Part shown: in pieces, positions 1 through 64,000 of the stretch
Numbering within the stretch: position 1 is the stretch's first letter
Layout: each line of letters begins with the position of its first letter
Source of the DNA: Runella defluvii
GTDB taxonomy: Bacteria > Bacteroidota > Bacteroidia > Cytophagales > Spirosomataceae
Length of the DNA stretch: 64,000 nt
Direction: 5' to 3'
Assembly (NCBI RefSeq): GCF_014195535.1
Contig: NZ_JACIBY010000004.1
Coordinates: forward strand, 409,945 to 473,944
Translations under genes and position numbers: made by a program
Notes under the pieces: generated by a model
What the model saw: the letters and a program-made list of their open reading frames with translations, nothing else
Databases searched by the model: none
Told to the model about the DNA's origin: nothing

Positions 1-17
1 GACAATTCGACATTTGG

Positions 18-728
18 TTACAACAGCCCTTCATCGGCAAAACTTAGGTAGCCAAGTTCAGAGATAATCAAATGATCTAAAATCGGAATGTCAAGCAATT
101 TGCCTGAAGTTACCAGCCGACGGGTAAGCTCTTTGTCTGCCTCACTTGGTTTTAGGTTGCCAGAAGGATGATTATGCACCAAAATCATCGAACTCGCAAG
201 GTGTTCTAACGCTGATTTAAAAATGATTTTGGGGTCGGCAATGGTACCCGAAATGCCTCCTTGACTAATTTGAACGGGGCGTATGACTTCATTGGAACGG
301 GTGAGGAGTAAAACCCAAAATTCTTCATGGGGCAAATCCATCAAGTACGACCTGATTTGTTCATAAGCATCTTTAGAGGAAGTTATCTTAGGGCGGCGCA
401 CTACGTCGCTGTCTTTTCTGCGCCTTCCTAATTCCAAGGCTGCGGCAATTGAAATGGCTTTTGCTTCGCCAATTCCTTTGATTTTCATCAAATCCTTCAG
501 GCTAAGTTTGGCCAACTCATTGAGGTTGTTGCTCGCTTTTTGAAGGATAATTTTTGACAAATCAACCGCTGATAATTCTCGCGTGCCCGAGCCAATTAAA
601 ATGGCAATGAGCTCAGCATCAGATAGTGCCCCTTTCCCTTTTAACAATAGCTTTTCGCGGGGACGGTCTTCTTCTGCCCAACTTAAAATTCGCCGTGAGG
701 TGTTGTACGCTGTTTCTTCAAAAGTCAT
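18..728 (-). CDS. radC: RadC family protein (JAMM/MPN+ domain)
   Basis: About 236 residues. An N-terminal UPF0758 part with a helix-hairpin-helix-like stretch (LSLKDLMKIKGIGEAKAISI) is followed by a JAB1/MPN metalloprotease-like domain. The zinc motif HNHPSG and a downstream SEAD segment are visible. RadC was once linked to DNA repair, but its cellular role is not established. I start at the ATG at 726-728 because the reading frame further upstream overlaps the start of the divergent glycosyltransferase and is not typical of the family. Length fits the family. Confidence 0.93.
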   Translation of the reverse strand: MTFEETAYNTSRRILSWAEEDRPREKLLLKGKGALSDAELIAILIGSGTRELSAVDLSKIILQKASNNLNELAKLSLKDLMKIKGIGEAKAISIAAALELGRRRKDSDVVRRPKITSSKDAYEQIRSYLMDLPHEEFWVLLLTRSNEVIRPVQISQGGISGTIADPKIIFKSALEHLASSMILVHNHPSGNLKPSEADKELTRRLVTSGKLLDIPILDHLIISELGYLSFADEGLL

Positions 729-792
729 GTTCAAAGGGAGTTGGTCAATCTTGCTGAAAATTATAGTAACTTGCCGTGGTAAATCATGCGAT

Positions 793-1803
793 ATGCGCAA
801 CTATAGTATTATCATTCCCGTTTATAATCGCCCCGATGAATTAGGCGAGTTATTGGAGTGCCTTGCCCAACAAACCTTCAAAAATTTTGAGGTTGTGGTG
901 GTGGAAGATGGCTCCAAAATCAAATGTAAAGACGTTGTTGATTCCTTTAAGTCACACTTGCAAATTGCTTACTATTACAAAGAAAACGGCGGGCAAGGGT
1001 TTGCGAGAAACTATGGTTTTGAACGGGCCAAAGGCGATTATTTTATTCTTTTAGATTCGGATGCCCTCTTAGAACCCAATTACTTAGCCATCGTTGACAA
1101 TCGCTTAAATACTGATTATGTGGACTTGTATGGTGGCCCTGATACCGACCATCCGAGTTTTACACCCATTCAAAAAGCGATTAGCTACTCAATGACCTCC
1201 GTTTTTACGACGGGCGGGATTCGGGGAAAGAAAAGCAATTTAGGCGGTACGTTTCACCCGCGAAGTTTTAATATGGGATTGTCGAGAAAAGTGTGGGAAA
1301 AAACGGGCGGTTTTCAAATCAGCCGAATGGGGGAGGATATTATTTTCAGTATTTCGGCATTACGATTCGGTTTCAAATCAGCGCTTATTCCCGAAGCTTT
1401 TATATACCATAAGCGAAGGACAGGCTTTGCGGCTTTTTTTCGGCAATTGCGCTTTTTTGGGCGTGCTCGCATCAATATTGGACGGTTTTATCCTACTGAG
1501 CTAAAATTGGTACACACCTTTCCGTTGTTGTTTACGTTGGGTTGCCTGAGTATTCCTTTTTTAGGATTAATTCATCCGTGGTTGTTTTATTTTGGGGCTG
1601 GCTTCTTGTGTCTTTATGTTGTGCTCCTTTTTATGGATGCTATCCGTCAATCCAAAAGTGTAAAAGTTGGTTTTTTGAGTGTCATCGCGGCTTTTGTTCA
1701 GTTGTTTGGCTACGGTTTTGGGTTTATTCAAGAAGGTTGGAAACGCTTATTTGAAAGTAAAACGCACCGCGAAACAGGTGCTCATATTGAATATCCTTCT
1801 TAG
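793..1803 (+). CDS. Family 2 glycosyltransferase, membrane-anchored
   Basis: 336 residues. The N-terminal GT-A domain opens with SIIIPVYNRPDELGELL, followed by VVVEDGS and the DSDALLEPNYL metal-binding DxD-like segment. A GEDIIFSISALRFG motif matches the ED acid region of GT2 enzymes. The last ~90 residues contain two or three hydrophobic helices, so the enzyme likely works at the cytoplasmic membrane on a polysaccharide or lipid-linked glycan; the substrate cannot be read from sequence. The ATG at 793 puts the GT2 motif at residue 5. A longer in-frame extension would overlap radC and shows no domain. Transcribed divergently from radC and convergently with gldN. Confidence 0.9.
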   Translation: MRNYSIIIPVYNRPDELGELLECLAQQTFKNFEVVVVEDGSKIKCKDVVDSFKSHLQIAYYYKENGGQGFARNYGFERAKGDYFILLDSDALLEPNYLAIVDNRLNTDYVDLYGGPDTDHPSFTPIQKAISYSMTSVFTTGGIRGKKSNLGGTFHPRSFNMGLSRKVWEKTGGFQISRMGEDIIFSISALRFGFKSALIPEAFIYHKRRTGFAAFFRQLRFFGRARINIGRFYPTELKLVHTFPLLFTLGCLSIPFLGLIHPWLFYFGAGFLCLYVVLLFMDAIRQSKSVKVGFLSVIAAFVQLFGYGFGFIQEGWKRLFESKTHRETGAHIEYPS

Positions 1804-1823
1804 AAAATAAAAAGTTGGAAAAT

Positions 1824-1853
1824 AAAAAAGGCGACCCTCGGGCCGCCTTTTTT
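1824..1853. terminator. Bidirectional terminator between glycosyltransferase and gldN
   Basis: An A-run, then the GC-rich hairpin GGCG/CGCC with an inner CCC/GGG pairing, then a T-run. The A- and T-runs flank both sides, so it can end transcription of the plus-strand glycosyltransferase and of minus-strand gldN. Confidence 0.8.
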
Positions 1854-1867
1854 GTAGTTTCGTTGGA

Positions 1868-2941
1868 TTAGTATTCCCACAAACCGTGCTCTAGTTCCAT
1901 CAATTCGTTTTCAACTTGAATTGATTTCCAAAGCGCTGATTTTTCGCTACCATAGATACTGATAAGGTCGCGATCCATTGGGTTTGAAAGTTTAGTAATA
2001 CGACCGTTAAACAAACGTAAGTCGAATGCATCGGCTAAGTTTTTGTGTTGTGCGGTGTTGTATTCGTTAAACCAAATGAATTTTTTCGGGTCACTACGGA
2101 AAAGCTTGTCCAAATCTTTATACTTAATCGTAGCTACAGGCATTTCAAGACCAGCTGGGTGTACATCGGCAGGAATGTAAATCGTCACTGTCTGAATGTC
2201 ATAGTATTGACGAGAACGTTTGCGGTCAAACACCCAGTCTTCTTTTATTTCTAAGACAGAAAGTTGATCAGGGAAGTACATGTTCTCAGCAAGCGCAGTA
2301 GCTTCAGCGGCGGCTTTTGCAGCAGCTTCTTCGGCCATCTTCTTCTTGATTTCTGTAGAATCCACTTTAGGAGGTTGAACTTTCGCTACAACAGCTCCTT
2401 TTTTGCCTTTAGTGGTTTTCTTTTTAGTCGGAGTACCCCAACCATCGTCAACGGGCTGCGTTTCTTTTTTAGGAGTACTACCCCAGCCATCATCAGCAGG
2501 TTTGGCAGCTGTTTTTTTGTCATCCTTTTTGGTGTCGCCCCAGCCGTCTGTACCTGTAGTAGCGTTGTCAAGCCCAAAGCCCGCTTTCCTTTCTTCGTCC
2601 GTTAGTACTTGACCTTGATTAGGGATTTGGAGTTTTTTGACAAAATCATCCATCGTCATTTTCTTGGTCATATCTTGGTCAACGTAAGCATCCAAAAGGC
2701 CCGCTTTCACGGCATCCATGATGTACTTGGTGATTTCGTTACCTTTTGAAAACATGGGCTGGTTTTGCTTTTCCTTCAAATCCAACCGACGCCACAGTGT
2801 ACGTTTCATCATGATGTCTGCATCATTAAATTCACGTACTGAGAGCGGATTAACCCCACGGTTATCTTTCTCCTGCGCCAACGCTCCTAAGCTCACAGTA
2901 GCTAATGCTACGCATCCCAATAAGGTTTTGACTCTGTTCAT
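1868..2941 (-). CDS. gldN: Gliding motility / T9SS protein GldN (PorN)
   Basis: 357 residues with an N-terminal signal peptide (MNRVKTLLGCVALATVSLGALAQ). Conserved GldN segments include NPLSVREFNDADIMMKRTLW near the N terminus and IYIPADVHPAGLEMPVATIKYKDL in the C-terminal half. GldN/PorN is a periplasmic component that forms the ring complex with the lipoprotein GldK/PorK in the type IX secretion machine. Around residues 130-185 there is a Lys/Thr-rich low-complexity insert with three DGWG repeats, unusual for the family. It is the last gene of gldK-gldL-gldM-gldN and ends at a shared terminator. Confidence 0.95.
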   Translation of the reverse strand: MNRVKTLLGCVALATVSLGALAQEKDNRGVNPLSVREFNDADIMMKRTLWRRLDLKEKQNQPMFSKGNEITKYIMDAVKAGLLDAYVDQDMTKKMTMDDFVKKLQIPNQGQVLTDEERKAGFGLDNATTGTDGWGDTKKDDKKTAAKPADDGWGSTPKKETQPVDDGWGTPTKKKTTKGKKGAVVAKVQPPKVDSTEIKKKMAEEAAAKAAAEATALAENMYFPDQLSVLEIKEDWVFDRKRSRQYYDIQTVTIYIPADVHPAGLEMPVATIKYKDLDKLFRSDPKKFIWFNEYNTAQHKNLADAFDLRLFNGRITKLSNPMDRDLISIYGSEKSALWKSIQVENELMELEHGLWEY

Positions 2942-3017
2942 TTTATTTTGTATTTAATTCGCTAGGGTATTAACGAACAATTTGTTGCAAACGATATGCT
3001 TGTTTCCTGCAAAAATA

Positions 3018-4613
3018 TTAGTTCAAAGGAATGTTTCTCAACTGGGTAGGTAACCCAGCATCATTTACGCTTCCTTTAAAGTTTTTACGTTGAACGCCCG
3101 AAACCTCAATGAAAAGACGGTCACCAGCCTGCGCTTGTGATGCCAATGGGGCAATAGAACCACTAGGGCCACTAATAACCACAGGCTGACCAACAGGGCG
3201 GTTGTTACGTACAAGTCGAATGGTCATTTCTGAAACGCGGAAACTTGCGTCTTCAGGCGAGAAAGCTTTAAAGCTAGGGTCAGCAACGGCATCCACGCGG
3301 ATGTTACGTGCCATACTTGCCTGAACACCTTTACGCTCATCTGCCAAAGCTCCATTGATGTAATACTCAAGACTTGGGCGAGGAACTGGTGTAACGCGGA
3401 ATGGCTCATTACCCATTACATTTCCTTGGTTTGAAATGCTGAGGGTTACGTTTCTGCTGTTTGGTACGATGATTACTTTTCCTTTACCGTTGTTGATAAA
3501 TTCGGCACCATCGCCACCAAATGATGGATTCCACAAGGCACCAAGTGCGGCACTTTGTACGCTCAACACGTTTTTACAACCAAGGTAAAGCGGAGGCAAT
3601 GTTCCTGTTTCAATTTGGTACGTTGGACGAGCTACTTTGTACTCATATTTCATTGAAATAGAAGTGTCACGTCCGCTTGGGGTTGGGAATGAAATAACCC
3701 CTTGCAATACTTTCGTAGCCAAACCATCTTTGTCGTATGCACCACCTTGGGCCGTAAACTCAATGATTCCTTTTCCGTCTTGAACGCGTACTGGAGAACC
3801 CCCCAAGCTCATGCGTGGGGTAAGGGCACTAGAAGAAGCGGCAATAAACATTTCGCCTTTAAACTTCGTCCCAGCTACTACTACTTTAGACTCGGCGCTA
3901 ATCATGGCCAAAATTTTATCAAACTTGATGTCTTTTGCCCCTACTTTTGCGGCGAGTGCATCCAACACCTCGGCTTCCAAACGGCGGATTTCCGATTGAC
4001 GCTGGCTCAATACCGCCAACGCTGCTGGAACTGGCGTTTGTTCAAAGTTGATAGCTGCAAAATCTTTGTTGCGCTGATCAACATCACGTTTAGCGAGAGG
4101 ATCGTCTTTGCCGTCGAGAGCCAACGGAGCAAAGTTCGTACCAGCAAGCTTGTTCATTTGGTCAACAAAACCGTTCAACTTGCTTTTAAGCTCATACGCT
4201 TTTCCATTTTTACCAGGACCAATCATGTAGATAGCCACCTTATCTTCTTCGTTGGGGTTTTTCACTTTGCCCGTTTCAGGGTCAATTCCACCGCCCGCTT
4301 CGTCGATAAGTTTTGTTTTGATGGCATCTATCTCTGATACAATCCCGCTGGCGATTTTGCGCACATCTTCGGCTTGTTTTACGATAGCGACTTCAAACGC
4401 ACGATTTCCAGACTTTTCCACTTTGTCGCGGATGCTTTCAACCGTTCTTTGATTTATTTTATTGGCAGCATTTGCCGAACCTTCCATACTTGTGTTCAAC
4501 AATTGGAATTTTTCCAATAACGCCGAACTCACTTGCAAGGCCAACATCGCTGTTAGTACTAGATACATCATCCCGATCATCTTCTGCCGGGGTGACTCTT
4601 TTCCTCCTGCCAT
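3018..4613 (-). CDS. gldM: Gliding motility / T9SS motor protein GldM (PorM)
   Basis: 531 residues. It opens with MAGGKESPRQKMIGMMYLVLTAMLALQVSSALL, that is a short cytoplasmic tail and one transmembrane helix (about 12-33). The large periplasmic part then includes the family's repeated beta domains. GldM pairs with GldL in the proton-powered rotary motor that drives T9SS secretion and gliding, spanning the periplasm to reach the GldK-GldN ring. Length and N terminus match the family closely. The neighbours gldL upstream and gldN downstream are in the standard order. Confidence 0.96.
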   Translation of the reverse strand: MAGGKESPRQKMIGMMYLVLTAMLALQVSSALLEKFQLLNTSMEGSANAANKINQRTVESIRDKVEKSGNRAFEVAIVKQAEDVRKIASGIVSEIDAIKTKLIDEAGGGIDPETGKVKNPNEEDKVAIYMIGPGKNGKAYELKSKLNGFVDQMNKLAGTNFAPLALDGKDDPLAKRDVDQRNKDFAAINFEQTPVPAALAVLSQRQSEIRRLEAEVLDALAAKVGAKDIKFDKILAMISAESKVVVAGTKFKGEMFIAASSSALTPRMSLGGSPVRVQDGKGIIEFTAQGGAYDKDGLATKVLQGVISFPTPSGRDTSISMKYEYKVARPTYQIETGTLPPLYLGCKNVLSVQSAALGALWNPSFGGDGAEFINNGKGKVIIVPNSRNVTLSISNQGNVMGNEPFRVTPVPRPSLEYYINGALADERKGVQASMARNIRVDAVADPSFKAFSPEDASFRVSEMTIRLVRNNRPVGQPVVISGPSGSIAPLASQAQAGDRLFIEVSGVQRKNFKGSVNDAGLPTQLRNIPLN

Positions 4614-4684
4614 TTTTGTAGATTACAGTTTTAGTTTACGGTATTACAGATACTTGCTCTTGGTACGACACCTAAGAACACGTT

Positions 4685-5491
4685 TTAGCCACGCATGGCA
4701 GCAAGCATGTTACCATACACATTGTTAAGCGACGTGATGTTGGTAGTCAACTTAGACATTTCGGCTTTGAACTGCTGTGATTCTTTCGTCGCATCAGCCA
4801 TGTTTGACATTGCAGTCGTCAAATTACCGTAGAAAGCGTTCATTGCTTTCAAATGCTTCGTAGTATCTTGCAATTCTAGTTCGTAAACTGCATTAAGGGC
4901 GCCCATGTTTTTAGTAATGAGCTGAAACTGCTCACGGTATTGTTGTGCGTCTTTGGTCGCATCCGCCATTGATGACATGGCGTTGATAGCTACTCCGTAC
5001 GATTTATTCATCTCGTTGATTGCGCCAGATGCTGTTTTTACATTTTTAGCGTAATCGTTTGTCGCCACGGTTGCGTCGGTCAAATCGCCGATTTTTGAAA
5101 CATTATCCGTCAAGCTCTTAAAGCTTTTACCCAAATTTTGGAAAATCTCAGGAGTGATGTTTGCTTCAGCAAGCATTTTGTCCATGTTGGCAGTTAAGCC
5201 AGTACCTTTTTTCTCTTCTTTGCGAGGAGCGGCTACGGGAGCCGAATCATCTAATAATTCAGGATATACTTTTTCCCAAGCGTATTCGTCGGCAGTAGGG
5301 TACAGAAAACTTTGAACTGCGTACAAAATAAAAATAACGGCCTCTGTCAAAAGACCTGCGGTTAATAGGGTAGTTGCACCTTCGATGTGCGTAATTTTTG
5401 CCCAAGCACCTACAATAACGACGGCTGCTCCGAGCGCATAAGCAGTAGGAACGATTTTACTCCAGAAAACACCTTGCTTTTGTGCTGCCAT
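4685..5491 (-). CDS. gldL: Gliding motility / T9SS motor protein GldL (PorL)
   Basis: 268 residues with two transmembrane helices near the N terminus (about 13-33 and 42-63). Glu50 in the second helix (LLTEAVIFILY) corresponds to the acidic residue proposed to couple proton flow in GldL. The cytoplasmic C-terminal part is helical with repeated segments of the type MSxMADATK(D/E)xQQ, seen twice (around residues 165 and 225). It works with GldM as the inner-membrane motor of T9SS. It lies 71 bp upstream of gldM and follows gldK after an intergenic hairpin. Confidence 0.95.
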   Translation of the reverse strand: MAAQKQGVFWSKIVPTAYALGAAVVIVGAWAKITHIEGATTLLTAGLLTEAVIFILYAVQSFLYPTADEYAWEKVYPELLDDSAPVAAPRKEEKKGTGLTANMDKMLAEANITPEIFQNLGKSFKSLTDNVSKIGDLTDATVATNDYAKNVKTASGAINEMNKSYGVAINAMSSMADATKDAQQYREQFQLITKNMGALNAVYELELQDTTKHLKAMNAFYGNLTTAMSNMADATKESQQFKAEMSKLTTNITSLNNVYGNMLAAMRG

Positions 5492-5557
5492 GATTCAATT
5501 AAAAATTGGTTATGAGATCAGTTAGAAATTATTTGTTTTAATATAGAAGGGGACAAA

Positions 5558-5592
5558 AATTGGGGTGCCGCTTTATGGGCAGCACCCCAATT
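5558..5592 (-). terminator. Strong hairpin between gldK and gldL
   Basis: A perfect 11-bp inverted repeat (AATTGGGGTGC / GCACCCCAATT) with a 13-nt loop lies in the gldK-gldL gap. On the minus strand it is followed by a short U-run (three to five U). It could be a partial terminator or a processing/stability element that sets gldK expression apart from gldLMN. The sequence alone does not decide which. Confidence 0.6.
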
Positions 5593-5613
5593 CAGTAAAA
5601 TCATTTTGATGGA

Positions 5614-6729
5614 TTATCTTTTACGTCCTCCGCGGGCAGTAGCTGCACGGCCTGCTAGGTTTTCAACGACGCAACGGAAACCGATGAAAGCACGTTTGTT
5701 GTCTTCATATTCCCAGCTACGTGTTCCTGTTTCGAGGAAATAAGCGACGTCTTTCCATGAACCCCCACGGATAATTTTACGTGGTTCGTCAGGGTTATCG
5801 TTCATCGGGTTCATATCCCAGTTAACAACTGTGGCATTATCAGCAAAAGCATCTAGTGTCCATTCGGCTACGTTACCTGCCATGTTATAGAGGCCATAGT
5901 CGTTGGCGTTGTAGGCATTGGCAGGAGCGGTGTAAGGATACCCGTCGGCGTCGTAGTTACCACGTTGTGGTTTGAAGTTCGCAAGGAAACAACCTTTGCC
6001 GTTGGCTACGTAAGGGTTACCCCAAGGGTATTTGGCCGAAGCACGACCACCACGCGCTGCCCATTCCCATTCTGCTTCGGTCGGAAGACGGAACTTAGGC
6101 GAGCTGTATTTTCCTTCTTTTGAACGGTAATCGTTGTAAAGATTAGAGCGCCAAGTTGAGAAATAGCGAGCGGCTTTCCAGCTAACACCTACAACAGGGT
6201 ACGTGTCGAAGGCTGGGTGAGAAAAATAGTATTCGGTCATTGGGTCACCATTGTGGTAGGTGAAGTCTTTCCGCCATACTGTTGTGTCTGGGTGATACTT
6301 TGCCATGATTTCTTCTTCACCTAGCACAGAAAGTGAGTCGGTCATCAAAGCAGTGACGAATTGACGGTACTCGTGGTTGGTGATTTCAGTATCGTCCATG
6401 TAGAAAGAAGTAATTGTCACGCGGCGGTTGAAGTTCACCTGCGTTGCTGCTACGTCTTCATCAGCTTGTCCCATCATGAACGAGCCCGAAGGAATCAAGA
6501 CCATACCATAGGGCGTATCTTGCTTGTAATCTTTACGACCAGCTGCAATGACTTCCCCATTCCGAACACCGACCTCTTGTTTGGCTCCTTTTTTGCCACC
6601 TTTACTTCCTCCTTTGCTGTTTTTACCGCCAAATTTATCTTTGACAAAACCGCAGCTTTGTAGCATAACTGCTACCATCACAATCCAAGCTCCTTTGGTG
6701 GCATAGCCGAAAAATCCCCTTTTGTTCAT
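5614..6729 (-). CDS. gldK: Gliding motility / T9SS lipoprotein GldK (PorK)
   Basis: About 371 residues. A lipoprotein signal ends in LQSC with Cys26 as the predicted acylated residue. A Lys/Gly-rich linker follows, then a formylglycine-generating-enzyme/sulfatase-modifying domain fold (SGSFMMGQADED, FRLPTEAEWEWAARGG, GLYNMAGNVAEWTLD, RKIIRGGSWKD, FIGFRCV). GldK uses this fold structurally in the outer-membrane-associated ring with GldN. I start at the ATG at 6727-6729, which puts the lipobox at the right distance; an ATG seven codons upstream is less likely. First gene of the gldKLMN operon. Confidence 0.94.
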   Translation of the reverse strand: MNKRGFFGYATKGAWIVMVAVMLQSCGFVKDKFGGKNSKGGSKGGKKGAKQEVGVRNGEVIAAGRKDYKQDTPYGMVLIPSGSFMMGQADEDVAATQVNFNRRVTITSFYMDDTEITNHEYRQFVTALMTDSLSVLGEEEIMAKYHPDTTVWRKDFTYHNGDPMTEYYFSHPAFDTYPVVGVSWKAARYFSTWRSNLYNDYRSKEGKYSSPKFRLPTEAEWEWAARGGRASAKYPWGNPYVANGKGCFLANFKPQRGNYDADGYPYTAPANAYNANDYGLYNMAGNVAEWTLDAFADNATVVNWDMNPMNDNPDEPRKIIRGGSWKDVAYFLETGTRSWEYEDNKRAFIGFRCVVENLAGRAATARGGRKR

Positions 6730-6864
6730 GGTTATTCCCGTTAGATTCAAAATTTCAGTATAGAAACGAAGTTCTATGAGTTTATTGTGTGCTTGTTTTT
6801 AAATTTCTGTTGTTTATTATCGCAATTGGTTCGCTACTGAGCCCTAAAAATTCTAAAAACAGCC

Positions 6865-6872
6865 CAAAATTA
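6865..6872 (-). promoter_or_regulatory. Candidate -7 box upstream of gldK
   Basis: The minus strand reads TAATTTTG, matching the Bacteroidota -7 consensus TAnnTTTG. A TTTG at 6899-6896 (minus strand) could be the -33 element with a 23-bp spacer, slightly long. It lies 136 bp upstream of the gldK start. Confidence 0.4.
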
Positions 6873-7005
6873 CGAAAAAAGCGATAACTTTTTATCAAAC
6901 GTGTACTGGTGGTCTAACAATAATTCTGCCAAATGGCTTGTCGTAGTAAAAAAGTTTCAGCAAATAGTAGAATACAGTTGATAAATAGGGTAATTATGAT
7001 TGTTT

Positions 7006-7965
7006 CTAATATCTAAATCGTGGTGTACGAACGGGCATTGCTTTGCGCTTAACAAATGGTGGTAAGGCATACGATAACATCATTTCAAACGATGCAGGAG
7101 CTTTGGTTGCTCTACCAAAACCTGTTAAATCGAACGCACCACCCAACCGAAATGATTGCCAATTGACTCCCGCAAGCAAATTAACCGATTCTTGTAAGCG
7201 GTAGGTAATGCCTCCAAAAACCCGGTCATTCCAAGTCGCCATGGCACCTCCTTCGATAGAAAGGGTTTTGGTACTGAAATTAACGGGCGTTTTGACAAGA
7301 ACCATCGGTTGAACAATCAGACCATAAATGGGTTCAAAACGATAACCGGCGGTTAGATAGGCGTTGGGTTCCAAGGCATTTTGAGCATCTCCACTCAAAC
7401 TAAACTTCGGACGGTTGAGGTGATTGATACTCGCACCCACGTAAAAGGTGGTAGCATCGTAAAAAGCCCCTAAGGCAATATCGGGCTGGCTTTGTCCCAG
7501 TCGTCCAGTTGGAATCAGTGGGTCTCCTGGGTCACGCGAGATTAATTTATTAAAATCAATGTAACGGTTCTGAAAGCCAACGCGAGCGCCAAGCGCTAAG
7601 GTATTATCGTTGATGTTCATCTTGTAAGCATACGACAACTGCACTTCTTGGCTGCCCATGGCGCCAAGTCGGTCGTTTACATAATTGACCCCAATGGCGC
7701 TTTTAATAAAATTAAGTGGTACGCTTCCTGTAAACATCAGGGTATTGGGTGCACCACCTTCGCCGCTGGAGGTTTGATAACCTTGCCATTGCATACGGTT
7801 GATAAGCTGAAAACGCGTCGTGCCGTCTTCCCCTGCCGTAGCTGGGTTAAAATAAAGCTGGCTGAAAGGAAAAAGCGTAAACTGTGCGTCTTGCTGGGCG
7901 TGCGAGATGGCAGAATGTCCTAACCAACTTATAATACTCAATAGAAGTAGCCGTGGGTATTTCAT
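7006..7965 (-). CDS. Type IX secretion system membrane protein PorP/SprF family
   Basis: About 319 residues. A signal peptide (MKYPRLLLLSIISWLGHSAISHA) precedes QQDAQFTLFPFSQLYFNPATAG, the typical start of PorP/SprF outer-membrane barrels. The rest is an alternating beta-strand pattern. Family members attach T9SS-dependent adhesins or partner with T9SS components at the outer membrane. The ATG at 7963-7965 starts directly at the signal peptide; a longer frame has no support. It sits upstream of gldK on the same strand with a 276-bp gap, so it is a separate unit linked by theme. Confidence 0.9.
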   Translation of the reverse strand: MKYPRLLLLSIISWLGHSAISHAQQDAQFTLFPFSQLYFNPATAGEDGTTRFQLINRMQWQGYQTSSGEGGAPNTLMFTGSVPLNFIKSAIGVNYVNDRLGAMGSQEVQLSYAYKMNINDNTLALGARVGFQNRYIDFNKLISRDPGDPLIPTGRLGQSQPDIALGAFYDATTFYVGASINHLNRPKFSLSGDAQNALEPNAYLTAGYRFEPIYGLIVQPMVLVKTPVNFSTKTLSIEGGAMATWNDRVFGGITYRLQESVNLLAGVNWQSFRLGGAFDLTGFGRATKAPASFEMMLSYALPPFVKRKAMPVRTPRFRY

Positions 7966-8127
7966 ATAGAAAAAGGGGGTATTTTCAATACAAACGACAA
8001 TTAGGGAAAAAAATTTGATATAAAAAAAGGGTTGAATCTTCAACCCTTATCATTAACGCATAAAATGATTCTAATGTTGCAACTACCCCCAAGAGTTCAT
8101 TGGATTGGTGTTTGGTTGCTTTTACTT

Positions 8128-8910
8128 TTAAAGGTTATTGGCCTTTTTGATGTAAATTTCGAGTGCCCCTGTCATGGAAGGAGCGTTGGGCATTGGTGCT
8201 TCAATGTCCAAAATCAAACCTGCATCCGTTACAGCTTTGGCGGTTGTTGGGCCAAAGGCAGCAATACGGGTTTTATTTTGCTCAAAATCAGGGAAGTTAC
8301 GGAACAAAGACGTAATTCCTGATGGACTGAAAAAGCACAAAATGTCGTAATACACATCGGTCAAGTCGGATAAATCGGCTGACACGGTTTCGTACATGAC
8401 TGCTTCCGTCAGGTGTAATTCATGGTTGCCCATAAACTCAGGAATATCATTGCGACGCTTATCAGAGCACGGGAATAAAAACTTTTCGTTTTTGTGCTTT
8501 TTGATAAGGTCAAGCAAATCGGCTGCTGTTTTTTGACCCGCAAAAATTTTGCGTTTCCGAATCTGAATATATTTCTGCAAATAGTTGGCGGTTTGCTCGG
8601 TCACGCAAAAATATTTCATTTCTGCGGGCATTTCGAGCTTGGCCTCCTTACAGATTCGGAAGAAGTGGTCAACAGCGTTACGGCTCGTAAAGATGATAGC
8701 CGTATGGTCCATAATGTTGATTTTCTGTTTACGAAAATCTTTGTATGATATCCCTTGTATTTCTATAAACGGACGGAAGTCAACCTTGAGGTTGTACCGG
8801 CGCGCTAACTCGAAGTAAGGGGATTTTTCGTCACTCGGACGAGCTTGTGAGACAAGAATACTCTCTACTTTATTCAATCGGTCTTGTTGCATCAAAATCG
8901 TTTCACTCAT
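8128..8910 (-). CDS. hemD: Uroporphyrinogen-III synthase
   Basis: About 260 residues. The HemD fold is recognisable from VESILVSQARPSDEKSPYFELA at the start, IIFTSRNAVDHFFR, FCVTEQTANYLQKY, FFSPSGITSLFRNFPD and IAAFGPTTAKAVTDAGL. It cyclises hydroxymethylbilane to uroporphyrinogen III in tetrapyrrole synthesis. The start at 8908-8910 (MSETILMQQD) leaves a 12-bp gap to the upstream DUF4271-type gene, suggesting co-transcription. Sequence similarity in this family is always low, but the motif order and neighbour fit. Confidence 0.88.
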   Translation of the reverse strand: MSETILMQQDRLNKVESILVSQARPSDEKSPYFELARRYNLKVDFRPFIEIQGISYKDFRKQKINIMDHTAIIFTSRNAVDHFFRICKEAKLEMPAEMKYFCVTEQTANYLQKYIQIRKRKIFAGQKTAADLLDLIKKHKNEKFLFPCSDKRRNDIPEFMGNHELHLTEAVMYETVSADLSDLTDVYYDILCFFSPSGITSLFRNFPDFEQNKTRIAAFGPTTAKAVTDAGLILDIEAPMPNAPSMTGALEIYIKKANNL

Positions 8911-8921
8911 ATCACAACTTC

Positions 8922-10097
8922 CTACAGGGCATACCTTACCCCGATGATGAGGGGGATTAATTCGACGATGCAAAGGTACGAAATTAAATATAAACTTTTA
9001 ACAGTTGTGCTCCTGCTAATTGTAAAGAAGATGAGAATTATCCTCAAAACGTAGAAAATTACGCCTGGTATAAGCAGCATAGAACGTACCAAAACAGTCC
9101 AATCAACGATATAAAACGACGTTAAGGCCGCCAAAAGAAGCAGACTGCTGTAAAATAGTAGGGAAGATTGGAGGATTTTGAAAAAGTGGATGTTTGCTAC
9201 GCCTTCTAGGTTATATAAAGTGCCAAGAATGTACAGTCCCGCGTATTTTGCAAACAGTAAGCCCAAACAAATAAAGACGACCTTGACGTAATCAACCCAA
9301 GTATCAAAAAGCGATTGGCCAGAGAGAATGAGTTCTTTGGACGAGAATAAATTATATTGCTTGTCTTGGGTAAAAATGTATAAATAGCCGAGTTCAAAAC
9401 ACAAGAGTAACACAAACAACAAGTTGACCCGACTAAAGGGCTTGTTGATTAAAAACGATTCGTCACGGACATCTACCTGAAACAAATCGGGGAGGCTGTA
9501 GAGCCGTTCGAAGGCGCGCGGATAACCGTTGAAAAGAAAGGCCGCAAAGGAGAGTAAAAACAACATTCCAAGAATGAAAAAATTGGAAATGCGGGCATCT
9601 TCTTTGGGAAGAAGATTTAAGAACGATTCTTCTTCGATGGTGATGAGCTTTTCGATGGCGGCTTTTTTATGGCCAATCAGTATCGTCTTGCCAACTTGCC
9701 CTGGGGTGCCGTAAAGTGTAAGCATTAGCTGCGGACGGCGATACGCTTTGTACAAACTATCAATGCTCATTACATACCACTGTCCCCCTTTCAGGTTTTG
9801 TCTCAAGGAGCTATTCAAAAACAAATAATTGTTTTTATCGACATAGATTAATAATTCATAATGCCGATTGCTTTCAATGTCAACAATGGTATTGATGGAA
9901 AGTTGGGTATTGTGCTGCTCGGCCACGTAGGGAACGTATTCTTTTTCGCGTTGGTCATACACTAGCCAATCTTGGGTCAAATCTTTGACCAAAAAGTACT
10001 GCTTGTTGGGGCCTACCTCGGCTTTGGCAGCCAATGAAAAAAGAATAAAAAACAGGAAAAAGCAGCGTTTTGGGTAAAAAACACGCGATTTGACCAA
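8922..10097 (-). CDS. DUF4271-type integral membrane protein
   Basis: About 391 residues with the start chosen here. A signal-like hydrophobic segment (FYPKRCFFLFFILFSLAAKA) is followed by an extracytoplasmic part of ~150 residues. The C-terminal half has at least six transmembrane helices ending in IVELIPLIIGVRYAL. This architecture, and the position immediately before hemD, match DUF4271 proteins of Bacteroidota; function is unknown. There is no ATG before the signal segment. The longest frame begins at a TTG inside the sucD terminator, so I prefer the TTG at 10095-10097. The start remains uncertain. Confidence 0.75.
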   Translation of the reverse strand: MVKSRVFYPKRCFFLFFILFSLAAKAEVGPNKQYFLVKDLTQDWLVYDQREKEYVPYVAEQHNTQLSINTIVDIESNRHYELLIYVDKNNYLFLNSSLRQNLKGGQWYVMSIDSLYKAYRRPQLMLTLYGTPGQVGKTILIGHKKAAIEKLITIEEESFLNLLPKEDARISNFFILGMLFLLSFAAFLFNGYPRAFERLYSLPDLFQVDVRDESFLINKPFSRVNLLFVLLLCFELGYLYIFTQDKQYNLFSSKELILSGQSLFDTWVDYVKVVFICLGLLFAKYAGLYILGTLYNLEGVANIHFFKILQSSLLFYSSLLLLAALTSFYIVDWTVLVRSMLLIPGVIFYVLRIILIFFTISRSTTVKSLYLISYLCIVELIPLIIGVRYAL

Positions 10098-10193
10098 GGA
10101 AGACAACGTTCCTAAGCTAGAATAGTTGGAAGTACTATGTGTTAAAAAAATCAACGTGTTTGGGCGGCTTTTGTCGATGATATAATCAGACAA

Positions 10194-10231
10194 TAAAAAA
10201 ACAGGCAACTATCGTTTGCGATAATTGCCTG
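10194..10231 (-). terminator. sucD terminator
   Basis: Inverted repeat CAGGCAACTATCG / CGATAATTGCCTG (13 bp, one mismatch, 4-nt loop) at 10202-10231. On the minus strand it is followed by a seven-base T-run at 10194-10200, a canonical intrinsic terminator downstream of sucD. Confidence 0.85.
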
Positions 10232-10258
10232 CAAAATTATACATTTTGACGGTATTTA

Positions 10259-11134
10259 TTAGGCTTTGCCCAATGCTTTCAACATCGTTTCGCCAAGAAG
10301 TGCAGGAGATTCTACCACGTGGATACCACACTCACGCATGATACGCATTTTTGCTTCGGCAGTGTCGTCTGCGCCACCGATGATGGCACCCGCGTGACCC
10401 ATACGGCGACCTTTTGGCGCTGTTTGGCCTGCGATGAAACCAACGACAGGTTTTGTTCCGTTTTCTTTGATCCAATGAGCAGCGTCAGCTTCCATGCTTC
10501 CACCGATTTCACCAATCATGACGATACCTTCTGTTTCAGGGTCATTCATTAATAATTCAACCGCTTCTTTGGTGGTTGTACCAATGATTGGGTCCCCACC
10601 GATACCGATGGCAGTAGTTTGGCCAAGACCTACACGGCTCAACTGGTCAACGGCTTCGTAGGTCAACGTACCTGACTTAGACACAATACCAATCGTTCCT
10701 TTTTTGAAGATAAAGCCAGGCATGATACCTACTTTACATTCGTCGGCAGTCATAACACCTGGGCAGTTAGGGCCGATGAGGCGGCACTCTTTGGTACTGA
10801 TGTACTCTTTGGCCATCATCATGTCTTTGGTAGGAATACCTTCGGTAATACAAACAATCACCTTGATACCCGCATCAGCCGCTTCCATGATAGCGTCGCC
10901 TGCAAATGCAGGTGGAACGAAAATAATTGAGACATCAGCGCCGGTTGTTGCAACAGCATCAGCGACTGTGTTGAACACAGGACGCTCAAGGTGAGATTGT
11001 CCTCCTTTACCTGGAGTAACGCCTCCGACAACATTCGTACCGTACTCAATCATTTGTTGAGCATGGAAGGTTCCTTCCGAACCTGTAAATCCCTGTACAA
11101 TTATCTTGGAATTTTTATTGACTAATACGCTCAT
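10259..11134 (-). CDS. sucD: Succinyl-CoA synthetase alpha subunit
   Basis: 291 residues. The N-terminal CoA-binding Rossmann domain has [19 protein letters not shown] and [10 protein letters not shown]. The ligase domain has [10 protein letters not shown] and [13 protein letters not shown], and GHAGAIIGG carries the active-site histidine that is phosphorylated. It catalyses succinyl-CoA + NDP + Pi to succinate + NTP + CoA in the TCA cycle with the beta subunit SucC, whose gene is not in this window. Full length for the family. A terminator follows. Confidence 0.97.
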
Positions 11135-11414
11135 TGGTGGTTAGTGTAAAATTGCGTGATTCAAGATGTTAACTTTATTTTATTCAAGACAGGAGTCTAA
11201 AATTTTCCAGTAAAAGTAGGTTTAAATGAAGAAAGTACAAAAGTTATTCGTCAAGAAAAATTTTAAATTCAAAAAAAAACGCCCCAATTAGCGACGAAAA
11301 TGGAGAATATCCCCTACCTTGTTAAAGCCCTTGAGACAGGGATTTTGGGTAGTTTTTTTACGTCAGAGCCTTGTATTAAACGGTTTTTGAACCTAGCCTA
11401 AACTTACTTTTTTC

Positions 11415-11987
11415 ATGCTACATCTTTCCAATGCCATTTCCGACGCCGTTTTAGCGCTTGTGTGTATTGTTGCTTTTTTTCGCTTTTTTGCTCGGCAACC
11501 TTTTTATAATCGAATTTTGTGGGGCATTTTTTTGGTCACGACGGCACTGGCAGCGGCGGCTGGTGTTTTTAGGTATTTGGGCGTCAAAGATTTGACGGCT
11601 ACGCATCGTTCGCTTTCTACCTTGGCAGGAAGTGTGGGGTTGGTGGCAGTGGTGGTGGCTATTTGGGCGTTGGTGATGCGCCAAAGCATGTCGAAGTGGG
11701 TGGTGGTAAGCTCGGTAGGAGTAGGGTTGTTGATTTTTGTGACGTTGCTCGACCCCGCTTACGAAGTGTTTGGTTCGGTGATACAAGCATTTTCTATGCT
11801 TTTGGTCATGCTCATCGCTGTTTTTGGGCTAATGAAAAAATACCAAAAAGCGGTTTGGATTGTGGTAGGGGTGATGATTATTGGGTTAGCAACAAAAGTA
11901 GCTAACAATCACCTCCCCTTCAATCCCACGGATGTCTATCACTATGCGTTGGCGGCCATGGTTGTCTGTTTTGGTAAAGCCGTTTAG
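11415..11987 (+). CDS. Unknown six-helix membrane protein
   Basis: 190 residues, almost entirely hydrophobic with about six membrane helices (for example AVLALVCIVAFFRFFA, ILWGIFLVTTALAAAAGVF, LVAVVVAIWALVM, MLLVMLIAVFGLM). I do not recognise a catalytic motif; it resembles DUF6962-type small membrane proteins. Its stop overlaps the end of the convergent MFS gene by 4 bp. The 280 bp upstream, shared with the divergent sucD, hold no gene I can support. Confidence 0.7.
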   Translation: MLHLSNAISDAVLALVCIVAFFRFFARQPFYNRILWGIFLVTTALAAAAGVFRYLGVKDLTATHRSLSTLAGSVGLVAVVVAIWALVMRQSMSKWVVVSSVGVGLLIFVTLLDPAYEVFGSVIQAFSMLLVMLIAVFGLMKKYQKAVWIVVGVMIIGLATKVANNHLPFNPTDVYHYALAAMVVCFGKAV

Positions 11988-13306
11988 CTTTCGGCTTTGG
12001 CATTTTCGATACTTTGAACAAAAGGTTTTAGCCCTGTATATAAAAGGAAGCACGAAAATCCTGTTGCCATTACCAACGTGATGGCGAAAGACAAATGCAC
12101 TTGATTGGGGTCGTGAAAGAGCTTATCGTTGAGAAGCCCGACCATGAGCGGACCACCGCCCAAGCCAAGTAAATTGACCACAAACAGAAACAAAGCGGAG
12201 AAAGTAGCCCGCATAGGCGCAGGTATCATTTCCTGAACCGCTGCCGTAGCTGCGCCATAGGGCATGGAGGTGGCAAAACAGCAAAGTGCCAATAACACCA
12301 CAAAACCTTGAATGGGGGCAGGCGTAAGGGTGAAAAAAACAAGGACAATCAAGGCTAAAAATAGCCCAATGGACATCCCGATGAAACCTACCCGCATTTT
12401 GGCGTCGGCTTTGCCTTGTTGGGTAAGTCGGTCGCTGTAACGACCACCTACAATAACGCCTCCCGTGGAAAAGACGGTAACGATGCTGCCAAGTAACAAC
12501 CCCGCTTGGGCTTCAGTGAGGCCGTAGTGGCGAACGAGCAACGTAGGTGTCCATGAGGTGGTAGCGTACGAGCCAAAAGCCATAAAGGCAATGCCGAAAA
12601 ACAAACACAAAATAGCCTGACGGTTGGCCGCAAAATACCGTTTAACTTCTTGGGTTGAAACGGCGGCTTTGGAAGCGTTTTGGCGTTCGGGCTCTTTGAT
12701 GGTGAAGGCAATAAGCGCAACAATGAGTAACCCTGGAATTCCGACAATAAAAAATACGCTTTGCCACGGATAAATATCCCCAAAGAAAGGGATGCTCCAA
12801 GTCCCTTCGACGCTCACGAGTTTCAGGATGAGGGCTACCAATAAAATGGACAAACCTGAGCCTAAGTAAACACCAATGTTATAGATACCGAGGGCTGTAC
12901 CCAGTTTTTGGCGCGGAAATAAGTCGGTAATGAGCGAATAAGCAGCGGGCGACAGGGCAGCTTCGCCGATGCCTACACCCACACGTGCAATAAAGAGCTG
13001 ATTGTAACTGCCCGTGACCCCGCAAAGGGCAGTCATGATGCTCCAGATAGTAATACCCCAAACGATAATGCGTTTGCGGTTTTTTCGGTCGGCCATGCGG
13101 CCAATGGGAATGCCGAGAAAGGTGTAAAAAATGGCAAAGCTAAAGCCAATGAGTAGGCCCACTTGGGTGTCGGTAACATTAAAATCTCGTTTGAGGGGTT
13201 TGACAAGCAAGGTGAGTACTTGGCGGTCGATAAACGACGAAATGTAGGCAAGCATGAGCACCGCTACTACGTACCATGCGTAGCGGAGGTTGGGAGTTGA
13301 ATTCAT
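11984..13306 (-). CDS. MFS transporter (spinster-like subfamily)
   Basis: 440 residues with 12 predicted membrane helices. The N terminus (YISSFIDRQVLTLLVKPLKRDF) and the loop 2-3 motif GRMADRKNRKRI are typical of major facilitator proteins of the spinster/hexuronate-like group. ARVGVGIGEAALSPAAYSLI in helix 5 is also characteristic. The substrate cannot be assigned. Neighbours do not form a clear operon with it. Confidence 0.9.
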   Translation of the reverse strand: MNSTPNLRYAWYVVAVLMLAYISSFIDRQVLTLLVKPLKRDFNVTDTQVGLLIGFSFAIFYTFLGIPIGRMADRKNRKRIIVWGITIWSIMTALCGVTGSYNQLFIARVGVGIGEAALSPAAYSLITDLFPRQKLGTALGIYNIGVYLGSGLSILLVALILKLVSVEGTWSIPFFGDIYPWQSVFFIVGIPGLLIVALIAFTIKEPERQNASKAAVSTQEVKRYFAANRQAILCLFFGIAFMAFGSYATTSWTPTLLVRHYGLTEAQAGLLLGSIVTVFSTGGVIVGGRYSDRLTQQGKADAKMRVGFIGMSIGLFLALIVLVFFTLTPAPIQGFVVLLALCCFATSMPYGAATAAVQEMIPAPMRATFSALFLFVVNLLGLGGGPLMVGLLNDKLFHDPNQVHLSFAITLVMATGFSCFLLYTGLKPFVQSIENAKAES

Positions 13307-13344
13307 GAAGTCGGAAAGGTTTAGGAGATGAGTATGCGTCGGCT

Positions 13345-13352
13345 TACTTTTG
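13345..13352 (+). promoter_or_regulatory. -7 box of the serine hydrolase gene
   Basis: TACTTTTG matches TAnnTTTG exactly and lies 44 bp before the ATG at 13397. No clear -33 TTTG is visible. Confidence 0.55.
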
Positions 13353-13396
13353 TACTTTCACAATATACTAATAGGAAGCTATTAAAGGCCACAGAA

Positions 13397-14503
13397 ATGC
13401 GAAAAATCCTCTTTTTTTTATTGTTATTCGTAGATAATCTACTTTTTGCCCAAATGAACCTCGAAAAAGACCTTGACCAACTCCTGCACCAGCGGTTTGA
13501 CAAGAATCAAGCGGGCATAGCCGTCATGGTGGTTAAGGAAGGAAAAGTGATTTATAAAAAAGGAGTAGGAATGGCCAATGCGGATACCAAAGAACCGCTC
13601 AGTTCACAGTCTAACTTTCGGATGGCGTCGGTGTCTAAGCAGTTTACGGCCATGTGCATCATGTTGTTGGCCAAGCAAGGGCGTCTTTCTTATGACGATA
13701 ATTTGCTTCGATTTTTCCCTGATTTTGAGGCAACTGTTGGAAAAAAAATCAAAGTACGGCATTTGCTAACGCATTCGTCGGGGATATGGGATTATGAAAA
13801 TAGCCTGCCCGAGGAGCGTACTACCCAAATTTTGGATGCCGAGGTAGTGGCAATGTTGAGCAAAGAAACCCGAACGTATTTTGAGCCTGGGACAACCTTT
13901 CGTTACAGCAATTCGGGTTTTTGCGTGTTGGAACAAATGGTCGAAAAAGCGTCAGGGATGCCGTATGTAGATTTTATAACAAAACACATTTTTAAACCGC
14001 TTGGTATGTCCTCCACCCGAATTTATGAAGCGGGGAAGGATATTCCGCACCGAGCCATGGGCTATGCCAAAAATAAACAAGGAGCCCTCATTGCTTCTGA
14101 CCAAAGTATTACCAGCGCGACCAAAGGAGATGGCTGTGTTTATACCTCGCTCGAAGATTATTATAAATGGTATAATGGATTGATAAATAACAAGTTGATT
14201 TCTTTGGAGGTAGAATTGAAAAAAGTAGCAATTCAGCTACCAAGCCCATCGCAAGGCCAATATGGTTTGGGCTGGTTTTTTCAGAAAAATGAAACCGAAC
14301 CGTTGGCGCTGTACCATACAGGAAGTACGTGTGGTTTTAGCAATGGCGTGCTAGTCGTTCCTAGTCGAAAGTATTTGTTTTTATATTTTTCTAATATTGC
14401 CGATAATCATGGTATTGAGAAAGAGTTGATTTCGCTTGTCAAAAAATACAACGTCTATGATACTTCGTTTGATTTTTTAAAGATGGTGAATTTAACCAAC
14501 TAA
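13397..14503 (+). CDS. Serine hydrolase, beta-lactamase/class C PBP family
   Basis: About 368 residues with a signal peptide (MRKILFFLLLFVDNLLFAQ). It carries the SxxK motif with Ser78 and Lys81 (RMASVSKQFTA), the YSN motif at Tyr170-Asn172, and HTG in the C-terminal part (YHTGSTCGF). These are the three active-site elements of AmpC-like serine hydrolases, a family that includes esterases, D-aminopeptidases and beta-lactamases. Nothing here specifies beta-lactam hydrolysis, so I call only the family. It is exported to the periplasm. The ATG at 13397 directly precedes the signal peptide. Confidence 0.9.
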   Translation: MRKILFFLLLFVDNLLFAQMNLEKDLDQLLHQRFDKNQAGIAVMVVKEGKVIYKKGVGMANADTKEPLSSQSNFRMASVSKQFTAMCIMLLAKQGRLSYDDNLLRFFPDFEATVGKKIKVRHLLTHSSGIWDYENSLPEERTTQILDAEVVAMLSKETRTYFEPGTTFRYSNSGFCVLEQMVEKASGMPYVDFITKHIFKPLGMSSTRIYEAGKDIPHRAMGYAKNKQGALIASDQSITSATKGDGCVYTSLEDYYKWYNGLINNKLISLEVELKKVAIQLPSPSQGQYGLGWFFQKNETEPLALYHTGSTCGFSNGVLVVPSRKYLFLYFSNIADNHGIEKELISLVKKYNVYDTSFDFLKMVNLTN

Positions 14504-14545
14504 TTCATTCTGCCGAAGAATAGTGAAATAATTGCGACAATCGCG

Positions 14546-14553
14546 TACTTTTG
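14546..14553 (+). promoter_or_regulatory. -7 box of the small lipoprotein gene
   Basis: TACTTTTG, 54 bp upstream of the ATG at 14608. This box also overlaps a TTG that could be mistaken for a longer start of the small gene. Confidence 0.5.
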
Positions 14554-14607
14554 TGCGTAAAGCGTACGTTCATATATAAGATTCTTACAACCCAAAACGA
14601 TACGTCC

Positions 14608-14817
14608 ATGGCTCAAAAACTACCTTGGAAAAAAAGTTGGCTATTCATCGGCGTACTTTTTATTAGTAGCTGTAGTATTAGTTCCGAATCGGTTTCGCTC
14701 AAAGAAATCTTGCATCAGTCGGCCATCAAATCGTCAACGTCTAAATGCAAAGAAGGGGACTTGGTTTGTTGTAAAAAGACGCCCGAACGTTGTCCCCGTA
14801 CTCGACCCATCATCTAA
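14608..14817 (+). CDS. Small putative lipoprotein
   Basis: 69 residues. A signal sequence (KKSWLFIGVLFISSCS) ends in a lipobox-like ISSC. The mature part is short and polar, with CKEGDLVCCKKTPERCP containing four cysteines, which could form disulfides or bind metal. I do not recognise the family. Support comes from the signal plus lipobox, the upstream TAnnTTTG box and its own intergenic setting. The true start is the ATG at 14608, since an upstream TTG frame overlaps the promoter. Confidence 0.6.
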   Translation: MAQKLPWKKSWLFIGVLFISSCSISSESVSLKEILHQSAIKSSTSKCKEGDLVCCKKTPERCPRTRPII

Positions 14818-14931
14818 CCATTGGTTTAGTATTTACGACGGTTCAGTTTCTAAATTAGCACTTTCGTACGCAAATAACGAGACTTGCGAACGCACGTGTT
14901 TATTTTTGTTAATGACCGTTGATTCACACGC

Positions 14932-15996
14932 ATGAGAACCCGCTTAAACGATAGAAAACTCTTATTTCTCGGCCCCTTGGTATTGTGGGCAGTGGCGACG
15001 GTTTTTTTTAATTTACCTACCCTTTGTAAAGACAATTGGACGGCTGCCAAGTTTTTGATGGCGAGCCTTGCTTCGGTTTATTTTTCGTGGTTTATGGGTC
15101 GCTGGCTCATTGTGGCGGTACGGCACCGAAATCCAGGGCTAGAAAAAGTCAAACAACGCCTGATTGCGCTGGGTTTTTTGTGCATTCCTGCGGTGGTAAT
15201 ATTGGTGATTCAGCGTTTGCTTTTCTTCGATTATTTTGTTTATAGCAATTATCCCAAATTCGATTGGTTGCATCCCGAAACCCTCTTTATGGTTGGGCTT
15301 AATCTGTTTTATTTGGCCATTATTTTTGCCGTTTATGAAAGCCGTTATTTCTTCAGTGAGTGGCTGATTAGCAAGCGAGAAACCGAAGAATTGAGCCGCG
15401 CCAACTTAGAAATGCAGCTCGATTCGCTCAAAAACCAAGTGCAGCCTCATTTTTTGTTCAATAGCCTCAATACGCTTCAAGCGTTGGTGAAGTCCAACGA
15501 AAACAAAACGGCGGTTAAGTTTATCGGAGACTTGTCGCAGGTGTATCGGTATTTGTTACAAAGCAATGAACAACAGTTGATTTCGCTCGAAAAAGAACTG
15601 GAATTTACCCACGCGTATTTTGGGCTGTTAAAAACTCGTTTTGAAGATGGTATTTCGCTTGAGGTTAATATTGACCCTGCTTTTCGCTACGCGCACATTC
15701 CACCTTTGACGTTGCAACTTTTGGTTGAAAATGCCGTAAAACACAACATTGTGTCTGTTTCTAAGCCATTGCATATCAAGATATTTACAAATAAAATAGG
15801 GGAGTTGGTGGTGCAAAATAACTTGCAGTGCAAACCCAATAATTCGATGCCATCGAGCCAAAAAGGGTTGGTAAATATTACTTCTAAATACAGTCTCCTG
15901 CGCCAACCTCAGGTTCAAATCTACAAGAAAGAAGATATGTTTGAAGTGAAACTCCCCCTCATCGACGTAGCTGTGCCAGCGGGGGCAGTGTATTGA
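14932..15996 (+). CDS. LytS/YehU-type sensor histidine kinase
   Basis: 354 residues. Four membrane helices fill the first ~140 residues with almost no periplasmic loop. A His_kinase (PF06580-type) domain follows, with phospho-acceptor His173 in QVQPHFLFNSLNTLQALV, a DLSQVYRYLL region, and the N-box LTLQLLVENAVKHN. The final HATPase part looks shortened. Such kinases signal to LytTR response regulators, and one follows 12 bp downstream. The stimulus is unknown. Confidence 0.92.
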   Translation: MRTRLNDRKLLFLGPLVLWAVATVFFNLPTLCKDNWTAAKFLMASLASVYFSWFMGRWLIVAVRHRNPGLEKVKQRLIALGFLCIPAVVILVIQRLLFFDYFVYSNYPKFDWLHPETLFMVGLNLFYLAIIFAVYESRYFFSEWLISKRETEELSRANLEMQLDSLKNQVQPHFLFNSLNTLQALVKSNENKTAVKFIGDLSQVYRYLLQSNEQQLISLEKELEFTHAYFGLLKTRFEDGISLEVNIDPAFRYAHIPPLTLQLLVENAVKHNIVSVSKPLHIKIFTNKIGELVVQNNLQCKPNNSMPSSQKGLVNITSKYSLLRQPQVQIYKKEDMFEVKLPLIDVAVPAGAVY

Positions 15997-16008
15997 GCGT
16001 AACCGACT

Positions 16009-16788
16009 ATGAAAGTAATCATCATTGAAGACGAAGCCTTGGCGGCACGACAACTGAAAGCCATGGTACAAGAATGCGACGAAAGTATTGAGGTCGTGAC
16101 CATGCTCGACAGCGTGGAGGCGTCGGTGGCGTGGTTGCAGGCCAACGAAAGTCCCGATTTGTTGTTGATGGACATTGAGCTGGTGGACGGGCAAAGTTTT
16201 GAGATTTTCAACCAAATAGAGGTGAAAAGTCCCGTCATTTTTACGACAGCCTACAACGAATACGCGATTCAGGCATTTCGGGTCAATAGCATTGATTATC
16301 TGCTCAAACCCATTGATGAAAAAGCCCTTCAACGCAGTTTGCAGAAATTTAAGGAACTGAAAAAACTCTACGGAACTACGTCAGATAATTCGTTGAGCAT
16401 CAATGAGCTGGTGAATGCAATTAAACAAACGAAGCTTCCACAAACCGATTATCGCGAACGTTTTTTGTTGAAACAAGGCTCTCGTTTGGTTCCTATTGCG
16501 GTCGAAGATATTGCCTATTTCTACAGCCAAGAACGTCTGACATTTGTTAAAACTTGGGACGAACGTTCGTACGTGATTGATTATACTTTGGATGAATTAG
16601 AGTGTATCCTCAATCCTAGTTGTTTTTTTCGGGCCAACCGCCAGATTATTCTTTGTGCCAAAGCCGTAGATAAAGTACACCTACATTTTAATAGCCGCCT
16701 AAAACTCGACTTAAAACCCGCTACTGTCGAAGAAGTGTTTATCAGCCGAGATAAATCGGGAGAATTTCGGCTTTGGATGGGGGAATAA
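16009..16788 (+). CDS. LytTR-family response regulator
   Basis: 259 residues. The N-terminal receiver domain has phospho-acceptor Asp55 (LLMDIELVDG), the acidic pair near the start (IIEDEALAARQL) and Lys100 (LLKPID). The C-terminal LytTR DNA-binding domain starts around residue 150 (RFLLKQGSRLVPIAVEDIAYFYSQ) and contains CFFRANRQIIL. Partner of the upstream kinase, from which it is separated by 12 bp. Its targets may include the membrane module just downstream (97-bp gap), but this is inference. Confidence 0.94.
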   Translation: MKVIIIEDEALAARQLKAMVQECDESIEVVTMLDSVEASVAWLQANESPDLLLMDIELVDGQSFEIFNQIEVKSPVIFTTAYNEYAIQAFRVNSIDYLLKPIDEKALQRSLQKFKELKKLYGTTSDNSLSINELVNAIKQTKLPQTDYRERFLLKQGSRLVPIAVEDIAYFYSQERLTFVKTWDERSYVIDYTLDELECILNPSCFFRANRQIILCAKAVDKVHLHFNSRLKLDLKPATVEEVFISRDKSGEFRLWMGE

Positions 16789-16884
16789 CCGTACAGAGTT
16801 GTCGTAGGTTTTTCGTAGTTTCATGGCCTAATTCTGTTTTGAGCCAGTATTCATCAATAAAACCTAACAACAACCCTTGCAGTT

Positions 16885-18114
16885 ATGGACAGTACTTTAT
16901 CGCCTGCCGCAGGCGAATCTTCTCGCTATGAATCCGCTGTTTCGAGCCGAGATTTTTTTCTTAACATTCCACCTTATTTATACGCCGTAGTGTTTTCGTC
17001 GCTCTGTGTGATTACGGGCTTGATTTGGGACATTTGTTGGCACATGAGCATTGGTCGCGATGGACTGCTATCGCCTCCGCACGTGGTGATTTACGTGGGA
17101 GCGGTTGTGTCTGGGCTATTTTCGGGCTACCAAGTGTTATATACTACTTTCAAAGGCAGTGCGACCGAAAAAGCCAAAAGCGTTAAGATTTGGGGCTTTT
17201 TCTACAGCTCATTGGGGGCGCTGTTTTGCATTTGGGGGGCGATGATGATGCTTACATCGGCTCCTTTCGATGATTGGTGGCACAATACTTATGGGCTCGA
17301 CGTGACGATTCTCTCTCCACCGCATACCGTACTGGCTTTGGGAATTATTGGGGTGCAATTTGGAGCAATTGTGAGTGTGATGTCGGTTAAAAACCAGATG
17401 AAAACCGCGCAAATAGACACGGATTTTTCACAACGTCGGCTCAAACGCCTCAACCTGATGTTTGCGCTTTCGGGTGGTTTTTTGATGACGATGTGGTACA
17501 CCTTGTTGTCGGAAGAACTTGGGAGCTGGGAAATGCACAACGCGAGTTTTTATAAATTGTCGGCCATGGCGTTTCCTATCTTTTTGTTGGCAATGGGGCG
17601 AGGCAATGGCGGACGTTGGGCGATGACTTCTGTGACGGCCGTTTACACTGCTTTGATGTGTTTGACGCTCTGGATCATTCCGTTGTTTCCTGCTGAACCT
17701 AAATTAGGCCCCATTTGGAATCACTTTGACCATTACCAAGGATTTGCTTTCCCGATTTTGTTGTTACTGCCTGCATTGGCGATGGACTGGCTAATGCACC
17801 GCTTTGCGTACCTAAACGATTGGAAGTTGGCCGCCCTTATGAGCCTGGCCTTTGTACTTGTTTTGTTGTTGGTACAGTGGCCTTTTGGGAGCTTTTTACG
17901 CGAATCTCCTTATTCTCGCAACTGGATTTTTGGAACACACTATTATTATTTTGGCAACGACCCCAATTGGGAATACCGCTATAAATTTGCCCCTTGGACG
18001 TTGCAAACTACTTCACAGTTTGCGCTGGGAATGGTATATGCGTTGGGCTTCGGCTACGTGTCGTCTCGGATTGGCTTGGCGTGGGGAAAATGGATGCGAA
18101 CTATTCAACGATAA
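16885..18114 (+). CDS. Polytopic membrane protein with paired WH...SPPH motifs, function unknown
   Basis: 409 residues with about nine or ten membrane helices and a polar N-terminal ~28 residues. Two internal copies of a motif are striking: WHMSIGRDGLLSPPH at 52-66 and WHNTYGLDVTILSPPH at 132-147. Each places a His after a Trp and a second His 13-14 residues later, at the ends of membrane helices. This suggests an ancient duplication and a metal or haem site, though no family I can name with confidence fits. Followed after 19 bp by the gene at 18134, so the two form a unit. A role in a copper- or redox-active membrane complex is inference only. Confidence 0.72.
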   Translation: MDSTLSPAAGESSRYESAVSSRDFFLNIPPYLYAVVFSSLCVITGLIWDICWHMSIGRDGLLSPPHVVIYVGAVVSGLFSGYQVLYTTFKGSATEKAKSVKIWGFFYSSLGALFCIWGAMMMLTSAPFDDWWHNTYGLDVTILSPPHTVLALGIIGVQFGAIVSVMSVKNQMKTAQIDTDFSQRRLKRLNLMFALSGGFLMTMWYTLLSEELGSWEMHNASFYKLSAMAFPIFLLAMGRGNGGRWAMTSVTAVYTALMCLTLWIIPLFPAEPKLGPIWNHFDHYQGFAFPILLLLPALAMDWLMHRFAYLNDWKLAALMSLAFVLVLLLVQWPFGSFLRESPYSRNWIFGTHYYYFGNDPNWEYRYKFAPWTLQTTSQFALGMVYALGFGYVSSRIGLAWGKWMRTIQR

Positions 18115-18133
18115 AAGAGGGGAGAAGATACGT

Positions 18134-19798
18134 ATGAAAAGGATAGAAATTAGAAAAGTTGCTGCTTTTGTCGGCTTTATCACCCTGTTTTTAGTCATGC
18201 AAGTGCAGGCGCACGTTGGTAGTTCGGGGGTGTTGTACCAAGGACAAGCAGGTGGGTATCGGGTGCTGGTAAGCTTGATGCCACCCGATGTGATTCCAGG
18301 AACGGCGAATGTGACGGTGTATGTCGAAGAAGGAAATGCCAAAAAAGTAATGGCGCGCCCGATTTATTTCCGAACGGGAGATGAAGGCGCTCCGTCGGCC
18401 GACGAACTTGCGGCGGTTGTTGGCCAAGTTGGTCAATTTCAGGGTGTTGTGTGGTTGATGGCGGGAGGGGCGTCAAGTGCCCAAATCACCATCGAAGGCG
18501 ATAAAGGGAAAAGTGAGTTGGTGGTGCCGATTGCGGCTATTTCTACGGCTCAACGCGAAATGCCTGCGGGTTTGGGGGTGTTGTTGAGCGTGTTGGGATT
18601 GTTGTTGGTGGTATTGTTAGTAACCACCATCGGAGCCAGTGCGAGCGATGGGTTATTGAAAGCAGGAGAATCGTTGACGACCAAGCAAAAACGCGCTCGG
18701 TTAGTGAATATGGGCGTTGCGGTCGTGGCCTGTACGCTCATATTGTACGGAGGTAGTAGCTGGTGGAGTAGCTGGGCTGATGACTATAAACAGCATTTAT
18801 ACAAACCCTTAGAAGGAAAAGCAGCGGTCGTTGACCAAAGCGGGGAGCGACTTTTCCAGCTCAAAATTGATACGACGCATTTGCTCAAAACAAGGCAGCG
18901 AACTACGCTGAGTTTTTTGATACCCGATCACGGGAAATTGATGCACTTATTTTTGGTACGTCAACACACGTTAGACGCCTTCGCCCATCTTCATCCCGAG
19001 CGACGAGATACTGCTACGTTTGAGGCGTATTTGCCAAAACTTCCCGCAGGTAAGTACCTCGTCTATGCCGACATTGTGCAACGCTCGGGATTTACGGAAA
19101 CCATCACCGATACAGTCGAAATTCCTGCCATACAAGGAAACATTTTTCCTAAAACTGATCCCGAAGATACCTATGTGGTGTCAGACCCGCTGAACAACCC
19201 CAAGCGGATTCCTGTGGATGAAAACGTGGTAATATGCGGCAAACCTGGCACAAGCACCAAGCTAAAAGATGGCTCTACGGTCGTTTGGGAGGGGAAATCG
19301 AACGTCGCGTTTGAAGCGGGGAAACCCTATCAACTGGCATTTGAAGTGTTTGACCCTAGCGGCAAACCTGCGATTTTGGAGCCGTATTTGGGCATGAATG
19401 GCCACGCGGCTATCGTGAAATCGGACGGGAAGGTGTATATCCATTTGCATCCTGTGGGGACGTATTCGATGGCCGCCCAACAAAGTATGCAGAGCCGAAT
19501 TGCGGATACAACCAAAATTTATCGCCTTACGACTTCTCCCAAGATTTTTCGAGATAGCATCGACCGCTACGTGGCAAGCCTCAAGGCAATGACACCTTCG
19601 GAGCGTGACCAATTGTTGATGCAAACCATGACGGGCATGAACGCGCACGAAATGGGCGGCATGAAACACGAAAATCGAATTGTGTTTCCGTATGCCTTTC
19701 CCAAGGAAGGGCAATACCGTATTTTCTTGCAAATCAAGCGAAACGGACAGGTTTTGACGGGCATTTTTGATGCCATTGTGAAAGCTCCTGCGATGTAG
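18134..19798 (+). CDS. Exported/membrane protein with probable N-terminal His and His/Met-rich C-terminal domain
   Basis: About 554 residues. A signal peptide ends at VMQVQA, so cleavage would leave His27 (HVGSSGVLYQG) as the mature N terminus, as in CopC and other copper histidine-brace proteins. Residues ~27-140 look like an immunoglobulin/FixH-like beta domain. Two membrane helices follow (about 146-171 and 192-211), then a long extracytoplasmic C-terminal part with FAHLHPERRD, GMNGHAAIV, HLHPVGTYSM and a Met/His cluster MTGMNAHEMGGMKHE. The order beta domain, two helices, beta domain is unusual. Metal binding, probably copper, is an inference. Start chosen at the ATG at 18134, 19 bp after the previous stop. 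Confidence 0.75.
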   Translation: MKRIEIRKVAAFVGFITLFLVMQVQAHVGSSGVLYQGQAGGYRVLVSLMPPDVIPGTANVTVYVEEGNAKKVMARPIYFRTGDEGAPSADELAAVVGQVGQFQGVVWLMAGGASSAQITIEGDKGKSELVVPIAAISTAQREMPAGLGVLLSVLGLLLVVLLVTTIGASASDGLLKAGESLTTKQKRARLVNMGVAVVACTLILYGGSSWWSSWADDYKQHLYKPLEGKAAVVDQSGERLFQLKIDTTHLLKTRQRTTLSFLIPDHGKLMHLFLVRQHTLDAFAHLHPERRDTATFEAYLPKLPAGKYLVYADIVQRSGFTETITDTVEIPAIQGNIFPKTDPEDTYVVSDPLNNPKRIPVDENVVICGKPGTSTKLKDGSTVVWEGKSNVAFEAGKPYQLAFEVFDPSGKPAILEPYLGMNGHAAIVKSDGKVYIHLHPVGTYSMAAQQSMQSRIADTTKIYRLTTSPKIFRDSIDRYVASLKAMTPSERDQLLMQTMTGMNAHEMGGMKHENRIVFPYAFPKEGQYRIFLQIKRNGQVLTGIFDAIVKAPAM

Positions 19799-19806
19799 TG
19801 AGTGGG

Positions 19807-19961
19807 GTGGTCTGACTATCGTCTCGGGGCGGTCTGACTATCGTCTGACCACCGTCTCGGTCAGACGACAGTCAGACCGCATGAGTAGTTTCTTGCAAAT
19901 CGGGGTGGCCTGACTATCGTTTGACCCCGTCTCAGTCAGACCGCATGAGTAGTTGAGAAAG
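19807..19961. repeat. GTCTGAC-type palindromic repeat cluster, locus A
   Basis: The stretch contains several copies of GGTCTGACTATCGTCT. A 20-bp core GGTCTGACTATCGTCTGACC (19831-19850) and its near-exact inverse (19859-19878) could form a hairpin with an 8-nt loop. A second segment repeats GTCAGACCGCATGAGTAGTT (19871-19890 and 19935-19954). The same core occurs at 55847-56059. It lies between the membrane module and the Crp-like gene, so a terminator or mRNA-stability role is possible. Confidence 0.85.
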
Positions 19962-20062
19962 AAAATCAGCCTCAACAGGGCTATTTTTGGAACTCAAATC
20001 AAAAAAAGTTAATTATTTTGCGAACGGCGTTATTGATAAAAAACACCCCAATCGCAAACTTC

Positions 20063-20698
20063 ATGCAACTAGACATAGAATTTCTTCACTCCCGTTTTAA
20101 CGGTTTGTTTGAGCTAAACTTGCTCAAAGAATTAGGGCAAGTAGGCACCTACATGGAAATTGAAGAAGGGCACGTACTGATGCGCCCAGGGGCTTATATT
20201 CGTAGTGTACCCATTATTTTGAGCGGCTCTATCAAAATCTTGCGCTCCGATACCGACGGTCGAGAGGCATTACTATATTATTTAGGAGGGATGGATTCGT
20301 GTGCTATGTCATTGACGTGCTGCCTGAACCGCCGTAAAAGTGAAATCACCGCCGTAGCGGAAGAAAAAACAAAACTAATTTCTGTTCCCGTCGAAAAAGT
20401 CGAAGAATGGGTGTCGAAATACTCTTCGTGGAAACAATTTGTGTTTGCCACTTACCAAAAACGATTCGACGATTTGTTGGGTGCCATCGACCAAATTGCC
20501 TTCCGAAAACTTGATGAACGTCTTTTGAGCTTGTTGCAACGCAAATCAAAACAATGCGGATGCAGCGTATTTACGGTAACGCACGAAGAAATTGCGGGCG
20601 AATTGGCCACATCGCGCGAAGTAATTTCACGTTTGCTCAAACAACTCGAAAAACTCGGTCGCGTCAAGCTCTCACGAAATAAAATTGAATTAATGTAA
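20063..20698 (+). CDS. Crp/Fnr family transcriptional regulator of the sulfur island
   Basis: About 211 residues. The N-terminal cyclic-nucleotide-binding fold runs to ~residue 115, with GHVLMRPGAYIRSVPIILSGSIKI. It carries a cysteine cluster Cys80, Cys86, Cys87 (DSCAMSLTCCLNRR) in place of a normal cAMP pocket motif, and Cys165 and Cys167 just before the C-terminal helix-turn-helix. In the recognition helix (TSREVISRLLKQLE) Arg185, Glu186 and Arg190 match the Crp residues that contact GTGA. Five GTGAY-N4-GTYAC palindromes stand before nearby sulfur genes, so it is the likely regulator; the cysteines may sense redox or persulfide. Start at the ATG at 20063. Confidence 0.93.
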   Translation: MQLDIEFLHSRFNGLFELNLLKELGQVGTYMEIEEGHVLMRPGAYIRSVPIILSGSIKILRSDTDGREALLYYLGGMDSCAMSLTCCLNRRKSEITAVAEEKTKLISVPVEKVEEWVSKYSSWKQFVFATYQKRFDDLLGAIDQIAFRKLDERLLSLLQRKSKQCGCSVFTVTHEEIAGELATSREVISRLLKQLEKLGRVKLSRNKIELM

Positions 20699-20712
20699 AA
20701 AAAAGAGGCTCT

Positions 20713-20756
20713 GTGATAATTATCACTTACTGCCCGTAAGCGTAGCTCTACTTTTG
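20713..20756 (+). promoter_or_regulatory. Crp-like operator and promoter of the TauE/SafE gene (site 1)
   Basis: Perfect 14-bp palindrome GTGATAATTATCAC at 20713-20726, and a TACTTTTG -7 box at 20749-20756. The palindrome centre (20719.5) is 29.5 bp upstream of the first base of the -7 box, which puts the regulator near -41.5 as in class II Crp activation. The gene starts at 20785. Confidence 0.75.
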
Positions 20757-20784
20757 CAGCATCATTCAATCCTTCTGCAAGCGT

Positions 20785-21591
20785 ATGAGCACGTTAGAAA
20801 TTTTCGGTTTTGGAGCCTCTATTTTGATTGGCGTTAGCCTTGGCCTCATTGGTGGCGGTGGTAGTATTCTTACCCTGCCTGTTTTAGTGTATCTTCTTCA
20901 TCTTAACCCAGTTACCTCAACGGCCTATTCGCTTTTTATTGTGGGTTCTACGTCGTTGGTTGGTTCGTTTACCTACATGCGTAAGGAGTTGGTTAACTAC
21001 CAAGCGGCGATTGTTTTTGCGATTCCGTCGTTTGTTGCGGTCTATCTTACGCGGAAGTATTTGGTGCCTTCGATTCCAAGCTCATTGTTTACGGTAGGCG
21101 GCTTTGAATTTACCAAAAATGTCGCCATCATGGTCTTTTTTGCGCTTGTGATGTTGGCTGCTTCTTATTCTATGATTAAAGATAAAAAAGAAGCCAAAGG
21201 AAATGATTCAGAGGAGTTGAAATTCAATTACCCCTTGATTGCCCTTGAAGGCGGTGTGGTAGGGATTTTGACGGGAATTGTCGGAGCGGGTGGTGGTTTC
21301 TTAATTATCCCTGCTTTGGTGTTATTGGCACGCTTACCGATGAAAATGGCCGTGGGGACGTCGTTGCTCATCATTGCGGCAAAATCACTTATTGGTTTTG
21401 TTGGAGATATGTCCAACATGCAAGTGGATTGGCCGTTTTTGCTCGAATTTACCGCTTTGTCGGTGGTGGGTATCTTTGTCGGGACCTACATGTCAAAATA
21501 CATTCCTGGCGAGAAACTTAAAAAGTCCTTTGGTTGGTTTGTATTGGTAATGGGTGTGTATATCATTGCTAAAGAACTCATGTTCAGTTAA
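20785..21591 (+). CDS. TauE/SafE (TSUP) family permease
   Basis: 268 residues with about eight membrane helices in two halves. Each half carries a glycine-rich motif: GVSLGLIGGGGSILTLPVLV near residue 16 and GILTGIVGAGGGFLIIPALV near residue 160. TSUP permeases export or import sulfite, sulfonates, thiosulfate and related anions. Placed between the regulator and persulfide dioxygenase, it most likely moves sulfite or another oxidised sulfur product, but this is inferred from context. It has its own Crp-like operator. Confidence 0.9.
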   Translation: MSTLEIFGFGASILIGVSLGLIGGGGSILTLPVLVYLLHLNPVTSTAYSLFIVGSTSLVGSFTYMRKELVNYQAAIVFAIPSFVAVYLTRKYLVPSIPSSLFTVGGFEFTKNVAIMVFFALVMLAASYSMIKDKKEAKGNDSEELKFNYPLIALEGGVVGILTGIVGAGGGFLIIPALVLLARLPMKMAVGTSLLIIAAKSLIGFVGDMSNMQVDWPFLLEFTALSVVGIFVGTYMSKYIPGEKLKKSFGWFVLVMGVYIIAKELMFS

Positions 21592-21604
21592 AAAAAAGAC
21601 TTGT

Positions 21605-21648
21605 GTGACCAATGTCACGGTACAAGACGAATAAAAGTTGGAATTTTA
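21605..21648 (+). promoter_or_regulatory. Crp-like operator of the persulfide dioxygenase gene (site 2)
   Basis: Palindrome GTGAC-CAAT-GTCAC at 21605-21618. The position 29.5 bp from its centre (21641-21648) reads GAATTTTA, a weak TAnnTTTG match (A and TTT kept). Gene start at 21679. Confidence 0.65.
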
Positions 21649-21678
21649 CATCACAAACAATAACATTCTCAAAAGCGC

Positions 21679-23097
21679 ATGAAAATCGAACAAATTTATA
21701 CGGGTTGTTTAGCCCAAGGAGCTTATTACATTGAAAGTGAAGGCGAAGTAGCCGTGATTGACCCACTTCGTGAAGTGACGCCGTACATTGAGCGTGCAGC
21801 CAAAGACGGTGCAACCATTAAATACGTTTTTGAAACGCACTTTCACGCCGATTTTGTGTCTGGCCACTTGGACTTGTCTCAAAAAACGGGAGCGCCAATC
21901 GTCTATGGCCCCAATGCCAAAACAGGTTTTGAAGCACACATTGCTACCGATGGCGAAGAGTTTCCACTAGGAAAAGTGAAGTTTAAAGTGTTGCATACGC
22001 CAGGCCACACCATGGAGTCAACGTGTTATTTGTTGATAGATGAAAACGGTCAAGAAAAAGCGTTGTTCAGCGGAGATACCCTTTTCATTGGAGATGTAGG
22101 TCGTCCTGACTTGGCACAAAAATCAGATTTGACCATTAATGACTTAGCAGGTCATTTGTACGAGTCACTTCGCAACAAAGTAATGACCTTACCCGACGAC
22201 GTCGTGGTTTATCCCGCGCACGGTGCAGGCTCAGCTTGTGGTAAAAACATGAGTAAGGAAACAACCGACTTGCTAGGAAACCAGAAGAAGTTCAATTACG
22301 CACTTCGGGCAAATATGACGAAAGAGGAGTTTATTGAAGAAGTAACCAACGGTTTGGCAAAACCACCTCAATACTTCCCTCAAAACGTGAAGATGAACAA
22401 AGAAGGGTACGAAAGTATCGATGTCGTGATGGAGCGTGGTGCGCAGGCATTGAGCGCCGCGGCGTTTGAAGCTGCCGCCAACGAAACGGGCGCGGTGATT
22501 CTCGACACACGCGGTGCCCAAGTGTTCAACAAAGGGTTTATTCCAAATTCTATCAATATTGGTCTTAAAGGTGATTTTGCTCCGTGGGTAGGTGCATTGG
22601 TACCTGACGTGAAGCAAGAAATTTTGCTAGTGACCGAAATAGGCCAAGAAGAAGAAGCCATTTTGCGTTTGGCGCGCGTTGGCTACGATAACGTGATTGG
22701 TTATCTTGAAGGAGGTATCGAAACGTGGGGGGCAGCTGGACAAGAAGTGGACACGATAACGTCGATTACGCCCGATGAACTTGCGGACAAAATGGCGGAG
22801 GAAAAAGTGATGGTCATTGATGTTCGTCGCCCAAGCGAGTTTTCGGCGGAGCACATTGACGGTGCTAAAAGCTTACCCTTGGACTACATCAGTGAGTTAA
22901 TGGCGGAATTTCCAAAAGATCAAACCATGTACATTCACTGTGCGGGTGGGTATCGTTCGATGATTGCCTCGTCTATTCTGAAGTCGCGCGGGTACGACAA
23001 CCTTATTGACATTGCTGGCGGTTTCGCTGCGATTTCAAAATCGGGTCGCTTTACGTTGACCGACTATGTGTGTCCAAGTACGTTGAAGAAGTCGTAA
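21679..23097 (+). CDS. Persulfide dioxygenase-type metallohydrolase fused to two rhodanese domains
   Basis: 472 residues. The N-terminal metallo-beta-lactamase fold has THFHADFVSGH at 53-63 and GHTMEST, FSGDTLFIGDVGRPDL and VVYPAHGAGS, as in ETHE1-like persulfide dioxygenases. A first rhodanese domain (~257-350) has no Cys in its active loop (LLVTEIGQEEE), so it is probably non-catalytic. The second (~365-465) has Cys421 in HCAGGYRS and should be active. Together they would oxidise persulfide to sulfite and move sulfane sulfur. Regulated by its own palindrome; the small gene at 23107 follows after 9 bp. Confidence 0.93.
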   Translation: MKIEQIYTGCLAQGAYYIESEGEVAVIDPLREVTPYIERAAKDGATIKYVFETHFHADFVSGHLDLSQKTGAPIVYGPNAKTGFEAHIATDGEEFPLGKVKFKVLHTPGHTMESTCYLLIDENGQEKALFSGDTLFIGDVGRPDLAQKSDLTINDLAGHLYESLRNKVMTLPDDVVVYPAHGAGSACGKNMSKETTDLLGNQKKFNYALRANMTKEEFIEEVTNGLAKPPQYFPQNVKMNKEGYESIDVVMERGAQALSAAAFEAAANETGAVILDTRGAQVFNKGFIPNSINIGLKGDFAPWVGALVPDVKQEILLVTEIGQEEEAILRLARVGYDNVIGYLEGGIETWGAAGQEVDTITSITPDELADKMAEEKVMVIDVRRPSEFSAEHIDGAKSLPLDYISELMAEFPKDQTMYIHCAGGYRSMIASSILKSRGYDNLIDIAGGFAAISKSGRFTLTDYVCPSTLKKS

Positions 23098-23106
23098 AAA
23101 AATAGG

Positions 23107-23325
23107 ATGAAAAAAACGCTCGATAATTGGCAGCTTTGGCTTATGGCAAGTCTAACCTTGGGACTAGCGCCGTTTCTTCCTGAGCCCCACATTGTGGGCA
23201 AGATTCGTTGGATTCTGGGAGGGGCTGTGGGAATGAAAGCAATAGACTGGTTTGATTTTGTATTGCATGGAACGCCTTGGCTGCTTTTTATCCGAGCATT
23301 GGTGATAAAAATAGCTAGAAAGTAA
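23107..23325 (+). CDS. Small conserved membrane protein
   Basis: 72 residues with two hydrophobic stretches (LWLMASLTLGLAPFLP and WLLFIRALVIKIA) around an amphipathic GKIRWILGGAVGMKAIDWFDF segment. I recall similar ~70-residue proteins beside sulfur metallohydrolases in Bacteroidota, often labelled only as transporter-like. No catalytic motif is visible. Only 9 bp from the upstream stop, so it is translated from the same operon and likely assists sulfur handling at the membrane; that role is inference. Confidence 0.65.
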   Translation: MKKTLDNWQLWLMASLTLGLAPFLPEPHIVGKIRWILGGAVGMKAIDWFDFVLHGTPWLLFIRALVIKIARK

Positions 23326-23349
23326 GGTTTTAGGGAACAATTAGTTTTT

Positions 23350-23395
23350 CCCCAGTATTACTAGCCGCATAGGCAGTAGTACTGGGGTTTTGTGT
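23350..23395 (+). terminator. Terminator after the persulfide dioxygenase operon
   Basis: Inverted repeat CCCCAGTATTACT / AGTAGTACTGGGG (13 bp, one mismatch, 12-nt loop) followed by a T-rich stretch (TTTTGTGTTTT). Confidence 0.82.
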
Positions 23396-23431
23396 TTTGA
23401 GGGATATGCCAATTTGCCAAAGAATAAAAAT

Positions 23432-23445
23432 TGCAAACGTTTGCA
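23432..23445. promoter_or_regulatory. Perfect 14-bp palindrome upstream of susC, LacI-like
   Basis: TGCAAACGTTTGCA with a central AACGTT, typical of LacI/CcpA-type operators. The only LacI gene seen here is 28 kb away, so the cognate regulator is unknown. Confidence 0.5.
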
Positions 23446-23642
23446 TCTTGCGATAGGGCGATGTTGCTTTTCGTATAAAAAATATTATTATATCATTGTG
23501 CCTGATTTAACCAAAGACGACCCTGTGAATACCTACTTTGAACGCACTTCGCCATGCCCGTGTTGGCATGGGTTGACATTGAGCCAGTTGTCATCCATAA
23601 ACCATAATTTAAAGATTTCATAACATCTCAAGGGTAGTCTCA

Positions 23643-23660
23643 GTGGGCAATATTACCCAC
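23643..23660. promoter_or_regulatory. Palindrome at the susC promoter
   Basis: GTGGGCAATATTACCCAC is a perfect 18-bp palindrome. The segment 29.5 bp from its centre (23681-23688) reads GAAGTTTT, a weak -7 match at the same distance as in the other sulfur promoters. The half-sites differ from GTGAY, so it may be a related or distinct operator. Confidence 0.4.
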
Positions 23661-23729
23661 TTTTGCGGCCTCAAATGGGCGAAGTTTTTATTATTATCTT
23701 ATTCAACACTTCAAACAACCCTTTTTTTT

Positions 23730-26700
23730 ATGCAACACTTTTTCGATTCTCCTCCTTTTAAGCTTCTATTCAGCATCCTTATGTTAGGATGTATGGGGCT
23801 TTTTTCTACTCATGTGCAGGCCAACATGCCCGTAGCAGCACCGCGCTCCGTGGCAGACATTACTGTCAAAGGCCGTGTGACGGATGCGGACACCAAAGAG
23901 CCGCTTGTGGGATGTAACGTGGTGGTAAAAGGTACTCAAAAAGGAACCAATACCGACGCAAACGGAAATTTTAGCATTGTGGTCTCGGACGAGAAAGCAG
24001 TGCTTGTCATTGGATTTATTGGCTATGAAAAACAAGAAATTGTCGTAGGAAGCCGCACCAACGTAGAGGTAGCCCTCAAATCGTCGGCGTCGGAACTTTC
24101 GCAAGTGGTGGTAATTGGGTACGGAACTACCACCAAAAAAGACGCAACGGGGGCGCTCAAAACCCTCAAAAGCACTGACTTCAACCGTGGTATTGTCAAC
24201 TCTCCTGAGCAACTTCTCCAAGGCCGTGTGGCAGGGGTAAACGTTACTTCGGCAAGTGGAGAACCAGGTGGTCGTCAGTCGATTACCATCCGTGGGCCTG
24301 GTGGGGTTCGTACGGGAAGTACGCCGTTGTTTGTATTGGATGGTATCCCGCTCGACAACTCAAGCACGGGTGGAGCCACCAATCCCATGAACTTCCTTAA
24401 CCCGCAAGACATCGAAGCCATTGACGTATTGAAAGATGCGTCAGCAACGGCCATCTATGGTGCGCGTGGTGCCAACGGGGTGGTGTTGATTACTACCAAA
24501 AAAGGAAAATCAGGAACCGCCAACATTTCGGTTTCGTCAAACATCGGTGTTTCCAACGTCGCAAGAGCTTTGCCTTTGTTTACTGCCGATGAATTCCGCA
24601 AGCAAGTAGTGGCTGTGGGTGGTACGCTCGATGACCTCAAGGCAAACACTGATTGGCAAAAAGAAATTACGCGTCAGGCCATTACCCAAGACCACAACTT
24701 GTCGTTTGGTGGAGGTACGGACAAACTCACTTACTATGGCTCTGTGGGAGCTCAAAACCAAGAAGGGGTGATGAAAAACAGCTCACTCAAGCGTTATACA
24801 GGCCGTTTTAATGCTTCACAGAAAATGATGGACGGACGCTTGGTGGTGGACATGAACTTGACCGCAAGCCAGACCATCAACAACCGTCCGCCAGTGGAAG
24901 GGGTACTTGGTTCGGCGCTTTCGGCCAATCCAACCTATCCTGTACGGGATGCTAACGGTCAATTGGCACGTTATCAGGCATTCACCAACCCTGTGTTGGC
25001 ACTTGATTTGAACAAAGACATTACGACCATCAACCGTATCGTAGGAAGCATTTCACCTTCGTTCAAAATCTTGAAAAATTTGACGTACAAACTGAACCTT
25101 GGGGTGGACAACTCAAGCTCTACGCGTGACGTACAGGTGTTCCCAAGCACAGTGCCGCAGCAAGATGGTCGTTTGGAAGCAACTTACTTGGACAACCGCA
25201 ACGTGTTGGTCGAGAACTATTTTACATTTACTGAAAGCTTCGGCGACCACAGCATCAATGCTTTGGCGGGTCACTCTTACCAGAAATTTTCGTTGGCGGG
25301 ACGCAACTGGAGCATTAACAAATTTGCAGTTTCTCCGATTGAACCAGCCAATAACCCAAGCTTAGGTCAAGAATTGACGTTGGCGACCAACCGCCCAGGT
25401 GGTTTTGCGGTCATCAATGAGTTGCAGTCGTTTTTCTCTCGTTTGAATTATACCTTCAAAGACCGCTACTTATTTACTGCGACCGTGCGTGCCGATGGGT
25501 CAAGTAAATTTGGAGCCAATAACAAATACGGGATATTCCCGTCGTTCTCAGCAGGATGGCGCTTGTCAGAAGAGTCGTTTATGCAGTCAGGGCCTTTCAC
25601 CGATTTGAAACTTCGTGCAGGTTGGGGACAAACGGGTAACCAAGAGATTCCGTCGAAAATTACTCAAGCGCTCTTTACTTCAAGTGCTTCGGCTACAACA
25701 AGTTATCCGTTGGATGCCTCGACAAGCTATCCCGCAGGAACAACTTTCGTTCGCCTAGCCAATCCAGACATTCAGTGGGAATTATCTTCTCAAATGGACT
25801 TAGGGCTTGATTTTGGTTTGTTCAAAGGTGCATTGACGGGTTCAGTTGACTATTTCCGTAAGGTATCGAGCAAAATTTTGTTGGAAGTTATCCCTGCTGA
25901 CCCTATTCAGCCTGCTTCGACTTACTGGACAAACGTTCCTGACATGACCATCACCAACCAAGGAGTTGAGCTAGATATGAACTATCGCCACATTGCCCAA
26001 AGTGGTCTGCGTTTCGACATTGGTGGTAACATTACCTTTATCAAAAACGTAGTAAACAACTCTCCTTATACCGTGATTACTTCAGGCTCGGCAACAGGGC
26101 CAGGGTTGACATCTGCTACCGTGAACGGTTATGTAAATGGACAGCCGATTGGTACGTTCTACTTGCGTCAGTACATCGGAATTGATGATAAAGGCGTGAG
26201 CAAATACGCTGATATCGACGGTGATGGTACAGGTGGTACCGACAAAGACCGTATCGCAGCAGGTAGCGCACTGCCAACGCGTCAGTTTAACATCAACGCC
26301 AGTATCGCTTACAAAGGCTTTGATTTAGGCGCGAACTTTAACGGGGTGTCAGGGAATAAAATCTACGACAACACGGCAAACGCGTATTTTTACAAAGCAC
26401 GTTTGGTTAAAAACTTGAACGGTATTGCAGAATCGGCAGGCGAACCCAACGAATCTATCAACAACGCCGCGCCAGTTTCGACGCGATTCTTGAAAGATGG
26501 TTCGTTTTTCCGTCTTAACAACCTGACGTTGGGCTATAACCTCGACACCAAGAAAATCGGAATCAACAACTGGATTTCGGCGGCGAGATTCTCAATTACT
26601 GGTCAGAACTTGTGGCTCATTACGAAATACAATGGCTACGATCCAGAAGTAAATACCGATCGTACGGTGAATGGTATTTCGTCGTTTGGTATTGACTATT

Positions 26701-26753
26701 TGAGCTATCCAAAAGCCCGTTCGTTTATTTTTAGCCTGAATTTAACTTTCTAA
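23730..26753 (+). CDS. SusC/RagA family TonB-linked outer membrane protein
   Basis: About 1007 residues. A signal region is followed by a carboxypeptidase-like domain (VKGRVTDADTKEPLVGCNVV to ~residue 115), a short TonB-box-like stretch, the plug (QLLQGRVAGVNVTS, IEAIDVLKDASATAIYGARG) and a 22-strand barrel ending in SFIFSLNLTF. SusC proteins import large or scarce ligands through the outer membrane with energy from TonB. The partner susD begins 4 bp downstream. The ligand is unknown; the position inside the sulfur island hints at a sulfur-containing substrate. The ATG at 23730 fits a signal peptide; an upstream GTG lies within the palindrome. Confidence 0.95.
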   Translation: MQHFFDSPPFKLLFSILMLGCMGLFSTHVQANMPVAAPRSVADITVKGRVTDADTKEPLVGCNVVVKGTQKGTNTDANGNFSIVVSDEKAVLVIGFIGYEKQEIVVGSRTNVEVALKSSASELSQVVVIGYGTTTKKDATGALKTLKSTDFNRGIVNSPEQLLQGRVAGVNVTSASGEPGGRQSITIRGPGGVRTGSTPLFVLDGIPLDNSSTGGATNPMNFLNPQDIEAIDVLKDASATAIYGARGANGVVLITTKKGKSGTANISVSSNIGVSNVARALPLFTADEFRKQVVAVGGTLDDLKANTDWQKEITRQAITQDHNLSFGGGTDKLTYYGSVGAQNQEGVMKNSSLKRYTGRFNASQKMMDGRLVVDMNLTASQTINNRPPVEGVLGSALSANPTYPVRDANGQLARYQAFTNPVLALDLNKDITTINRIVGSISPSFKILKNLTYKLNLGVDNSSSTRDVQVFPSTVPQQDGRLEATYLDNRNVLVENYFTFTESFGDHSINALAGHSYQKFSLAGRNWSINKFAVSPIEPANNPSLGQELTLATNRPGGFAVINELQSFFSRLNYTFKDRYLFTATVRADGSSKFGANNKYGIFPSFSAGWRLSEESFMQSGPFTDLKLRAGWGQTGNQEIPSKITQALFTSSASATTSYPLDASTSYPAGTTFVRLANPDIQWELSSQMDLGLDFGLFKGALTGSVDYFRKVSSKILLEVIPADPIQPASTYWTNVPDMTITNQGVELDMNYRHIAQSGLRFDIGGNITFIKNVVNNSPYTVITSGSATGPGLTSATVNGYVNGQPIGTFYLRQYIGIDDKGVSKYADIDGDGTGGTDKDRIAAGSALPTRQFNINASIAYKGFDLGANFNGVSGNKIYDNTANAYFYKARLVKNLNGIAESAGEPNESINNAAPVSTRFLKDGSFFRLNNLTLGYNLDTKKIGINNWISAARFSITGQNLWLITKYNGYDPEVNTDRTVNGISSFGIDYLSYPKARSFIFSLNLTF

Positions 26754-26757
26754 GAAC

Positions 26758-28437
26758 ATGAAAAAAATACTCATCATATCCTTCATTTCTTGTGCGCTTT
26801 TAACCCTCAACAGTTGTACTGATTTGGTTGAAAAAGTACTGGATGAATCATCGGCATCGGGCTTGACCGACAAGCAAGCGGCCGACGGTAGCCTTGCCCC
26901 TGTGTACGCACAATTGCCCAATATTTTCTTGCATACCAACTACTTCGCCATCCAAGAAATTTCTTCGGACGAGGCCATTTTACCTTACCGAGGTGGTACC
27001 GACTGGGGTGATAATGGAATTTATTTGGCCATGCACCAACACACATATACCAGCACCGACCCCAACATAAGAAACACTTGGTTGCTACTTACGCAGGGGA
27101 TTTCGCGCGCGGTGACGGCCATGAGTGCGTTGCCAAATATCAACGACACCAACGCCAAGACCTACATCGCCGAAGCCCGTGGGATGCGTGCTTACTACAA
27201 TTTGTTGTTGTTGGATTTGTTTGGATTGGTTTTCTCAAAAGAAGATCCTAATGGCCTTTCGGTGATTTTGCGCGGAGAGCAAGCGGTTGAGTACTTGAAA
27301 GCCGAATTTTTGGCCGTTGAACCGAGTTTGTTGACAACCGTTGGGCCTGGTCGCCTTACCAAAGGGGCTGTATGGGGGTTGTTGGCACGTTTGCACCTCA
27401 ACGCCGCCGTCTATCGTGATCGCTATGCTAACAGCTTCCAGTTTAAACCTGAGGACATGGACAAAGTGGTGGAATACACCGATAAAATCATCAACTCAGG
27501 TCAGTATAGTTTGTCGGCCGATTATTTCTCAATGTTTAACTCCGATAACAATAGTAACAAAGAGTTGATTTTTGTTGGAGAACAACGTGCTGAACTCAAC
27601 GGCCACAACCGTATGGCGTATTTCTCGTTGTCGGGTGACCAGTTCCCGTTGCCTGCTTTTCCTGCGGCAAACGGAACCGACGGCCCTGCCATCACTCCAG
27701 ATTTTTATCAATCGTGGGTTCAAGCAAACGACGGAAAAGATCCTGCGGGTATTGACCCTCGTTTCTTTAAACAAAACTGGACGATGCCTGCTGACTCGTG
27801 TATTGCAGCTGATAAGTTTGAAATGAACCGTGGAATTTTGCGCGGAACGCAGTACGGTTTAATCCGTGTCAATGGTGCTTTTGTACGTTGTGGAAACAAC
27901 TATAAAGTAGGAAAACTTTTCAACGTAACGCGTAACCGCCCAACCTTGGCCGTGAACTTTACGGAACAAGTAAACTTTACCGTGGTGGGTAGCGATTACA
28001 ACACAGGTTATCGCGTGTTGAAGTATGAATTTAGCAAAAAATCATCATCTGGTCGTAACCTCGGCGATGCTGACCTCGTGATTTTTCGCTTGGCAGATGC
28101 GTATTTGATGCGTGCTGAAGCCAAACTTCGCAAGAGCAACGATGCCGCTGGGGCTTTGGCAGATGTGAATACGGTACGCGCTGCGCGCAAAGCAGTAGGT
28201 ACGCCTGCACCAGCTTTGACCAGCATGACCCTCGACTTGCTTTTCCGTGAACGTGGGTTTGAGTTTTATTGGGAAGCCCAACGCCGTACGGACATGATTC
28301 GTTTCGGTAAATACGAAGGAACTTGGACTGAGAAGACCAACAATGATCCGAAAAAACGTATTTTCCCGATTCCTCAAACGGCCATCGACGGAGCGTCGAA
28401 CCTAGTAGGTTATCTTAAACAAAACGATAGCTACTAA
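26758..28437 (+). CDS. SusD/RagB family ligand-binding lipoprotein
   Basis: 559 residues. The lipoprotein signal has LNSC near residue 20, then the SusD N-terminal part (GLTDKQAADGSLAPVYAQL) and TPR-like helices. The C-terminal SusD segment includes LADAYLMRAEAKLRKSN, LLFRERGFEFYWEAQRRTDMIRFGKYEG and RIFPIPQTAID. It forms the lid over the SusC barrel and binds the ligand at the cell surface. Tightly spaced after susC and followed by a terminator, so the two make an operon without further enzymes. Confidence 0.94.
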   Translation: MKKILIISFISCALLTLNSCTDLVEKVLDESSASGLTDKQAADGSLAPVYAQLPNIFLHTNYFAIQEISSDEAILPYRGGTDWGDNGIYLAMHQHTYTSTDPNIRNTWLLLTQGISRAVTAMSALPNINDTNAKTYIAEARGMRAYYNLLLLDLFGLVFSKEDPNGLSVILRGEQAVEYLKAEFLAVEPSLLTTVGPGRLTKGAVWGLLARLHLNAAVYRDRYANSFQFKPEDMDKVVEYTDKIINSGQYSLSADYFSMFNSDNNSNKELIFVGEQRAELNGHNRMAYFSLSGDQFPLPAFPAANGTDGPAITPDFYQSWVQANDGKDPAGIDPRFFKQNWTMPADSCIAADKFEMNRGILRGTQYGLIRVNGAFVRCGNNYKVGKLFNVTRNRPTLAVNFTEQVNFTVVGSDYNTGYRVLKYEFSKKSSSGRNLGDADLVIFRLADAYLMRAEAKLRKSNDAAGALADVNTVRAARKAVGTPAPALTSMTLDLLFRERGFEFYWEAQRRTDMIRFGKYEGTWTEKTNNDPKKRIFPIPQTAIDGASNLVGYLKQNDSY

Positions 28438-28464
28438 TAAATAACAAGCAAATCACTATTTTAG

Positions 28465-28498
28465 AAGGTGGTCTCTCTAGCAGAGGCCACCTTTTTTT
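28465..28498 (+). terminator. Terminator after susD
   Basis: Stem AAGGTGG(T)CTCT / AGAG(G)CCACCTT with a 5-nt loop followed by a T-run. Confidence 0.85.
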
Positions 28499-28505
28499 GT
28501 TGACT

Positions 28506-28549
28506 GTGACAAATGTTACATTTCAATGAAAAAATTATATAGAATTTAG
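28506..28549 (+). promoter_or_regulatory. Crp-like operator of the cytochrome/DsrE/SoxB operon (site 3)
   Basis: GTGAC-AAAT-GTTAC at 28506-28519. At the standard distance the -7 region reads GAATTTAG (28542-28549), a weak match, with a TAGAATTT starting two bases earlier. The gene starts at 28579. Confidence 0.6.
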
Positions 28550-28578
28550 CGTCCTCGATTACAACCTCATTCGCCCGT

Positions 28579-29625
28579 ATGAAATTACTTAACGTTGTGC
28601 GCGTTCTTACCGTGCTAATTATCGCTGTCGCTTTGTATGCGGTAGGTCTTATTGGCTCGTACATTTTGGGCGCGTCAGATTGGCTAAAAAATTATACGGC
28701 CTCCTCCGCAACGGCAGATACCACCGCCGTTGTTCCTTATGATACCAACTTCCACGCGCTTTGGACACAGCCTGCCGATTGGCGTTTGGCAAAACTCGCA
28801 CCCGAGCAGCGTCTCAAAATCGACTACGGCCGTGAGTTGATTGCGCACACCGCCGAATACCTTGGGCCTAAAGGAAAAGTAAAAGCAAACTCCAACGGAA
28901 TGAATTGCCAAAACTGCCACCTCAACGCGGGTACTCAGCCTTGGGGCAATAATTACTTTGCGGTACAAGCCAATTATCCCAAATTCCGTGAACGCTCAGG
29001 GACGGTAGAAAACCAAATAAAACGAGTAAACGATTGCTTTGAACGTAGCCTTAACGGAAAAGCCCTCGATTCGACTAGCCGCGAAATGCAGGCAATTTTG
29101 GCCTATATCAAATGGATTGGAGGCGATGTCCCTAAAAAATATACCCCGCGTGGTTCGGGTATTTACAAACTCAAACTAATGAAACGTGCCGCCGACCCCG
29201 ATAAAGGAAGAGTTGTTTATGAACAAAAATGCCAAAGCTGCCACCAAGCTAATGGTGAGGGGGTGATGGCCGAAGGCGGGCGTACCTACACTTACCCGCC
29301 GCTGTGGGGCGAGCGCAGCTACAACAACGGCGCAGGTTTGTTTCGCCTTTCCAATTTGGCGGGCTATGTAAAATACAATATGCCTTTTGGCGCAACCTAC
29401 GAACGCCCTCAATTATCGGACGAAGAGTCGTGGGACGTGGCGGCTTTTGTCAATTCGATGCCGCGCCCTAGCAAAGATTTGAGCAAAGATTGGCCCAACA
29501 TCGCTGGCAAACCTTTTGACCATCCTTTTGGTCCTTATGCTGACCCATTTTCGGAACAGCAACACAAATACGGCCCCTTCAAACCCATCAAAGAATGGAA
29601 GGAAAAACACAAGAAAAAATCGTAA
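28579..29625 (+). CDS. TsdA-like dihaem cytochrome c, membrane-anchored
   Basis: 348 residues. One N-terminal membrane helix (about 6-30) anchors a periplasmic part with two haem c motifs: C110QNCH at the first and C218QSCH at the second. The segment HLNAGTQPWGNNYF and the VNDCFERSLNGK segment with Cys153 resemble thiosulfate dehydrogenase TsdA, where a cysteine after the first haem is an axial haem ligand. TsdA enzymes join two thiosulfates into tetrathionate or run the reverse. First gene of an operon with the DsrE-like and SoxB-like genes. Confidence 0.85.
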   Translation: MKLLNVVRVLTVLIIAVALYAVGLIGSYILGASDWLKNYTASSATADTTAVVPYDTNFHALWTQPADWRLAKLAPEQRLKIDYGRELIAHTAEYLGPKGKVKANSNGMNCQNCHLNAGTQPWGNNYFAVQANYPKFRERSGTVENQIKRVNDCFERSLNGKALDSTSREMQAILAYIKWIGGDVPKKYTPRGSGIYKLKLMKRAADPDKGRVVYEQKCQSCHQANGEGVMAEGGRTYTYPPLWGERSYNNGAGLFRLSNLAGYVKYNMPFGATYERPQLSDEESWDVAAFVNSMPRPSKDLSKDWPNIAGKPFDHPFGPYADPFSEQQHKYGPFKPIKEWKEKHKKKS

Positions 29626-29644
29626 ACACTTAACATAGTTCTCA

Positions 29645-30067
29645 ATGAAAAAGAACCTAATTGCCTTATTATTAGTTGTTTTTGCTTTTGTTAACCAAGG
29701 GTTTGCCCAACAAACCGATAAAGTTCACAAAATCGTATTTCACTTAGCTACCAGCGATACGTTGGCGCATAAAGCATTGGCCAAACAAGTGGCTAATGTG
29801 TTGGATTATTGGAAAAATGCCCAAATCGAAGTGGTCGTTCATAATAATGGCATTGGATTTATGAAAAAAAATGAGGCCAAAACTGCCAAAGAAATTGAGG
29901 CATTAAAAGCCCGAGGCGTGACGTTCGCAGTCTGTGAAAATACCTTGAAACAACGTAAAATCGACAAATCGGAGATTTTGCCTGAGGCTGTTTTTGTGCC
30001 CGTTGGTATTGCTGAGTTAGTCCTAAAACAAGAGGATGGCTGGGCGTATATCAAAGCGGGGTTTTAG
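29645..30067 (+). CDS. Exported DsrE/DsrF-like sulfur-carrier family protein
   Basis: 140 residues. A clear signal peptide (MKKNLIALLLVVFAFVNQGFA) precedes a DsrE-like domain with VHKIVFHLATSDTLAHKAL, IEVVVHNNGIGFM and a conserved Cys97 in FAVCENTL, the position that carries sulfur in DsrE/TusD proteins. Cytoplasmic DsrE proteins relay sulfane sulfur; an exported version suggests a periplasmic sulfur carrier, possibly standing in for SoxYZ. It lies 19 bp after the cytochrome gene and 85 bp before the SoxB-like gene. Confidence 0.85.
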   Translation: MKKNLIALLLVVFAFVNQGFAQQTDKVHKIVFHLATSDTLAHKALAKQVANVLDYWKNAQIEVVVHNNGIGFMKKNEAKTAKEIEALKARGVTFAVCENTLKQRKIDKSEILPEAVFVPVGIAELVLKQEDGWAYIKAGF

Positions 30068-30152
30068 GAGTGTAGGCGATTAATAGCAAACAAAAAATAC
30101 CAAGAAATCCCATTAATCGGTGTCTAATCCATTCAATCCGTGTTCAATAATT

Positions 30153-31814
30153 ATGCACTCAAGAAGAAAATTCATTCAAGCAAGCCTATTGGCTGGATTA
30201 GTGACAGAAAGCTCGGAGGTATTGGCCGAGGAAAAGAGCGAAATGAAACCAATTTTGACCCAAAATGGAACCATTACGTTGCTCCAGACCACCGATGTGC
30301 ATTGTCAGCTTCATGCACACGATGAGCTTTTTTGGGAAAATAACCAGCTTGCTTTTCGCAAAGCAGGTGGTTACGCCCATTTAGCGACGGCCATCGACCA
30401 ACTCCGAAAACAAAACCCTGACAATACCTTCGTGATGGATACGGGAGATATGTTTCAAGGAAGTATGCTGTCGGTAAAAACGTCGGGACAAGCATTTGTG
30501 CCTTTGCTCAATGCCATTGGCTATGATTTGTATTTGCCTGGCAACTGGGAAGTGGTGTATTACAAACAAAATATGCAAAAACTGATGGGAGGCTTGATGG
30601 CGCCTAAAGTTTGCGCCAACATGTACCACGATGTAGGCGAGGGGAAAAAGGGAGAACTGGTTTTTCAGCCGTATCATATTATTCATAAACTGGGCGTTAA
30701 AATTGGCTTTTTGGGCTACACCGACCACCTCGTGCCTATCCGCCAGTCGCCGTATTACAGCAAGGGCATTGTTTATACCAAACCTGAAGACAACATCAAG
30801 TACTGGGTAGAGGTATTGAAGCAGCAAGAACAGTGCGATTTTGTGATTGTTCTGGCTCACATTGGGTTGTCGCAGCAAATTGCATTGGCCAACAACCCCG
30901 ATGCCAAAGGAGTGGATTATGTTTTTGGGGCCGATACCCACGAGCGGGTTAGAAAACCAATCCAGTGTGAGTACGCTAAAGTCGTAGAACCTGGGGCATT
31001 TGGGTCATTTGTGGGGCGTCTTGATTTGCAAGTCACCGATGGGAAAATTGTGGGGGAAAAGTACGAACTCATTGAAGTAAACCCCAAAAAATACCCTGCC
31101 AAACCCGAGATTAAAAAATTGGTAGAGGAAATCGAAAAGCCGTATCATGCCCAAATCAATCAAGTGATTGGCTACAGTACCGAGCCGTTGTACCGAAACA
31201 TGGTGGTCGAAAATACGATTGATACCCTCATCGTGGATGCGCTCAAATGGAAAGTTAATACCGAAGTGGTGCTTTCTAATGGCTTTCGGTTTTGTCCACC
31301 GTGCGTGCCCGATGCTTCGGGGAAAGTGGCCATTACGGAAGGCTATCTTTTTGATATGTTGCCCGTCGATGCGACCGTGCGCGTGGGGAAAGCCACGGGG
31401 CAGCAGCTGGTCGATTGGCTCGAAAAAGAACTTCAAAATGTATTTGCCCAAGATGCTACCAAGCGTTTTGGTGGCTGGGTGGTGCGTTTCAAAGGCATGG
31501 AAGTAGAGTTTAAAGCCTTTGAACGCGTGGGGCAACGGGTGAAAAAAGTCATGATTGGCGACAAACCACTTGAATTAGAAAAAACCTATACGATTGCCGC
31601 CTGTGAGCGCGATGGAGACCCTGCGGATATGCTTTGCCGCATGAAAGGCGTGAAAGAAGCTTCGAATACCTCTTATACCCTTCATAGTGTGATGAAAGAA
31701 TATTTAAAAGAGTTTTCGCCCGTGAGTCCTAAGATGCGACAAGCAGCGAAGGTCTTGGATGCTCCCCAAACACTCTTATCGCAGGTTCATGGGGTCGATT
31801 ATCAATTTTTGTAG
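30153..31814 (+). CDS. SoxB-like metallophosphatase-fold thiosulfohydrolase
   Basis: About 553 residues with a twin-arginine-type signal (SRRKFIQASLLAGL). The metallophosphatase domain has Asp48 and His50 (QTTDVHCQLHAH), MDTGDMFQGSM, and GNWEVVYY where ordinary 5'-nucleotidases have GNHE. That Trp substitution is characteristic of SoxB. LAHIGLS and GADTHERV supply further metal ligands. The C-terminal 5'-nucleotidase-like domain ends with ERDGDPADMLCRMKG. SoxB releases sulfate from SoxY-bound thiosulfate, yet no soxXA, soxYZ or soxCD is seen in the window. Start at the ATG at 30153. Confidence 0.82.
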   Translation: MHSRRKFIQASLLAGLVTESSEVLAEEKSEMKPILTQNGTITLLQTTDVHCQLHAHDELFWENNQLAFRKAGGYAHLATAIDQLRKQNPDNTFVMDTGDMFQGSMLSVKTSGQAFVPLLNAIGYDLYLPGNWEVVYYKQNMQKLMGGLMAPKVCANMYHDVGEGKKGELVFQPYHIIHKLGVKIGFLGYTDHLVPIRQSPYYSKGIVYTKPEDNIKYWVEVLKQQEQCDFVIVLAHIGLSQQIALANNPDAKGVDYVFGADTHERVRKPIQCEYAKVVEPGAFGSFVGRLDLQVTDGKIVGEKYELIEVNPKKYPAKPEIKKLVEEIEKPYHAQINQVIGYSTEPLYRNMVVENTIDTLIVDALKWKVNTEVVLSNGFRFCPPCVPDASGKVAITEGYLFDMLPVDATVRVGKATGQQLVDWLEKELQNVFAQDATKRFGGWVVRFKGMEVEFKAFERVGQRVKKVMIGDKPLELEKTYTIAACERDGDPADMLCRMKGVKEASNTSYTLHSVMKEYLKEFSPVSPKMRQAAKVLDAPQTLLSQVHGVDYQFL

Positions 31815-31818
31815 GAGT

Positions 31819-31862
31819 GTAACAATTGTCACGGACTAGGGGCTTGGGCGGCGGTACTTTTG
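31819..31862 (+). promoter_or_regulatory. Crp-like operator and promoter of the porin/YeeE operon (site 4)
   Basis: GTAAC-AATT-GTCAC at 31819-31832 and a TACTTTTG -7 box at 31855-31862. The spacing (centre 29.5 bp from the box) is identical to site 1. It lies immediately after the SoxB-like stop codon; the gene starts at 31884. Confidence 0.75.
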
Positions 31863-31883
31863 TATAAAATTCTCGCAAATTGT

Positions 31884-33299
31884 ATGAAAGTGCCGTTTTT
31901 ACTTCCGTTGATGGGTATTTGGTGGAGTGTTAGTAGTGCAGTGGCGCAGGTACACAGCGACCAGCAGTATAAACACAAAGCAACCCCCGCCGACTCTATC
32001 CAAGACCTGAGTCATTTTTTTGCCAAAGGTCATTTTCACGGACATGCCCGTTCGTATTGGATGGGAACTGACAACGCAAGTGGCTTGAGCAATTTCTACG
32101 CTTGGGGGGTGGGAGCGGGTATTGGCTACGAAACGCCGCGTATTTTAAACCGTTTTCAAGTAGGACTAAGCGGTTTTTTTATGTTCAACTTGATGTCTTC
32201 TGATTTATCAAAACCTGATGCTAAAACGGGGCAAATCAACCGCTACGAAGTGGGATTGTTTGATATTCGCCGCCCCAACGACCACGAAGATTTAGACCGT
32301 TTGGAAGAACTATACCTTCGCTATCATTTTGGGAAAAAATCAAAAGTTACCGTTGGCCGTCAAGTACCCAAAACGCCTTTTATCAATCCTCAAGACGGAC
32401 GAATGCGCCCAACACTGACAGAAGCGGCAGTTGTAGAGCTTAATGAATGGAAAAACACCAAAATTCAACTAGAATACGTGTTCCGAATTTCGCCCCGTTC
32501 GACCGTTGAATGGTTTAGGGTGGGAGAAAGTATGGGAATCTACCCCGTTGGAGTGGGGTTGGATGGAAAACCTTCTACCTATGCCAATAACGTAGAGTCA
32601 AAGGGGGTACTGATTGGTGGAATCACCCAAACCATTGGCCCCGTGACGGTTCAGGCGTGGGATACTTACGTCGAAAATGTCTTCAACACTGCTTTTGTGC
32701 AAGTTGATTGGAAGTCAAAATTTAAAAATAAACACGCTTGGGTGGCAGGCTTTCAAGCCGTTCGCCAGCAATCGGTCGGAAACGGAGGAAATCATGACGT
32801 AACCAAAGCCTATATGGCACCCGATAGCCGTTCGGCGGTTTTTTCGGGTAGGGTGGGGTATCGTTCTCCCAAATACGATGTCAACATAAACGCGACGCGC
32901 ATTACAGCCGAAGGACGCTATTTGATGCCGCGAGAATGGGGAAGAGAACCGTTCTATACATTTATGCCACGCGAACGAAACGAAGGGATGGGTGACGTCA
33001 ATGCGTTTTCGGTCAATGCGTTTTATAAACCTCGAACTCAGCTGAAATGGGAAGTAAGTTGGGGCTACTATAAACTTTCTGATGTAAAAAATGTGTTTTT
33101 AAATAAGTACGGAATGCCAGCTTATACGCAGCTAAATGCAGGCATGAGTTACCAATTTAAAGGCTTTTTTGAAGGACTAGATGCCCAACTTTTGGTTGTT
33201 CGGAAAGATAACATCGGAGCAACGTACGAAAACGACCGCTACGTGTTCAATAAAGTAAACATGTCTCATTTTAATTTTATCCTCAATTATCATTACTAA
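31884..33299 (+). CDS. Outer membrane porin, OprD-like
   Basis: About 471 residues. A signal peptide precedes HFFAKGHFHGHARSYWMGTDNA, and the rest is a beta-strand-rich barrel with VGRQVPKTPFINPQDGRMRPT and a terminal aromatic stretch NFILNYHY. The start and layout resemble OprD-family porins of Bacteroidota. Its own operator and the downstream YeeE/YedE genes 38 bp away indicate a role in admitting a sulfur anion, perhaps thiosulfate or tetrathionate. The ligand is inferred from context. Confidence 0.82.
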   Translation: MKVPFLLPLMGIWWSVSSAVAQVHSDQQYKHKATPADSIQDLSHFFAKGHFHGHARSYWMGTDNASGLSNFYAWGVGAGIGYETPRILNRFQVGLSGFFMFNLMSSDLSKPDAKTGQINRYEVGLFDIRRPNDHEDLDRLEELYLRYHFGKKSKVTVGRQVPKTPFINPQDGRMRPTLTEAAVVELNEWKNTKIQLEYVFRISPRSTVEWFRVGESMGIYPVGVGLDGKPSTYANNVESKGVLIGGITQTIGPVTVQAWDTYVENVFNTAFVQVDWKSKFKNKHAWVAGFQAVRQQSVGNGGNHDVTKAYMAPDSRSAVFSGRVGYRSPKYDVNINATRITAEGRYLMPREWGREPFYTFMPRERNEGMGDVNAFSVNAFYKPRTQLKWEVSWGYYKLSDVKNVFLNKYGMPAYTQLNAGMSYQFKGFFEGLDAQLLVVRKDNIGATYENDRYVFNKVNMSHFNFILNYHY

Positions 33300-33337
33300 T
33301 CATCATTTTTGCACATACGTAACTCATTCTCTGACTT

Positions 33338-33910
33338 ATGGAATTAATCGAACTCATCAAAAAACCGTGGCCGTGGTACGTAGCAGGGCCATTGATTGGC
33401 CTGACAGTGCCAACATTGTTGCTCATTGGCAATAAATCATTCGGGATTTCGTCGTCGTTGCGCCACATCTGTGCGGCGTGTTTTCCTGCTAACATTTCCT
33501 TTTTCAAATACGATTGGAAAAAAGAAATCTGGAATTTGTTCTTCGTAGTGGGAGTATTGGTTGGGGGCTTTTTAGCAACTCAATTTCTCGAAAATCCTGA
33601 TGATTTTGTGATTTCTGAAAAGACAATAGCTGCCCTCAGAGAGCTTGGAATTCAGGATTTTAAAGGCTTGATGCCTGCGGATTTGTTTGCTCTTGAAAAT
33701 ATTTTGTCGCTCAAAGGCTTCATTTTCTTTGTTTTTGGTGGTTTTTTGGTAGGTTTTGGTACGCGTTGGGCAGGTGGCTGTACGTCAGGGCACGCGATTA
33801 TGGGGCTTTCAACCCTGCAACTCCCGTCGTTGATTGCGACTTGTTGTTTCATGATTGGCGGCTTTGTGATGGTACAAGTACTTCTTCCTTTCATTTTCAA
33901 ACTTTTCTAA
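33338..33910 (+). CDS. YeeE/YedE family transporter subunit 1
   Basis: 190 residues with about five membrane helices. The conserved GFGTRWAGGCTSGHAIMG contains Cys148, the motif of YeeE/YedE (DUF395) half-transporters; an additional Cys pair lies in RHICAACFPAN. Relatives such as TsuA and PmpA move thiosulfate or persulfide-type sulfur across the membrane by passing it between cysteines. Paired with the next gene 19 bp downstream, which likely supplies the other half. Confidence 0.88.
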   Translation: MELIELIKKPWPWYVAGPLIGLTVPTLLLIGNKSFGISSSLRHICAACFPANISFFKYDWKKEIWNLFFVVGVLVGGFLATQFLENPDDFVISEKTIAALRELGIQDFKGLMPADLFALENILSLKGFIFFVFGGFLVGFGTRWAGGCTSGHAIMGLSTLQLPSLIATCCFMIGGFVMVQVLLPFIFKLF

Positions 33911-33929
33911 CCTTCAATCAACGAATCTC

Positions 33930-34433
33930 ATGGCAACGAATCAAACAAATACAAATACGGTATCTTTTCCAGAACACTTAGTATGCGATGCGCCCAACGA
34001 CATGGTGAAGCGTGAAAGCACCCTTGGCAACCTCAAGTATTTGGTGGTTGGGGTGATGTTTGGCATTGTGTTCGTCAAAGCCGAAATCATTTCGTGGTTT
34101 CGTATTCAAGAAATGTTCCGTCTTCATAGCTTTCACATGTACGGTGTTATTGGCTCGGCGGTAGTAGTGGGGATGATTTCGGTTTTTCTGATTAAAAAAT
34201 TCAACATCAAAACCCTAGCTGGCGAAACGGTGCAGTTTCACCCGAAGAAATTTATGCGGGGACAAATCTACGGCGGCTTACTCTTTGGCTTAGGCTGGGG
34301 AATCACAGGGGCTTGTCCAGGGCCTTTGTTTGCCCAAATTGGAAGTGGTTATGTGGCAGTGATTGTAACGCTCCTCAGTGCGATTGCAGGAACTTGGACA
34401 TACGGGCTTTTAAAAGACAGATTGCCAAACTAA
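33930..34433 (+). CDS. YeeE/YedE family transporter subunit 2 (DUF6691-like)
   Basis: 167 residues with four membrane helices after a cytoplasmic N terminus. The conserved motif GLGWGITGACPGPLFAQIGSG carries Cys129, again the sulfur-passing type of residue. It complements the preceding subunit, as in two-gene PmpA/PmpB-like sulfur transporters. Separated from the DUF983 gene by 24 bp. Confidence 0.87.
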   Translation: MATNQTNTNTVSFPEHLVCDAPNDMVKRESTLGNLKYLVVGVMFGIVFVKAEIISWFRIQEMFRLHSFHMYGVIGSAVVVGMISVFLIKKFNIKTLAGETVQFHPKKFMRGQIYGGLLFGLGWGITGACPGPLFAQIGSGYVAVIVTLLSAIAGTWTYGLLKDRLPN

Positions 34434-34457
34434 ACGTGTAAACGTGCTGACATTGAC

Positions 34458-34847
34458 ATGCTAAAAGGAACCAAACTATACAGTATTCTCTTCAACAAGT
34501 GCCCACGCTGCCACGAAGGAGACTTTTTTGTTACAAAAACGGCTTACGACCTCAAAAATTTTGACAAAATGCACAAACGTTGCTCTCACTGCGACGAAGA
34601 TTTTGAGCGGGAGCCAGGTTTTTATTTTGGAGCTATGTACACCAGCTACGGGCTTTATGTAGCGACCATCGTGACGTCATTTTTGGGCTATGTTATTTTT
34701 CTTGGAGGAGATGAGCTGCGGCTCCTGGCCTTTTTGATTCCAGGGCTTATTTTGTTGATGCCGCTGTATTTTCGGATAGGGCGGCGCATTTGGATAAATA
34801 TTTTTGTGAAGTACAAATCAAAAAAAGCAGAAGAAAGTATCAATTAA
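34458..34847 (+). CDS. DUF983 family membrane protein
   Basis: 129 residues. Two zinc-ribbon CxxC pairs (KCPRCHEG and RCSHCDED) are followed by an FEREPGFYFGAMYTSYG segment and two membrane helices. This is the DUF983 pattern; function unknown. Close spacing (24 bp) after the YeeE subunits suggests co-transcription, with a strong terminator immediately downstream. Confidence 0.85.
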   Translation: MLKGTKLYSILFNKCPRCHEGDFFVTKTAYDLKNFDKMHKRCSHCDEDFEREPGFYFGAMYTSYGLYVATIVTSFLGYVIFLGGDELRLLAFLIPGLILLMPLYFRIGRRIWINIFVKYKSKKAEESIN

Positions 34848-34849
34848 CC

Positions 34850-34886
34850 AACCTCTCGAAAGTTCAAAACTTTCGAGAGGTTTTTT
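34850..34886 (+). terminator. Terminator after the DUF983 gene
   Basis: Perfect 15-bp stem AACCTCTCGAAAGTT / AACTTTCGAGAGGTT with a 3-nt loop and a T-run, belonging to the CTCGAAAGTT palindrome family seen also at 34995-35028 and, altered, at 36355-36387. Confidence 0.85.
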
Positions 34887-34888
34887 GT

Positions 34889-34980
34889 CGTGCTGAGGGT
34901 TGCTCGCCATACCGTGTTGAGGGTTGCTATATCGTGTTGAGGGTTGCTATATCGTGTTGAGGGTTGCTCACAACCCGAAT
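34889..34980. repeat. GGGTTGCT tandem direct repeats
   Basis: Four copies of CGTGyTGAGGGTTGCT. The units are 24, 20, 20 and 28 bp long, starting at 34889, 34913, 34933 and 34953. The last copy extends into CACAACCCGAAT and matches 41778-41805 in 27 of 28 positions. Confidence 0.88.
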
Positions 34981-34994
34981 AGAGTCGATACTCA

Positions 34995-35028
34995 AACTTC
35001 TCGAAAGTTATAAAACTTTCGAGAAGTT
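34995..35028. repeat. CTCGAAAGTT palindrome before the SQR promoter
   Basis: Perfect 15-bp inverted repeat AACTTCTCGAAAGTT / AACTTTCGAGAAGTT with a 4-nt loop and T-rich sequence downstream. Its close relative is the terminator at 34850. Confidence 0.8.
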
Positions 35029-35064
35029 CTTTTTCTTGAAAAATGAATTAAATTTCTTGCTTGT

Positions 35065-35108
35065 GTGATATTTGTTACAAAGTAAGGCATGGGAAAAGGT
35101 GATTTTTG
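35065..35108 (+). promoter_or_regulatory. Crp-like operator and promoter of the SQR gene (site 5)
   Basis: GTGAT-ATTT-GTTAC at 35065-35078; at the standard distance, GATTTTTG (35101-35108) matches the -7 box in five of six positions. The gene starts at 35138. Confidence 0.7.
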
Positions 35109-35137
35109 AGCTCAATAACAACCTTCCTCTTTTTCCC

Positions 35138-36346
35138 ATGACTACTACACACTTCCAAACTCTTATCGTTGGTGGCGGCAATGCAGGATTATCCGCAGCT
35201 TCTCAGTTGTTAATCAAAAACCCGTCGCTGCACATTGGTATCATTGAACCTTCCGAAAAACATTACTATCAACCCGCGTGGACACTTGTAGGGGCGGGCG
35301 AATTTGATATTAAAGATACCGAAAAAGACGAAGTCGATTTTATCCCCAAAGGAACTACCTGGCTCAAAGACGCCGTGGCAACGTTTCAACCCGAACAAAA
35401 TCAGGTTACTTGCCGAAGTGGGGCAAAATATACCTACGATACCCTGATTGTAGCGCCAGGGATTCAGGTGGATTGGGGAAAAATAAAAGGGTTAAAAGAC
35501 ACCCTCGGGAAGAACAGCGTTTCGTGTAACTACTCGTTTGATGCGGCTCCCTATACTTGGGAGTTAATCAAAAACTTTGAGGGAGGAACGGCCGTTTTTA
35601 CCAACCCTTCTAGCCCCATCAAATGTGGAGGTGCTCCTCACAAAATTATGTACTTAGCCTGTGATTATTGGCGTAAAAAAGGAATTTTGGACAAATGCGA
35701 CGTCCATTATATCTCGGGCGTAGGGGCTATTTTTGCCGTAAAAGAATACGCCGCAACCCTGACGGGCATCGTAAATCGTAATAATATTAAACCTCATTTT
35801 TTGAGTAATACGGTGGAGGTTGACGGAGAAAATCAAACGCTATATTATGAAACAAAAAATGAGCAAGGCGAAACGGTTCGCAAGGAAATAAAGTTTGATT
35901 TGTGTCACACCGTACCGCCACAATCGGCCCCCGATTTTATCAAGAATAGTCCACTTGCCGACCCCAACAATCCGTTTGGCTACGTAGAGATTAATAAAAA
36001 TACGATGCAGCACAGTCGCTTTCCCAACATCTTTGCGTGTGGCGACTGTACCAATGCACCTTGTAGTAAAACGGGCGCGGCGATTCGTAAGCAAGTTCCT
36101 GTGGTGGTGAGCAATTTGCTTTCGTACCTCAAACAGCAAAGCCTCAAAGAACAATACGATGGCTACAGCGCCTGTCCGATTCCGACGCAATATGGCAAAC
36201 TGATGCTGGCGGAATTTGATTACAGCAACACACCCAAAATGACCTTCCCTTTTGACCAAACAGTACCGAGATGGAGTATGTGGGTGCTGAAAAAATACGT
36301 GTTACCGTGGTTGTATTGGAATCGAATCCTGACGGGTAAAGCGTAG
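35138..36346 (+). CDS. sqr: Sulfide:quinone oxidoreductase, type II
   Basis: 402 residues. An N-terminal FAD-binding motif (LIVGGGNAGLSAASQLL) is followed by KHYYQPAWTLVGAG, PIKCGGAPHKIMYLACDYW with Cys163, and the DACGDC-like segment FACGDCTNAPCSKTGAA. GYSACPIPTQYGKLMLAEFDY contains Cys346. Cys163 and Cys346 match the two redox cysteines of type II SQR (as in the human enzyme). It oxidises sulfide at the membrane and passes electrons to quinone, producing persulfide or polysulfide for the dioxygenase. Has its own Crp-like operator. Confidence 0.93.
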   Translation: MTTTHFQTLIVGGGNAGLSAASQLLIKNPSLHIGIIEPSEKHYYQPAWTLVGAGEFDIKDTEKDEVDFIPKGTTWLKDAVATFQPEQNQVTCRSGAKYTYDTLIVAPGIQVDWGKIKGLKDTLGKNSVSCNYSFDAAPYTWELIKNFEGGTAVFTNPSSPIKCGGAPHKIMYLACDYWRKKGILDKCDVHYISGVGAIFAVKEYAATLTGIVNRNNIKPHFLSNTVEVDGENQTLYYETKNEQGETVRKEIKFDLCHTVPPQSAPDFIKNSPLADPNNPFGYVEINKNTMQHSRFPNIFACGDCTNAPCSKTGAAIRKQVPVVVSNLLSYLKQQSLKEQYDGYSACPIPTQYGKLMLAEFDYSNTPKMTFPFDQTVPRWSMWVLKKYVLPWLYWNRILTGKA

Positions 36347-36354
36347 TAGGAACC

Positions 36355-36414
36355 AACTTCCCGAAAGCTTTAAGCTTTCGGGAAGTTTTTTTGTTCTAAA
36401 ACTTTCGGGAGGTT
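36355..36414 (+). terminator. Terminator after the SQR gene
   Basis: Palindrome AACTTCCCGAAAGCTT / AAGCTTTCGGGAAGTT followed by a T-run (to 36392), then a second partial copy (AACTTTCGGGAGGTTTT) at 36398-36415. Convergent to mnmD, so possibly bidirectional. Confidence 0.82.
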
Positions 36415-36424
36415 TTGTGTTGAG

Positions 36425-37096
36425 CTATTTCACAGCCCGAATCACTTCACGTTTGTATTTTGGGCCAGGGTGTTTTTCAATGACTAAACCAGCGGATTTT
36501 AGGTTGTTTTGGACGTAACTTTTTGAGCAATAGGTGGTTAAATTTCCGCCAACTTTGAGCAACCCTGCCAACTTTTGAAAAATCCCTTCTGTCCAAAGTT
36601 CGGGCTGCGCTCTGGGTGCGAACGCATCGTAATAGATGACGTCAAATTGGTGTGACGTTTCAAAATCTTGGAGGGGAATATGGTGTTTTTCTAGCCGAAA
36701 ATAAGGTGAAAGCTCGGTTGTTTTGCCCCAAGGGGCATGGTGTAATTGAGAGAGTTGCTGGGTGTTTAGTAAGCCATCATAATTGAGCAGAAGAGCCTGT
36801 TCGGGTGCTATGGGAAAGGCGTCAATCGTTACATAATGCACGGGAAGTAAGTTTCTTTCGGCTTCGAGCCACGTAAGCGAAGCGTTAAGCCCAGTTCCAA
36901 ACCCCATTTCAAAAAGGTAAATAGGAGCTTCTGAATTGGTTTCGCGCCGTTGGCGAATAGCTTCTTTAAGTCCTAAATTGATAAAGATATGAAGAGACTC
37001 TTGCAGCGCACCGTTGATAGAGTGGTAATAAACATGCAAGGCTTCGTTGTGGAGGGTATGCGAGCCATCGCGTGTAAGGACAAGTTGAGTCGTCAT
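36425..37096 (-). CDS. mnmD: tRNA (mnm5s2U34)-methyltransferase-type protein, MnmD-like
   Basis: About 223 residues. The start (MTTQLVLTRDGSHTLHNEAL) and the SAM-binding motif FEMGFGTGLNASL match the MnmC C-terminal-like methyltransferase domain on its own, as in MnmD. Further motifs are VTIDAFP, FDVIYYDAFAPRAQPELW and LTTYCSKSYVQNNL. It completes the 5-methylaminomethyl group on the wobble uridine of some tRNAs. I start at the ATG at 37094-37096. It lies 32 bp after the MoeB-like gene on the same strand. Confidence 0.9.
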   Translation of the reverse strand: MTTQLVLTRDGSHTLHNEALHVYYHSINGALQESLHIFINLGLKEAIRQRRETNSEAPIYLFEMGFGTGLNASLTWLEAERNLLPVHYVTIDAFPIAPEQALLLNYDGLLNTQQLSQLHHAPWGKTTELSPYFRLEKHHIPLQDFETSHQFDVIYYDAFAPRAQPELWTEGIFQKLAGLLKVGGNLTTYCSKSYVQNNLKSAGLVIEKHPGPKYKREVIRAVK

Positions 37097-37128
37097 TTTC
37101 TTACAGAAATCAAATACATTAAAATCAA

Positions 37129-38208
37129 TTACAATTTTCGATAGGCCACGATTCCTCCAACTAGGTTGGAAAGCTGCGAGAAGCCGAATTTGTCTTTTAA
37201 TTGGGCGATTGCTTTTTGGCTTCGCATGCCACTTTGACAATGCACAACGACCCGCTTGTTGCGCTGAATCAATGGCACAAATTCTTCCAATCGGGAAAGT
37301 GGCATAAGCTCACCGCCGAGGTTGTCCAGTTCATATTCGTGGGGTTCACGGACATCAATCAATTGAAAATCAATGCCTTTGTTAATCAATTCCTGGAGTT
37401 CTTCGGGCGAAATATCGCTTTCTATATCGTTTGTGATACCACAAAAAGCTTCGTAATCAATCAGTTGAGTGACAGTTGGTCGTTCGGGAAGTTTAGGAAT
37501 CCGAATCGTGCGACTAATCATCGTGAGGGCGTCCATGATAAATAATTTCCCCGAAAGAACGTCTCCAATTCCCGTGATTAGTTTTAGGGCTTCGTTGGCT
37601 TGGAGGCAGCCGATAATGCCAGGCAATACGCCCAAAACCCCTGCTTCGGCGCAGTTGGGGGCGAGTTCGGGTGGGGGAGGAGTCGGGAATAAATCGCGGT
37701 AATTGGGGCCATTCTGGTAATTAAAAACGGCTACTTGTCCCTCAAAACGGTAAATAGCACCGTAAATCAAGGGTTTGTGGAGGAGCAAACAGGCATCGTT
37801 GACCAGATACCGCGTAGGGAAATTATCAGAACCATCCACCACAAAATCGTACGACTCAATGATGGAAAGTGCATTTTGAGAGGTCAGATTTTCAAAGTAC
37901 GGATTCACCTGCACAAACGAATTGAGCGATTGTAACCGCCTTTGGGTTTCTTCCACTTTGGGTTTTCCTACCGACTCGCTGCCGTACATAATTTGGCGCT
38001 GCAGGTTGCTATCATCCACTCGGTCGCCGTCCACAATTCCAATTGTACCTACGCCTGCCGCCGCCAAGTACAGCAAAATAGGGCTTCCTAGCCCACCGCA
38101 CCCAATGACCAAAACGCGGGCCGCTTTTAGCTTTTGTTGGCCTTCTATTCCGATGTCAGGAATGAGCAAATGTCGGCTGTAACGTTTCAGTTCTTCGGGC
38201 GTAAGCAT
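37129..38208 (-). CDS. MoeB/ThiF-like adenylyltransferase with C-terminal rhodanese domain
   Basis: 359 residues. The adenylation domain has VIGCGGLGSPILLYLAAAGV, GIVDGDRVDDSNLQRQ and VDGSDNFPTRYLVNDAC. The rhodanese domain (~250-359) has an active Cys in VHCQSGMRSQKAI. Such fusions activate a sulfur-carrier C terminus with ATP and load sulfur for molybdopterin, thiamin or tRNA thiolation. Both CxxC zinc pairs of MoeB appear lost: PNYRDLFP stands for PCxxC, and KLPERPT for the CPxCG segment. Beside mnmD, a role in tRNA sulfur chemistry is possible. Confidence 0.9.
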   Translation of the reverse strand: MLTPEELKRYSRHLLIPDIGIEGQQKLKAARVLVIGCGGLGSPILLYLAAAGVGTIGIVDGDRVDDSNLQRQIMYGSESVGKPKVEETQRRLQSLNSFVQVNPYFENLTSQNALSIIESYDFVVDGSDNFPTRYLVNDACLLLHKPLIYGAIYRFEGQVAVFNYQNGPNYRDLFPTPPPPELAPNCAEAGVLGVLPGIIGCLQANEALKLITGIGDVLSGKLFIMDALTMISRTIRIPKLPERPTVTQLIDYEAFCGITNDIESDISPEELQELINKGIDFQLIDVREPHEYELDNLGGELMPLSRLEEFVPLIQRNKRVVVHCQSGMRSQKAIAQLKDKFGFSQLSNLVGGIVAYRKL

Positions 38209-38338
38209 GTTTTGTTAAATTTTGTTAACGAGGCGATTAAACCTTTGGTATGATAAAAATTCTAAGTGTTTGTGAACCCTGACAAAGGTGAACACAACCA
38301 GTCAAAAAACAAATGTTAAACCCCAAAACAAAAGTTCC

Positions 38339-39217
38339 ATGAAAACCAATTTGAATTGGCAAAAGCTTGCCACTATCTGTTTACTTATCGTTACTATGGG
38401 TGCTTGTAATCAGGATAATACATCAGTTAATCCTGATATAGACAACGTGACCGCCGAAGATAATCAGGCAATTGTGGATGAAACTGAAGCAGTTTTTACC
38501 TACAACGAGGATTTGTTTGGTGGTTTTTCGGGAGCACGCGAGGCTGCCACTACGGGAGCTGATAGCACTGGTGTAGGAATGCGCCCGCTTAAAAAAGATA
38601 ACTGCGCGACGATTACTCGAACCCAAGCCAATGGGGTCATAACGGTCGTTGTAGATTATGGAGCTTCTAAAGAATGTGATGGAAGAAAGGTAGGTGGAAA
38701 AATGACCATTCAGATGCCTCTTCGACCTGCCGCCAATACTTCGGGCTTGTTGACACAAACCATTACTTACGAAAACTTTCAACGTGGCCCAAGAACGATT
38801 ACGGGAAAACATTCGGTGAATTTGGTGGTAGAAAATGGCAAATTAGTAACCAAAGAGAGTTTTACTGAAACATCAATCACGACCGAAAACGGTAAAACAA
38901 TCTTATTTAACAGCACTAAAACCAGAAAAACAGACACCAAAGGCACGCCTTTGAATGTAAGTGATGACGAAATTGTGATTACAGGATTTACGACTGCCAC
39001 TGGCAGCGATGGCAAAACATTTTCTTCAACGATTACAAAATCAATTATCGTAAAAGTAGCATGTAAATCCACCAGTGGGGGCTTCCCTGTGGCGGGAACC
39101 ATCGAAATTGTGCGCCCAGATAAACCAAAATCAATAGTAGATTATGGAGATGGTGCCTGCGACCGTACTTACACCGTGACTACCAACGGAGTAACCGAAA
39201 CAAAAACACGAAAATAA
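38339..39217 (+). CDS. Unknown putative lipoprotein
   Basis: About 292 residues. The N terminus (WQKLATICLLIVTMGACNQD) is a lipoprotein signal with a Gly-Ala-Cys lipobox. The mature part is Thr/Lys-rich and predicted beta. It contains the segments ADSTGVGMRPLKKDNCATI, ITVVVDYGASKECDGRKVGGK and SIVDYGDGACDRTYTV, with several cysteines. I do not recognise the family. I start at the ATG at 38339; a GTG frame further upstream adds a polar stretch and is less likely. Confidence 0.75.
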   Translation: MKTNLNWQKLATICLLIVTMGACNQDNTSVNPDIDNVTAEDNQAIVDETEAVFTYNEDLFGGFSGAREAATTGADSTGVGMRPLKKDNCATITRTQANGVITVVVDYGASKECDGRKVGGKMTIQMPLRPAANTSGLLTQTITYENFQRGPRTITGKHSVNLVVENGKLVTKESFTETSITTENGKTILFNSTKTRKTDTKGTPLNVSDDEIVITGFTTATGSDGKTFSSTITKSIIVKVACKSTSGGFPVAGTIEIVRPDKPKSIVDYGDGACDRTYTVTTNGVTETKTRK

Positions 39218-39262
39218 CCGTCTCATACAGCCATTTTTAGTGAAGTTTGGTTTCCAAAAGAA

Positions 39263-39298
39263 AAAGTCGTTAGTTGTTTTCAAGCAGCCGACGACTTT
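39263..39298 (+). terminator. Weak terminator after the unknown lipoprotein
   Basis: AAAGTCGT / ACGACTTT arms with a 20-nt loop, followed by CGTGTTTTT. Confidence 0.45.
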
Positions 39299-39320
39299 CG
39301 TGTTTTTCAAGAAAAAGCAT

Positions 39321-39328
39321 TACTTTTG
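39321..39328 (+). promoter_or_regulatory. -7 box of the DUF5606-like gene
   Basis: TACTTTTG, exact TAnnTTTG, 45 bp before the ATG at 39374. Confidence 0.55.
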
Positions 39329-39373
39329 TGCCCTAATTCTGAAAAATAACTACGCAAAAATCATTTGTAAGAT

Positions 39374-39823
39374 ATGGAATTGTTGAAAGAGATTGCCAAC
39401 TTCTCGGGTAAGTCGGGCTTGTATCGCATCCTAAAACCAGGACGCGGAGGAGTAATCGTAGAAAGTTTGGACGCAAAGCGTGAAAAATCAATGATTGGAG
39501 CTTCGGCACGCGTTTCTGTGTTGAAAGATATTTCCATCTTTATGGCAGATACAGACCAAGCGACGCCCCTTGCTACTGTTTTTGAAAATATTCACAGCAA
39601 ATACCAAGGCGAAACCCTTGACGCTAAAGCCATGTCAGATTACCAATTGGTGGATTTTATGACGTCGGTATTGCCAGGGTATGACACTGAGCGCGTGTAT
39701 TTGTCGGATGTTCGTAAAATTATTTCTTGGTACAACATTCTTTTGGTTCAATTACCTCAAGTGTTTGAGCAAGCAGCCGAAGAACAACCAGCCGCCGAAG
39801 CAGCCGAAGAAGAAGCTAAGTAA
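39374..39823 (+). CDS. DUF5606-like protein with acidic Ala/Glu tail
   Basis: 149 residues. The N-terminal domain (ELLKEIANFSGKSGLYRILKPGRGGVIVESLD) and the helical part (LVDFMTSVLPGYDTERVYLSDVRKIISWYNIL) match DUF5606/DUF6852-type proteins common in Bacteroidota. Function unknown, probably cytoplasmic and nucleic-acid- or ribosome-associated at most by guess. The C-terminal ~15 residues are an Ala/Glu-rich tail. Ends with its own terminator. Confidence 0.82.
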   Translation: MELLKEIANFSGKSGLYRILKPGRGGVIVESLDAKREKSMIGASARVSVLKDISIFMADTDQATPLATVFENIHSKYQGETLDAKAMSDYQLVDFMTSVLPGYDTERVYLSDVRKIISWYNILLVQLPQVFEQAAEEQPAAEAAEEEAK

Positions 39824-39844
39824 GCGACTTTAGAAAAAACGTAG

Positions 39845-39874
39845 AAGCCGTGACATCCAATCACGGCTTTTTCT
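39845..39874 (+). terminator. Terminator after the DUF5606-like gene
   Basis: Stem AAGCCGTGA / TCACGGCTT with a 7-nt loop and a following T-rich run. Confidence 0.85.
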
Positions 39875-39888
39875 TTTGAGGAATTTTT

Positions 39889-41772
39889 ATGAAAAAAGTA
39901 CTCAATATAGTAACCAACATGGGGCCGCGATACGTGGCCTTTCGCCTGTGGTACGAAGTCCGCCGCCGAACGGGCTTACTCAAAGCTGCTTTTCCTACGC
40001 AGCCCCCGTCGGAAGCCTATTCATCATTAGCTGCGTGGAAAAAATTGCACGTGCGGTTTCTTTTTGAGGCGAAAGAAAGCTTAGCGGAGGGCATGAAGCT
40101 TTCGGAGGAGGAACGACAGAAATTGGTTGATCAACTTAACGAATACCGACAAGGTCGCCTTTTGATGTTTAGTGCCACGTATTACGAAGTGACTGATTGG
40201 CTCACGAACCCTTCTAACGGCTACCGCTACGACGCCAACAAGCACTGGACAGACATTCCTGATTTGTCGCCCATAGCGGGAGATATTAAATACGTTTGGG
40301 AAAAATCACGATTTGCGTTTTTGTATCCGTTGATTCGCGGTGATTTTCATTTGGGAGAAAACAATGCTGAAACGGTTTTTCAAGAAATAGAAAACTGGAT
40401 AGATGCTAATCCAATCAACTGCGGCCCTAACTGGCGTTGTAGCCAAGAGATTTCGTTGCGGGTGTTGAACTGGACTTTTGCATTACATTATTATAAAAAT
40501 TCATCGGCGCTGACGGAAGCTCGTTTTGAGAAAATAATGCACGTGTTGTACTGGCAAATGCGGCACGTAGAAGAGAATATCCATTTTTCACGCATTGCCG
40601 TACGTAATAACCACGCCATTACCGAAACGTTGGCTTTGTACCTTGTGGGGCTTTTGTACCCGTTTTTTCCCGAGGCACCGCGTTGGAAACAACGTGGAAA
40701 AAAATGGTTTGAAGATGAAATAGCTTACCAAATCTACGAAGACGGTACATTCCTACAGTTTTCGATGAATTACCATCGCGTTGTGATTCAGTTGCTTACG
40801 TGGGCAATTCGTTTGAGTGAACTCAATGGCGAATTTTTTTCAGAACGGGTGTACCACCGTGCCAAAGCGTCGTTGCAGTTTCTACGAGCGTGCCAAGATA
40901 CCCAAACGGGTTGGTTGCCTAATTATGGCAACAACGATGGCGCGTTGTTTTTTCCTCTCAATGCGGCGCACTACCGCGACTACCGCCCGCAATTGTCGGC
41001 GTTGGAAGCAGCATTGGGCGTTCCATCTCAAATGACGGAAGACTGCTTTTGGTTTGGAACAACTACGATTTTACCACCCACTCAAAAACCGTTTACAGGT
41101 ACTTTTTCCTTTGAAAAAGGAGGTTACTACGTCGTACGCGATGTGGATGAGAGTGTGACGTTTATTCGATGTGGAGCGTACAAAGACCGCCCTTTTCAGG
41201 CAGATAACCTGCATTTAGATATGTGGGTCAACGGTCAAAATCTATTGCGTGATGCAGGCTCGTACTTGTACAATACCGACGAAAAATGGGTGCGTTATTT
41301 TGCTGGAACGGCTTCGCATAATACCGTGATGCTCGGAACCTACGACCAAATGCTAAAAGGCCCTCGCTTTGTATGGTATAACTGGGTGAAAAAAGCCGCA
41401 GCTTCATGGGAACAACGAGATGAAACATGGATTTTTGAGGGACAAATAGAAGCTTTTGCGCAGGTTGGGAAAGGCATTATCCACCGTAGAAAAGTTCAGA
41501 AAAAACAAGGGGAGTTGGTTTGGGTAATCGAAGATTGGCTAGAAAATGCACCTGCCGACCTACCCATGTATCAAATTTGGCATCCGTCGGAGGTAGCTGA
41601 AAACAGCGTTGAGTTGACGGCTTTTGATAAACAGGGAAATCCATTGGTCATTTTGCAGGAAGAGGGGTGGTACTCAGGTTTTTACGGTAAAAAAGAAGCG
41701 TGTAAACGCTGGGCAATAAGTCATTCGGAGCATTACATCAGGACAGAAGTTTTCGTCGAGAGCGGGTTGTGA
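39889..41772 (+). CDS. Heparinase II/III-like protein
   Basis: 627 residues. An N-terminal alpha/alpha-toroid part (about 1-330) includes NPINCGPNWRCSQEISLRVLNW, VRNNHAITETLALYLVGLLYP and QIYEDGTFLQFSMNYHRVV. The C-terminal beta-sheet domain (from ~390) has GGYYVVRD, FQADNLHLDMWVNGQNLLRDAGSYLYN and FAGTASHNTVMLG, the catalytic Asn-His and Tyr regions of PL12/PL15-like lyases. No signal peptide is evident. It may degrade or edit a uronic-acid polysaccharide. The C terminus ends inside a dispersed repeat that supplies the stop codon. Confidence 0.9.
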   Translation: MKKVLNIVTNMGPRYVAFRLWYEVRRRTGLLKAAFPTQPPSEAYSSLAAWKKLHVRFLFEAKESLAEGMKLSEEERQKLVDQLNEYRQGRLLMFSATYYEVTDWLTNPSNGYRYDANKHWTDIPDLSPIAGDIKYVWEKSRFAFLYPLIRGDFHLGENNAETVFQEIENWIDANPINCGPNWRCSQEISLRVLNWTFALHYYKNSSALTEARFEKIMHVLYWQMRHVEENIHFSRIAVRNNHAITETLALYLVGLLYPFFPEAPRWKQRGKKWFEDEIAYQIYEDGTFLQFSMNYHRVVIQLLTWAIRLSELNGEFFSERVYHRAKASLQFLRACQDTQTGWLPNYGNNDGALFFPLNAAHYRDYRPQLSALEAALGVPSQMTEDCFWFGTTTILPPTQKPFTGTFSFEKGGYYVVRDVDESVTFIRCGAYKDRPFQADNLHLDMWVNGQNLLRDAGSYLYNTDEKWVRYFAGTASHNTVMLGTYDQMLKGPRFVWYNWVKKAAASWEQRDETWIFEGQIEAFAQVGKGIIHRRKVQKKQGELVWVIEDWLENAPADLPMYQIWHPSEVAENSVELTAFDKQGNPLVILQEEGWYSGFYGKKEACKRWAISHSEHYIRTEVFVESGL

Positions 41773-41805
41773 GCAACCGTGCTGAGGGTTGCTCACAACC
41801 CGAAT
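41763..41805. repeat. GGGTTGCT palindromic repeat at the heparinase stop codon
   Basis: Inverted repeat CGGGTTGTGAGCAACC (41763-41778) / GGTTGCTCACAACCCG (41787-41802), 16 bp perfect. The right half extends the repeat CGTGCTGAGGGTTGCT seen at 34889-34980. The left arm provides the TGA at 41770-41772. Confidence 0.85.
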
Positions 41806-41832
41806 TCTATGCCGAAGGTTGCTCATAGCCTG

Positions 41833-41876
41833 AAAAAAAGAAGCCGCTTACGAAATCTCGCAAGCGGCTTCTTTTT
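41833..41876. terminator. Bidirectional terminator between heparinase-like gene and porV
   Basis: A-run, stem GAAGCCGCTT / AAGCGGCTTC (41840-41871) with a 12-nt loop, then a T-run. The symmetry serves both convergent genes. Confidence 0.88.
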
Positions 41877-41891
41877 GGAAAACGAGGACGA

Positions 41892-43103
41892 TTAATTCTC
41901 GCTTTCGTTGTTATCAATCACCATGTCGGCGGCTTTTTTAAACATATCTACGATGAGCGACACGCGGAAGGTATTGGCCAATGGGCTACCTTGTGTTTGT
42001 GGCATCAAGTAAGCGAAGTCGATACCATAGCGTTGTTGAATACGTGCGCCAAAACCAACAGTGAAATACTTGCGATTTCCTTTGGTTCTAGCTTCATTGA
42101 AATAACCCGCCCGTACGGCAAAAACTTCATTGTACCAGTACTCAGCTCCTGCCGAAATCATGAACTCACGAAGTTCTTCGCTTGCACCACCTGGAGCATC
42201 CGAAAACGAGCTGAACATAGCGGCAATACTACTACGGTTGGGGTCTTTGCCACTCGTGATTTTACCCGACGCATCACGAATTGGAGGCGTTGGAATCATC
42301 AACTTGTTCAAATCCATCGTAAACGTAACCTTGTTGTATGGGTCGATGTGGCGAGTTGCTGCTCCACCAAACTTAAATGTGGTAGGAATAAAGCCACTGT
42401 CAGTACCGCCATAGTTTACTTTACCCCCAATGTTCTGAAGCATCAAGCCAAACGAATATCCCCAGCCAGCACCAGTACCTTCGTCGATATTTTCAGTTTG
42501 GTAAAAGGCGCTCAAGTCACCCGCAGCAGTTGTACCAGGCTTGAGGGCAGAGTTACCCATTACCTGAACTCCTCCTCCGAGGTTGGAGTTGATATATTTA
42601 AGGTTCAACCCCATCGAAAACTTATCAGTAAGCTTGCGTGAGTAAGCTACCGAAGCAAAAAATTCGTTGGAATAATAATTGCCAAGCAAGGTGCCAAAGC
42701 TGTTACGCGCTTGAAACATGCCATGGTCAAAATACATAAGGCTGACACCCACAGCCTGATTTTTGCCAATTTTTTTGAAGCCAGACAGATACGCAAAATA
42801 CATATCTTCAGTTACGTTGCGAAGCCATGGCGTATATGAAAAAGAGACTCCGTAGTTTTTGGTTGCTTGAGCCAATTTAGCCGCACCCCAGTACATAGCA
42901 TTTGCATCTGGACTAAGTGCCGCACCTGCATCTCCCAACGCGGCGCTACGAGCATCAGGGGTAAAAGCAGCGAAGGGAACCGACGAAATTACTGGATTGA
43001 TACCAGAACTGTCTTGGCCTGCGGTTGTTGTACCTTGAGCTGATGAAATGAAAGAAATACAGAGACCCACCAAAGTGACGACGGGAGAGGTTTTTCTTAG
43101 CAT
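41892..43103 (-). CDS. porV: T9SS outer membrane protein PorV
   Basis: About 403 residues. Signal peptide ending SSA|QG, then INPVISSVPFAAFTPDARSAALGDAGAALSPDANAMYWG, a PorV/LptO hallmark. The remainder is a 14-strand FadL-like barrel. PorV shuttles T9SS cargo from the translocon to the attachment complex with the sortase PorU. I start at the ATG at 43101-43103, directly at the signal peptide. It follows porU on the same strand after an 84-bp gap, so they likely form a unit. Confidence 0.94.
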   Translation of the reverse strand: MLRKTSPVVTLVGLCISFISSAQGTTTAGQDSSGINPVISSVPFAAFTPDARSAALGDAGAALSPDANAMYWGAAKLAQATKNYGVSFSYTPWLRNVTEDMYFAYLSGFKKIGKNQAVGVSLMYFDHGMFQARNSFGTLLGNYYSNEFFASVAYSRKLTDKFSMGLNLKYINSNLGGGVQVMGNSALKPGTTAAGDLSAFYQTENIDEGTGAGWGYSFGLMLQNIGGKVNYGGTDSGFIPTTFKFGGAATRHIDPYNKVTFTMDLNKLMIPTPPIRDASGKITSGKDPNRSSIAAMFSSFSDAPGGASEELREFMISAGAEYWYNEVFAVRAGYFNEARTKGNRKYFTVGFGARIQQRYGIDFAYLMPQTQGSPLANTFRVSLIVDMFKKAADMVIDNNESEN

Positions 43104-43187
43104 AAGGAAATGGAAGAAATGTGACTGTGTCAAGAGACGTACATTTATTTTAAAACACGCAAAGATAGTAATTCCTATTTTCAAAAT

Positions 43188-46100
43188 CTATTTTGGTTTT
43201 ATTAACTTACCACCCACGGTTTGAGTCTGTTGGCGAGTAAGAGATTTCACAACGATTCGATACACATATACGCCAGCAGGTACAGGTTGGCGGTGTTGCG
43301 TAGCGGCGTTCCAAGTCATGGTGGTTAGGATAGCATCCGAATTGTAAATGGTCTGTGTTTCGCTCCGTACCAAATTCCCACTGACGTCGAAAATCGTTGT
43401 TGTTACTTCGACATCTTCTCCTTCATTGACCAACTCTATTTGTAGGGTGGCTTGTTCTACAAATGGATTTGGGTAGGCGATGACACTTTTTACAATGGCC
43501 GATTCTTTGCCTACCTTAAACCTTAACGTACCCTCACTCCAATTATTATATATATCCGCAACTTTTAAGCGAAGTACATAGTCGCCCGCAGGGAGTTTTT
43601 TGAGTAAATAATTAATCCTGCCACTTTGATAACTGTCTTGATTTGCCGTAAAATAGTCGTTTACGAGTAGGATTAATGTATCATTGAGGGTCAAACTGAT
43701 GGGTTGAAGTAGATTAATGCCGCTGTCGTCCGTCAGCTGGGCAATGAGCAATGGACTATCATCTAGTTGGCTGCCTTCCACAAAATTTTGGTCGTTGAGG
43801 TAAAGCTGAACCACGGGCGGCTTGGTATCGGGGTTAGAAAGTGCAGTGCCGCCAACCCACACTTGGTTGGTACCTCCCATGGCATCGGCGCTCGTGTCGG
43901 CTTTGATGGCATAGACTTGTATTAGCCCATTCCCAAGTTTTGTGTCAATGTTTTTGGGTACGACAAAATCGACGACAAACAAGCCATTTTTAACACTTAC
44001 TTTCCCTTCAAAAATTTTGCTTTTAAACTGCTTATAAGGCATCTTGGCGTTTTCGATACCGAGTGTCATTAGCTGATTTTCTTTGTCATAGACACTGATG
44101 CTTGCCACTCCATTGAAATCGTTCACAAGGACATTCCCCAGTTTGATTTGACCACTAATGCGCGCCTTCCCGCCCGCTTTTAGGGTATCTTGCGTTGTTA
44201 TTTCTACGTCATAGTCGGGGTAATTGAGGCGTAAAGAAGGGTCGCCTAGGAGTGTAAAGTTTCGGTTAAAAACGCCGCTAAAGCTTTTATTTTTGGTCAT
44301 TCGCATCAAATCTCCCAAGCGTGGCACGTCCCCGCTGGTATGTTCGAGCGCACTTTCGTAAAAAGCCTCATTGAGTAAAAAATTGGTACTGGCATACACT
44401 GGTCGTGCGGTGGTCAGCATGGCAATGGCGCCGCCTCTTGGACTCAAAACGGCCAATTCAGCGCCCGAAACTTCGCCTGGGTTGTCATACCGTCCAAATT
44501 CACAAGTGGCTGTAATCATCAACGGTAGATTGTCAAGGTTGCGCCAATTGAGGATATTTTGAAGTGTAACAATCTGTTCGTCAGCCCAAATGGAAATGCC
44601 GCCGTGACCCGTGTAATTCATAATTAAAACGCCTTCGTCAATCAATCGGTCGATGGTTTTGCTTGCTTCAGGGGCGTGAATGGGCGTGCCAATTTGGGGA
44701 AACGCATCGACATAGACTTTTTGAAGTTCGTAAGAGGCCGTCTTCGAGGCAATTTGCGTCGATAAGTTTTCGGCATCTTGTTGGTGCAAGTTGGCATCGC
44801 CGTCGTCGGCTACAAAGGCGATTTTTTGCCGCCATTTTCCACGCCCGCGTTTGGCTACATAACGGATCAATTTATCCACCGCCGTTTCGGCTTCGGCAGT
44901 AGTTTTGACGGGCAACCGACCCACGCCAATGTCGAGTAAATGATTTCCGCTAAAATCCTCAATCCATTCTCCATCGGTAGGTTTAAGAAACCCAAAATAA
45001 TCGTCGGACGTAAAACTCAGCACAGGATGCCCCGACTCGCGGCTTTCGTAGGATGGTACAAAATAGGTCATCTCAAGCGGAGAAAACGCTTTGAGGTTGT
45101 TTTTATAATCATACGTTGCATCACCAAAAAGCAACAAATACTTGAGGGTATTGGGCTGGCGGTTGTTCAAAAACTTGGCATAATCACGAATGGCGGTCGG
45201 GTCAGCTTGTCCCGAAGCAAACTCGTTATAGACTTGATTAGTGGTAACGACGATGACCTCCAAACCATCGTTTTGACGGCGAAAAGTAGCAAGCCGTTGT
45301 GCTTGTTTAAGCCAGATGGGTGACGTGATGATGAGTAAGTTAGGAGTTGAAAGAGCGCGAAGATTCTGGTTGGAAACAGCTTGTGCAGAAATTGGAGTCA
45401 ACAATTGTGTTTCCGAAAAAGCCACAAACCGACGAAATATTTTTCCTGAAGTACCAAAAATAGCCTCTGTTCCCGATAAGCGAAACGATTGAGCGGCAGG
45501 TCGTTGTGGGTTGGTGACATCCCAAAGTTGCATTTGAGCGCTGGCCTGACCAATCTGATAGCGAACCGAATCTTGGGTTAACGAAGCAAGAGACTGAAAA
45601 ATAGTAGGTTGGGTGTATAAACGAAGGCTACGCTGAATTTGCAATCCAAAAAAATCTAAATACCCTTCGGCATTGGCTTGACCTGCTTTGTCGAAGGTCA
45701 GGGAAGTAGTGACTCGCGTGGTTGCGTTGGAAAGTTGACCGTCATAGGTTTTTTGGGTTCGCAAACCTTTGGAATCGTAGCGGTAGTTCGTAACCGTTCC
45801 CATGGTTTGTTCGCCTAAGGTTTGCCCATTGACCCCCACCACAAATTTGGTCGTGACTTGTGCGGCGGCTACGCTGGCGACCGTTACTTTAACGGGGCTG
45901 TTGGGAAGTAAACCTTCTAAATCGGCCGAAAAATCTTGGCGTGTTTGATTGCCAAAATACTCACCCCACCATTCTCTTCCCGACTGAACACGGTTGTAGA
46001 TTTCACTTTCTCGAAAAACGTAATCGTCAAAAGCCGTTTGTATCGTCCCCGAATTTCCAGAAGGGTAAGTTGGAAGGCGAAGTCCCGCTTGCGTAGCGTC

Positions 46101-46562
46101 TAGTTGTAAGAAGTAAAAGGTCGTGTCGCTATACAGGTTGAGTTGGTGTTCAAGGCGTTTTTCGGCTGTGTTGTAGCGAATTTCGTGCGGACTTTGCCCC
46201 CAAAACCAAAGGGCGTCACCTTCGTCAAATTTGCCATCGTTTTCCCCTTTGACATAAACCGCATTTTCGGTTAATTCATTGGCCCTATTTTGGGCGTTTG
46301 ATTGAGGAAGCATATAGCCGCCGTTTCCAAATAGGCGAAGGTTTTTTGGGTTAATATCGCTAGTGGCAATCCCCAGTTTTTTGAGAAACGGCGCATCAAT
46401 TCGATACACGCCTGTTTGCGTTACCCCAATTTTGAACCACTTTCCAGTAGCAAGTACCGAACTCTGATTTTGCCCCCAACTTGTCGTAGTGAATAAGAGT
46501 AAGAATAGGAGGAACGCGCTTAGCACCTTTCCAATAAAGCGATATGTGAGTAAAAGTTTCAC
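43188..46562 (-). CDS. porU: T9SS sortase PorU
   Basis: 1124 residues with an N-terminal signal peptide. The central C25 gingipain-like peptidase domain has catalytic His653 (NYTGHGG) and Cys687 (ITATCEFGRYDNP). The C-terminal ~85 residues form a T9SS sorting-type/FlgD-like domain (VIAYPNPFVEQATLQIELV to PAGVYVYRIVVKS), as PorU itself travels through the T9SS. PorU removes the sorting domain of cargo and links them to lipopolysaccharide. Adjacent to porV, though far from the gldKLMN operon 36 kb away. Confidence 0.96.
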   Translation of the reverse strand: MKLLLTYRFIGKVLSAFLLFLLLFTTTSWGQNQSSVLATGKWFKIGVTQTGVYRIDAPFLKKLGIATSDINPKNLRLFGNGGYMLPQSNAQNRANELTENAVYVKGENDGKFDEGDALWFWGQSPHEIRYNTAEKRLEHQLNLYSDTTFYFLQLDATQAGLRLPTYPSGNSGTIQTAFDDYVFRESEIYNRVQSGREWWGEYFGNQTRQDFSADLEGLLPNSPVKVTVASVAAAQVTTKFVVGVNGQTLGEQTMGTVTNYRYDSKGLRTQKTYDGQLSNATTRVTTSLTFDKAGQANAEGYLDFFGLQIQRSLRLYTQPTIFQSLASLTQDSVRYQIGQASAQMQLWDVTNPQRPAAQSFRLSGTEAIFGTSGKIFRRFVAFSETQLLTPISAQAVSNQNLRALSTPNLLIITSPIWLKQAQRLATFRRQNDGLEVIVVTTNQVYNEFASGQADPTAIRDYAKFLNNRQPNTLKYLLLFGDATYDYKNNLKAFSPLEMTYFVPSYESRESGHPVLSFTSDDYFGFLKPTDGEWIEDFSGNHLLDIGVGRLPVKTTAEAETAVDKLIRYVAKRGRGKWRQKIAFVADDGDANLHQQDAENLSTQIASKTASYELQKVYVDAFPQIGTPIHAPEASKTIDRLIDEGVLIMNYTGHGGISIWADEQIVTLQNILNWRNLDNLPLMITATCEFGRYDNPGEVSGAELAVLSPRGGAIAMLTTARPVYASTNFLLNEAFYESALEHTSGDVPRLGDLMRMTKNKSFSGVFNRNFTLLGDPSLRLNYPDYDVEITTQDTLKAGGKARISGQIKLGNVLVNDFNGVASISVYDKENQLMTLGIENAKMPYKQFKSKIFEGKVSVKNGLFVVDFVVPKNIDTKLGNGLIQVYAIKADTSADAMGGTNQVWVGGTALSNPDTKPPVVQLYLNDQNFVEGSQLDDSPLLIAQLTDDSGINLLQPISLTLNDTLILLVNDYFTANQDSYQSGRINYLLKKLPAGDYVLRLKVADIYNNWSEGTLRFKVGKESAIVKSVIAYPNPFVEQATLQIELVNEGEDVEVTTTIFDVSGNLVRSETQTIYNSDAILTTMTWNAATQHRQPVPAGVYVYRIVVKSLTRQQTQTVGGKLIKPK

Positions 46563-46602
46563 GAATAAGATGCTGCTTTTGTATATCGTTTCTCAAAGAC
46601 AA

Positions 46603-47196
46603 CTACAGCCGCTCCACCCAAGCGTGGGCTGCGACCAAGTATTTTTTTTGCGAGGTTTTCTCTATACAAACGATGCGAGTGCGGCGCTGCGTGCCTCGGA
46701 TAAAGACTTTTTGCTGTAATCGAAACGCCTGCCCTTCTGACAACTCACTTACCATGACCAAATCCGAATGCGGGGCATCCACGTTTTTAATGGCCTGCAT
46801 AAGGGGTAAGAATGTCCCCGTAGAGGCGGTTGGATTATGGGAATATAGCGTAAGCGGGGACAAAATCGACGTGGGAAACGTTTGTTCGTTCAGGGTAGGC
46901 AGCAATAAAGCGCGAAAATGTGTTTTCCACGCTTTTCCGTGCGGAGGTTGGCGGCGTTTGTACGAACGATACACTTCAAGGTGGGCGATTTCGTGAAGGT
47001 AAGTGATGAGGAAATTGTAAGGGTTGAGGTTGTTATTGACCGTAATTCGCTCACGTTGATTGGGTTTTGCCGTAAAATCGCCCAAACGGGTATGTCGAGG
47101 GCGAGTCACCACAAAATCAAACTGATAACGTTCCCATAGGTCGTAGCAATAAGCTACAGAAGGGGCTGGAACATGACGTTCCAGGATGTTCCACAT
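46603..47196 (-). CDS. SprT-like zinc metallopeptidase domain protein
   Basis: About 197 residues. The first half has RHVPAPSVAYCYDLWERYQFDF and the zinc motif HEIAH in ITYLHEIAHLEVYRSYKRRQPPHGKAWK, the SprT pattern with a further His. The C-terminal ~70 residues contain no visible zinc-ribbon cysteines, in contrast to classical SprT. The role is not known. The longest frame begins at a TTG at 47245-47247; I prefer the ATG at 47194-47196, which matches the usual N terminus. Lies 40 bp before porU on the same strand. Confidence 0.82.
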   Translation of the reverse strand: MWNILERHVPAPSVAYCYDLWERYQFDFVVTRPRHTRLGDFTAKPNQRERITVNNNLNPYNFLITYLHEIAHLEVYRSYKRRQPPHGKAWKTHFRALLLPTLNEQTFPTSILSPLTLYSHNPTASTGTFLPLMQAIKNVDAPHSDLVMVSELSEGQAFRLQQKVFIRGTQRRTRIVCIEKTSQKKYLVAAHAWVERL

Positions 47197-47336
47197 CGCT
47201 AATCTCGCTTCCACCGATAATTTGTTGGTTAAACCGACTACAATCAAACGCTAAATTCTGCATTTTTGCCTGCCGAACCAAGCGTTTGCGTTTTATGTTC
47301 TGTAAACACAAAATAAACATATAAAGTTAAGTTACC

Positions 47337-48011
47337 ATGAATCACGGACAAGAATTTAGAAAGTACGCAGTAAAACACCTCGGCATGAATGGCCTTACGG
47401 TAGATGGATACATGAACCATACCGTTGAAAATATGACCCGCGCTATCATCGAAGAGCGCCCCATGAACTTCCGTGAAGTAGATGTATTTTCGCGTTTGAT
47501 GGCAGACCGTATCATTTTCTTTGGTATGCCTGTCGATGACCAAATTGCGAACATCGTAGTAGCGCAATTGTTGTTTTTGGAATCGGCTGATCCTAAGAAA
47601 GATATTTTGATGTATATCAACAGCCCAGGTGGTTCGGTATATGCAGGTTTGGGTATTTATGACACGATGCAGTACGTTCGTCCCGACGTAGCCACGGTAT
47701 GTACAAGCCTCGCGGCGTCGATGGGAGCGGTACTGTTGGCGGGTGGTGCAGCTGGCAAGCGTGCGGCACTTCCACACGCTCGTATCATGATTCACCAGCC
47801 GTCGGGTGGTGCGCAAGGCCAATCGGTTGACATTGAAATCACAGCCCGCGAAATTGTGAAATTACGTGGTGAGTTGTACGAAATTTTGGCCAACCACACA
47901 GGACAAACAATCGAAACCATCGAAAGAGACTCTGATCGCGACAAGTGGATGCGTGCCGAAGAAGCAAAAGCGTACGGTCTTATCGACGAAGTTTTGGTAA
48001 GAGATAAATAA
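47337..48011 (+). CDS. clpP: ATP-dependent Clp protease proteolytic subunit
   Basis: 224 residues. Catalytic Ser128 ([16 protein letters not shown]) and His153 ([11 protein letters not shown]) are visible, with the final Asp in the C-terminal part. ClpP forms a 14-subunit barrel that degrades proteins delivered by ClpX or other AAA+ partners in the cytoplasm. It is somewhat longer at the N terminus than classical ClpP (about 25 residues), common in Bacteroidota. Followed by its own terminator. Confidence 0.96.
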
Positions 48012-48030
48012 GCTATCGGCTTTGTAATGA

Positions 48031-48064
48031 GCGCCAGTGGGTTATGAACCTACTGGCGTTTTTT
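48031..48064 (+). terminator. clpP terminator
   Basis: Stem CGCCAGT(G)GGTT / AACC(T)ACTGGCG with a 3-nt loop, followed by a seven-base T-run. Confidence 0.88.
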
Positions 48065-48122
48065 TGTTTTTAAGGGTTAGTATTACTTACTTTGGTTACC
48101 TTCTGGTTTTAAGAGCAAGTAA

Positions 48123-48953
48123 ATGTCAAAGAAAAATAAAAAAATTAGGACAAATCATCGCTTTTTAGATGAGGCGGGAGATACCACTTTTTATGCAAAA
48201 GGGCGCCGTTCAATTATCGGAACAGAAGGCGTGTCCAATTGTTTTATTTTGGGAATGGTCAAATTTTACGAACCTCTTGAAAAAATTAGAGAGCAAGTTG
48301 CAGAACTTCAGAAACAAGTGTCAGATAATCCCTTTTTTGAACTACCTAGCATCATCAAAAAGAAGAACTCTGAAGGAGGCTATTATTTCCATGCAACAGA
48401 TGATGTGCCAGAAGTGAGATTTGAGTTTTTTAAATTTATAAACAGCATTGGTTGTTCATTTGAAGCCGTCGTTGGCCGAAAAAATATTGAACGGTATGAA
48501 ACAAAACACAAAGGCAAGGAAGAGTATTTCTACGCGGATCTACTTTCACATTTATTGAAAAATAAACTGTCGAAAGGCGAGAAAATGGTGCTTCACATTT
48601 CTGAGAGAGGAAAAAGTACGAAAAATGCCAACTTGGATTTGTCCCTAAAAAAAGCAATTCAAAGGTACCACAAGGCCAAGGGCGAAACGAAAGAAATTAC
48701 TACAGAAGTATTATTTAACGTAAATTATCCCACAAAAGACCCGCTTCTCAATATTGCAGACTACTTTTGCTGGGCTATTCAGAGAGTTTTTGAGCGAGGG
48801 GAAATGCGTTATTATAACTTTTTAAAGGAAAAAATATCCCTAGTGATTGATGTGTACGACAGTAGTGCTTATAACTCAGGGAAATGGGAGAATTACTATA
48901 CGCCAAAAAATCCTTTAACAATCAAAAATAAAATAAGCCCACCTTTGCACTAA
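48123..48953 (+). CDS. DUF3800 domain protein
   Basis: 276 residues. The N-terminal FLDEAGDTTFY motif, with a leading acidic residue in an RNase H-like fold, and the C-terminal DPLLNIADYFCWAIQRVFE segment match DUF3800. Members appear in mobile or defence contexts and are predicted nucleases or lyases of unknown function. Lys/Asn-rich and more AT-rich than the neighbours, it sits alone between clpP and the NFACT gene. This suggests acquisition by transfer; no mobile element flanks it. Confidence 0.85.
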   Translation: MSKKNKKIRTNHRFLDEAGDTTFYAKGRRSIIGTEGVSNCFILGMVKFYEPLEKIREQVAELQKQVSDNPFFELPSIIKKKNSEGGYYFHATDDVPEVRFEFFKFINSIGCSFEAVVGRKNIERYETKHKGKEEYFYADLLSHLLKNKLSKGEKMVLHISERGKSTKNANLDLSLKKAIQRYHKAKGETKEITTEVLFNVNYPTKDPLLNIADYFCWAIQRVFERGEMRYYNFLKEKISLVIDVYDSSAYNSGKWENYYTPKNPLTIKNKISPPLH

Positions 48954-49104
48954 TCTTGAAAAGTTTCAAGAAACGACATGGAGTCGGCGTTCATGCAAGG
49001 CAGACCTACAGTACAAAGGTAAATAAAAATAGTTTTTTGTCAAAAGTTTCACGTTTTTATTGTGTTTGAAATCAATGAATTAACACCGTGAAACACAAAT
49101 TGAG

Positions 49105-50682
49105 ATGTATCAGAATTATCATTTTTTACGGCAGTTGAGCCAAGCGTTGCGGCCGTTGGTGGTTGGGTTGAAGTTCATGGAATGTTTCAGCCAAGAGAAA
49201 GACGAGTTAGTGATTGTCTTGGCGCACGCCCGAGGCAAAAACAACTATTATCGCCCGTTTTTTCTTCGTGCTACCCTGCGTCCCGACTTTGCCTGCCTGC
49301 ATTTTCCCGAAGATTTTAGCCGCGCTCGCCACAACAGCGTCGATTTGTTTGAGACATTGTATGATTTGGAAGTAGTTGATGTTCGGCAGTTTAAAAACGA
49401 ACGAGCCTTTGGGTTGGTGCTGGAAAATAATTACACCTTGGTGTTTAAACTTTTCGGAAATCGTTCCAATGCGGTGTTGTTTCAAGAAGAGGCCGTGATT
49501 GATGTGTTTCATAACAAACTCGTGTCAGATAATAACTTGCAACTAGCAAAACTCGACCGCGAACTCGACCAATCTTGGGAGGCATTTGAAGCGGCAGGGC
49601 ACGACCATCGGAAGCTATTTCCGACTTTTGGAAAGGAAGTAAATGCGTATTTAGAGCAGCAGTCAGCACTCAGTAGCCAGCCGTCAGTTGGCTTAGAAAA
49701 GTGGACATTGATTCAAGGCGTGCTTCAGAAGCTAGAGCAGCCAACGTATTACATTTCTACGTGGCAGTACCAAATTACGTTTTCGTTGGTGCCGCTGGGC
49801 GAGGTCATTCGCAGTCATACCGACCCGATTGAGGCCCTCAACGATTTTTATACTACTTACAATCGGATTGGGGTTATTTCCAAAGAAAAATCGGAAGCGG
49901 TTCGGGTGCTTCAAAAGCGCATTCAACGCACCGAAAATTATTTGGAAGAAGCCTTTCAAAAACTGGTAACGGTGGATGGTGATGTGAAAAATGAGGAAAT
50001 TGGGCATATTTTGATGGCCAATCTTCACCAAATTCCCGAGCGTGCCGAACGAGTTACCTTATTTGATTTTTACCGAGATAGAGACATTGACATCAAACTC
50101 AAGTCTGACCTTTCGCCCCAACGCAATGCCGAAACGTATTACCGAAAGGCAAAAAACGAACGGATTGAAATTGATAAACTGCAAGAAAACATTGCGTTGC
50201 GTGAGGGTGAATTGGAAGACTTAAAGAGTCATTTACAAGAAATAGAGGCATTTGAATCGTTGAAGTTGCTGCGTAAGTATTTGAAAAACAATAGTCTGCT
50301 GACCGACGCTCCCATCCTTTCGCCCACCCAGTTATTCAAACATACTGAGTTTGAAGGCTACGTGATTTTGATTGGAAAAAATGCCAAGAACAACGATTTG
50401 TTGACCAAAAAATACGCTTACAAAGAAGATTTGTGGTTGCACGCCCGCGACGTATCGGGCTCGCACGTGGTCATCAAGTACAAGGCGGGGCGAAAAATCC
50501 CGAACAGTGTCATCGAACGCGCGGCGCAGTTGGCGGCTTGGTATTCAAAGCGGCGAACGGAAACGCTCTGTCCTGTGATAGTTACTCCCAAAAAGTTTGT
50601 GCGTAAGCCCAAGGGATTGCCAGAAGGCGAAGTCGTGCTGGACAAAGAAGAAGTCGTGATGGTGGAGCCGCGTGGGTTATAA
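49105..50682 (+). CDS. RqcH/NFACT-type protein
   Basis: 525 residues. An N-terminal NFACT-N-like domain is followed by a long helical region (~250-390) with the coiled-coil segment of the family (IDKLQENIALREGELEDLKSH). The C-terminal NFACT-R domain has DLWLHARDVSGSHVVIKY and ERAAQLAAWYSKRR. RqcH and relatives bind stalled 50S subunits with peptidyl-tRNA and add alanine tails for quality control. The N-terminal part is more divergent than in Firmicutes RqcH. Its end overlaps the convergent LacI gene by 6 bp. Confidence 0.88.
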   Translation: MYQNYHFLRQLSQALRPLVVGLKFMECFSQEKDELVIVLAHARGKNNYYRPFFLRATLRPDFACLHFPEDFSRARHNSVDLFETLYDLEVVDVRQFKNERAFGLVLENNYTLVFKLFGNRSNAVLFQEEAVIDVFHNKLVSDNNLQLAKLDRELDQSWEAFEAAGHDHRKLFPTFGKEVNAYLEQQSALSSQPSVGLEKWTLIQGVLQKLEQPTYYISTWQYQITFSLVPLGEVIRSHTDPIEALNDFYTTYNRIGVISKEKSEAVRVLQKRIQRTENYLEEAFQKLVTVDGDVKNEEIGHILMANLHQIPERAERVTLFDFYRDRDIDIKLKSDLSPQRNAETYYRKAKNERIEIDKLQENIALREGELEDLKSHLQEIEAFESLKLLRKYLKNNSLLTDAPILSPTQLFKHTEFEGYVILIGKNAKNNDLLTKKYAYKEDLWLHARDVSGSHVVIKYKAGRKIPNSVIERAAQLAAWYSKRRTETLCPVIVTPKKFVRKPKGLPEGEVVLDKEEVVMVEPRGL

Positions 50683-51828
50683 CCGCATCGACGATTTTCT
50701 AATCCGTAATTCCCCTCGCATTTTTTTGATGATTAGGCTAAAGGTATCGCGGTGAATGATGTTGTCAATCAACAATGACGCCGCTGTTTCGCCCATTTCA
50801 AACGGAAAAAGGTGAAAGACCGTCAATGAAGGCTCAATCAGTTCGGCAATGAGTTCATCCCCAAAACCTACCACGGCGATTTCGGTGGGAATTTGAATTT
50901 TACGACGTTTGAGTTCGACCAAAAGTTCAATGGCATTGCCGTAATGAATGGCAAAAATCCCGTCGGGAGGTTCTGGAAGTGAAAGCCAATGGTTAAGCGC
51001 TGTCAACGACTCGCTTTGCTTAAATTCAGTGTGATAAATCAGGGTGTCATCCAGAGGAAGCCCGTAGTGGCACAGTGCGGCTTTGTAGCCTTCCAAACGC
51101 GTTTGGCTGATTAATAATTGGGGTGGTCCTGCACAAACGGCAATTCTCCGACAACCCTGCTGGATGAGGTGCTCGACCAGCGCAAAACTTCCTTCAAAGT
51201 CTTCTTGAACCACTTTGGCCGTTTCCACTTCGTTGCAAACGCGGTCGAAGTGGACAATCGGAAGTCCTTTTTTGAGCTGCAAACGAATGTGTTCAAACGA
51301 CGTTGTTTCTTTGGAATGACTGATTAATAGACCATCCACCCGACTGGCAATTAACGCCTGAACGTTGAGGGTTTCGGTCGAATGCGATTCGTTTGATTGA
51401 CAAATCATGACGCGATAGCCAGCTTCCGTCGCCACGTTTTGAATCCCTGCCAACACCCCCGCAAAAAAAGGTCGTTCGATGTTGGGAATCACCACCCCAA
51501 TCGTGTGTGTTTCGCCACGGTGAAGGCTCTGAGCCAGTAGATTAGGTCGGTAATCCATTTCATTGGCAACCCGCAAAATCTCTTGTCGCGTCAACGAATT
51601 GATGTCGGTGCTGCCATTTAAGGCCCGCGATACGGTAGAAGGAGCTACGCCGAGCGACTTTGCAATGTCGATAATGGTGGTTTGGCGAGCGGCTTTCTGA
51701 GGGGAAGCTGCGGGTAATTCTACCGTAAAATGCACTTGGCACGTTTTACAATAAAACCGTTGACGTCCTCTTAAAAAACCAGCTTTCACTACTTCCGATA
51801 CCGATTGGCATTGTCTGCACTCCACCAT
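50677..51828 (-). CDS. LacI-family regulator with N-terminal zinc ribbon
   Basis: 383 residues. Before the helix-turn-helix (TTIIDIAKSLGVAPSTVSRALNG, from ~residue 50) there are about 48 residues. These carry C4-x2-C7 and C27-x2-C30 in a pattern like the IS1/InsA-type zinc ribbon (VVKAGFLRGRQRFYCKTC). The rest is a standard LacI periplasmic-binding-type effector domain (HTIGVVIPNIERPFFAGVLAGI). No alternative start lies between, so the zinc ribbon is real. Divergent from the Gfo/Idh gene; it probably senses a uronate or xylan-derived sugar. Confidence 0.92.
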   Translation of the reverse strand: MVECRQCQSVSEVVKAGFLRGRQRFYCKTCQVHFTVELPAASPQKAARQTTIIDIAKSLGVAPSTVSRALNGSTDINSLTRQEILRVANEMDYRPNLLAQSLHRGETHTIGVVIPNIERPFFAGVLAGIQNVATEAGYRVMICQSNESHSTETLNVQALIASRVDGLLISHSKETTSFEHIRLQLKKGLPIVHFDRVCNEVETAKVVQEDFEGSFALVEHLIQQGCRRIAVCAGPPQLLISQTRLEGYKAALCHYGLPLDDTLIYHTEFKQSESLTALNHWLSLPEPPDGIFAIHYGNAIELLVELKRRKIQIPTEIAVVGFGDELIAELIEPSLTVFHLFPFEMGETAASLLIDNIIHRDTFSLIIKKMRGELRIRKSSMRL

Positions 51829-52167
51829 ATAATTGTCTTTTTTTTAGTTAGCCGCAAAATGGGTCTAGCGATTACGTTATAGCTGACGTTGTGGTTAAAT
51901 ACTTTAATTGCACAAAAATATATAAATTTAGTAATAAAAAATACCTATCGGTGGCGTTTTCGGAAACGTTTTCGATAGGTATTTTATGCTTTTTTTCAAA
52001 ACAAGACAGTAAATAAGTTGGTGAAATGGGCTTGTTGTAGTAACATTAGCTTAGAATCAAACGAGCGCAATTTGCAACAAGCGTTTCTTTCTCAGTGCTT
52101 TTCTGTATGGAATTGTACTTTTTTAGGAAATAGATTTAGAAAATACCTTTATATCCCAAGCCTTTTT
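51829..52167. promoter_or_regulatory. Divergent control region between lacI and the glucuronate locus
   Basis: This 339-bp gap contains no gene. It holds an inverted repeat AAAATACCTATCG (51938-51950) / CGATAGGTATTTT (51973-51985). Between its arms are two overlapping LacI-type boxes: CGTTTTCGGAAACG (51955-51968) and CGGAAACGTTTTCG (51961-51974). A TATTTTTG -7 box for lacI is at 51913-51920 on the minus strand. TACTTTTT at 52116-52123 is a candidate -7 for the plus-strand genes. This fits autoregulation plus control of the locus. Confidence 0.7.
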
Positions 52168-53574
52168 ATGTCAACCACATCTCAATCCTCTGTTTCGAGA
52201 AGAAAATTTCTTGAACTGACTGCCAAAGGAGCGGCAGCATCAACGGTCATTGGCGTGCCAACGATTGTACCCGCTTCGGTTTTTGGTAAAAATGCCCCGA
52301 GTAACAAAATCAACATTGGCCAAATTGGTTGTGGGCGTATCGGCCGTGACCACGACATGGTCGGCACGATGCAGCACGATGCAGCACGGATGATTGCGGT
52401 GTGCGATTTGGATAAAAACCGTTTGGTGGATGGTAAAAAATTGGTTGAAAGCTACTATGCCAAAAAAACGGGCAATGCCAACTATGTGGACGCCAAAATG
52501 TACGACGATTACCGTGAAATGTTGCTCAATAAAGACATTGATGCGGTGATTATCAGTACGCCCGACCACTGGCACTCGCAACCTGCGATTGAGGCGGCTT
52601 TGGCAGGAAAAGATGTGTATTTGCAAAAACCAACCTCGTTGACCATTGCGGAAGGACGAATGTTGAGCGATATTATTCAGAAGAAAGGTACGGTGCTTCA
52701 GGTGGGTACGCAACAACGTTCGTCACCACAGTTTCGGATTGCGGCGGAGTTGGTTCGGAATGGTCGTATCGGAAAACTTCACACCGTAAAAGTGGGACTT
52801 CCAGGCGATCCATCAGGACCCGCAGCACCTGCGATGCCTGTGCCTGCAGGCTTCAATTATGATATGTGGCTAGGCTCAACTCCTGAAGTTCCTTATACTG
52901 AGATAGGGGTGCATCCTCAAAAAGGCTACGGACGCCCAGGATGGTTGCGCCTTGAGCAGTATGGCGCGGGGATGATTACGGGTTGGGGACAACACCACTT
53001 CGATTCGGCAGCGTGGGGAATGGATACCGAACTGACAGGCCCCATTTCGGTACAGGCCGTGGCGGAGTTTCCAAAATCAGGTTTGTGGAACGTTCACGGT
53101 GACTTTATGGTGAAGGCCGAATACGCGAACGGTATCACGATGTACACCAGCGGAGGCTTCCCGAACGGCATTCGTTACGAAGGAACCGAAGGCTGGATTT
53201 GGGTGTCACGCGGTGACTATGTGGCTTCGGCGAGCGACCCAGTATCGAGAGAAAAAAGTAGCAAAGCCCTTGATGCCAGCGATCCTAAGATTCTTACTTC
53301 GGTGATTAGCGAAAACGAAATTCACCTTTATAAAAGCGATGAGCAACACGGCAACTGGCTCGAATGTATCAAAACGCGCAAAGCACCGATTTCGCCCGTA
53401 GAAATTGGACACCGCGCTTGTTCGGTGTGTCTCATTAGCCACATTGCGATGAAATTGCCACGCAAATTGCAGTGGGATCCTAAAACCGAACGTTTTGTGA
53501 ACGATAAAGAAGCCAACGCGATGTTGAGCCGTTCTCAGCGTAAGCCTTACGGAACTACAAACATCAAAATGTAA
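52168..53574 (+). CDS. Gfo/Idh/MocA family oxidoreductase, Tat-exported type
   Basis: About 468 residues. A twin-arginine-type signal (SRRKFLELTAKGAAA) is followed by a Rossmann motif (INIGQIGCGRIGRDHDM), an IISTPDHWHSQPAIEAALAGKDVYLQKPTS segment typical of this family, and GWGQHHFDSAAWGMD. NAD(P)-dependent oxidoreductases of this type act on sugars and cyclitols. The ATG at 52168 precedes the Tat motif; upstream codons form an unlikely extension. Confidence 0.92.
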   Translation: MSTTSQSSVSRRKFLELTAKGAAASTVIGVPTIVPASVFGKNAPSNKINIGQIGCGRIGRDHDMVGTMQHDAARMIAVCDLDKNRLVDGKKLVESYYAKKTGNANYVDAKMYDDYREMLLNKDIDAVIISTPDHWHSQPAIEAALAGKDVYLQKPTSLTIAEGRMLSDIIQKKGTVLQVGTQQRSSPQFRIAAELVRNGRIGKLHTVKVGLPGDPSGPAAPAMPVPAGFNYDMWLGSTPEVPYTEIGVHPQKGYGRPGWLRLEQYGAGMITGWGQHHFDSAAWGMDTELTGPISVQAVAEFPKSGLWNVHGDFMVKAEYANGITMYTSGGFPNGIRYEGTEGWIWVSRGDYVASASDPVSREKSSKALDASDPKILTSVISENEIHLYKSDEQHGNWLECIKTRKAPISPVEIGHRACSVCLISHIAMKLPRKLQWDPKTERFVNDKEANAMLSRSQRKPYGTTNIKM

Positions 53575-53575
53575 C

Positions 53576-53725
53576 GTGCGTTGGGTTTCTCAAAACCCAA
53601 TGTTTAAGCACCCAAAACATTGTAATGTGTGTCAGGTTTCTCAAAACCTGACTTTTTAAGCATAAAAAACATCATGTAATGTGCGTTGGGTTTCTCAAAA
53701 CCCAACTGTTCAATCATAAAAAAAT
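53576..53725. repeat. Three short hairpins between the two oxidoreductase genes
   Basis: Stems TTGGGTTT/AAACCCAA (53581-53600), GTCAGGTTT/AAACCTGAC (53631-53652) and GTTGGGTTT/AAACCCAAC (53685-53706), each with a CTCA loop. The units start about 51 and 54 bp apart and share flanking GTGyGT and TTTAAGCA words. Confidence 0.85.
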
Positions 53726-54892
53726 ATGAAAAAGAAAACGAATCAACGCCGTACCTTTTTGAAAGAATCCATTGCTTCGGCCGCAGGAATGATGGCTTTA
53801 CCGATGCTTCCTTCCATGGCTTACGGAAATATAATCACCGAGACGGTTGCCCCCATCGTTGTTCCTCAATACGATACACCGCGTATCAAATTTTCGGTCA
53901 TTGGAATGAACCACGGCCATATTTATGGTCAGGTAGAGGCGGTAGTTCGTGGAGGCGGAGAACTGGTTTCGTTTTATGCCAAAGAACCTGATTTGGTAGC
54001 GGCTTTTGCGAAACGTTTCCCAAAGGCAAAACTGGCTTCAAGCGAAAAAGAAATCCTAGACGATAAATCTATTCAGTTGGTACTGAGTTCCATCATTGCC
54101 AACGAGCGCGCTCCGTTGGGGATTCGGGTGATGAAAAGCGGAAAGGATTATATGTCGGATAAACCTGGGATAACGACGCTTGAGCAACTGGCCGAAGTGC
54201 GCAAAGTGCAGAAACAAACGGGGCGTATTTATTCCATCATGTACAGCGAACGCCTCGAAAATAGAGCAACCGTAAAAGCGGGAGAACTGGTAAAAGCAGG
54301 AGCAATCGGTAAAGTCATTCAGACCATTGGAATGGGGCCACACCGCATGAATCCCAAAACGCGCCCTGAGTGGTTCTTTAACAAAGAACAGTTTGGCGGT
54401 ATTATTTGCGACATTGCGTCTCACCAGTTTGACCAATTTTTATTTTTTACGGGTTCTACCCAGGGTGAAATCGTGGCTTCGCAAATTGGAAACACAAACC
54501 ACCCTCAATACCCTAATTTTGAGGATTTTGGTGATGTTATGTTACGTGGAAACGGCGGGATGGGCTACATCCGCGTGGACTGGTTTACCCCCGACGGACT
54601 GAATACGTGGGGCGATGGCCGCTTGACGATTTTAGGAACGGAAGGCTTCATTGAAATTCGTAAGAATACAGACATTGGCGGTCGTTCGGGTGGGAATCAC
54701 TTGTTTTTGGTGGATCAAAAAGAGACTCGCTACATTGATTGTACGCAGCAAGATTTGCCTTATGGTCGCTTATTAGTGGACGACGTTTTGAACCGTACTG
54801 AAACGGCTATGTCGCAAGCTCATTGTCTTTTGGCAATGGAGTTGGCCATCAAAGCGCAGAAAAATGCCCAAAAAATTACCTTAACAAAGTAA
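53726..54892 (+). CDS. Gfo/Idh/MocA family oxidoreductase (second copy)
   Basis: 388 residues. The N terminus RRTFLKESIASAAGMMALPML is a Tat-like signal. The nucleotide-binding domain starts at IKFSVIGMNHGHIYG, and SDKPGITTLEQLAEV supplies the family segment. Similar to but not the same as its neighbour (different length and motif spacing), it probably acts on another step of the sugar pathway. Separated by the hairpin cluster. Confidence 0.9.
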   Translation: MKKKTNQRRTFLKESIASAAGMMALPMLPSMAYGNIITETVAPIVVPQYDTPRIKFSVIGMNHGHIYGQVEAVVRGGGELVSFYAKEPDLVAAFAKRFPKAKLASSEKEILDDKSIQLVLSSIIANERAPLGIRVMKSGKDYMSDKPGITTLEQLAEVRKVQKQTGRIYSIMYSERLENRATVKAGELVKAGAIGKVIQTIGMGPHRMNPKTRPEWFFNKEQFGGIICDIASHQFDQFLFFTGSTQGEIVASQIGNTNHPQYPNFEDFGDVMLRGNGGMGYIRVDWFTPDGLNTWGDGRLTILGTEGFIEIRKNTDIGGRSGGNHLFLVDQKETRYIDCTQQDLPYGRLLVDDVLNRTETAMSQAHCLLAMELAIKAQKNAQKITLTK

Positions 54893-54897
54893 AACCC

Positions 54898-54930
54898 AAA
54901 CCTGTAAGGTTTCAAAAACCTTACAGGTTT
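54898..54930. repeat. Palindrome before the DUF6807 gene
   Basis: Perfect 15-bp stem AAACCTGTAAGGTTT / AAACCTTACAGGTTT with a 3-nt loop, no distinct T-run beyond its own end. It lies six bases before the ATG of the next gene. Confidence 0.8.
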
Positions 54931-54935
54931 ACGCG

Positions 54936-55841
54936 ATGAAAATGAAAAGTCCCCATTTCTACCAGTTTATAGCAGCATTTGCGTTGGTGAGTAGCGTAGC
55001 GATTTCCCAAACAAAAATCACTGCGATGAAGTACAATTCGAAGATTGATATTACGATTAATAATAACTTTTTCACAAGCTACATTTTTTCTCAGGACGAA
55101 AAATACCCCTTTTTCTTCCCCGTCAATGGCCCTTCAAATGCCAGTGTGACGTCGATGCGAAATGGGAATTATCCGCACCATAGCTCCTTGTTTTTTGGGT
55201 GCGACCGAGTCAACGATGGTAATTATTGGCAAGAAGGTTTAGAAAAAGGACAGATCATCGCCCTTCGCACCGACATCGTGCAGTCGGGGGGAGAAAAAGT
55301 AGTGATTGAAAATGAATGTATTTGGCGCCGTCCCAACGCCAATGCGCCCGTAAAAGACTTTAGAACCATCACCATTACCGCTCCCTCGAAAGATTTGTAC
55401 CAAATTGATTTCGACGTGACGATGGAAATGCTCATGGACGTAACAATCTTGAAAACCAATCACTCGCTTTTTAGCGGACGAATGGATCCCGATTTGGCTG
55501 TCATCAACGGCGGAACGATGGTGAATGCCGAAGGGAATACAGGAGAAAAGGGCACATTTGGCGTGAAATCATCGTGGATTGACTGTTCGGGAAAACGCGG
55601 TGACAAAGTAGAAGGCATGACCATTATGCAGCATCCTTCAAACCCTTGGTATCCGTCGCCTTGGTTTACGCGTGACTACGGTTTCTTTTCTCCAACGCCC
55701 ATGTATTGGCCGCAAGACGACAAAGCTACGGTCTTGAAAAAAGGCGATAAGTTAGCGTTGCGTTACCGCGTTTTGGTACATGCTGGCGACCACAAAGCGG
55801 CCAACGTCGCTCAGTTATTTGAAAAATATAAAAGTGAATAA
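54936..55841 (+). CDS. DUF6807 (PmoA-named) family protein
   Basis: 301 residues with a signal peptide. NGPSNASVTSMRNGNYPHHSSLFFGCDRVNDGNYW and the C-terminal YGFFSPTPMYWPQDD match DUF6807. The family's PmoA label in databases refers to methane oxygenase but is not established for these members. Located in a sugar locus, it may be a periplasmic carbohydrate-related protein. Confidence 0.85.
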   Translation: MKMKSPHFYQFIAAFALVSSVAISQTKITAMKYNSKIDITINNNFFTSYIFSQDEKYPFFFPVNGPSNASVTSMRNGNYPHHSSLFFGCDRVNDGNYWQEGLEKGQIIALRTDIVQSGGEKVVIENECIWRRPNANAPVKDFRTITITAPSKDLYQIDFDVTMEMLMDVTILKTNHSLFSGRMDPDLAVINGGTMVNAEGNTGEKGTFGVKSSWIDCSGKRGDKVEGMTIMQHPSNPWYPSPWFTRDYGFFSPTPMYWPQDDKATVLKKGDKLALRYRVLVHAGDHKAANVAQLFEKYKSE

Positions 55842-55846
55842 ACTTT

Positions 55847-56059
55847 GGTCAGACGACAGTCAGACCACAACAAAGTAATCTTTCGGGTCTGACTATCGTC
55901 TGACCCGAGCAAAACAGGTGGTCAGACGGCAGTCAGACCACAACAAAGTAATCTTTCGGGTCTGACTATCGTCTGACCCGAGCAAAACAGGTGGTCAGAC
56001 GGCAGTCAGACCACAACAAAGTAATCTTTCGGGTCTGACTGTCGTCTGACCCGAGCAAA
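55847..56059. repeat. 73-bp tandem repeat, three units, locus B
   Basis: Units start at 55847, 55920 and 55993. Each contains GGTCAGACGrCAGTCAGACC and, after a ~19-bp loop, its inverse GGTCTGACTrTCGTCTGACC. The inverted core is the same as at 19831-19878. Lies between the DUF6807 gene and uxuA. Confidence 0.92.
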
Positions 56060-56069
56060 TACAATAGTT

Positions 56070-57296
56070 ATGGCATTTATTCAAACTATGCGTTGGTTTG
56101 GCCCCAACGATCCCGTTTCGTTGATGGATATTCGTCAGGCAGGGTGTACGGGTGTGGTATCAGCGCTTCACCAAATCCCCGTCGGAGAAGTGTGGAGTGT
56201 GGAAGAAATCAAGCAACGCATTCAACTCATTGAAGCAGATAATCATCGCTATACCCGCCTTACGTGGGACGTAGTAGAAAGTTTACCTGTTCACGAAGAC
56301 ATCAAAAAAGGACTTCCCAGCCGAGAAAAGTACATCGAAAACTACAAAATCTCGCTGCGCAATTTGGCCGCTTGTGGCATCAAAACCGTCTGTTACAACT
56401 TCATGCCCGTGCTCGATTGGTCGCGAACCAATTTGAATTATCAAATGCCTGATGGCTCATTGGCGTTGCGTTTTGTGTGGGAAGATTTTGCCGCTTTTGA
56501 TTTATGTATTCTAAAACGGCCCAACGCCGAAGCCGATTATTCAGAGGAAATTCAGGCCAAAGCCCGCGCTAAATTTGCGCAAATGAGTCCCGAGGAAGTC
56601 GCTACGTTGCAAAATACGGTGTTGCTGGGCTTGCCAGGCTCGAATGAAGCCTTTGAATTAGCCACGTTTCAAGGGTTGTTAAATAATTATAAACAAATAG
56701 GTGACAAAGAGTTACGTCAAAATCTTTACTATTTTATTCAGCAAGTTGCCCCTTTAGCGGAGGAAATAGGAGTCAATCTTTGTATTCACCCCGATGACCC
56801 ACCGATGCCGCTGCTGGGCTTACCGCGTGTGGTGAGTATCGAAAGTGATTTGGAACAATTGATGGCCGCCTGCGATGTACGGGCCAATGGAATTACGTTT
56901 TGCACAGGCTCGTTGGGAGTGCGTGCCGACAATGACCTAGCAGGAATCGCCGAGCGTTTTGGAAACCGAATTCATTTTGTGCATTTGCGGGCAACAAAGC
57001 GAGAGAAATCGCCTGATAATCAATTGATTTTTCACGAAGCCGACCACCTTACGGGTGATGTGGACATGTACGCGGTAGTGAAAGCGTTTGTGTTGGAAAG
57101 TAAAAAAAGGAACAAAGCGGGCTTGGAAGATGTCCAAATCCCGATGCGCCCCGATCATGGGCATCAAATGTTGGACGATTTGAATAAAACAGGTAAAAAT
57201 AAGTCTTATCCTGGGTATTCGGCGATTGGCCGACTGAAGGGATTAGCAGAATTGCGAGGCTTGGAAATGGCTATTGAAAAAGGGCTTATGCTTTAA
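56070..57296 (+). CDS. uxuA: Mannonate dehydratase
   Basis: 408 residues. [39 protein letters not shown] and the MRPDHGHQM segment match UxuA. It dehydrates D-mannonate to 2-keto-3-deoxygluconate in glucuronate degradation, with a metal bound by the His and Cys residues visible. Full length for the family. It follows the 73-bp repeat by 10 bp. Confidence 0.95.
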
Positions 57297-57329
57297 ATTA
57301 CTTTCAGGTTTAGTGTATTGTTAACTACT

Positions 57330-57428
57330 ACCCGCTGATTTCCGCCGATTGAAAGCCGCAGAGAAACGCTGATTTTGTTTTAATCTGCGCACATCAGCGT
57401 TTTTTTAATCTGCGATTTTCTGCGGGTA
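57330..57428. repeat. Imperfect long inverted repeat between uxuA and the alpha-glucuronidase gene
   Basis: TACCCGC at the left and GCGGGTA at the right enclose a partly matching pair of segments, with AACGCTGAT / ATCAGCGTT as an inner perfect stem. Words such as AATCTGCG and CAGCGTTTT resemble a dispersed intergenic repeat found in various bacteria. Confidence 0.7.
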
Positions 57429-57450
57429 AAAACTAGGTAACTGTTTACTT

Positions 57451-59550
57451 ATGAAAAAATATTTGTTTCTATATCTTCTGCTATCTTCGGTATGTGCCTT
57501 TGCCGACGATGGCTCTCGCCTCTGGCTTAAATACGATCTTTTGGCCGACGTCCAGCAGCGTGATACGTACTTAAAATCGACACAGTTTGTGGCAGCCAAT
57601 TCTTCGCACCCCACCATCAAAGTAGCGGTACAGGAGTTGGAAATGGGCTTAAAAGGTTTGTTGGGAAAAGCACCTGTCCTCGTTCAAACCGCTACCAAAT
57701 CGGGGGGGATTATCCTGAACGTTGCCCCCAATTCCCCTTCCACGTTGCCCCAAGATGGCTTTGAGTTGTTTTCGGAAAAAGGGAATATCGTCATTTCGTC
57801 CAAATCAGAAGCAGGTGTGTTATACGGTGCGTTTGAGCTACTTCGCTACCTTCAAACGGGGAAATCGTTGACAAATCTTTCAGTGAAAAGCAGCCCTAAA
57901 ATCAAATTACGGATGCTCAATCACTGGGACAATGCCAACGGAACCGTCGAACGGGGCTACGCAGGTTCGTCGATGTGGAAGTGGACTGAACTTCCGTTTC
58001 GGATTGACCCTCGTTACATTACCTACGCTCGCGCCAATGCTTCGTTGGGGATTAATGCGACATCCATCAACAACGTCAATGCCAGTTCACGTTTTTTGAC
58101 CGAAGAATACCTCGAAAAAATCAAAGCCGTGGCCGATGTACTTCGTCCCTATGGCATCAAAGTATTTATTTCGGTCAACTTCCGTTCGCCTCGTACCTTG
58201 GGAGGGCTTAAAACTTCTGACCCCCTCGACCCCGAAGTGCGCAAATGGTGGAACGAGAAAACCAAAGAAATTCACCGCTATATCCCTGATTTTGGGGGGT
58301 ATTTGGTCAAAGCCAACTCCGAAGGAGAGCCTGGCCCGCAGGACTACGGGCGTACCCATGCCGACGGGGCCAATATGCTGGCCGAAGCCATGCGACCGTT
58401 TAGCGGCATCGTTATTTGGCGGGCGTTTGTTTACAATGCCGACCCCAAAGGCGACCGTTTCAAGGAAGGTTATGCCCAATTTAAGCCGTTGGATGGGATA
58501 TTTGACCCCAAAGTGATTGTCCAAGTCAAAAACGGCCCGATTGACTTTATGCCGCGTGAGCCGTTTCATCCGATGTTTGGGGCTTTTCCAAAAACAACCT
58601 TGGGCATGGAGTTTCAGATTACGCAAGAATATTTGGGGCAGTCAACGCACTTGACCTACCTTGCTCCCATGTTTAAAGAGTGTTTGGATACGGATACTTA
58701 CGTGAAAGGAAAAGGAACGACTGTGGCTAAAATTGTGGATGGAAGCGCTGAAAACCACCCACTTTCGCTCATGGCTGGGGTGGCTAATACGGGTTCGGAC
58801 GCCAACTGGTGCGGCCATCCGTTTAACCAAAGCAACTGGTACGCTTTTGGTCGATTGGCGTGGGATTACACACTGTCGTCGGAACAAATTGCGACAGAAT
58901 GGACGCGCATGACGTTGACCCAAAAGCCGCAGTCGGTGCAGAAAATTACGGACATCATGCTCAATTCACACCCGATATACGTGAGTTATACCTATCCGTT
59001 GGGGACGTCGCACATGATGGGAGAGGGGCATCACTACGGGCCTGAGCCGTGGCTTACCAAAGCCGCCCGCCCCGACTGGACGTCCATTTATTACCATCGG
59101 GCCGATTCGATTGGGTTGGGCTTTGACCGTACTGGAAAAGTGAGCAATGCGCTTCAGCTATACAGCCCTGAAGTTCAACAACTTTGGGGAAACGCTGAAA
59201 AATGTCCACTCGACTATCTGCTTTGGTTTCATCACGTACCTTGGACCCAAAAATTAAGTACGGGTCGTAGCCTTTGGGACGAACTTTGTCACCGTTATTA
59301 TGATGGGGTTGGGCAAGTCGGGAAGCTGCAATCAGCTTGGGAAAGTGTGAAGTCAGATGTTGATAAAGAGACGTTTGAGGACGTGAAAGGGCGTTTGAAA
59401 ATTCAAGAAAAAGAGGCGTTGTGGTGGCGAGATGCCTGCGTGTTATATTTCGGTGAATTTTCAAAACTACCGATTCCAAAGCCGCTTGTGCCCCCTACCC
59501 GAACTTTAGATGATGTCAAAAAGCTGACGGAGATTTATCATTTACGATAA
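57451..59550 (+). CDS. aguA: Alpha-glucuronidase, GH67
   Basis: 699 residues with a signal peptide. The N-terminal domain is followed by a TIM barrel. Within it the segments NSEGEPGPQDYGR (Glu291/293), DFMPREP (Asp365) and QEYLG (Glu393) correspond to the catalytic acid and base region of GH67. The enzyme removes 4-O-methylglucuronic acid from xylo-oligosaccharides, feeding UxuA. Full length and complete. Confidence 0.94.
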   Translation: MKKYLFLYLLLSSVCAFADDGSRLWLKYDLLADVQQRDTYLKSTQFVAANSSHPTIKVAVQELEMGLKGLLGKAPVLVQTATKSGGIILNVAPNSPSTLPQDGFELFSEKGNIVISSKSEAGVLYGAFELLRYLQTGKSLTNLSVKSSPKIKLRMLNHWDNANGTVERGYAGSSMWKWTELPFRIDPRYITYARANASLGINATSINNVNASSRFLTEEYLEKIKAVADVLRPYGIKVFISVNFRSPRTLGGLKTSDPLDPEVRKWWNEKTKEIHRYIPDFGGYLVKANSEGEPGPQDYGRTHADGANMLAEAMRPFSGIVIWRAFVYNADPKGDRFKEGYAQFKPLDGIFDPKVIVQVKNGPIDFMPREPFHPMFGAFPKTTLGMEFQITQEYLGQSTHLTYLAPMFKECLDTDTYVKGKGTTVAKIVDGSAENHPLSLMAGVANTGSDANWCGHPFNQSNWYAFGRLAWDYTLSSEQIATEWTRMTLTQKPQSVQKITDIMLNSHPIYVSYTYPLGTSHMMGEGHHYGPEPWLTKAARPDWTSIYYHRADSIGLGFDRTGKVSNALQLYSPEVQQLWGNAEKCPLDYLLWFHHVPWTQKLSTGRSLWDELCHRYYDGVGQVGKLQSAWESVKSDVDKETFEDVKGRLKIQEKEALWWRDACVLYFGEFSKLPIPKPLVPPTRTLDDVKKLTEIYHLR

Positions 59551-59614
59551 AGTTTTTGTTCGTAAAATTTTTAGCGCACCGATGTAAAACCGAATCCAAA
59601 AAATTACTAAATAA

Positions 59615-60373
59615 ATGAATCCGATTTTTTCGTTAGAGGGCAAAATCGCCCTCATTACTGGCGGTGGTAGCGGCATTGGCAACGCCATCGCAAAATGTAT
59701 GATTGCCGCAGGAGGAACGGTCGTAATAACTGGTCGCCGCGAAACCCCGCTTCAAGAAGCTGTGACTGAACTGGGCGAGAAAGCGCATTATGTGGTAAAC
59801 GATGTGACTGATTTGTCGCAATTAGAGGCGTTAGTAGAACAGATTGAAACCACGATTGGCCCCATTGATGTGTTGGTCAACAACGCGGGTATCAACATGA
59901 AAAAACCAGCACTGGAGGTTTCAGACGAAGATTTCCAGCGAATCATTCATACTAATTTAAGTGCCGTATTTTCCCTCACTCGGGCTTGTGCAAAACGCAT
60001 GGTGGCGCGTCAAAGTGGGTCTATTTTGATGATTTCATCCATGGCGGCCTATTACGGCATCGACCGCGTGGTGGCGTATGGAGCTTCCAAATCGGGGGTG
60101 GAGGGAATGGTACAAGTGCTTACTTCTGAATTTTCGAAGTTCAACGTTCGCGTCAATGCCATTGCTCCTGGCTTTATCGAAACCGCCATGATGAAAACCG
60201 CCATGAGCAGCGATCCCGACCGCATGAACAAGGCCCTCGACCGTACCCCAATGGGTTATTTTGGCAAACCCGAAGACATTGGCTGGGCGGCAGTGTATTT
60301 GTCGTCCGAGGCAGCCAAGTACGTGACGGGCGTCTCATTGCCCGTGGATGGAGGCAATTCGATTGGTTTTTAG
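59615..60373 (+). CDS. SDR family oxidoreductase, probable uronate-pathway reductase
   Basis: 252 residues. GGGSGIGNA cofactor motif, NNAG, catalytic Tyr155 and Lys159 (YGASKSG) and PGFIETAM are all present. In this position it probably converts fructuronate to mannonate or acts on a related keto acid. It follows the glucuronidase gene after 64 bp. Confidence 0.9.
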   Translation: MNPIFSLEGKIALITGGGSGIGNAIAKCMIAAGGTVVITGRRETPLQEAVTELGEKAHYVVNDVTDLSQLEALVEQIETTIGPIDVLVNNAGINMKKPALEVSDEDFQRIIHTNLSAVFSLTRACAKRMVARQSGSILMISSMAAYYGIDRVVAYGASKSGVEGMVQVLTSEFSKFNVRVNAIAPGFIETAMMKTAMSSDPDRMNKALDRTPMGYFGKPEDIGWAAVYLSSEAAKYVTGVSLPVDGGNSIGF

Positions 60374-60386
60374 GCGTTTGCTCGCT

Positions 60387-60477
60387 GTTAACTGTTATTT
60401 GGTAATGGTGTAACTGTGATGGGCAAAGCCAGAAAAAAGTATGCTGAACACATAATGGATAACAAATAACAGTTAAC
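60387..60477. repeat. Separated 15-bp inverted repeat after the SDR gene
   Basis: GTTAACTGTTATTTG (60387-60401) and CAAATAACAGTTAAC (60463-60477), 61 bp apart. The pair would form a long stem-loop, possibly a terminator-like or dispersed repeat. Confidence 0.75.
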
Positions 60478-60557
60478 GGATAACCCAAACTCCGCACTTC
60501 TGGTACGAAAAATGCGTTTAGGTGGGTAAAGTCACTTTTACAACCATTGACCATCTC

Positions 60558-61835
60558 ATGAGAATTGGATTATTACTATCGGTTTTTCTACTATGGGCAC
60601 AAACGCTTTTGGCGCAGGCCACGGTAGCCGTTGCGGCCAAAGATTCGCTGGATATTTTTAAAGAAGGAGCGCCTGCGTCGGTCTTGGAGGCGTACAACGC
60701 GCTCTGGAATGATGCCGCTCACAAGTCGTTTTGGAACGAGTTTCAACAGAAATTTGCGGCAGATTTTGATGCCAAAAAACAGGGAGAATTGCTGTTTTCT
60801 CAAAACATTGACATTCGAGAAATTGACCTTTTCAACCAGCGCCGTAAGCAGCAGGAGTTCCTAAAAAACCACCCCGATGCGGCCAAGCTTTCGGAGCCGT
60901 TCAAACGCTATGTTGAAAATACGATTCGTTGGAACTACTGGTATTGGGTGCTTAACCACGCCGTGGCACGGAGCAATGCTGATACCAAAAACTTGAAAAT
61001 GTCGTCGTTGCCCGCCGTCATGACGGAAGCGCTTGACCCTAAAAAAATTGCGAACGAAGAAGCCTTTCTAACGGCTTCGTACCGTGATTTTTTGGTGGTT
61101 TTTGTGACCTATTTCAACTCTCGCGACCATGCCTTTAATAAATACGCCGACATGGGAGCGGCTATGAACGATAAAGCAGCTTTTGCCAAAAAACACCTTG
61201 CGGGTTCGCAGGCATTGCCCTATTATTTGTGCCGACTCATGCGCGAAACCTGCGTCAATACGCCCAAAGATGCCGTAGTGAGTACGTTGGATTTGTTGAA
61301 AATTACGCCCCAAGCGGAAAAATACGCCCGTTTGGCGACCGAGAAATGCAACGAAGTCCTCACGCGCAAAGAGGAAAAGAAACCCGCCGAGGTAGCTTCA
61401 AAGGCTGGTAAGGAAGACGAACTTATCCTACAAAATGCCGAGGGAAAAACGTTTCGGTTGTCGGATTTCAAAGGGAAGGTTGTTTATCTTGATTTTTGGG
61501 CGAGTTGGTGCGGGCCGTGTCGTGCCGAATTTCCTCATTCTAAAGCCATGCAAGAGAAGTTGACCGACAAGCAAAAAAAGAAAATCGTATTTCTTTATGC
61601 CTCCATTGATGAAAAAGAAGAGGCTTGGAAAAAAGCGTTGGAACAACTTCAGTTACAGGGTGAAAATGGCCACGTAAAACCCGCTGACAACGCCGCAATG
61701 TTGCGTAAACTGATGGTGACGAGCATTCCTCGCTACGTGATTATTGATAAAAATGGTAAAATCATTGCCCCCGATGCACCACGTCCAAGCTCACCTGACA
61801 CGCTGAATGAATTGTTGAAACTGATTGACAACTAA
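60558..61835 (+). CDS. TlpA-like thioredoxin-fold protein
   Basis: About 425 residues with a signal peptide. The first ~290 residues are helical with no known motif, and the C-terminal thioredoxin domain has WCGPC with Cys318 and Cys321 ([14 protein letters not shown]). Such proteins act in periplasmic disulfide exchange. Its presence in the uronate locus is unexplained. Start at the ATG at 60558; 17 bp separate it from the GH43 gene. Confidence 0.88.
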
Positions 61836-61852
61836 CCCTTTTACTATAAATA

Positions 61853-62887
61853 ATGCAACTCAAGTACGTTGGAATTTCACTGCTTTTGGCAGCAGCTTTG
61901 ACAGGACAAGCGCAGAAAAAAACGCCAATTTCGCAACCGTTGGTGTCTCATTTGTTTACGGCCGACCCATCTGCTCACGTTTTTAACGGTAAAATTTACA
62001 TTTACCCGTCGCACGATATTGAATCTGACACCAAACGTGACGACGACGGTGGGCATTTTGACATGAAAGACTACCACGTTTTTTCCATGGGTGCCATCGA
62101 CGGAAAAGTAACAGACCACGGCGTGGCGCTTGATATAAAAGACGTTCCGTGGGTGAGTCGTCAGCTTTGGGCGCCTGATGCAGAGTTTAAAAACGGGACG
62201 TATTACCTTTATTTTCCTGCCAAAGACAAAGAAGATATTTTTCGTATCGGTGTAGCGACGAGCAAAAAACCAGAAGGGCCTTTCGTGGCTGAAAAAGAAC
62301 CAATCAAGGGCAGTTATAGTATCGACCCGTCGGTTTTTAAGGATACAAACGGCAGTTATTACCTCTATTTTGGTGGAATTTGGGGTGGACAACTGCAACG
62401 TTGGAAAGGGAATACGTATTTGGGAAAAACAGATTATCCCAAAAAAGGTGAGACGGCCTTGCTACCACGGGTAGCGAAATTGTCGGCCGACATGAAGAGT
62501 TTTGCTGAAGAAGTAAAAGAGGTGAAAATTTTGGACGAAAATGGCAAACTGCTCATGGAAGACGATAAAGATAAACGTTTTTTTGAGGCAGCATGGGTAC
62601 ACAAGTACAACGGTAAATACTATTTCTCGTATTCAACGGGCGACACGCACAACATAGCTTATGCCGTCGGGGATACGCCTTATGGCCCTTTTACGTACAA
62701 AGGAATTGTCTTAAAACCCGTGCAAGGCTGGACAAATCACCATTCGATTGTGGAATTTAAAGGAAAGTGGTACTTGTTTTATCACGACGTACAACTTACA
62801 GGAAAAACGCACCTGCGCAACATCAAAGTCACTGAATTAAAGCACAACTCTGACGGTTCTATTCAGACAATTGAGCCTTATAAATAA
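61853..62887 (+). CDS. GH43 glycoside hydrolase
   Basis: 344 residues. The signal peptide ends near TGQAQ. GH43 catalytic residues are visible as the Asp in FTADPSAHVF, the Asp in YSIDPSVF and the Glu in FFEAAWVHK. This family holds beta-xylosidases and arabinofuranosidases; with the glucuronidase and esterase nearby, xylan side chains are the probable target. Confidence 0.92.
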   Translation: MQLKYVGISLLLAAALTGQAQKKTPISQPLVSHLFTADPSAHVFNGKIYIYPSHDIESDTKRDDDGGHFDMKDYHVFSMGAIDGKVTDHGVALDIKDVPWVSRQLWAPDAEFKNGTYYLYFPAKDKEDIFRIGVATSKKPEGPFVAEKEPIKGSYSIDPSVFKDTNGSYYLYFGGIWGGQLQRWKGNTYLGKTDYPKKGETALLPRVAKLSADMKSFAEEVKEVKILDENGKLLMEDDKDKRFFEAAWVHKYNGKYYFSYSTGDTHNIAYAVGDTPYGPFTYKGIVLKPVQGWTNHHSIVEFKGKWYLFYHDVQLTGKTHLRNIKVTELKHNSDGSIQTIEPYK

Positions 62888-62969
62888 CCTTGCTTTCGTT
62901 TCTTTAACCTATCGTTAACGGCCTTTGGAAAGTTATCCACTTGAGGGAGGCTATTGTACTATTCAAACC

Positions 62970-64000
62970 ATGAGGATTCTAAAAATCGTCCTTGGAATTT
63001 TGTTGTTGAGCCATGCCCTGTGTGTGGCTCAACTTCGTTTGCCGCGCCTCATTAGCGACGGCATGGTGCTTCAGCGTGATCAATCGCTGCGGCTGTGGGG
63101 GTGGGCATCTCCCCAAGAAAAAGTGAGCCTTTTGTTTAAAAACAAACAGTACAAAACCCAAGCCGATGCCACGGGCAAATGGGAAATTAAGCTGCCAGCT
63201 CAACCCGCAGGAGGTCCTTTTGACTTGTTCTTTCGGGGAAAAAATGAAGTGAAGGTCAGCAATGTACTTTTTGGTGATGTTTGGATTTGTGCGGGGCAGT
63301 CGAACATGGTGATACCGATGGAACGCGTAAAGGAAAAATACCCCGAAGACATTGCGTCGGCCAATTACCCCGAAATTCGATTGTTTTTTGTGGCTACTTT
63401 GACTGATTTGCAACAAAAACGAGACGATTTTCCGTCGGGAAGTTGGAAAGTCGCCAATCCCAAAGATGTGCTTCAATTTTCGGCGATTGCGTATTTTTTT
63501 GCAAGAAATCTGTACGAAAAATACCACGTTCCCATTGGTTTGATAAACTCCAGCGTAGGCGGAACGCCCATCGAAGCGTGGATTGGTGAGGAGGGATTGA
63601 CGAAGTTTCCAGAGTTGACAGCCACATTACAGAAAAATAAAGATAGCCTTTACGTAAAGTCGTTGCTGAAACAAATGGCAGCGGCCAATACCCCCCGAAA
63701 ATCGCAAGACAAAGGCATGAGCGAAACAATTCCTTGGTATTCAGTAGACTACGTTCCGAAAGGGTGGCGGCGAATGAACGTGCCTGGCTACTGGGAAGAC
63801 CAAGGCATCAAAGACCTTAATGGGGTAGTGTGGTACCGCAAAGAAATCGACGTCCCTGCCTCCATGACGGGAGTTTCGGCTAAATTGTTTTTGGGACGAA
63901 TTGTGGATGCTGATATTGCCTACGTCAACGGCAAACAGGTGGGAAACATTACCTACCAATACCCGCCCCGCCGTTACGAAATTCCTGCGGGAGTACTGAA
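62970..64000 (+). CDS. Sialate O-acetylesterase-like SGNH esterase, partial
   Basis: The frame is open to the window end (343 codons visible). Signal peptide, LPRLISDGMVLQRDQ, then CAGQSNMVIPMER with the nucleophile Ser, and INSSVGGTPIEAW. From about residue 255 a beta-sandwich domain (PGYWEDQGIKDLNGVVWYRK) begins. The family deacetylates sialic acids or acetylated xylans; here acetylxylan is more likely. The 3' end and final catalytic residues lie outside. Confidence 0.9.
   Translation, partial: MRILKIVLGILLLSHALCVAQLRLPRLISDGMVLQRDQSLRLWGWASPQEKVSLLFKNKQYKTQADATGKWEIKLPAQPAGGPFDLFFRGKNEVKVSNVLFGDVWICAGQSNMVIPMERVKEKYPEDIASANYPEIRLFFVATLTDLQQKRDDFPSGSWKVANPKDVLQFSAIAYFFARNLYEKYHVPIGLINSSVGGTPIEAWIGEEGLTKFPELTATLQKNKDSLYVKSLLKQMAAANTPRKSQDKGMSETIPWYSVDYVPKGWRRMNVPGYWEDQGIKDLNGVVWYRKEIDVPASMTGVSAKLFLGRIVDADIAYVNGKQVGNITYQYPPRRYEIPAGVL

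Follow-up and report, generated by a model that had tools for sequence, protein, structure and literature searches.

A candidate Crp/Fnr-family activator of sulfide and thiosulfate genes in Runella defluvii and other Bacteroidota

The sulfur island of Runella defluvii is probably controlled (with a probability of about 0.78) by a Crp/Fnr-family activator that senses reactive sulfur and runs a sulfide/thiosulfate regulon in many Bacteroidota. In the proposed mechanism, the protein encoded at 20063-20698 would bind GTRAY-N4-RTYAC as a dimer centred at -41.5 and, once bound, recruit the RNA polymerase of Bacteroidota to promoters of the TAnnTTTG type in the class II manner. Its likeliest trigger would be reactive sulfur (persulfide or polysulfide), acting on C80 with C86/C87. 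Within the island, the predicted targets are the TauE/SafE gene, the persulfide dioxygenase-like gene, the SoxA/TsdA-like cytochrome gene with the DsrE and SoxB-like genes, the porin gene with the YeeE-type transporter genes, and the SQR-like gene. The relevant features of the window, i.e., the whole 64-kb stretch that we analysed, are the following.

20063..20698, + strand: Crp/Fnr-family regulator gene (Pfam cNMP_binding, HTH_Crp_2 and Crp; cysteine and arginine conservation; structure model)
20713..20726, + strand: palindrome GTGATAATTATCAC upstream of the TauE/SafE gene (sequence search)
20749..20756, + strand: predicted -7 box TACTTTTG of the TauE/SafE gene (sequence geometry)
20785..21591, + strand: TauE/SafE membrane protein gene (Pfam TauE, E=3.6e-45)
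21605..21618, + strand: palindrome GTGACCAATGTCAC upstream of the MBL-rhodanese gene (sequence search)
21641..21648, + strand: predicted -7 box GAATTTTA of the MBL-rhodanese gene, weak, with 2 mismatches (sequence geometry)
21679..23097, + strand: gene for an MBL fold and two rhodanese stretches, persulfide dioxygenase-like (Pfam Lactamase_B, Rhodanese)
28506..28519, + strand: palindrome GTGACAAATGTTAC upstream of the cytochrome gene (sequence search)
28542..28549, + strand: predicted -7 box GAATTTAG of the cytochrome gene, weak, with 2 mismatches (sequence geometry)
28579..29625, + strand: SoxA/TsdA-like cytochrome c gene (Pfam SoxA-TsdA_cyt-c, Cytochrom_C)
29645-30067: DsrE gene, after the cytochrome gene and without a site of its own (Pfam DsrE)
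30153-31814: SoxB-like phosphoesterase gene, after DsrE and without a site of its own (Pfam Metallophos)
31819..31832, + strand: palindrome GTAACAATTGTCAC upstream of the porin gene (sequence search)
31855..31862, + strand: predicted -7 box TACTTTTG of the porin gene (sequence geometry)
31884..33299, + strand: OprD-like porin gene (Pfam OprD)
33338-33910 and 33930-34433: two YeeE/YedE-type sulfur transporter genes, after the porin gene (Pfam Sulf_transp)
34458-34847: DUF983-like gene, after the transporter genes (named as a look-alike; a relative's protein scored PF06170)
35065..35078, + strand: palindrome GTGATATTTGTTAC upstream of the SQR-like gene (sequence search)
35101..35108, + strand: predicted -7 box GATTTTTG of the SQR-like gene (sequence geometry)
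35138..36346, + strand: sulfide:quinone reductase-like (SQR-like) gene (Pfam Pyr_redox_2)

Some of these names are approximate. That of persulfide dioxygenase is suggested by the domain architecture, and the SoxB-like and SQR-like proteins score below the cut-offs of the specific models (276 bits for TIGR04486 SoxB, cut-off 550; 239 bits for NF049943 SQR_III, cut-off 525). Scans of the window with Rfam, at gathering scores, and for tRNAs were empty.

The sequence-only reading had described five palindromes at a constant distance from -7 boxes, and both observations hold. The 14-mers lie on the + strand at 20713, 21605, 28506, 31819 and 35065, their consensus is GTRAY-N4-RTYAC, and all five boxes start exactly 36 nt after the first base of the palindrome, so that 29.5 bp separate the centre from the box. 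The window contains no match to the degenerate palindrome other than these five, whereas shuffled sequences contain 0.73 on average and none of 100 reaches five. None of 20,000 random sets of five window positions had equally good boxes at a common offset of 20-60 nt. The accessible text of PMC6847099 places the Bacteroidota -7 box at -12 in promoters of Flavobacterium johnsoniae, and the palindromes are thus centred at -41.5, the class II position, relative to starts that are predicted from this geometry. The corresponding predicted leaders to the ATG measure, in window order, 24, 26, 25, 17 and 25 nt.

The same geometry is kept in relatives. We retained 98 of 121 regulator loci, the other 23 having a protein that repeats that of another locus. 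The relatives' 97 non-redundant loci contain 117 TAnnTTTG boxes within 14-89 nt downstream of a palindrome, and 96 of these boxes have the +36 offset exactly, against 0 of 7 for the reversed-pattern control; the proportions are 6/8 in more distant loci of the family and 19/26 in the phylum sample. Of 67 persulfide dioxygenase-like genes near a regulator, 54 have a site and 13 have none, against 0 of 15 with a site in genomes lacking a regulator, a comparison in which linkage differs too, since the 67 genes were chosen adjoining the regulator and the controls anywhere. These 15 controls come from 20 genomes listed among the 60 of the family without a regulator match; in the more distant set, one dioxygenase-like gene is cut by the end of its locus. 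With the same tolerance, the shuffled background gives 180 in 20,000. Sites precede the first genes of operons and are absent before internal ones in the relatives' loci (0/64 for YeeE2, 0/11 for DsrE, 0/8 for SoxB-like). As an exception, TauE has a perfect site in one genome where no regulator was detected. The earlier proposal of a single regulator working near -41.5 is well supported by a geometry kept in relatives and by sites missing where the regulator is missing, and we consider it very probable that the island protein binds the sites and, with somewhat less assurance, probable that it activates rather than represses.

Elsewhere in the genome, the palindrome needs its box to be informative. 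The sequence-only reading had named similar palindrome frequencies in other intergenic regions as evidence against it. The enrichment within the window indeed has no genome-wide counterpart, which counts against the observation: the 7.99 Mb contain 120 palindromes against 176 for the reversed-pattern control. Without over-representation the palindrome alone predicts nothing, and we rejected it as a genome-wide predictor: the informative unit is the palindrome plus the box at +36. Outside the window there are 115 palindromes, of which 42 were searched for a box; these include every one of the 31 whose two middle positions are A/T. This revealed three more promoters of the complete type, upstream of genes for a Tll0287-like haem protein, a thioredoxin and a rhodanese. 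These would be targets outside the island, and the predicted regulon therefore reaches past it.

The regulator has 211 aa when read from the ATG at 20063 (the frame is open from a TTG at 20018), and in this reading the key residues are C80, C86, C87, R185, E186 and R190, the numbering of the last three being that originally claimed. It belongs to the Crp/Fnr superfamily, with 37.6 bits for PF00027 (cut-off 27.5), 38.2 bits for PF13545 (cut-off 27) and 21.8 bits for PF00325 (cut-off 21), in agreement with the fold of the structure model as compared with Foldseek. It scores far below the FNR model (NF008365, 19 bits, cut-off 228), and the window protein lacks any Cys upstream of residue 80 and hence the FNR-type N-terminal Fe-S cysteines. 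Its only Pfam matches are cNMP_binding, HTH_Crp_2 and Crp, so it is not an ArsR-type protein (SqrR/BigR).

In the alignment, C80, C86 and C87 stand where CRP has its cAMP phosphate cassette, and they are kept in 98, 96 and 95 of the 98 regulators, respectively, a conservation that was somewhat selected for because the search that found the 80 named loci used peptide patterns, two of them containing conserved cysteines, and the phylum profile derives partly from these loci. Residues 84-87 are modelled at pLDDT <50. In other samples, C86 is kept in 14/20 and 45/68 regulators, and only C80 is universal because a subgroup lacks C86. This C80-only subgroup weakens the idea of a strictly conserved C80-C86 sensing pair across the family; even so, rhodanese, OsmC-like or YgaP-like genes follow some of its sites. 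We give about even odds to persulfide or polysulfide being the signal.

The most serious competitor keeps the same protein and sites and replaces the signal by a metal such as copper, by oxygen or redox state, by NO or by a bound small molecule. We regard it as possible, at roughly one chance in three: three neighbouring cysteines could coordinate a metal, the C80-only subgroup exists, and some relatives' sites precede TolC-like proteins and small proteins with CxxC that look like HMA domains (all named by look); against it, the targets that can be named mostly handle sulfur or persulfide, and the window protein has no FNR-like Fe-S set. A repressor that blocks the polymerase at -41.5 until sulfur releases it would match SqrR, BigR, SoxR and sHdrR, which the accessible text of PMC9774590 and PMC12423496 describes as repressors. 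We find this unlikely, since the exact +36 spacing in the 97 loci is what contact with the polymerase demands, while a repressor tolerates drift; moreover, the stretch from palindrome to box shows no conspicuous TTTG element, although the -33 element is in any case weak in F. johnsoniae (PMC6847099).

It seems very unlikely that the sites are read by a Crp of the cAMP type or by another Crp/Fnr paralogue. The half-site is indeed the GTGA of Crp, with Crp spacing (T1G2T3G4A5 in the accessible part of PMC11253593), but the island protein scores 39.1 bits on the CRP equivalog model (NF008732, cut-off 266), the sites track the presence of the island-type regulator, and only the island protein among the nine HTH_Crp_2 matches of the genome has both recognition arginines (0/8 for the others, paralogues being counted within that family model). 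Chance palindromes in AT-rich intergenic DNA could explain the lack of genome-wide enrichment, but they fail to account for the excess in the window, the constant offset, the +36 geometry in relatives and the absence of sites without the regulator; we rejected them as having almost no probability. An activator responding to reactive sulfur remains the preferred reading.

The specificity of this putative activator seems to vary. Glu186 is not conserved: 94 of 186 regulators have Val instead, and these are more often accompanied by GTAAC/GTTAC half-sites. In the phylum sample, half-sites are G:C in 21/26 cases for E186 and 4/50 for V186. Natural E186V variants are thus associated with A:T at the position matching the base pair read by Glu181 in E. 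coli CRP (a contact given in the accessible part of PMC11253593). Against this, both half-sites are G:C in 15 of 86 V sites. The raw counts are strong, but the tree shows only four changes: of four independent pairs, 1-3 behave as expected (mean 2.6), none the opposite way, with a median sign test p of 0.25, and the test would need at least 6 informative pairs. We therefore set this covariation aside as independent proof. Of 395 Bacteroidota genomes sampled, 137 contain a relative of the regulator, and of 170 genera, 68 do, a count that includes the subgroup without C86; matches were inspected in 68 of the 137 genomes (40 with wide flanks and 28 with flanks of ~1.5 kb). A broader scenario, which we put forward tentatively and at slightly less than even odds, is a Bacteroidota-wide Crp/Fnr subfamily whose cAMP pocket became a persulfide Cys sensor, serving as the main sulfide/polysulfide/thiosulfate switch in much of the phylum, with two co-changed versions of DNA specificity (E186 with GTGAY/RTCAC; V186 with GTAAC/GTTAC).

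The regulators of sulfide and sulfane sulfur described in the accessible text of PMC7315123, PMC9774590 and PMC12423496 are of the ArsR, CstR and FisR types, and other families occur in literature listings. A word search for "Bacteroid-" gave no match in PMC9774590 and PMC12423496, and full-text literature, a coverage that leaves most subscription journals outside, yielded no description of such a Crp/Fnr sulfur regulator. An activator of this kind would fill a gap in Bacteroidota sulfide/sulfane-sulfur regulation and also offer a detailed example of how the unusual promoters of this phylum are activated.

Among known systems, E. coli CRP shares with the island protein the fold, the recognition residues R-E-x-x-x-R, GTGA half-sites with N6 spacing and the centre at -41.5, which is the class II position of E. 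coli CRP promoters. It differs in the promoters, which in the island are TAnnTTTG and not sigma-70 -10 elements, and in the cAMP cassette. Of the cAMP contacts of CRP, Glu72, Arg82 and Ser83 (accessible part of PMC11253593), Glu72 aligns to a gap and Ser83 to K92. Arg82 aligns to R91 of the window regulator, a position with Arg in only 26 of 98 regulators. Compared with FNR and other Crp/Fnr redox sensors, the window regulator lacks the N-terminal Cys set and has its cysteines in the cassette region, and its half-sites are GTRAY, whereas that of FNR is TTGAT. Among solved structures, 3dv8, the Crp/Fnr protein EUBREC_1222 of Eubacterium rectale, is the closest in sequence (E 4.6e-31) and ranks first in Foldseek; it shares C-x5-C at the same place and has Ile for the third Cys, and the title of its entry goes no further than a putative transcriptional regulator. 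Finally, SqrR, BigR, SoxR and sHdrR of the ArsR family (repressors, according to the accessible text of PMC7315123, PMC9774590 and PMC12423496), CstR and FisR do, by cysteine sensing, a job comparable to the one proposed here and belong to protein families that differ from that of the regulator.

We find support for a conserved regulon whose class II geometry is strict, and this upholds and widens the sequence-only reading of five Crp-type sites with fixed spacing in the sulfur island. The five palindromes (GTRAY-N4-RTYAC) and their -7 promoter boxes (TAnnTTTG) are all present, precisely as had been claimed. The pattern GTRAYNNNNRTYAC matches these five places in the window and no others (expectation 0.73), a number reached in 0 of 100 shuffles. 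The window lies at G000:C4:409945-473944 in a genome of 8.0 Mb and 50 contigs, across which the palindrome alone is ordinary, with 120 places vs 176 for the backwards pattern. The five window sites are set apart by their density (within 14.4 kb) and by a box starting at +36, counted from the first palindrome base. Flanks were inspected for a box at 42 of the 115 palindromes outside the window: in three, a box starts at +36 and has no more than one mismatch; two further palindromes, both inside long open frames, have two-mismatch boxes; in one more the box is at +39. There is a second promoter cluster in the same genome (G000):

G000:C1:854040-872901 (loci L206, L207): three promoters that share the palindrome and the spacing of the window sites.

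These span less than 19 kb (854-873 kb), and the genes behind them encode a Tll0287-like haem protein, a thioredoxin and a rhodanese.

The regulator, the Crp/Fnr-family protein encoded in the island, is present in 140 of 200 family genomes (E <= 1e-20, more distant kin counted too), and its profile (E <= 1e-40) matches 137 of 395 phylum genomes, in 68 of 170 genera. We compared 40 family and 80 named loci; the 97 with distinct regulators, the window's own not counted, contain 408 oriented palindromes and 117 boxes 14-89 nt downstream. The box starts at +36 in 96 cases, at +35 in 6 and at +37 in 1, the other 14 being scattered over 12 offsets. The reversed pattern, rarer in these loci (82 oriented matches), gave 7 boxes, none at 35-37. 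The +36 offset also occurs in 6 of 8 boxes of 20 more distant family loci, and in 19 of 26 boxes of 68 phylum loci (2 at +35, 4 at +37). A centre at -41.5 is the position of a class II activator in CRP. The proposal of one regulator acting near -41.5 is supported by the spacing kept in relatives and by the published box position, which would place the palindrome centre there: in the parts of these papers available to us, the first T of the box is at -12 in F. johnsoniae (PMC6847099) and the box covers -12 to -5 in F. psychrophilum (PMC9723704). Between palindrome and box, the aligned promoters show no conspicuous TTTG of the -33 type. The invariance of the palindrome-end G and C in this alignment, preset by the search pattern, carries no meaning; the -33 element is weak in F. 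johnsoniae, according to the same part of PMC6847099.

Near the regulator, persulfide dioxygenase-like genes (at least 50% identity) have a site, i.e. palindrome plus properly placed box, upstream in 54 of 67 cases and none in 13. Among these sites, 38 combine a perfect palindrome with at most one box mismatch, 4 have two box mismatches, and 12 have one palindrome mismatch. The corresponding count is 0/15 in genomes lacking the regulator by protein search, with linkage differing between the samples (67 genes taken close to the regulator, 15 controls anywhere); the shuffled-sequence background is 180/20,000. A profile search of these control genomes gave weak matches to the regulator in two only (E 3e-11, 3e-9). 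Near their dioxygenase-like genes, a site precedes TauE in 1 of 7 cases and YeeE1 in 0 of 7. The single TauE site (L228) is perfect and belongs to an assembly in 320 contigs, so the regulator may be missing just from that assembly. In the regulator-bearing set, sites precede TauE in 21/65 (weak paralogues counted), YeeE1 in 35/65, porin in 9/11, cytochrome in 8/10, SQR in 4/8, DUF983 in 5/11 and the regulator gene itself in 4/99. None was found there before the operon-internal YeeE2 (0/64), DsrE (0/11) and SoxB-like (0/8) genes, nor before MoeB (0/2). The more distant family set has them before 7/9 dioxygenase-like and 8/10 TauE genes.

Overall, sites stand before persulfide dioxygenase-like, YeeE-type, TauE/SafE, porin, cytochrome, DUF983-like, SQR-like and regulator genes, and, named by look, rhodaneses, thioredoxin, peroxiredoxin and YgaP-like membrane proteins; ten proteins of the by-look types were put through family searches. 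In relatives (L254, L257, L260 and L264), sites are also found before TolC-like proteins and before small CxxC proteins similar to HMA domains (both named by look), with metal handling a possible link. At L224, one palindrome that lies ~50-63 nt before the regulator match has a +36 box in both directions and may therefore serve two divergent promoters, the regulator's own among them. In the window, a gene pair of SusC/SusD type (by look, a TonB-dependent receptor with its partner lipoprotein; 23643-28437) lies amid the island, with the dioxygenase-like gene on one side and the cytochrome gene on the other. No palindrome precedes it, and SusC copies in regulator loci have a site in 0/5 cases. 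Repeated short units (GGTCTGACTATCGTC-like, GTCAGACCGCATGAGTAG) occupy 19780-19960, just upstream of the regulator gene.

Because its pocket carries cysteines (C-x5-C-C), the regulator's sequence suggests a reactive-sulfur sensor. A sister subgroup has SCIMSFLGG-like sequence (C80, then GG) in place of this motif, and some of its sites stand before rhodanese, OsmC-like or YgaP-like genes:

L278, L286-L289, L291, L293, L300, L301, L305-L310: sister-subgroup loci.

A Crp-like protein of A. baumannii gets persulfidated, with unknown consequence (PMC7315123, in part). Full-text literature searches found no paper on a Crp/Fnr protein that controls sulfide oxidation in Bacteroidota, and the available parts of PMC7315123, PMC9774590, PMC9723704, PMC6847099, PMC12423496 and PMC11253593 describe none.

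The regulator is above the Pfam cut-offs for cNMP_binding, HTH_Crp_2 and Crp, and scores far below the CRP and FNR models. Of the Crp-type recognition residues initially proposed, R185 and R190 are invariant (98/98), but residue 186 is not fixed (Glu 57, Val 41; 92 Glu and 94 Val across 186 regulators). At the residue-186 base pair, A:T is commoner with Val than with Glu regulators. Half-sites with G:C number 183/272 for Glu vs 43/172 for Val in total, 126/206 vs 38/118 in the main set, 36/40 vs 1/4 in the distant family set, and 21/26 vs 4/50 in the phylum sample. Glu/Val changes on the tree number only four; 1-3 of the 4 independent pairs agree and none disagrees, significance being unreachable with so few. 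E181V-type CRP mutants reportedly have altered specificity at the residue-181 base pair. R185, R190 and E186 of the regulator align with Arg180, Arg185 and Glu181 of E. coli CRP, where Arg180 reads G2, and Arg185 and Glu181 read the G4:C4 pair (PMC11253593, in the part available).
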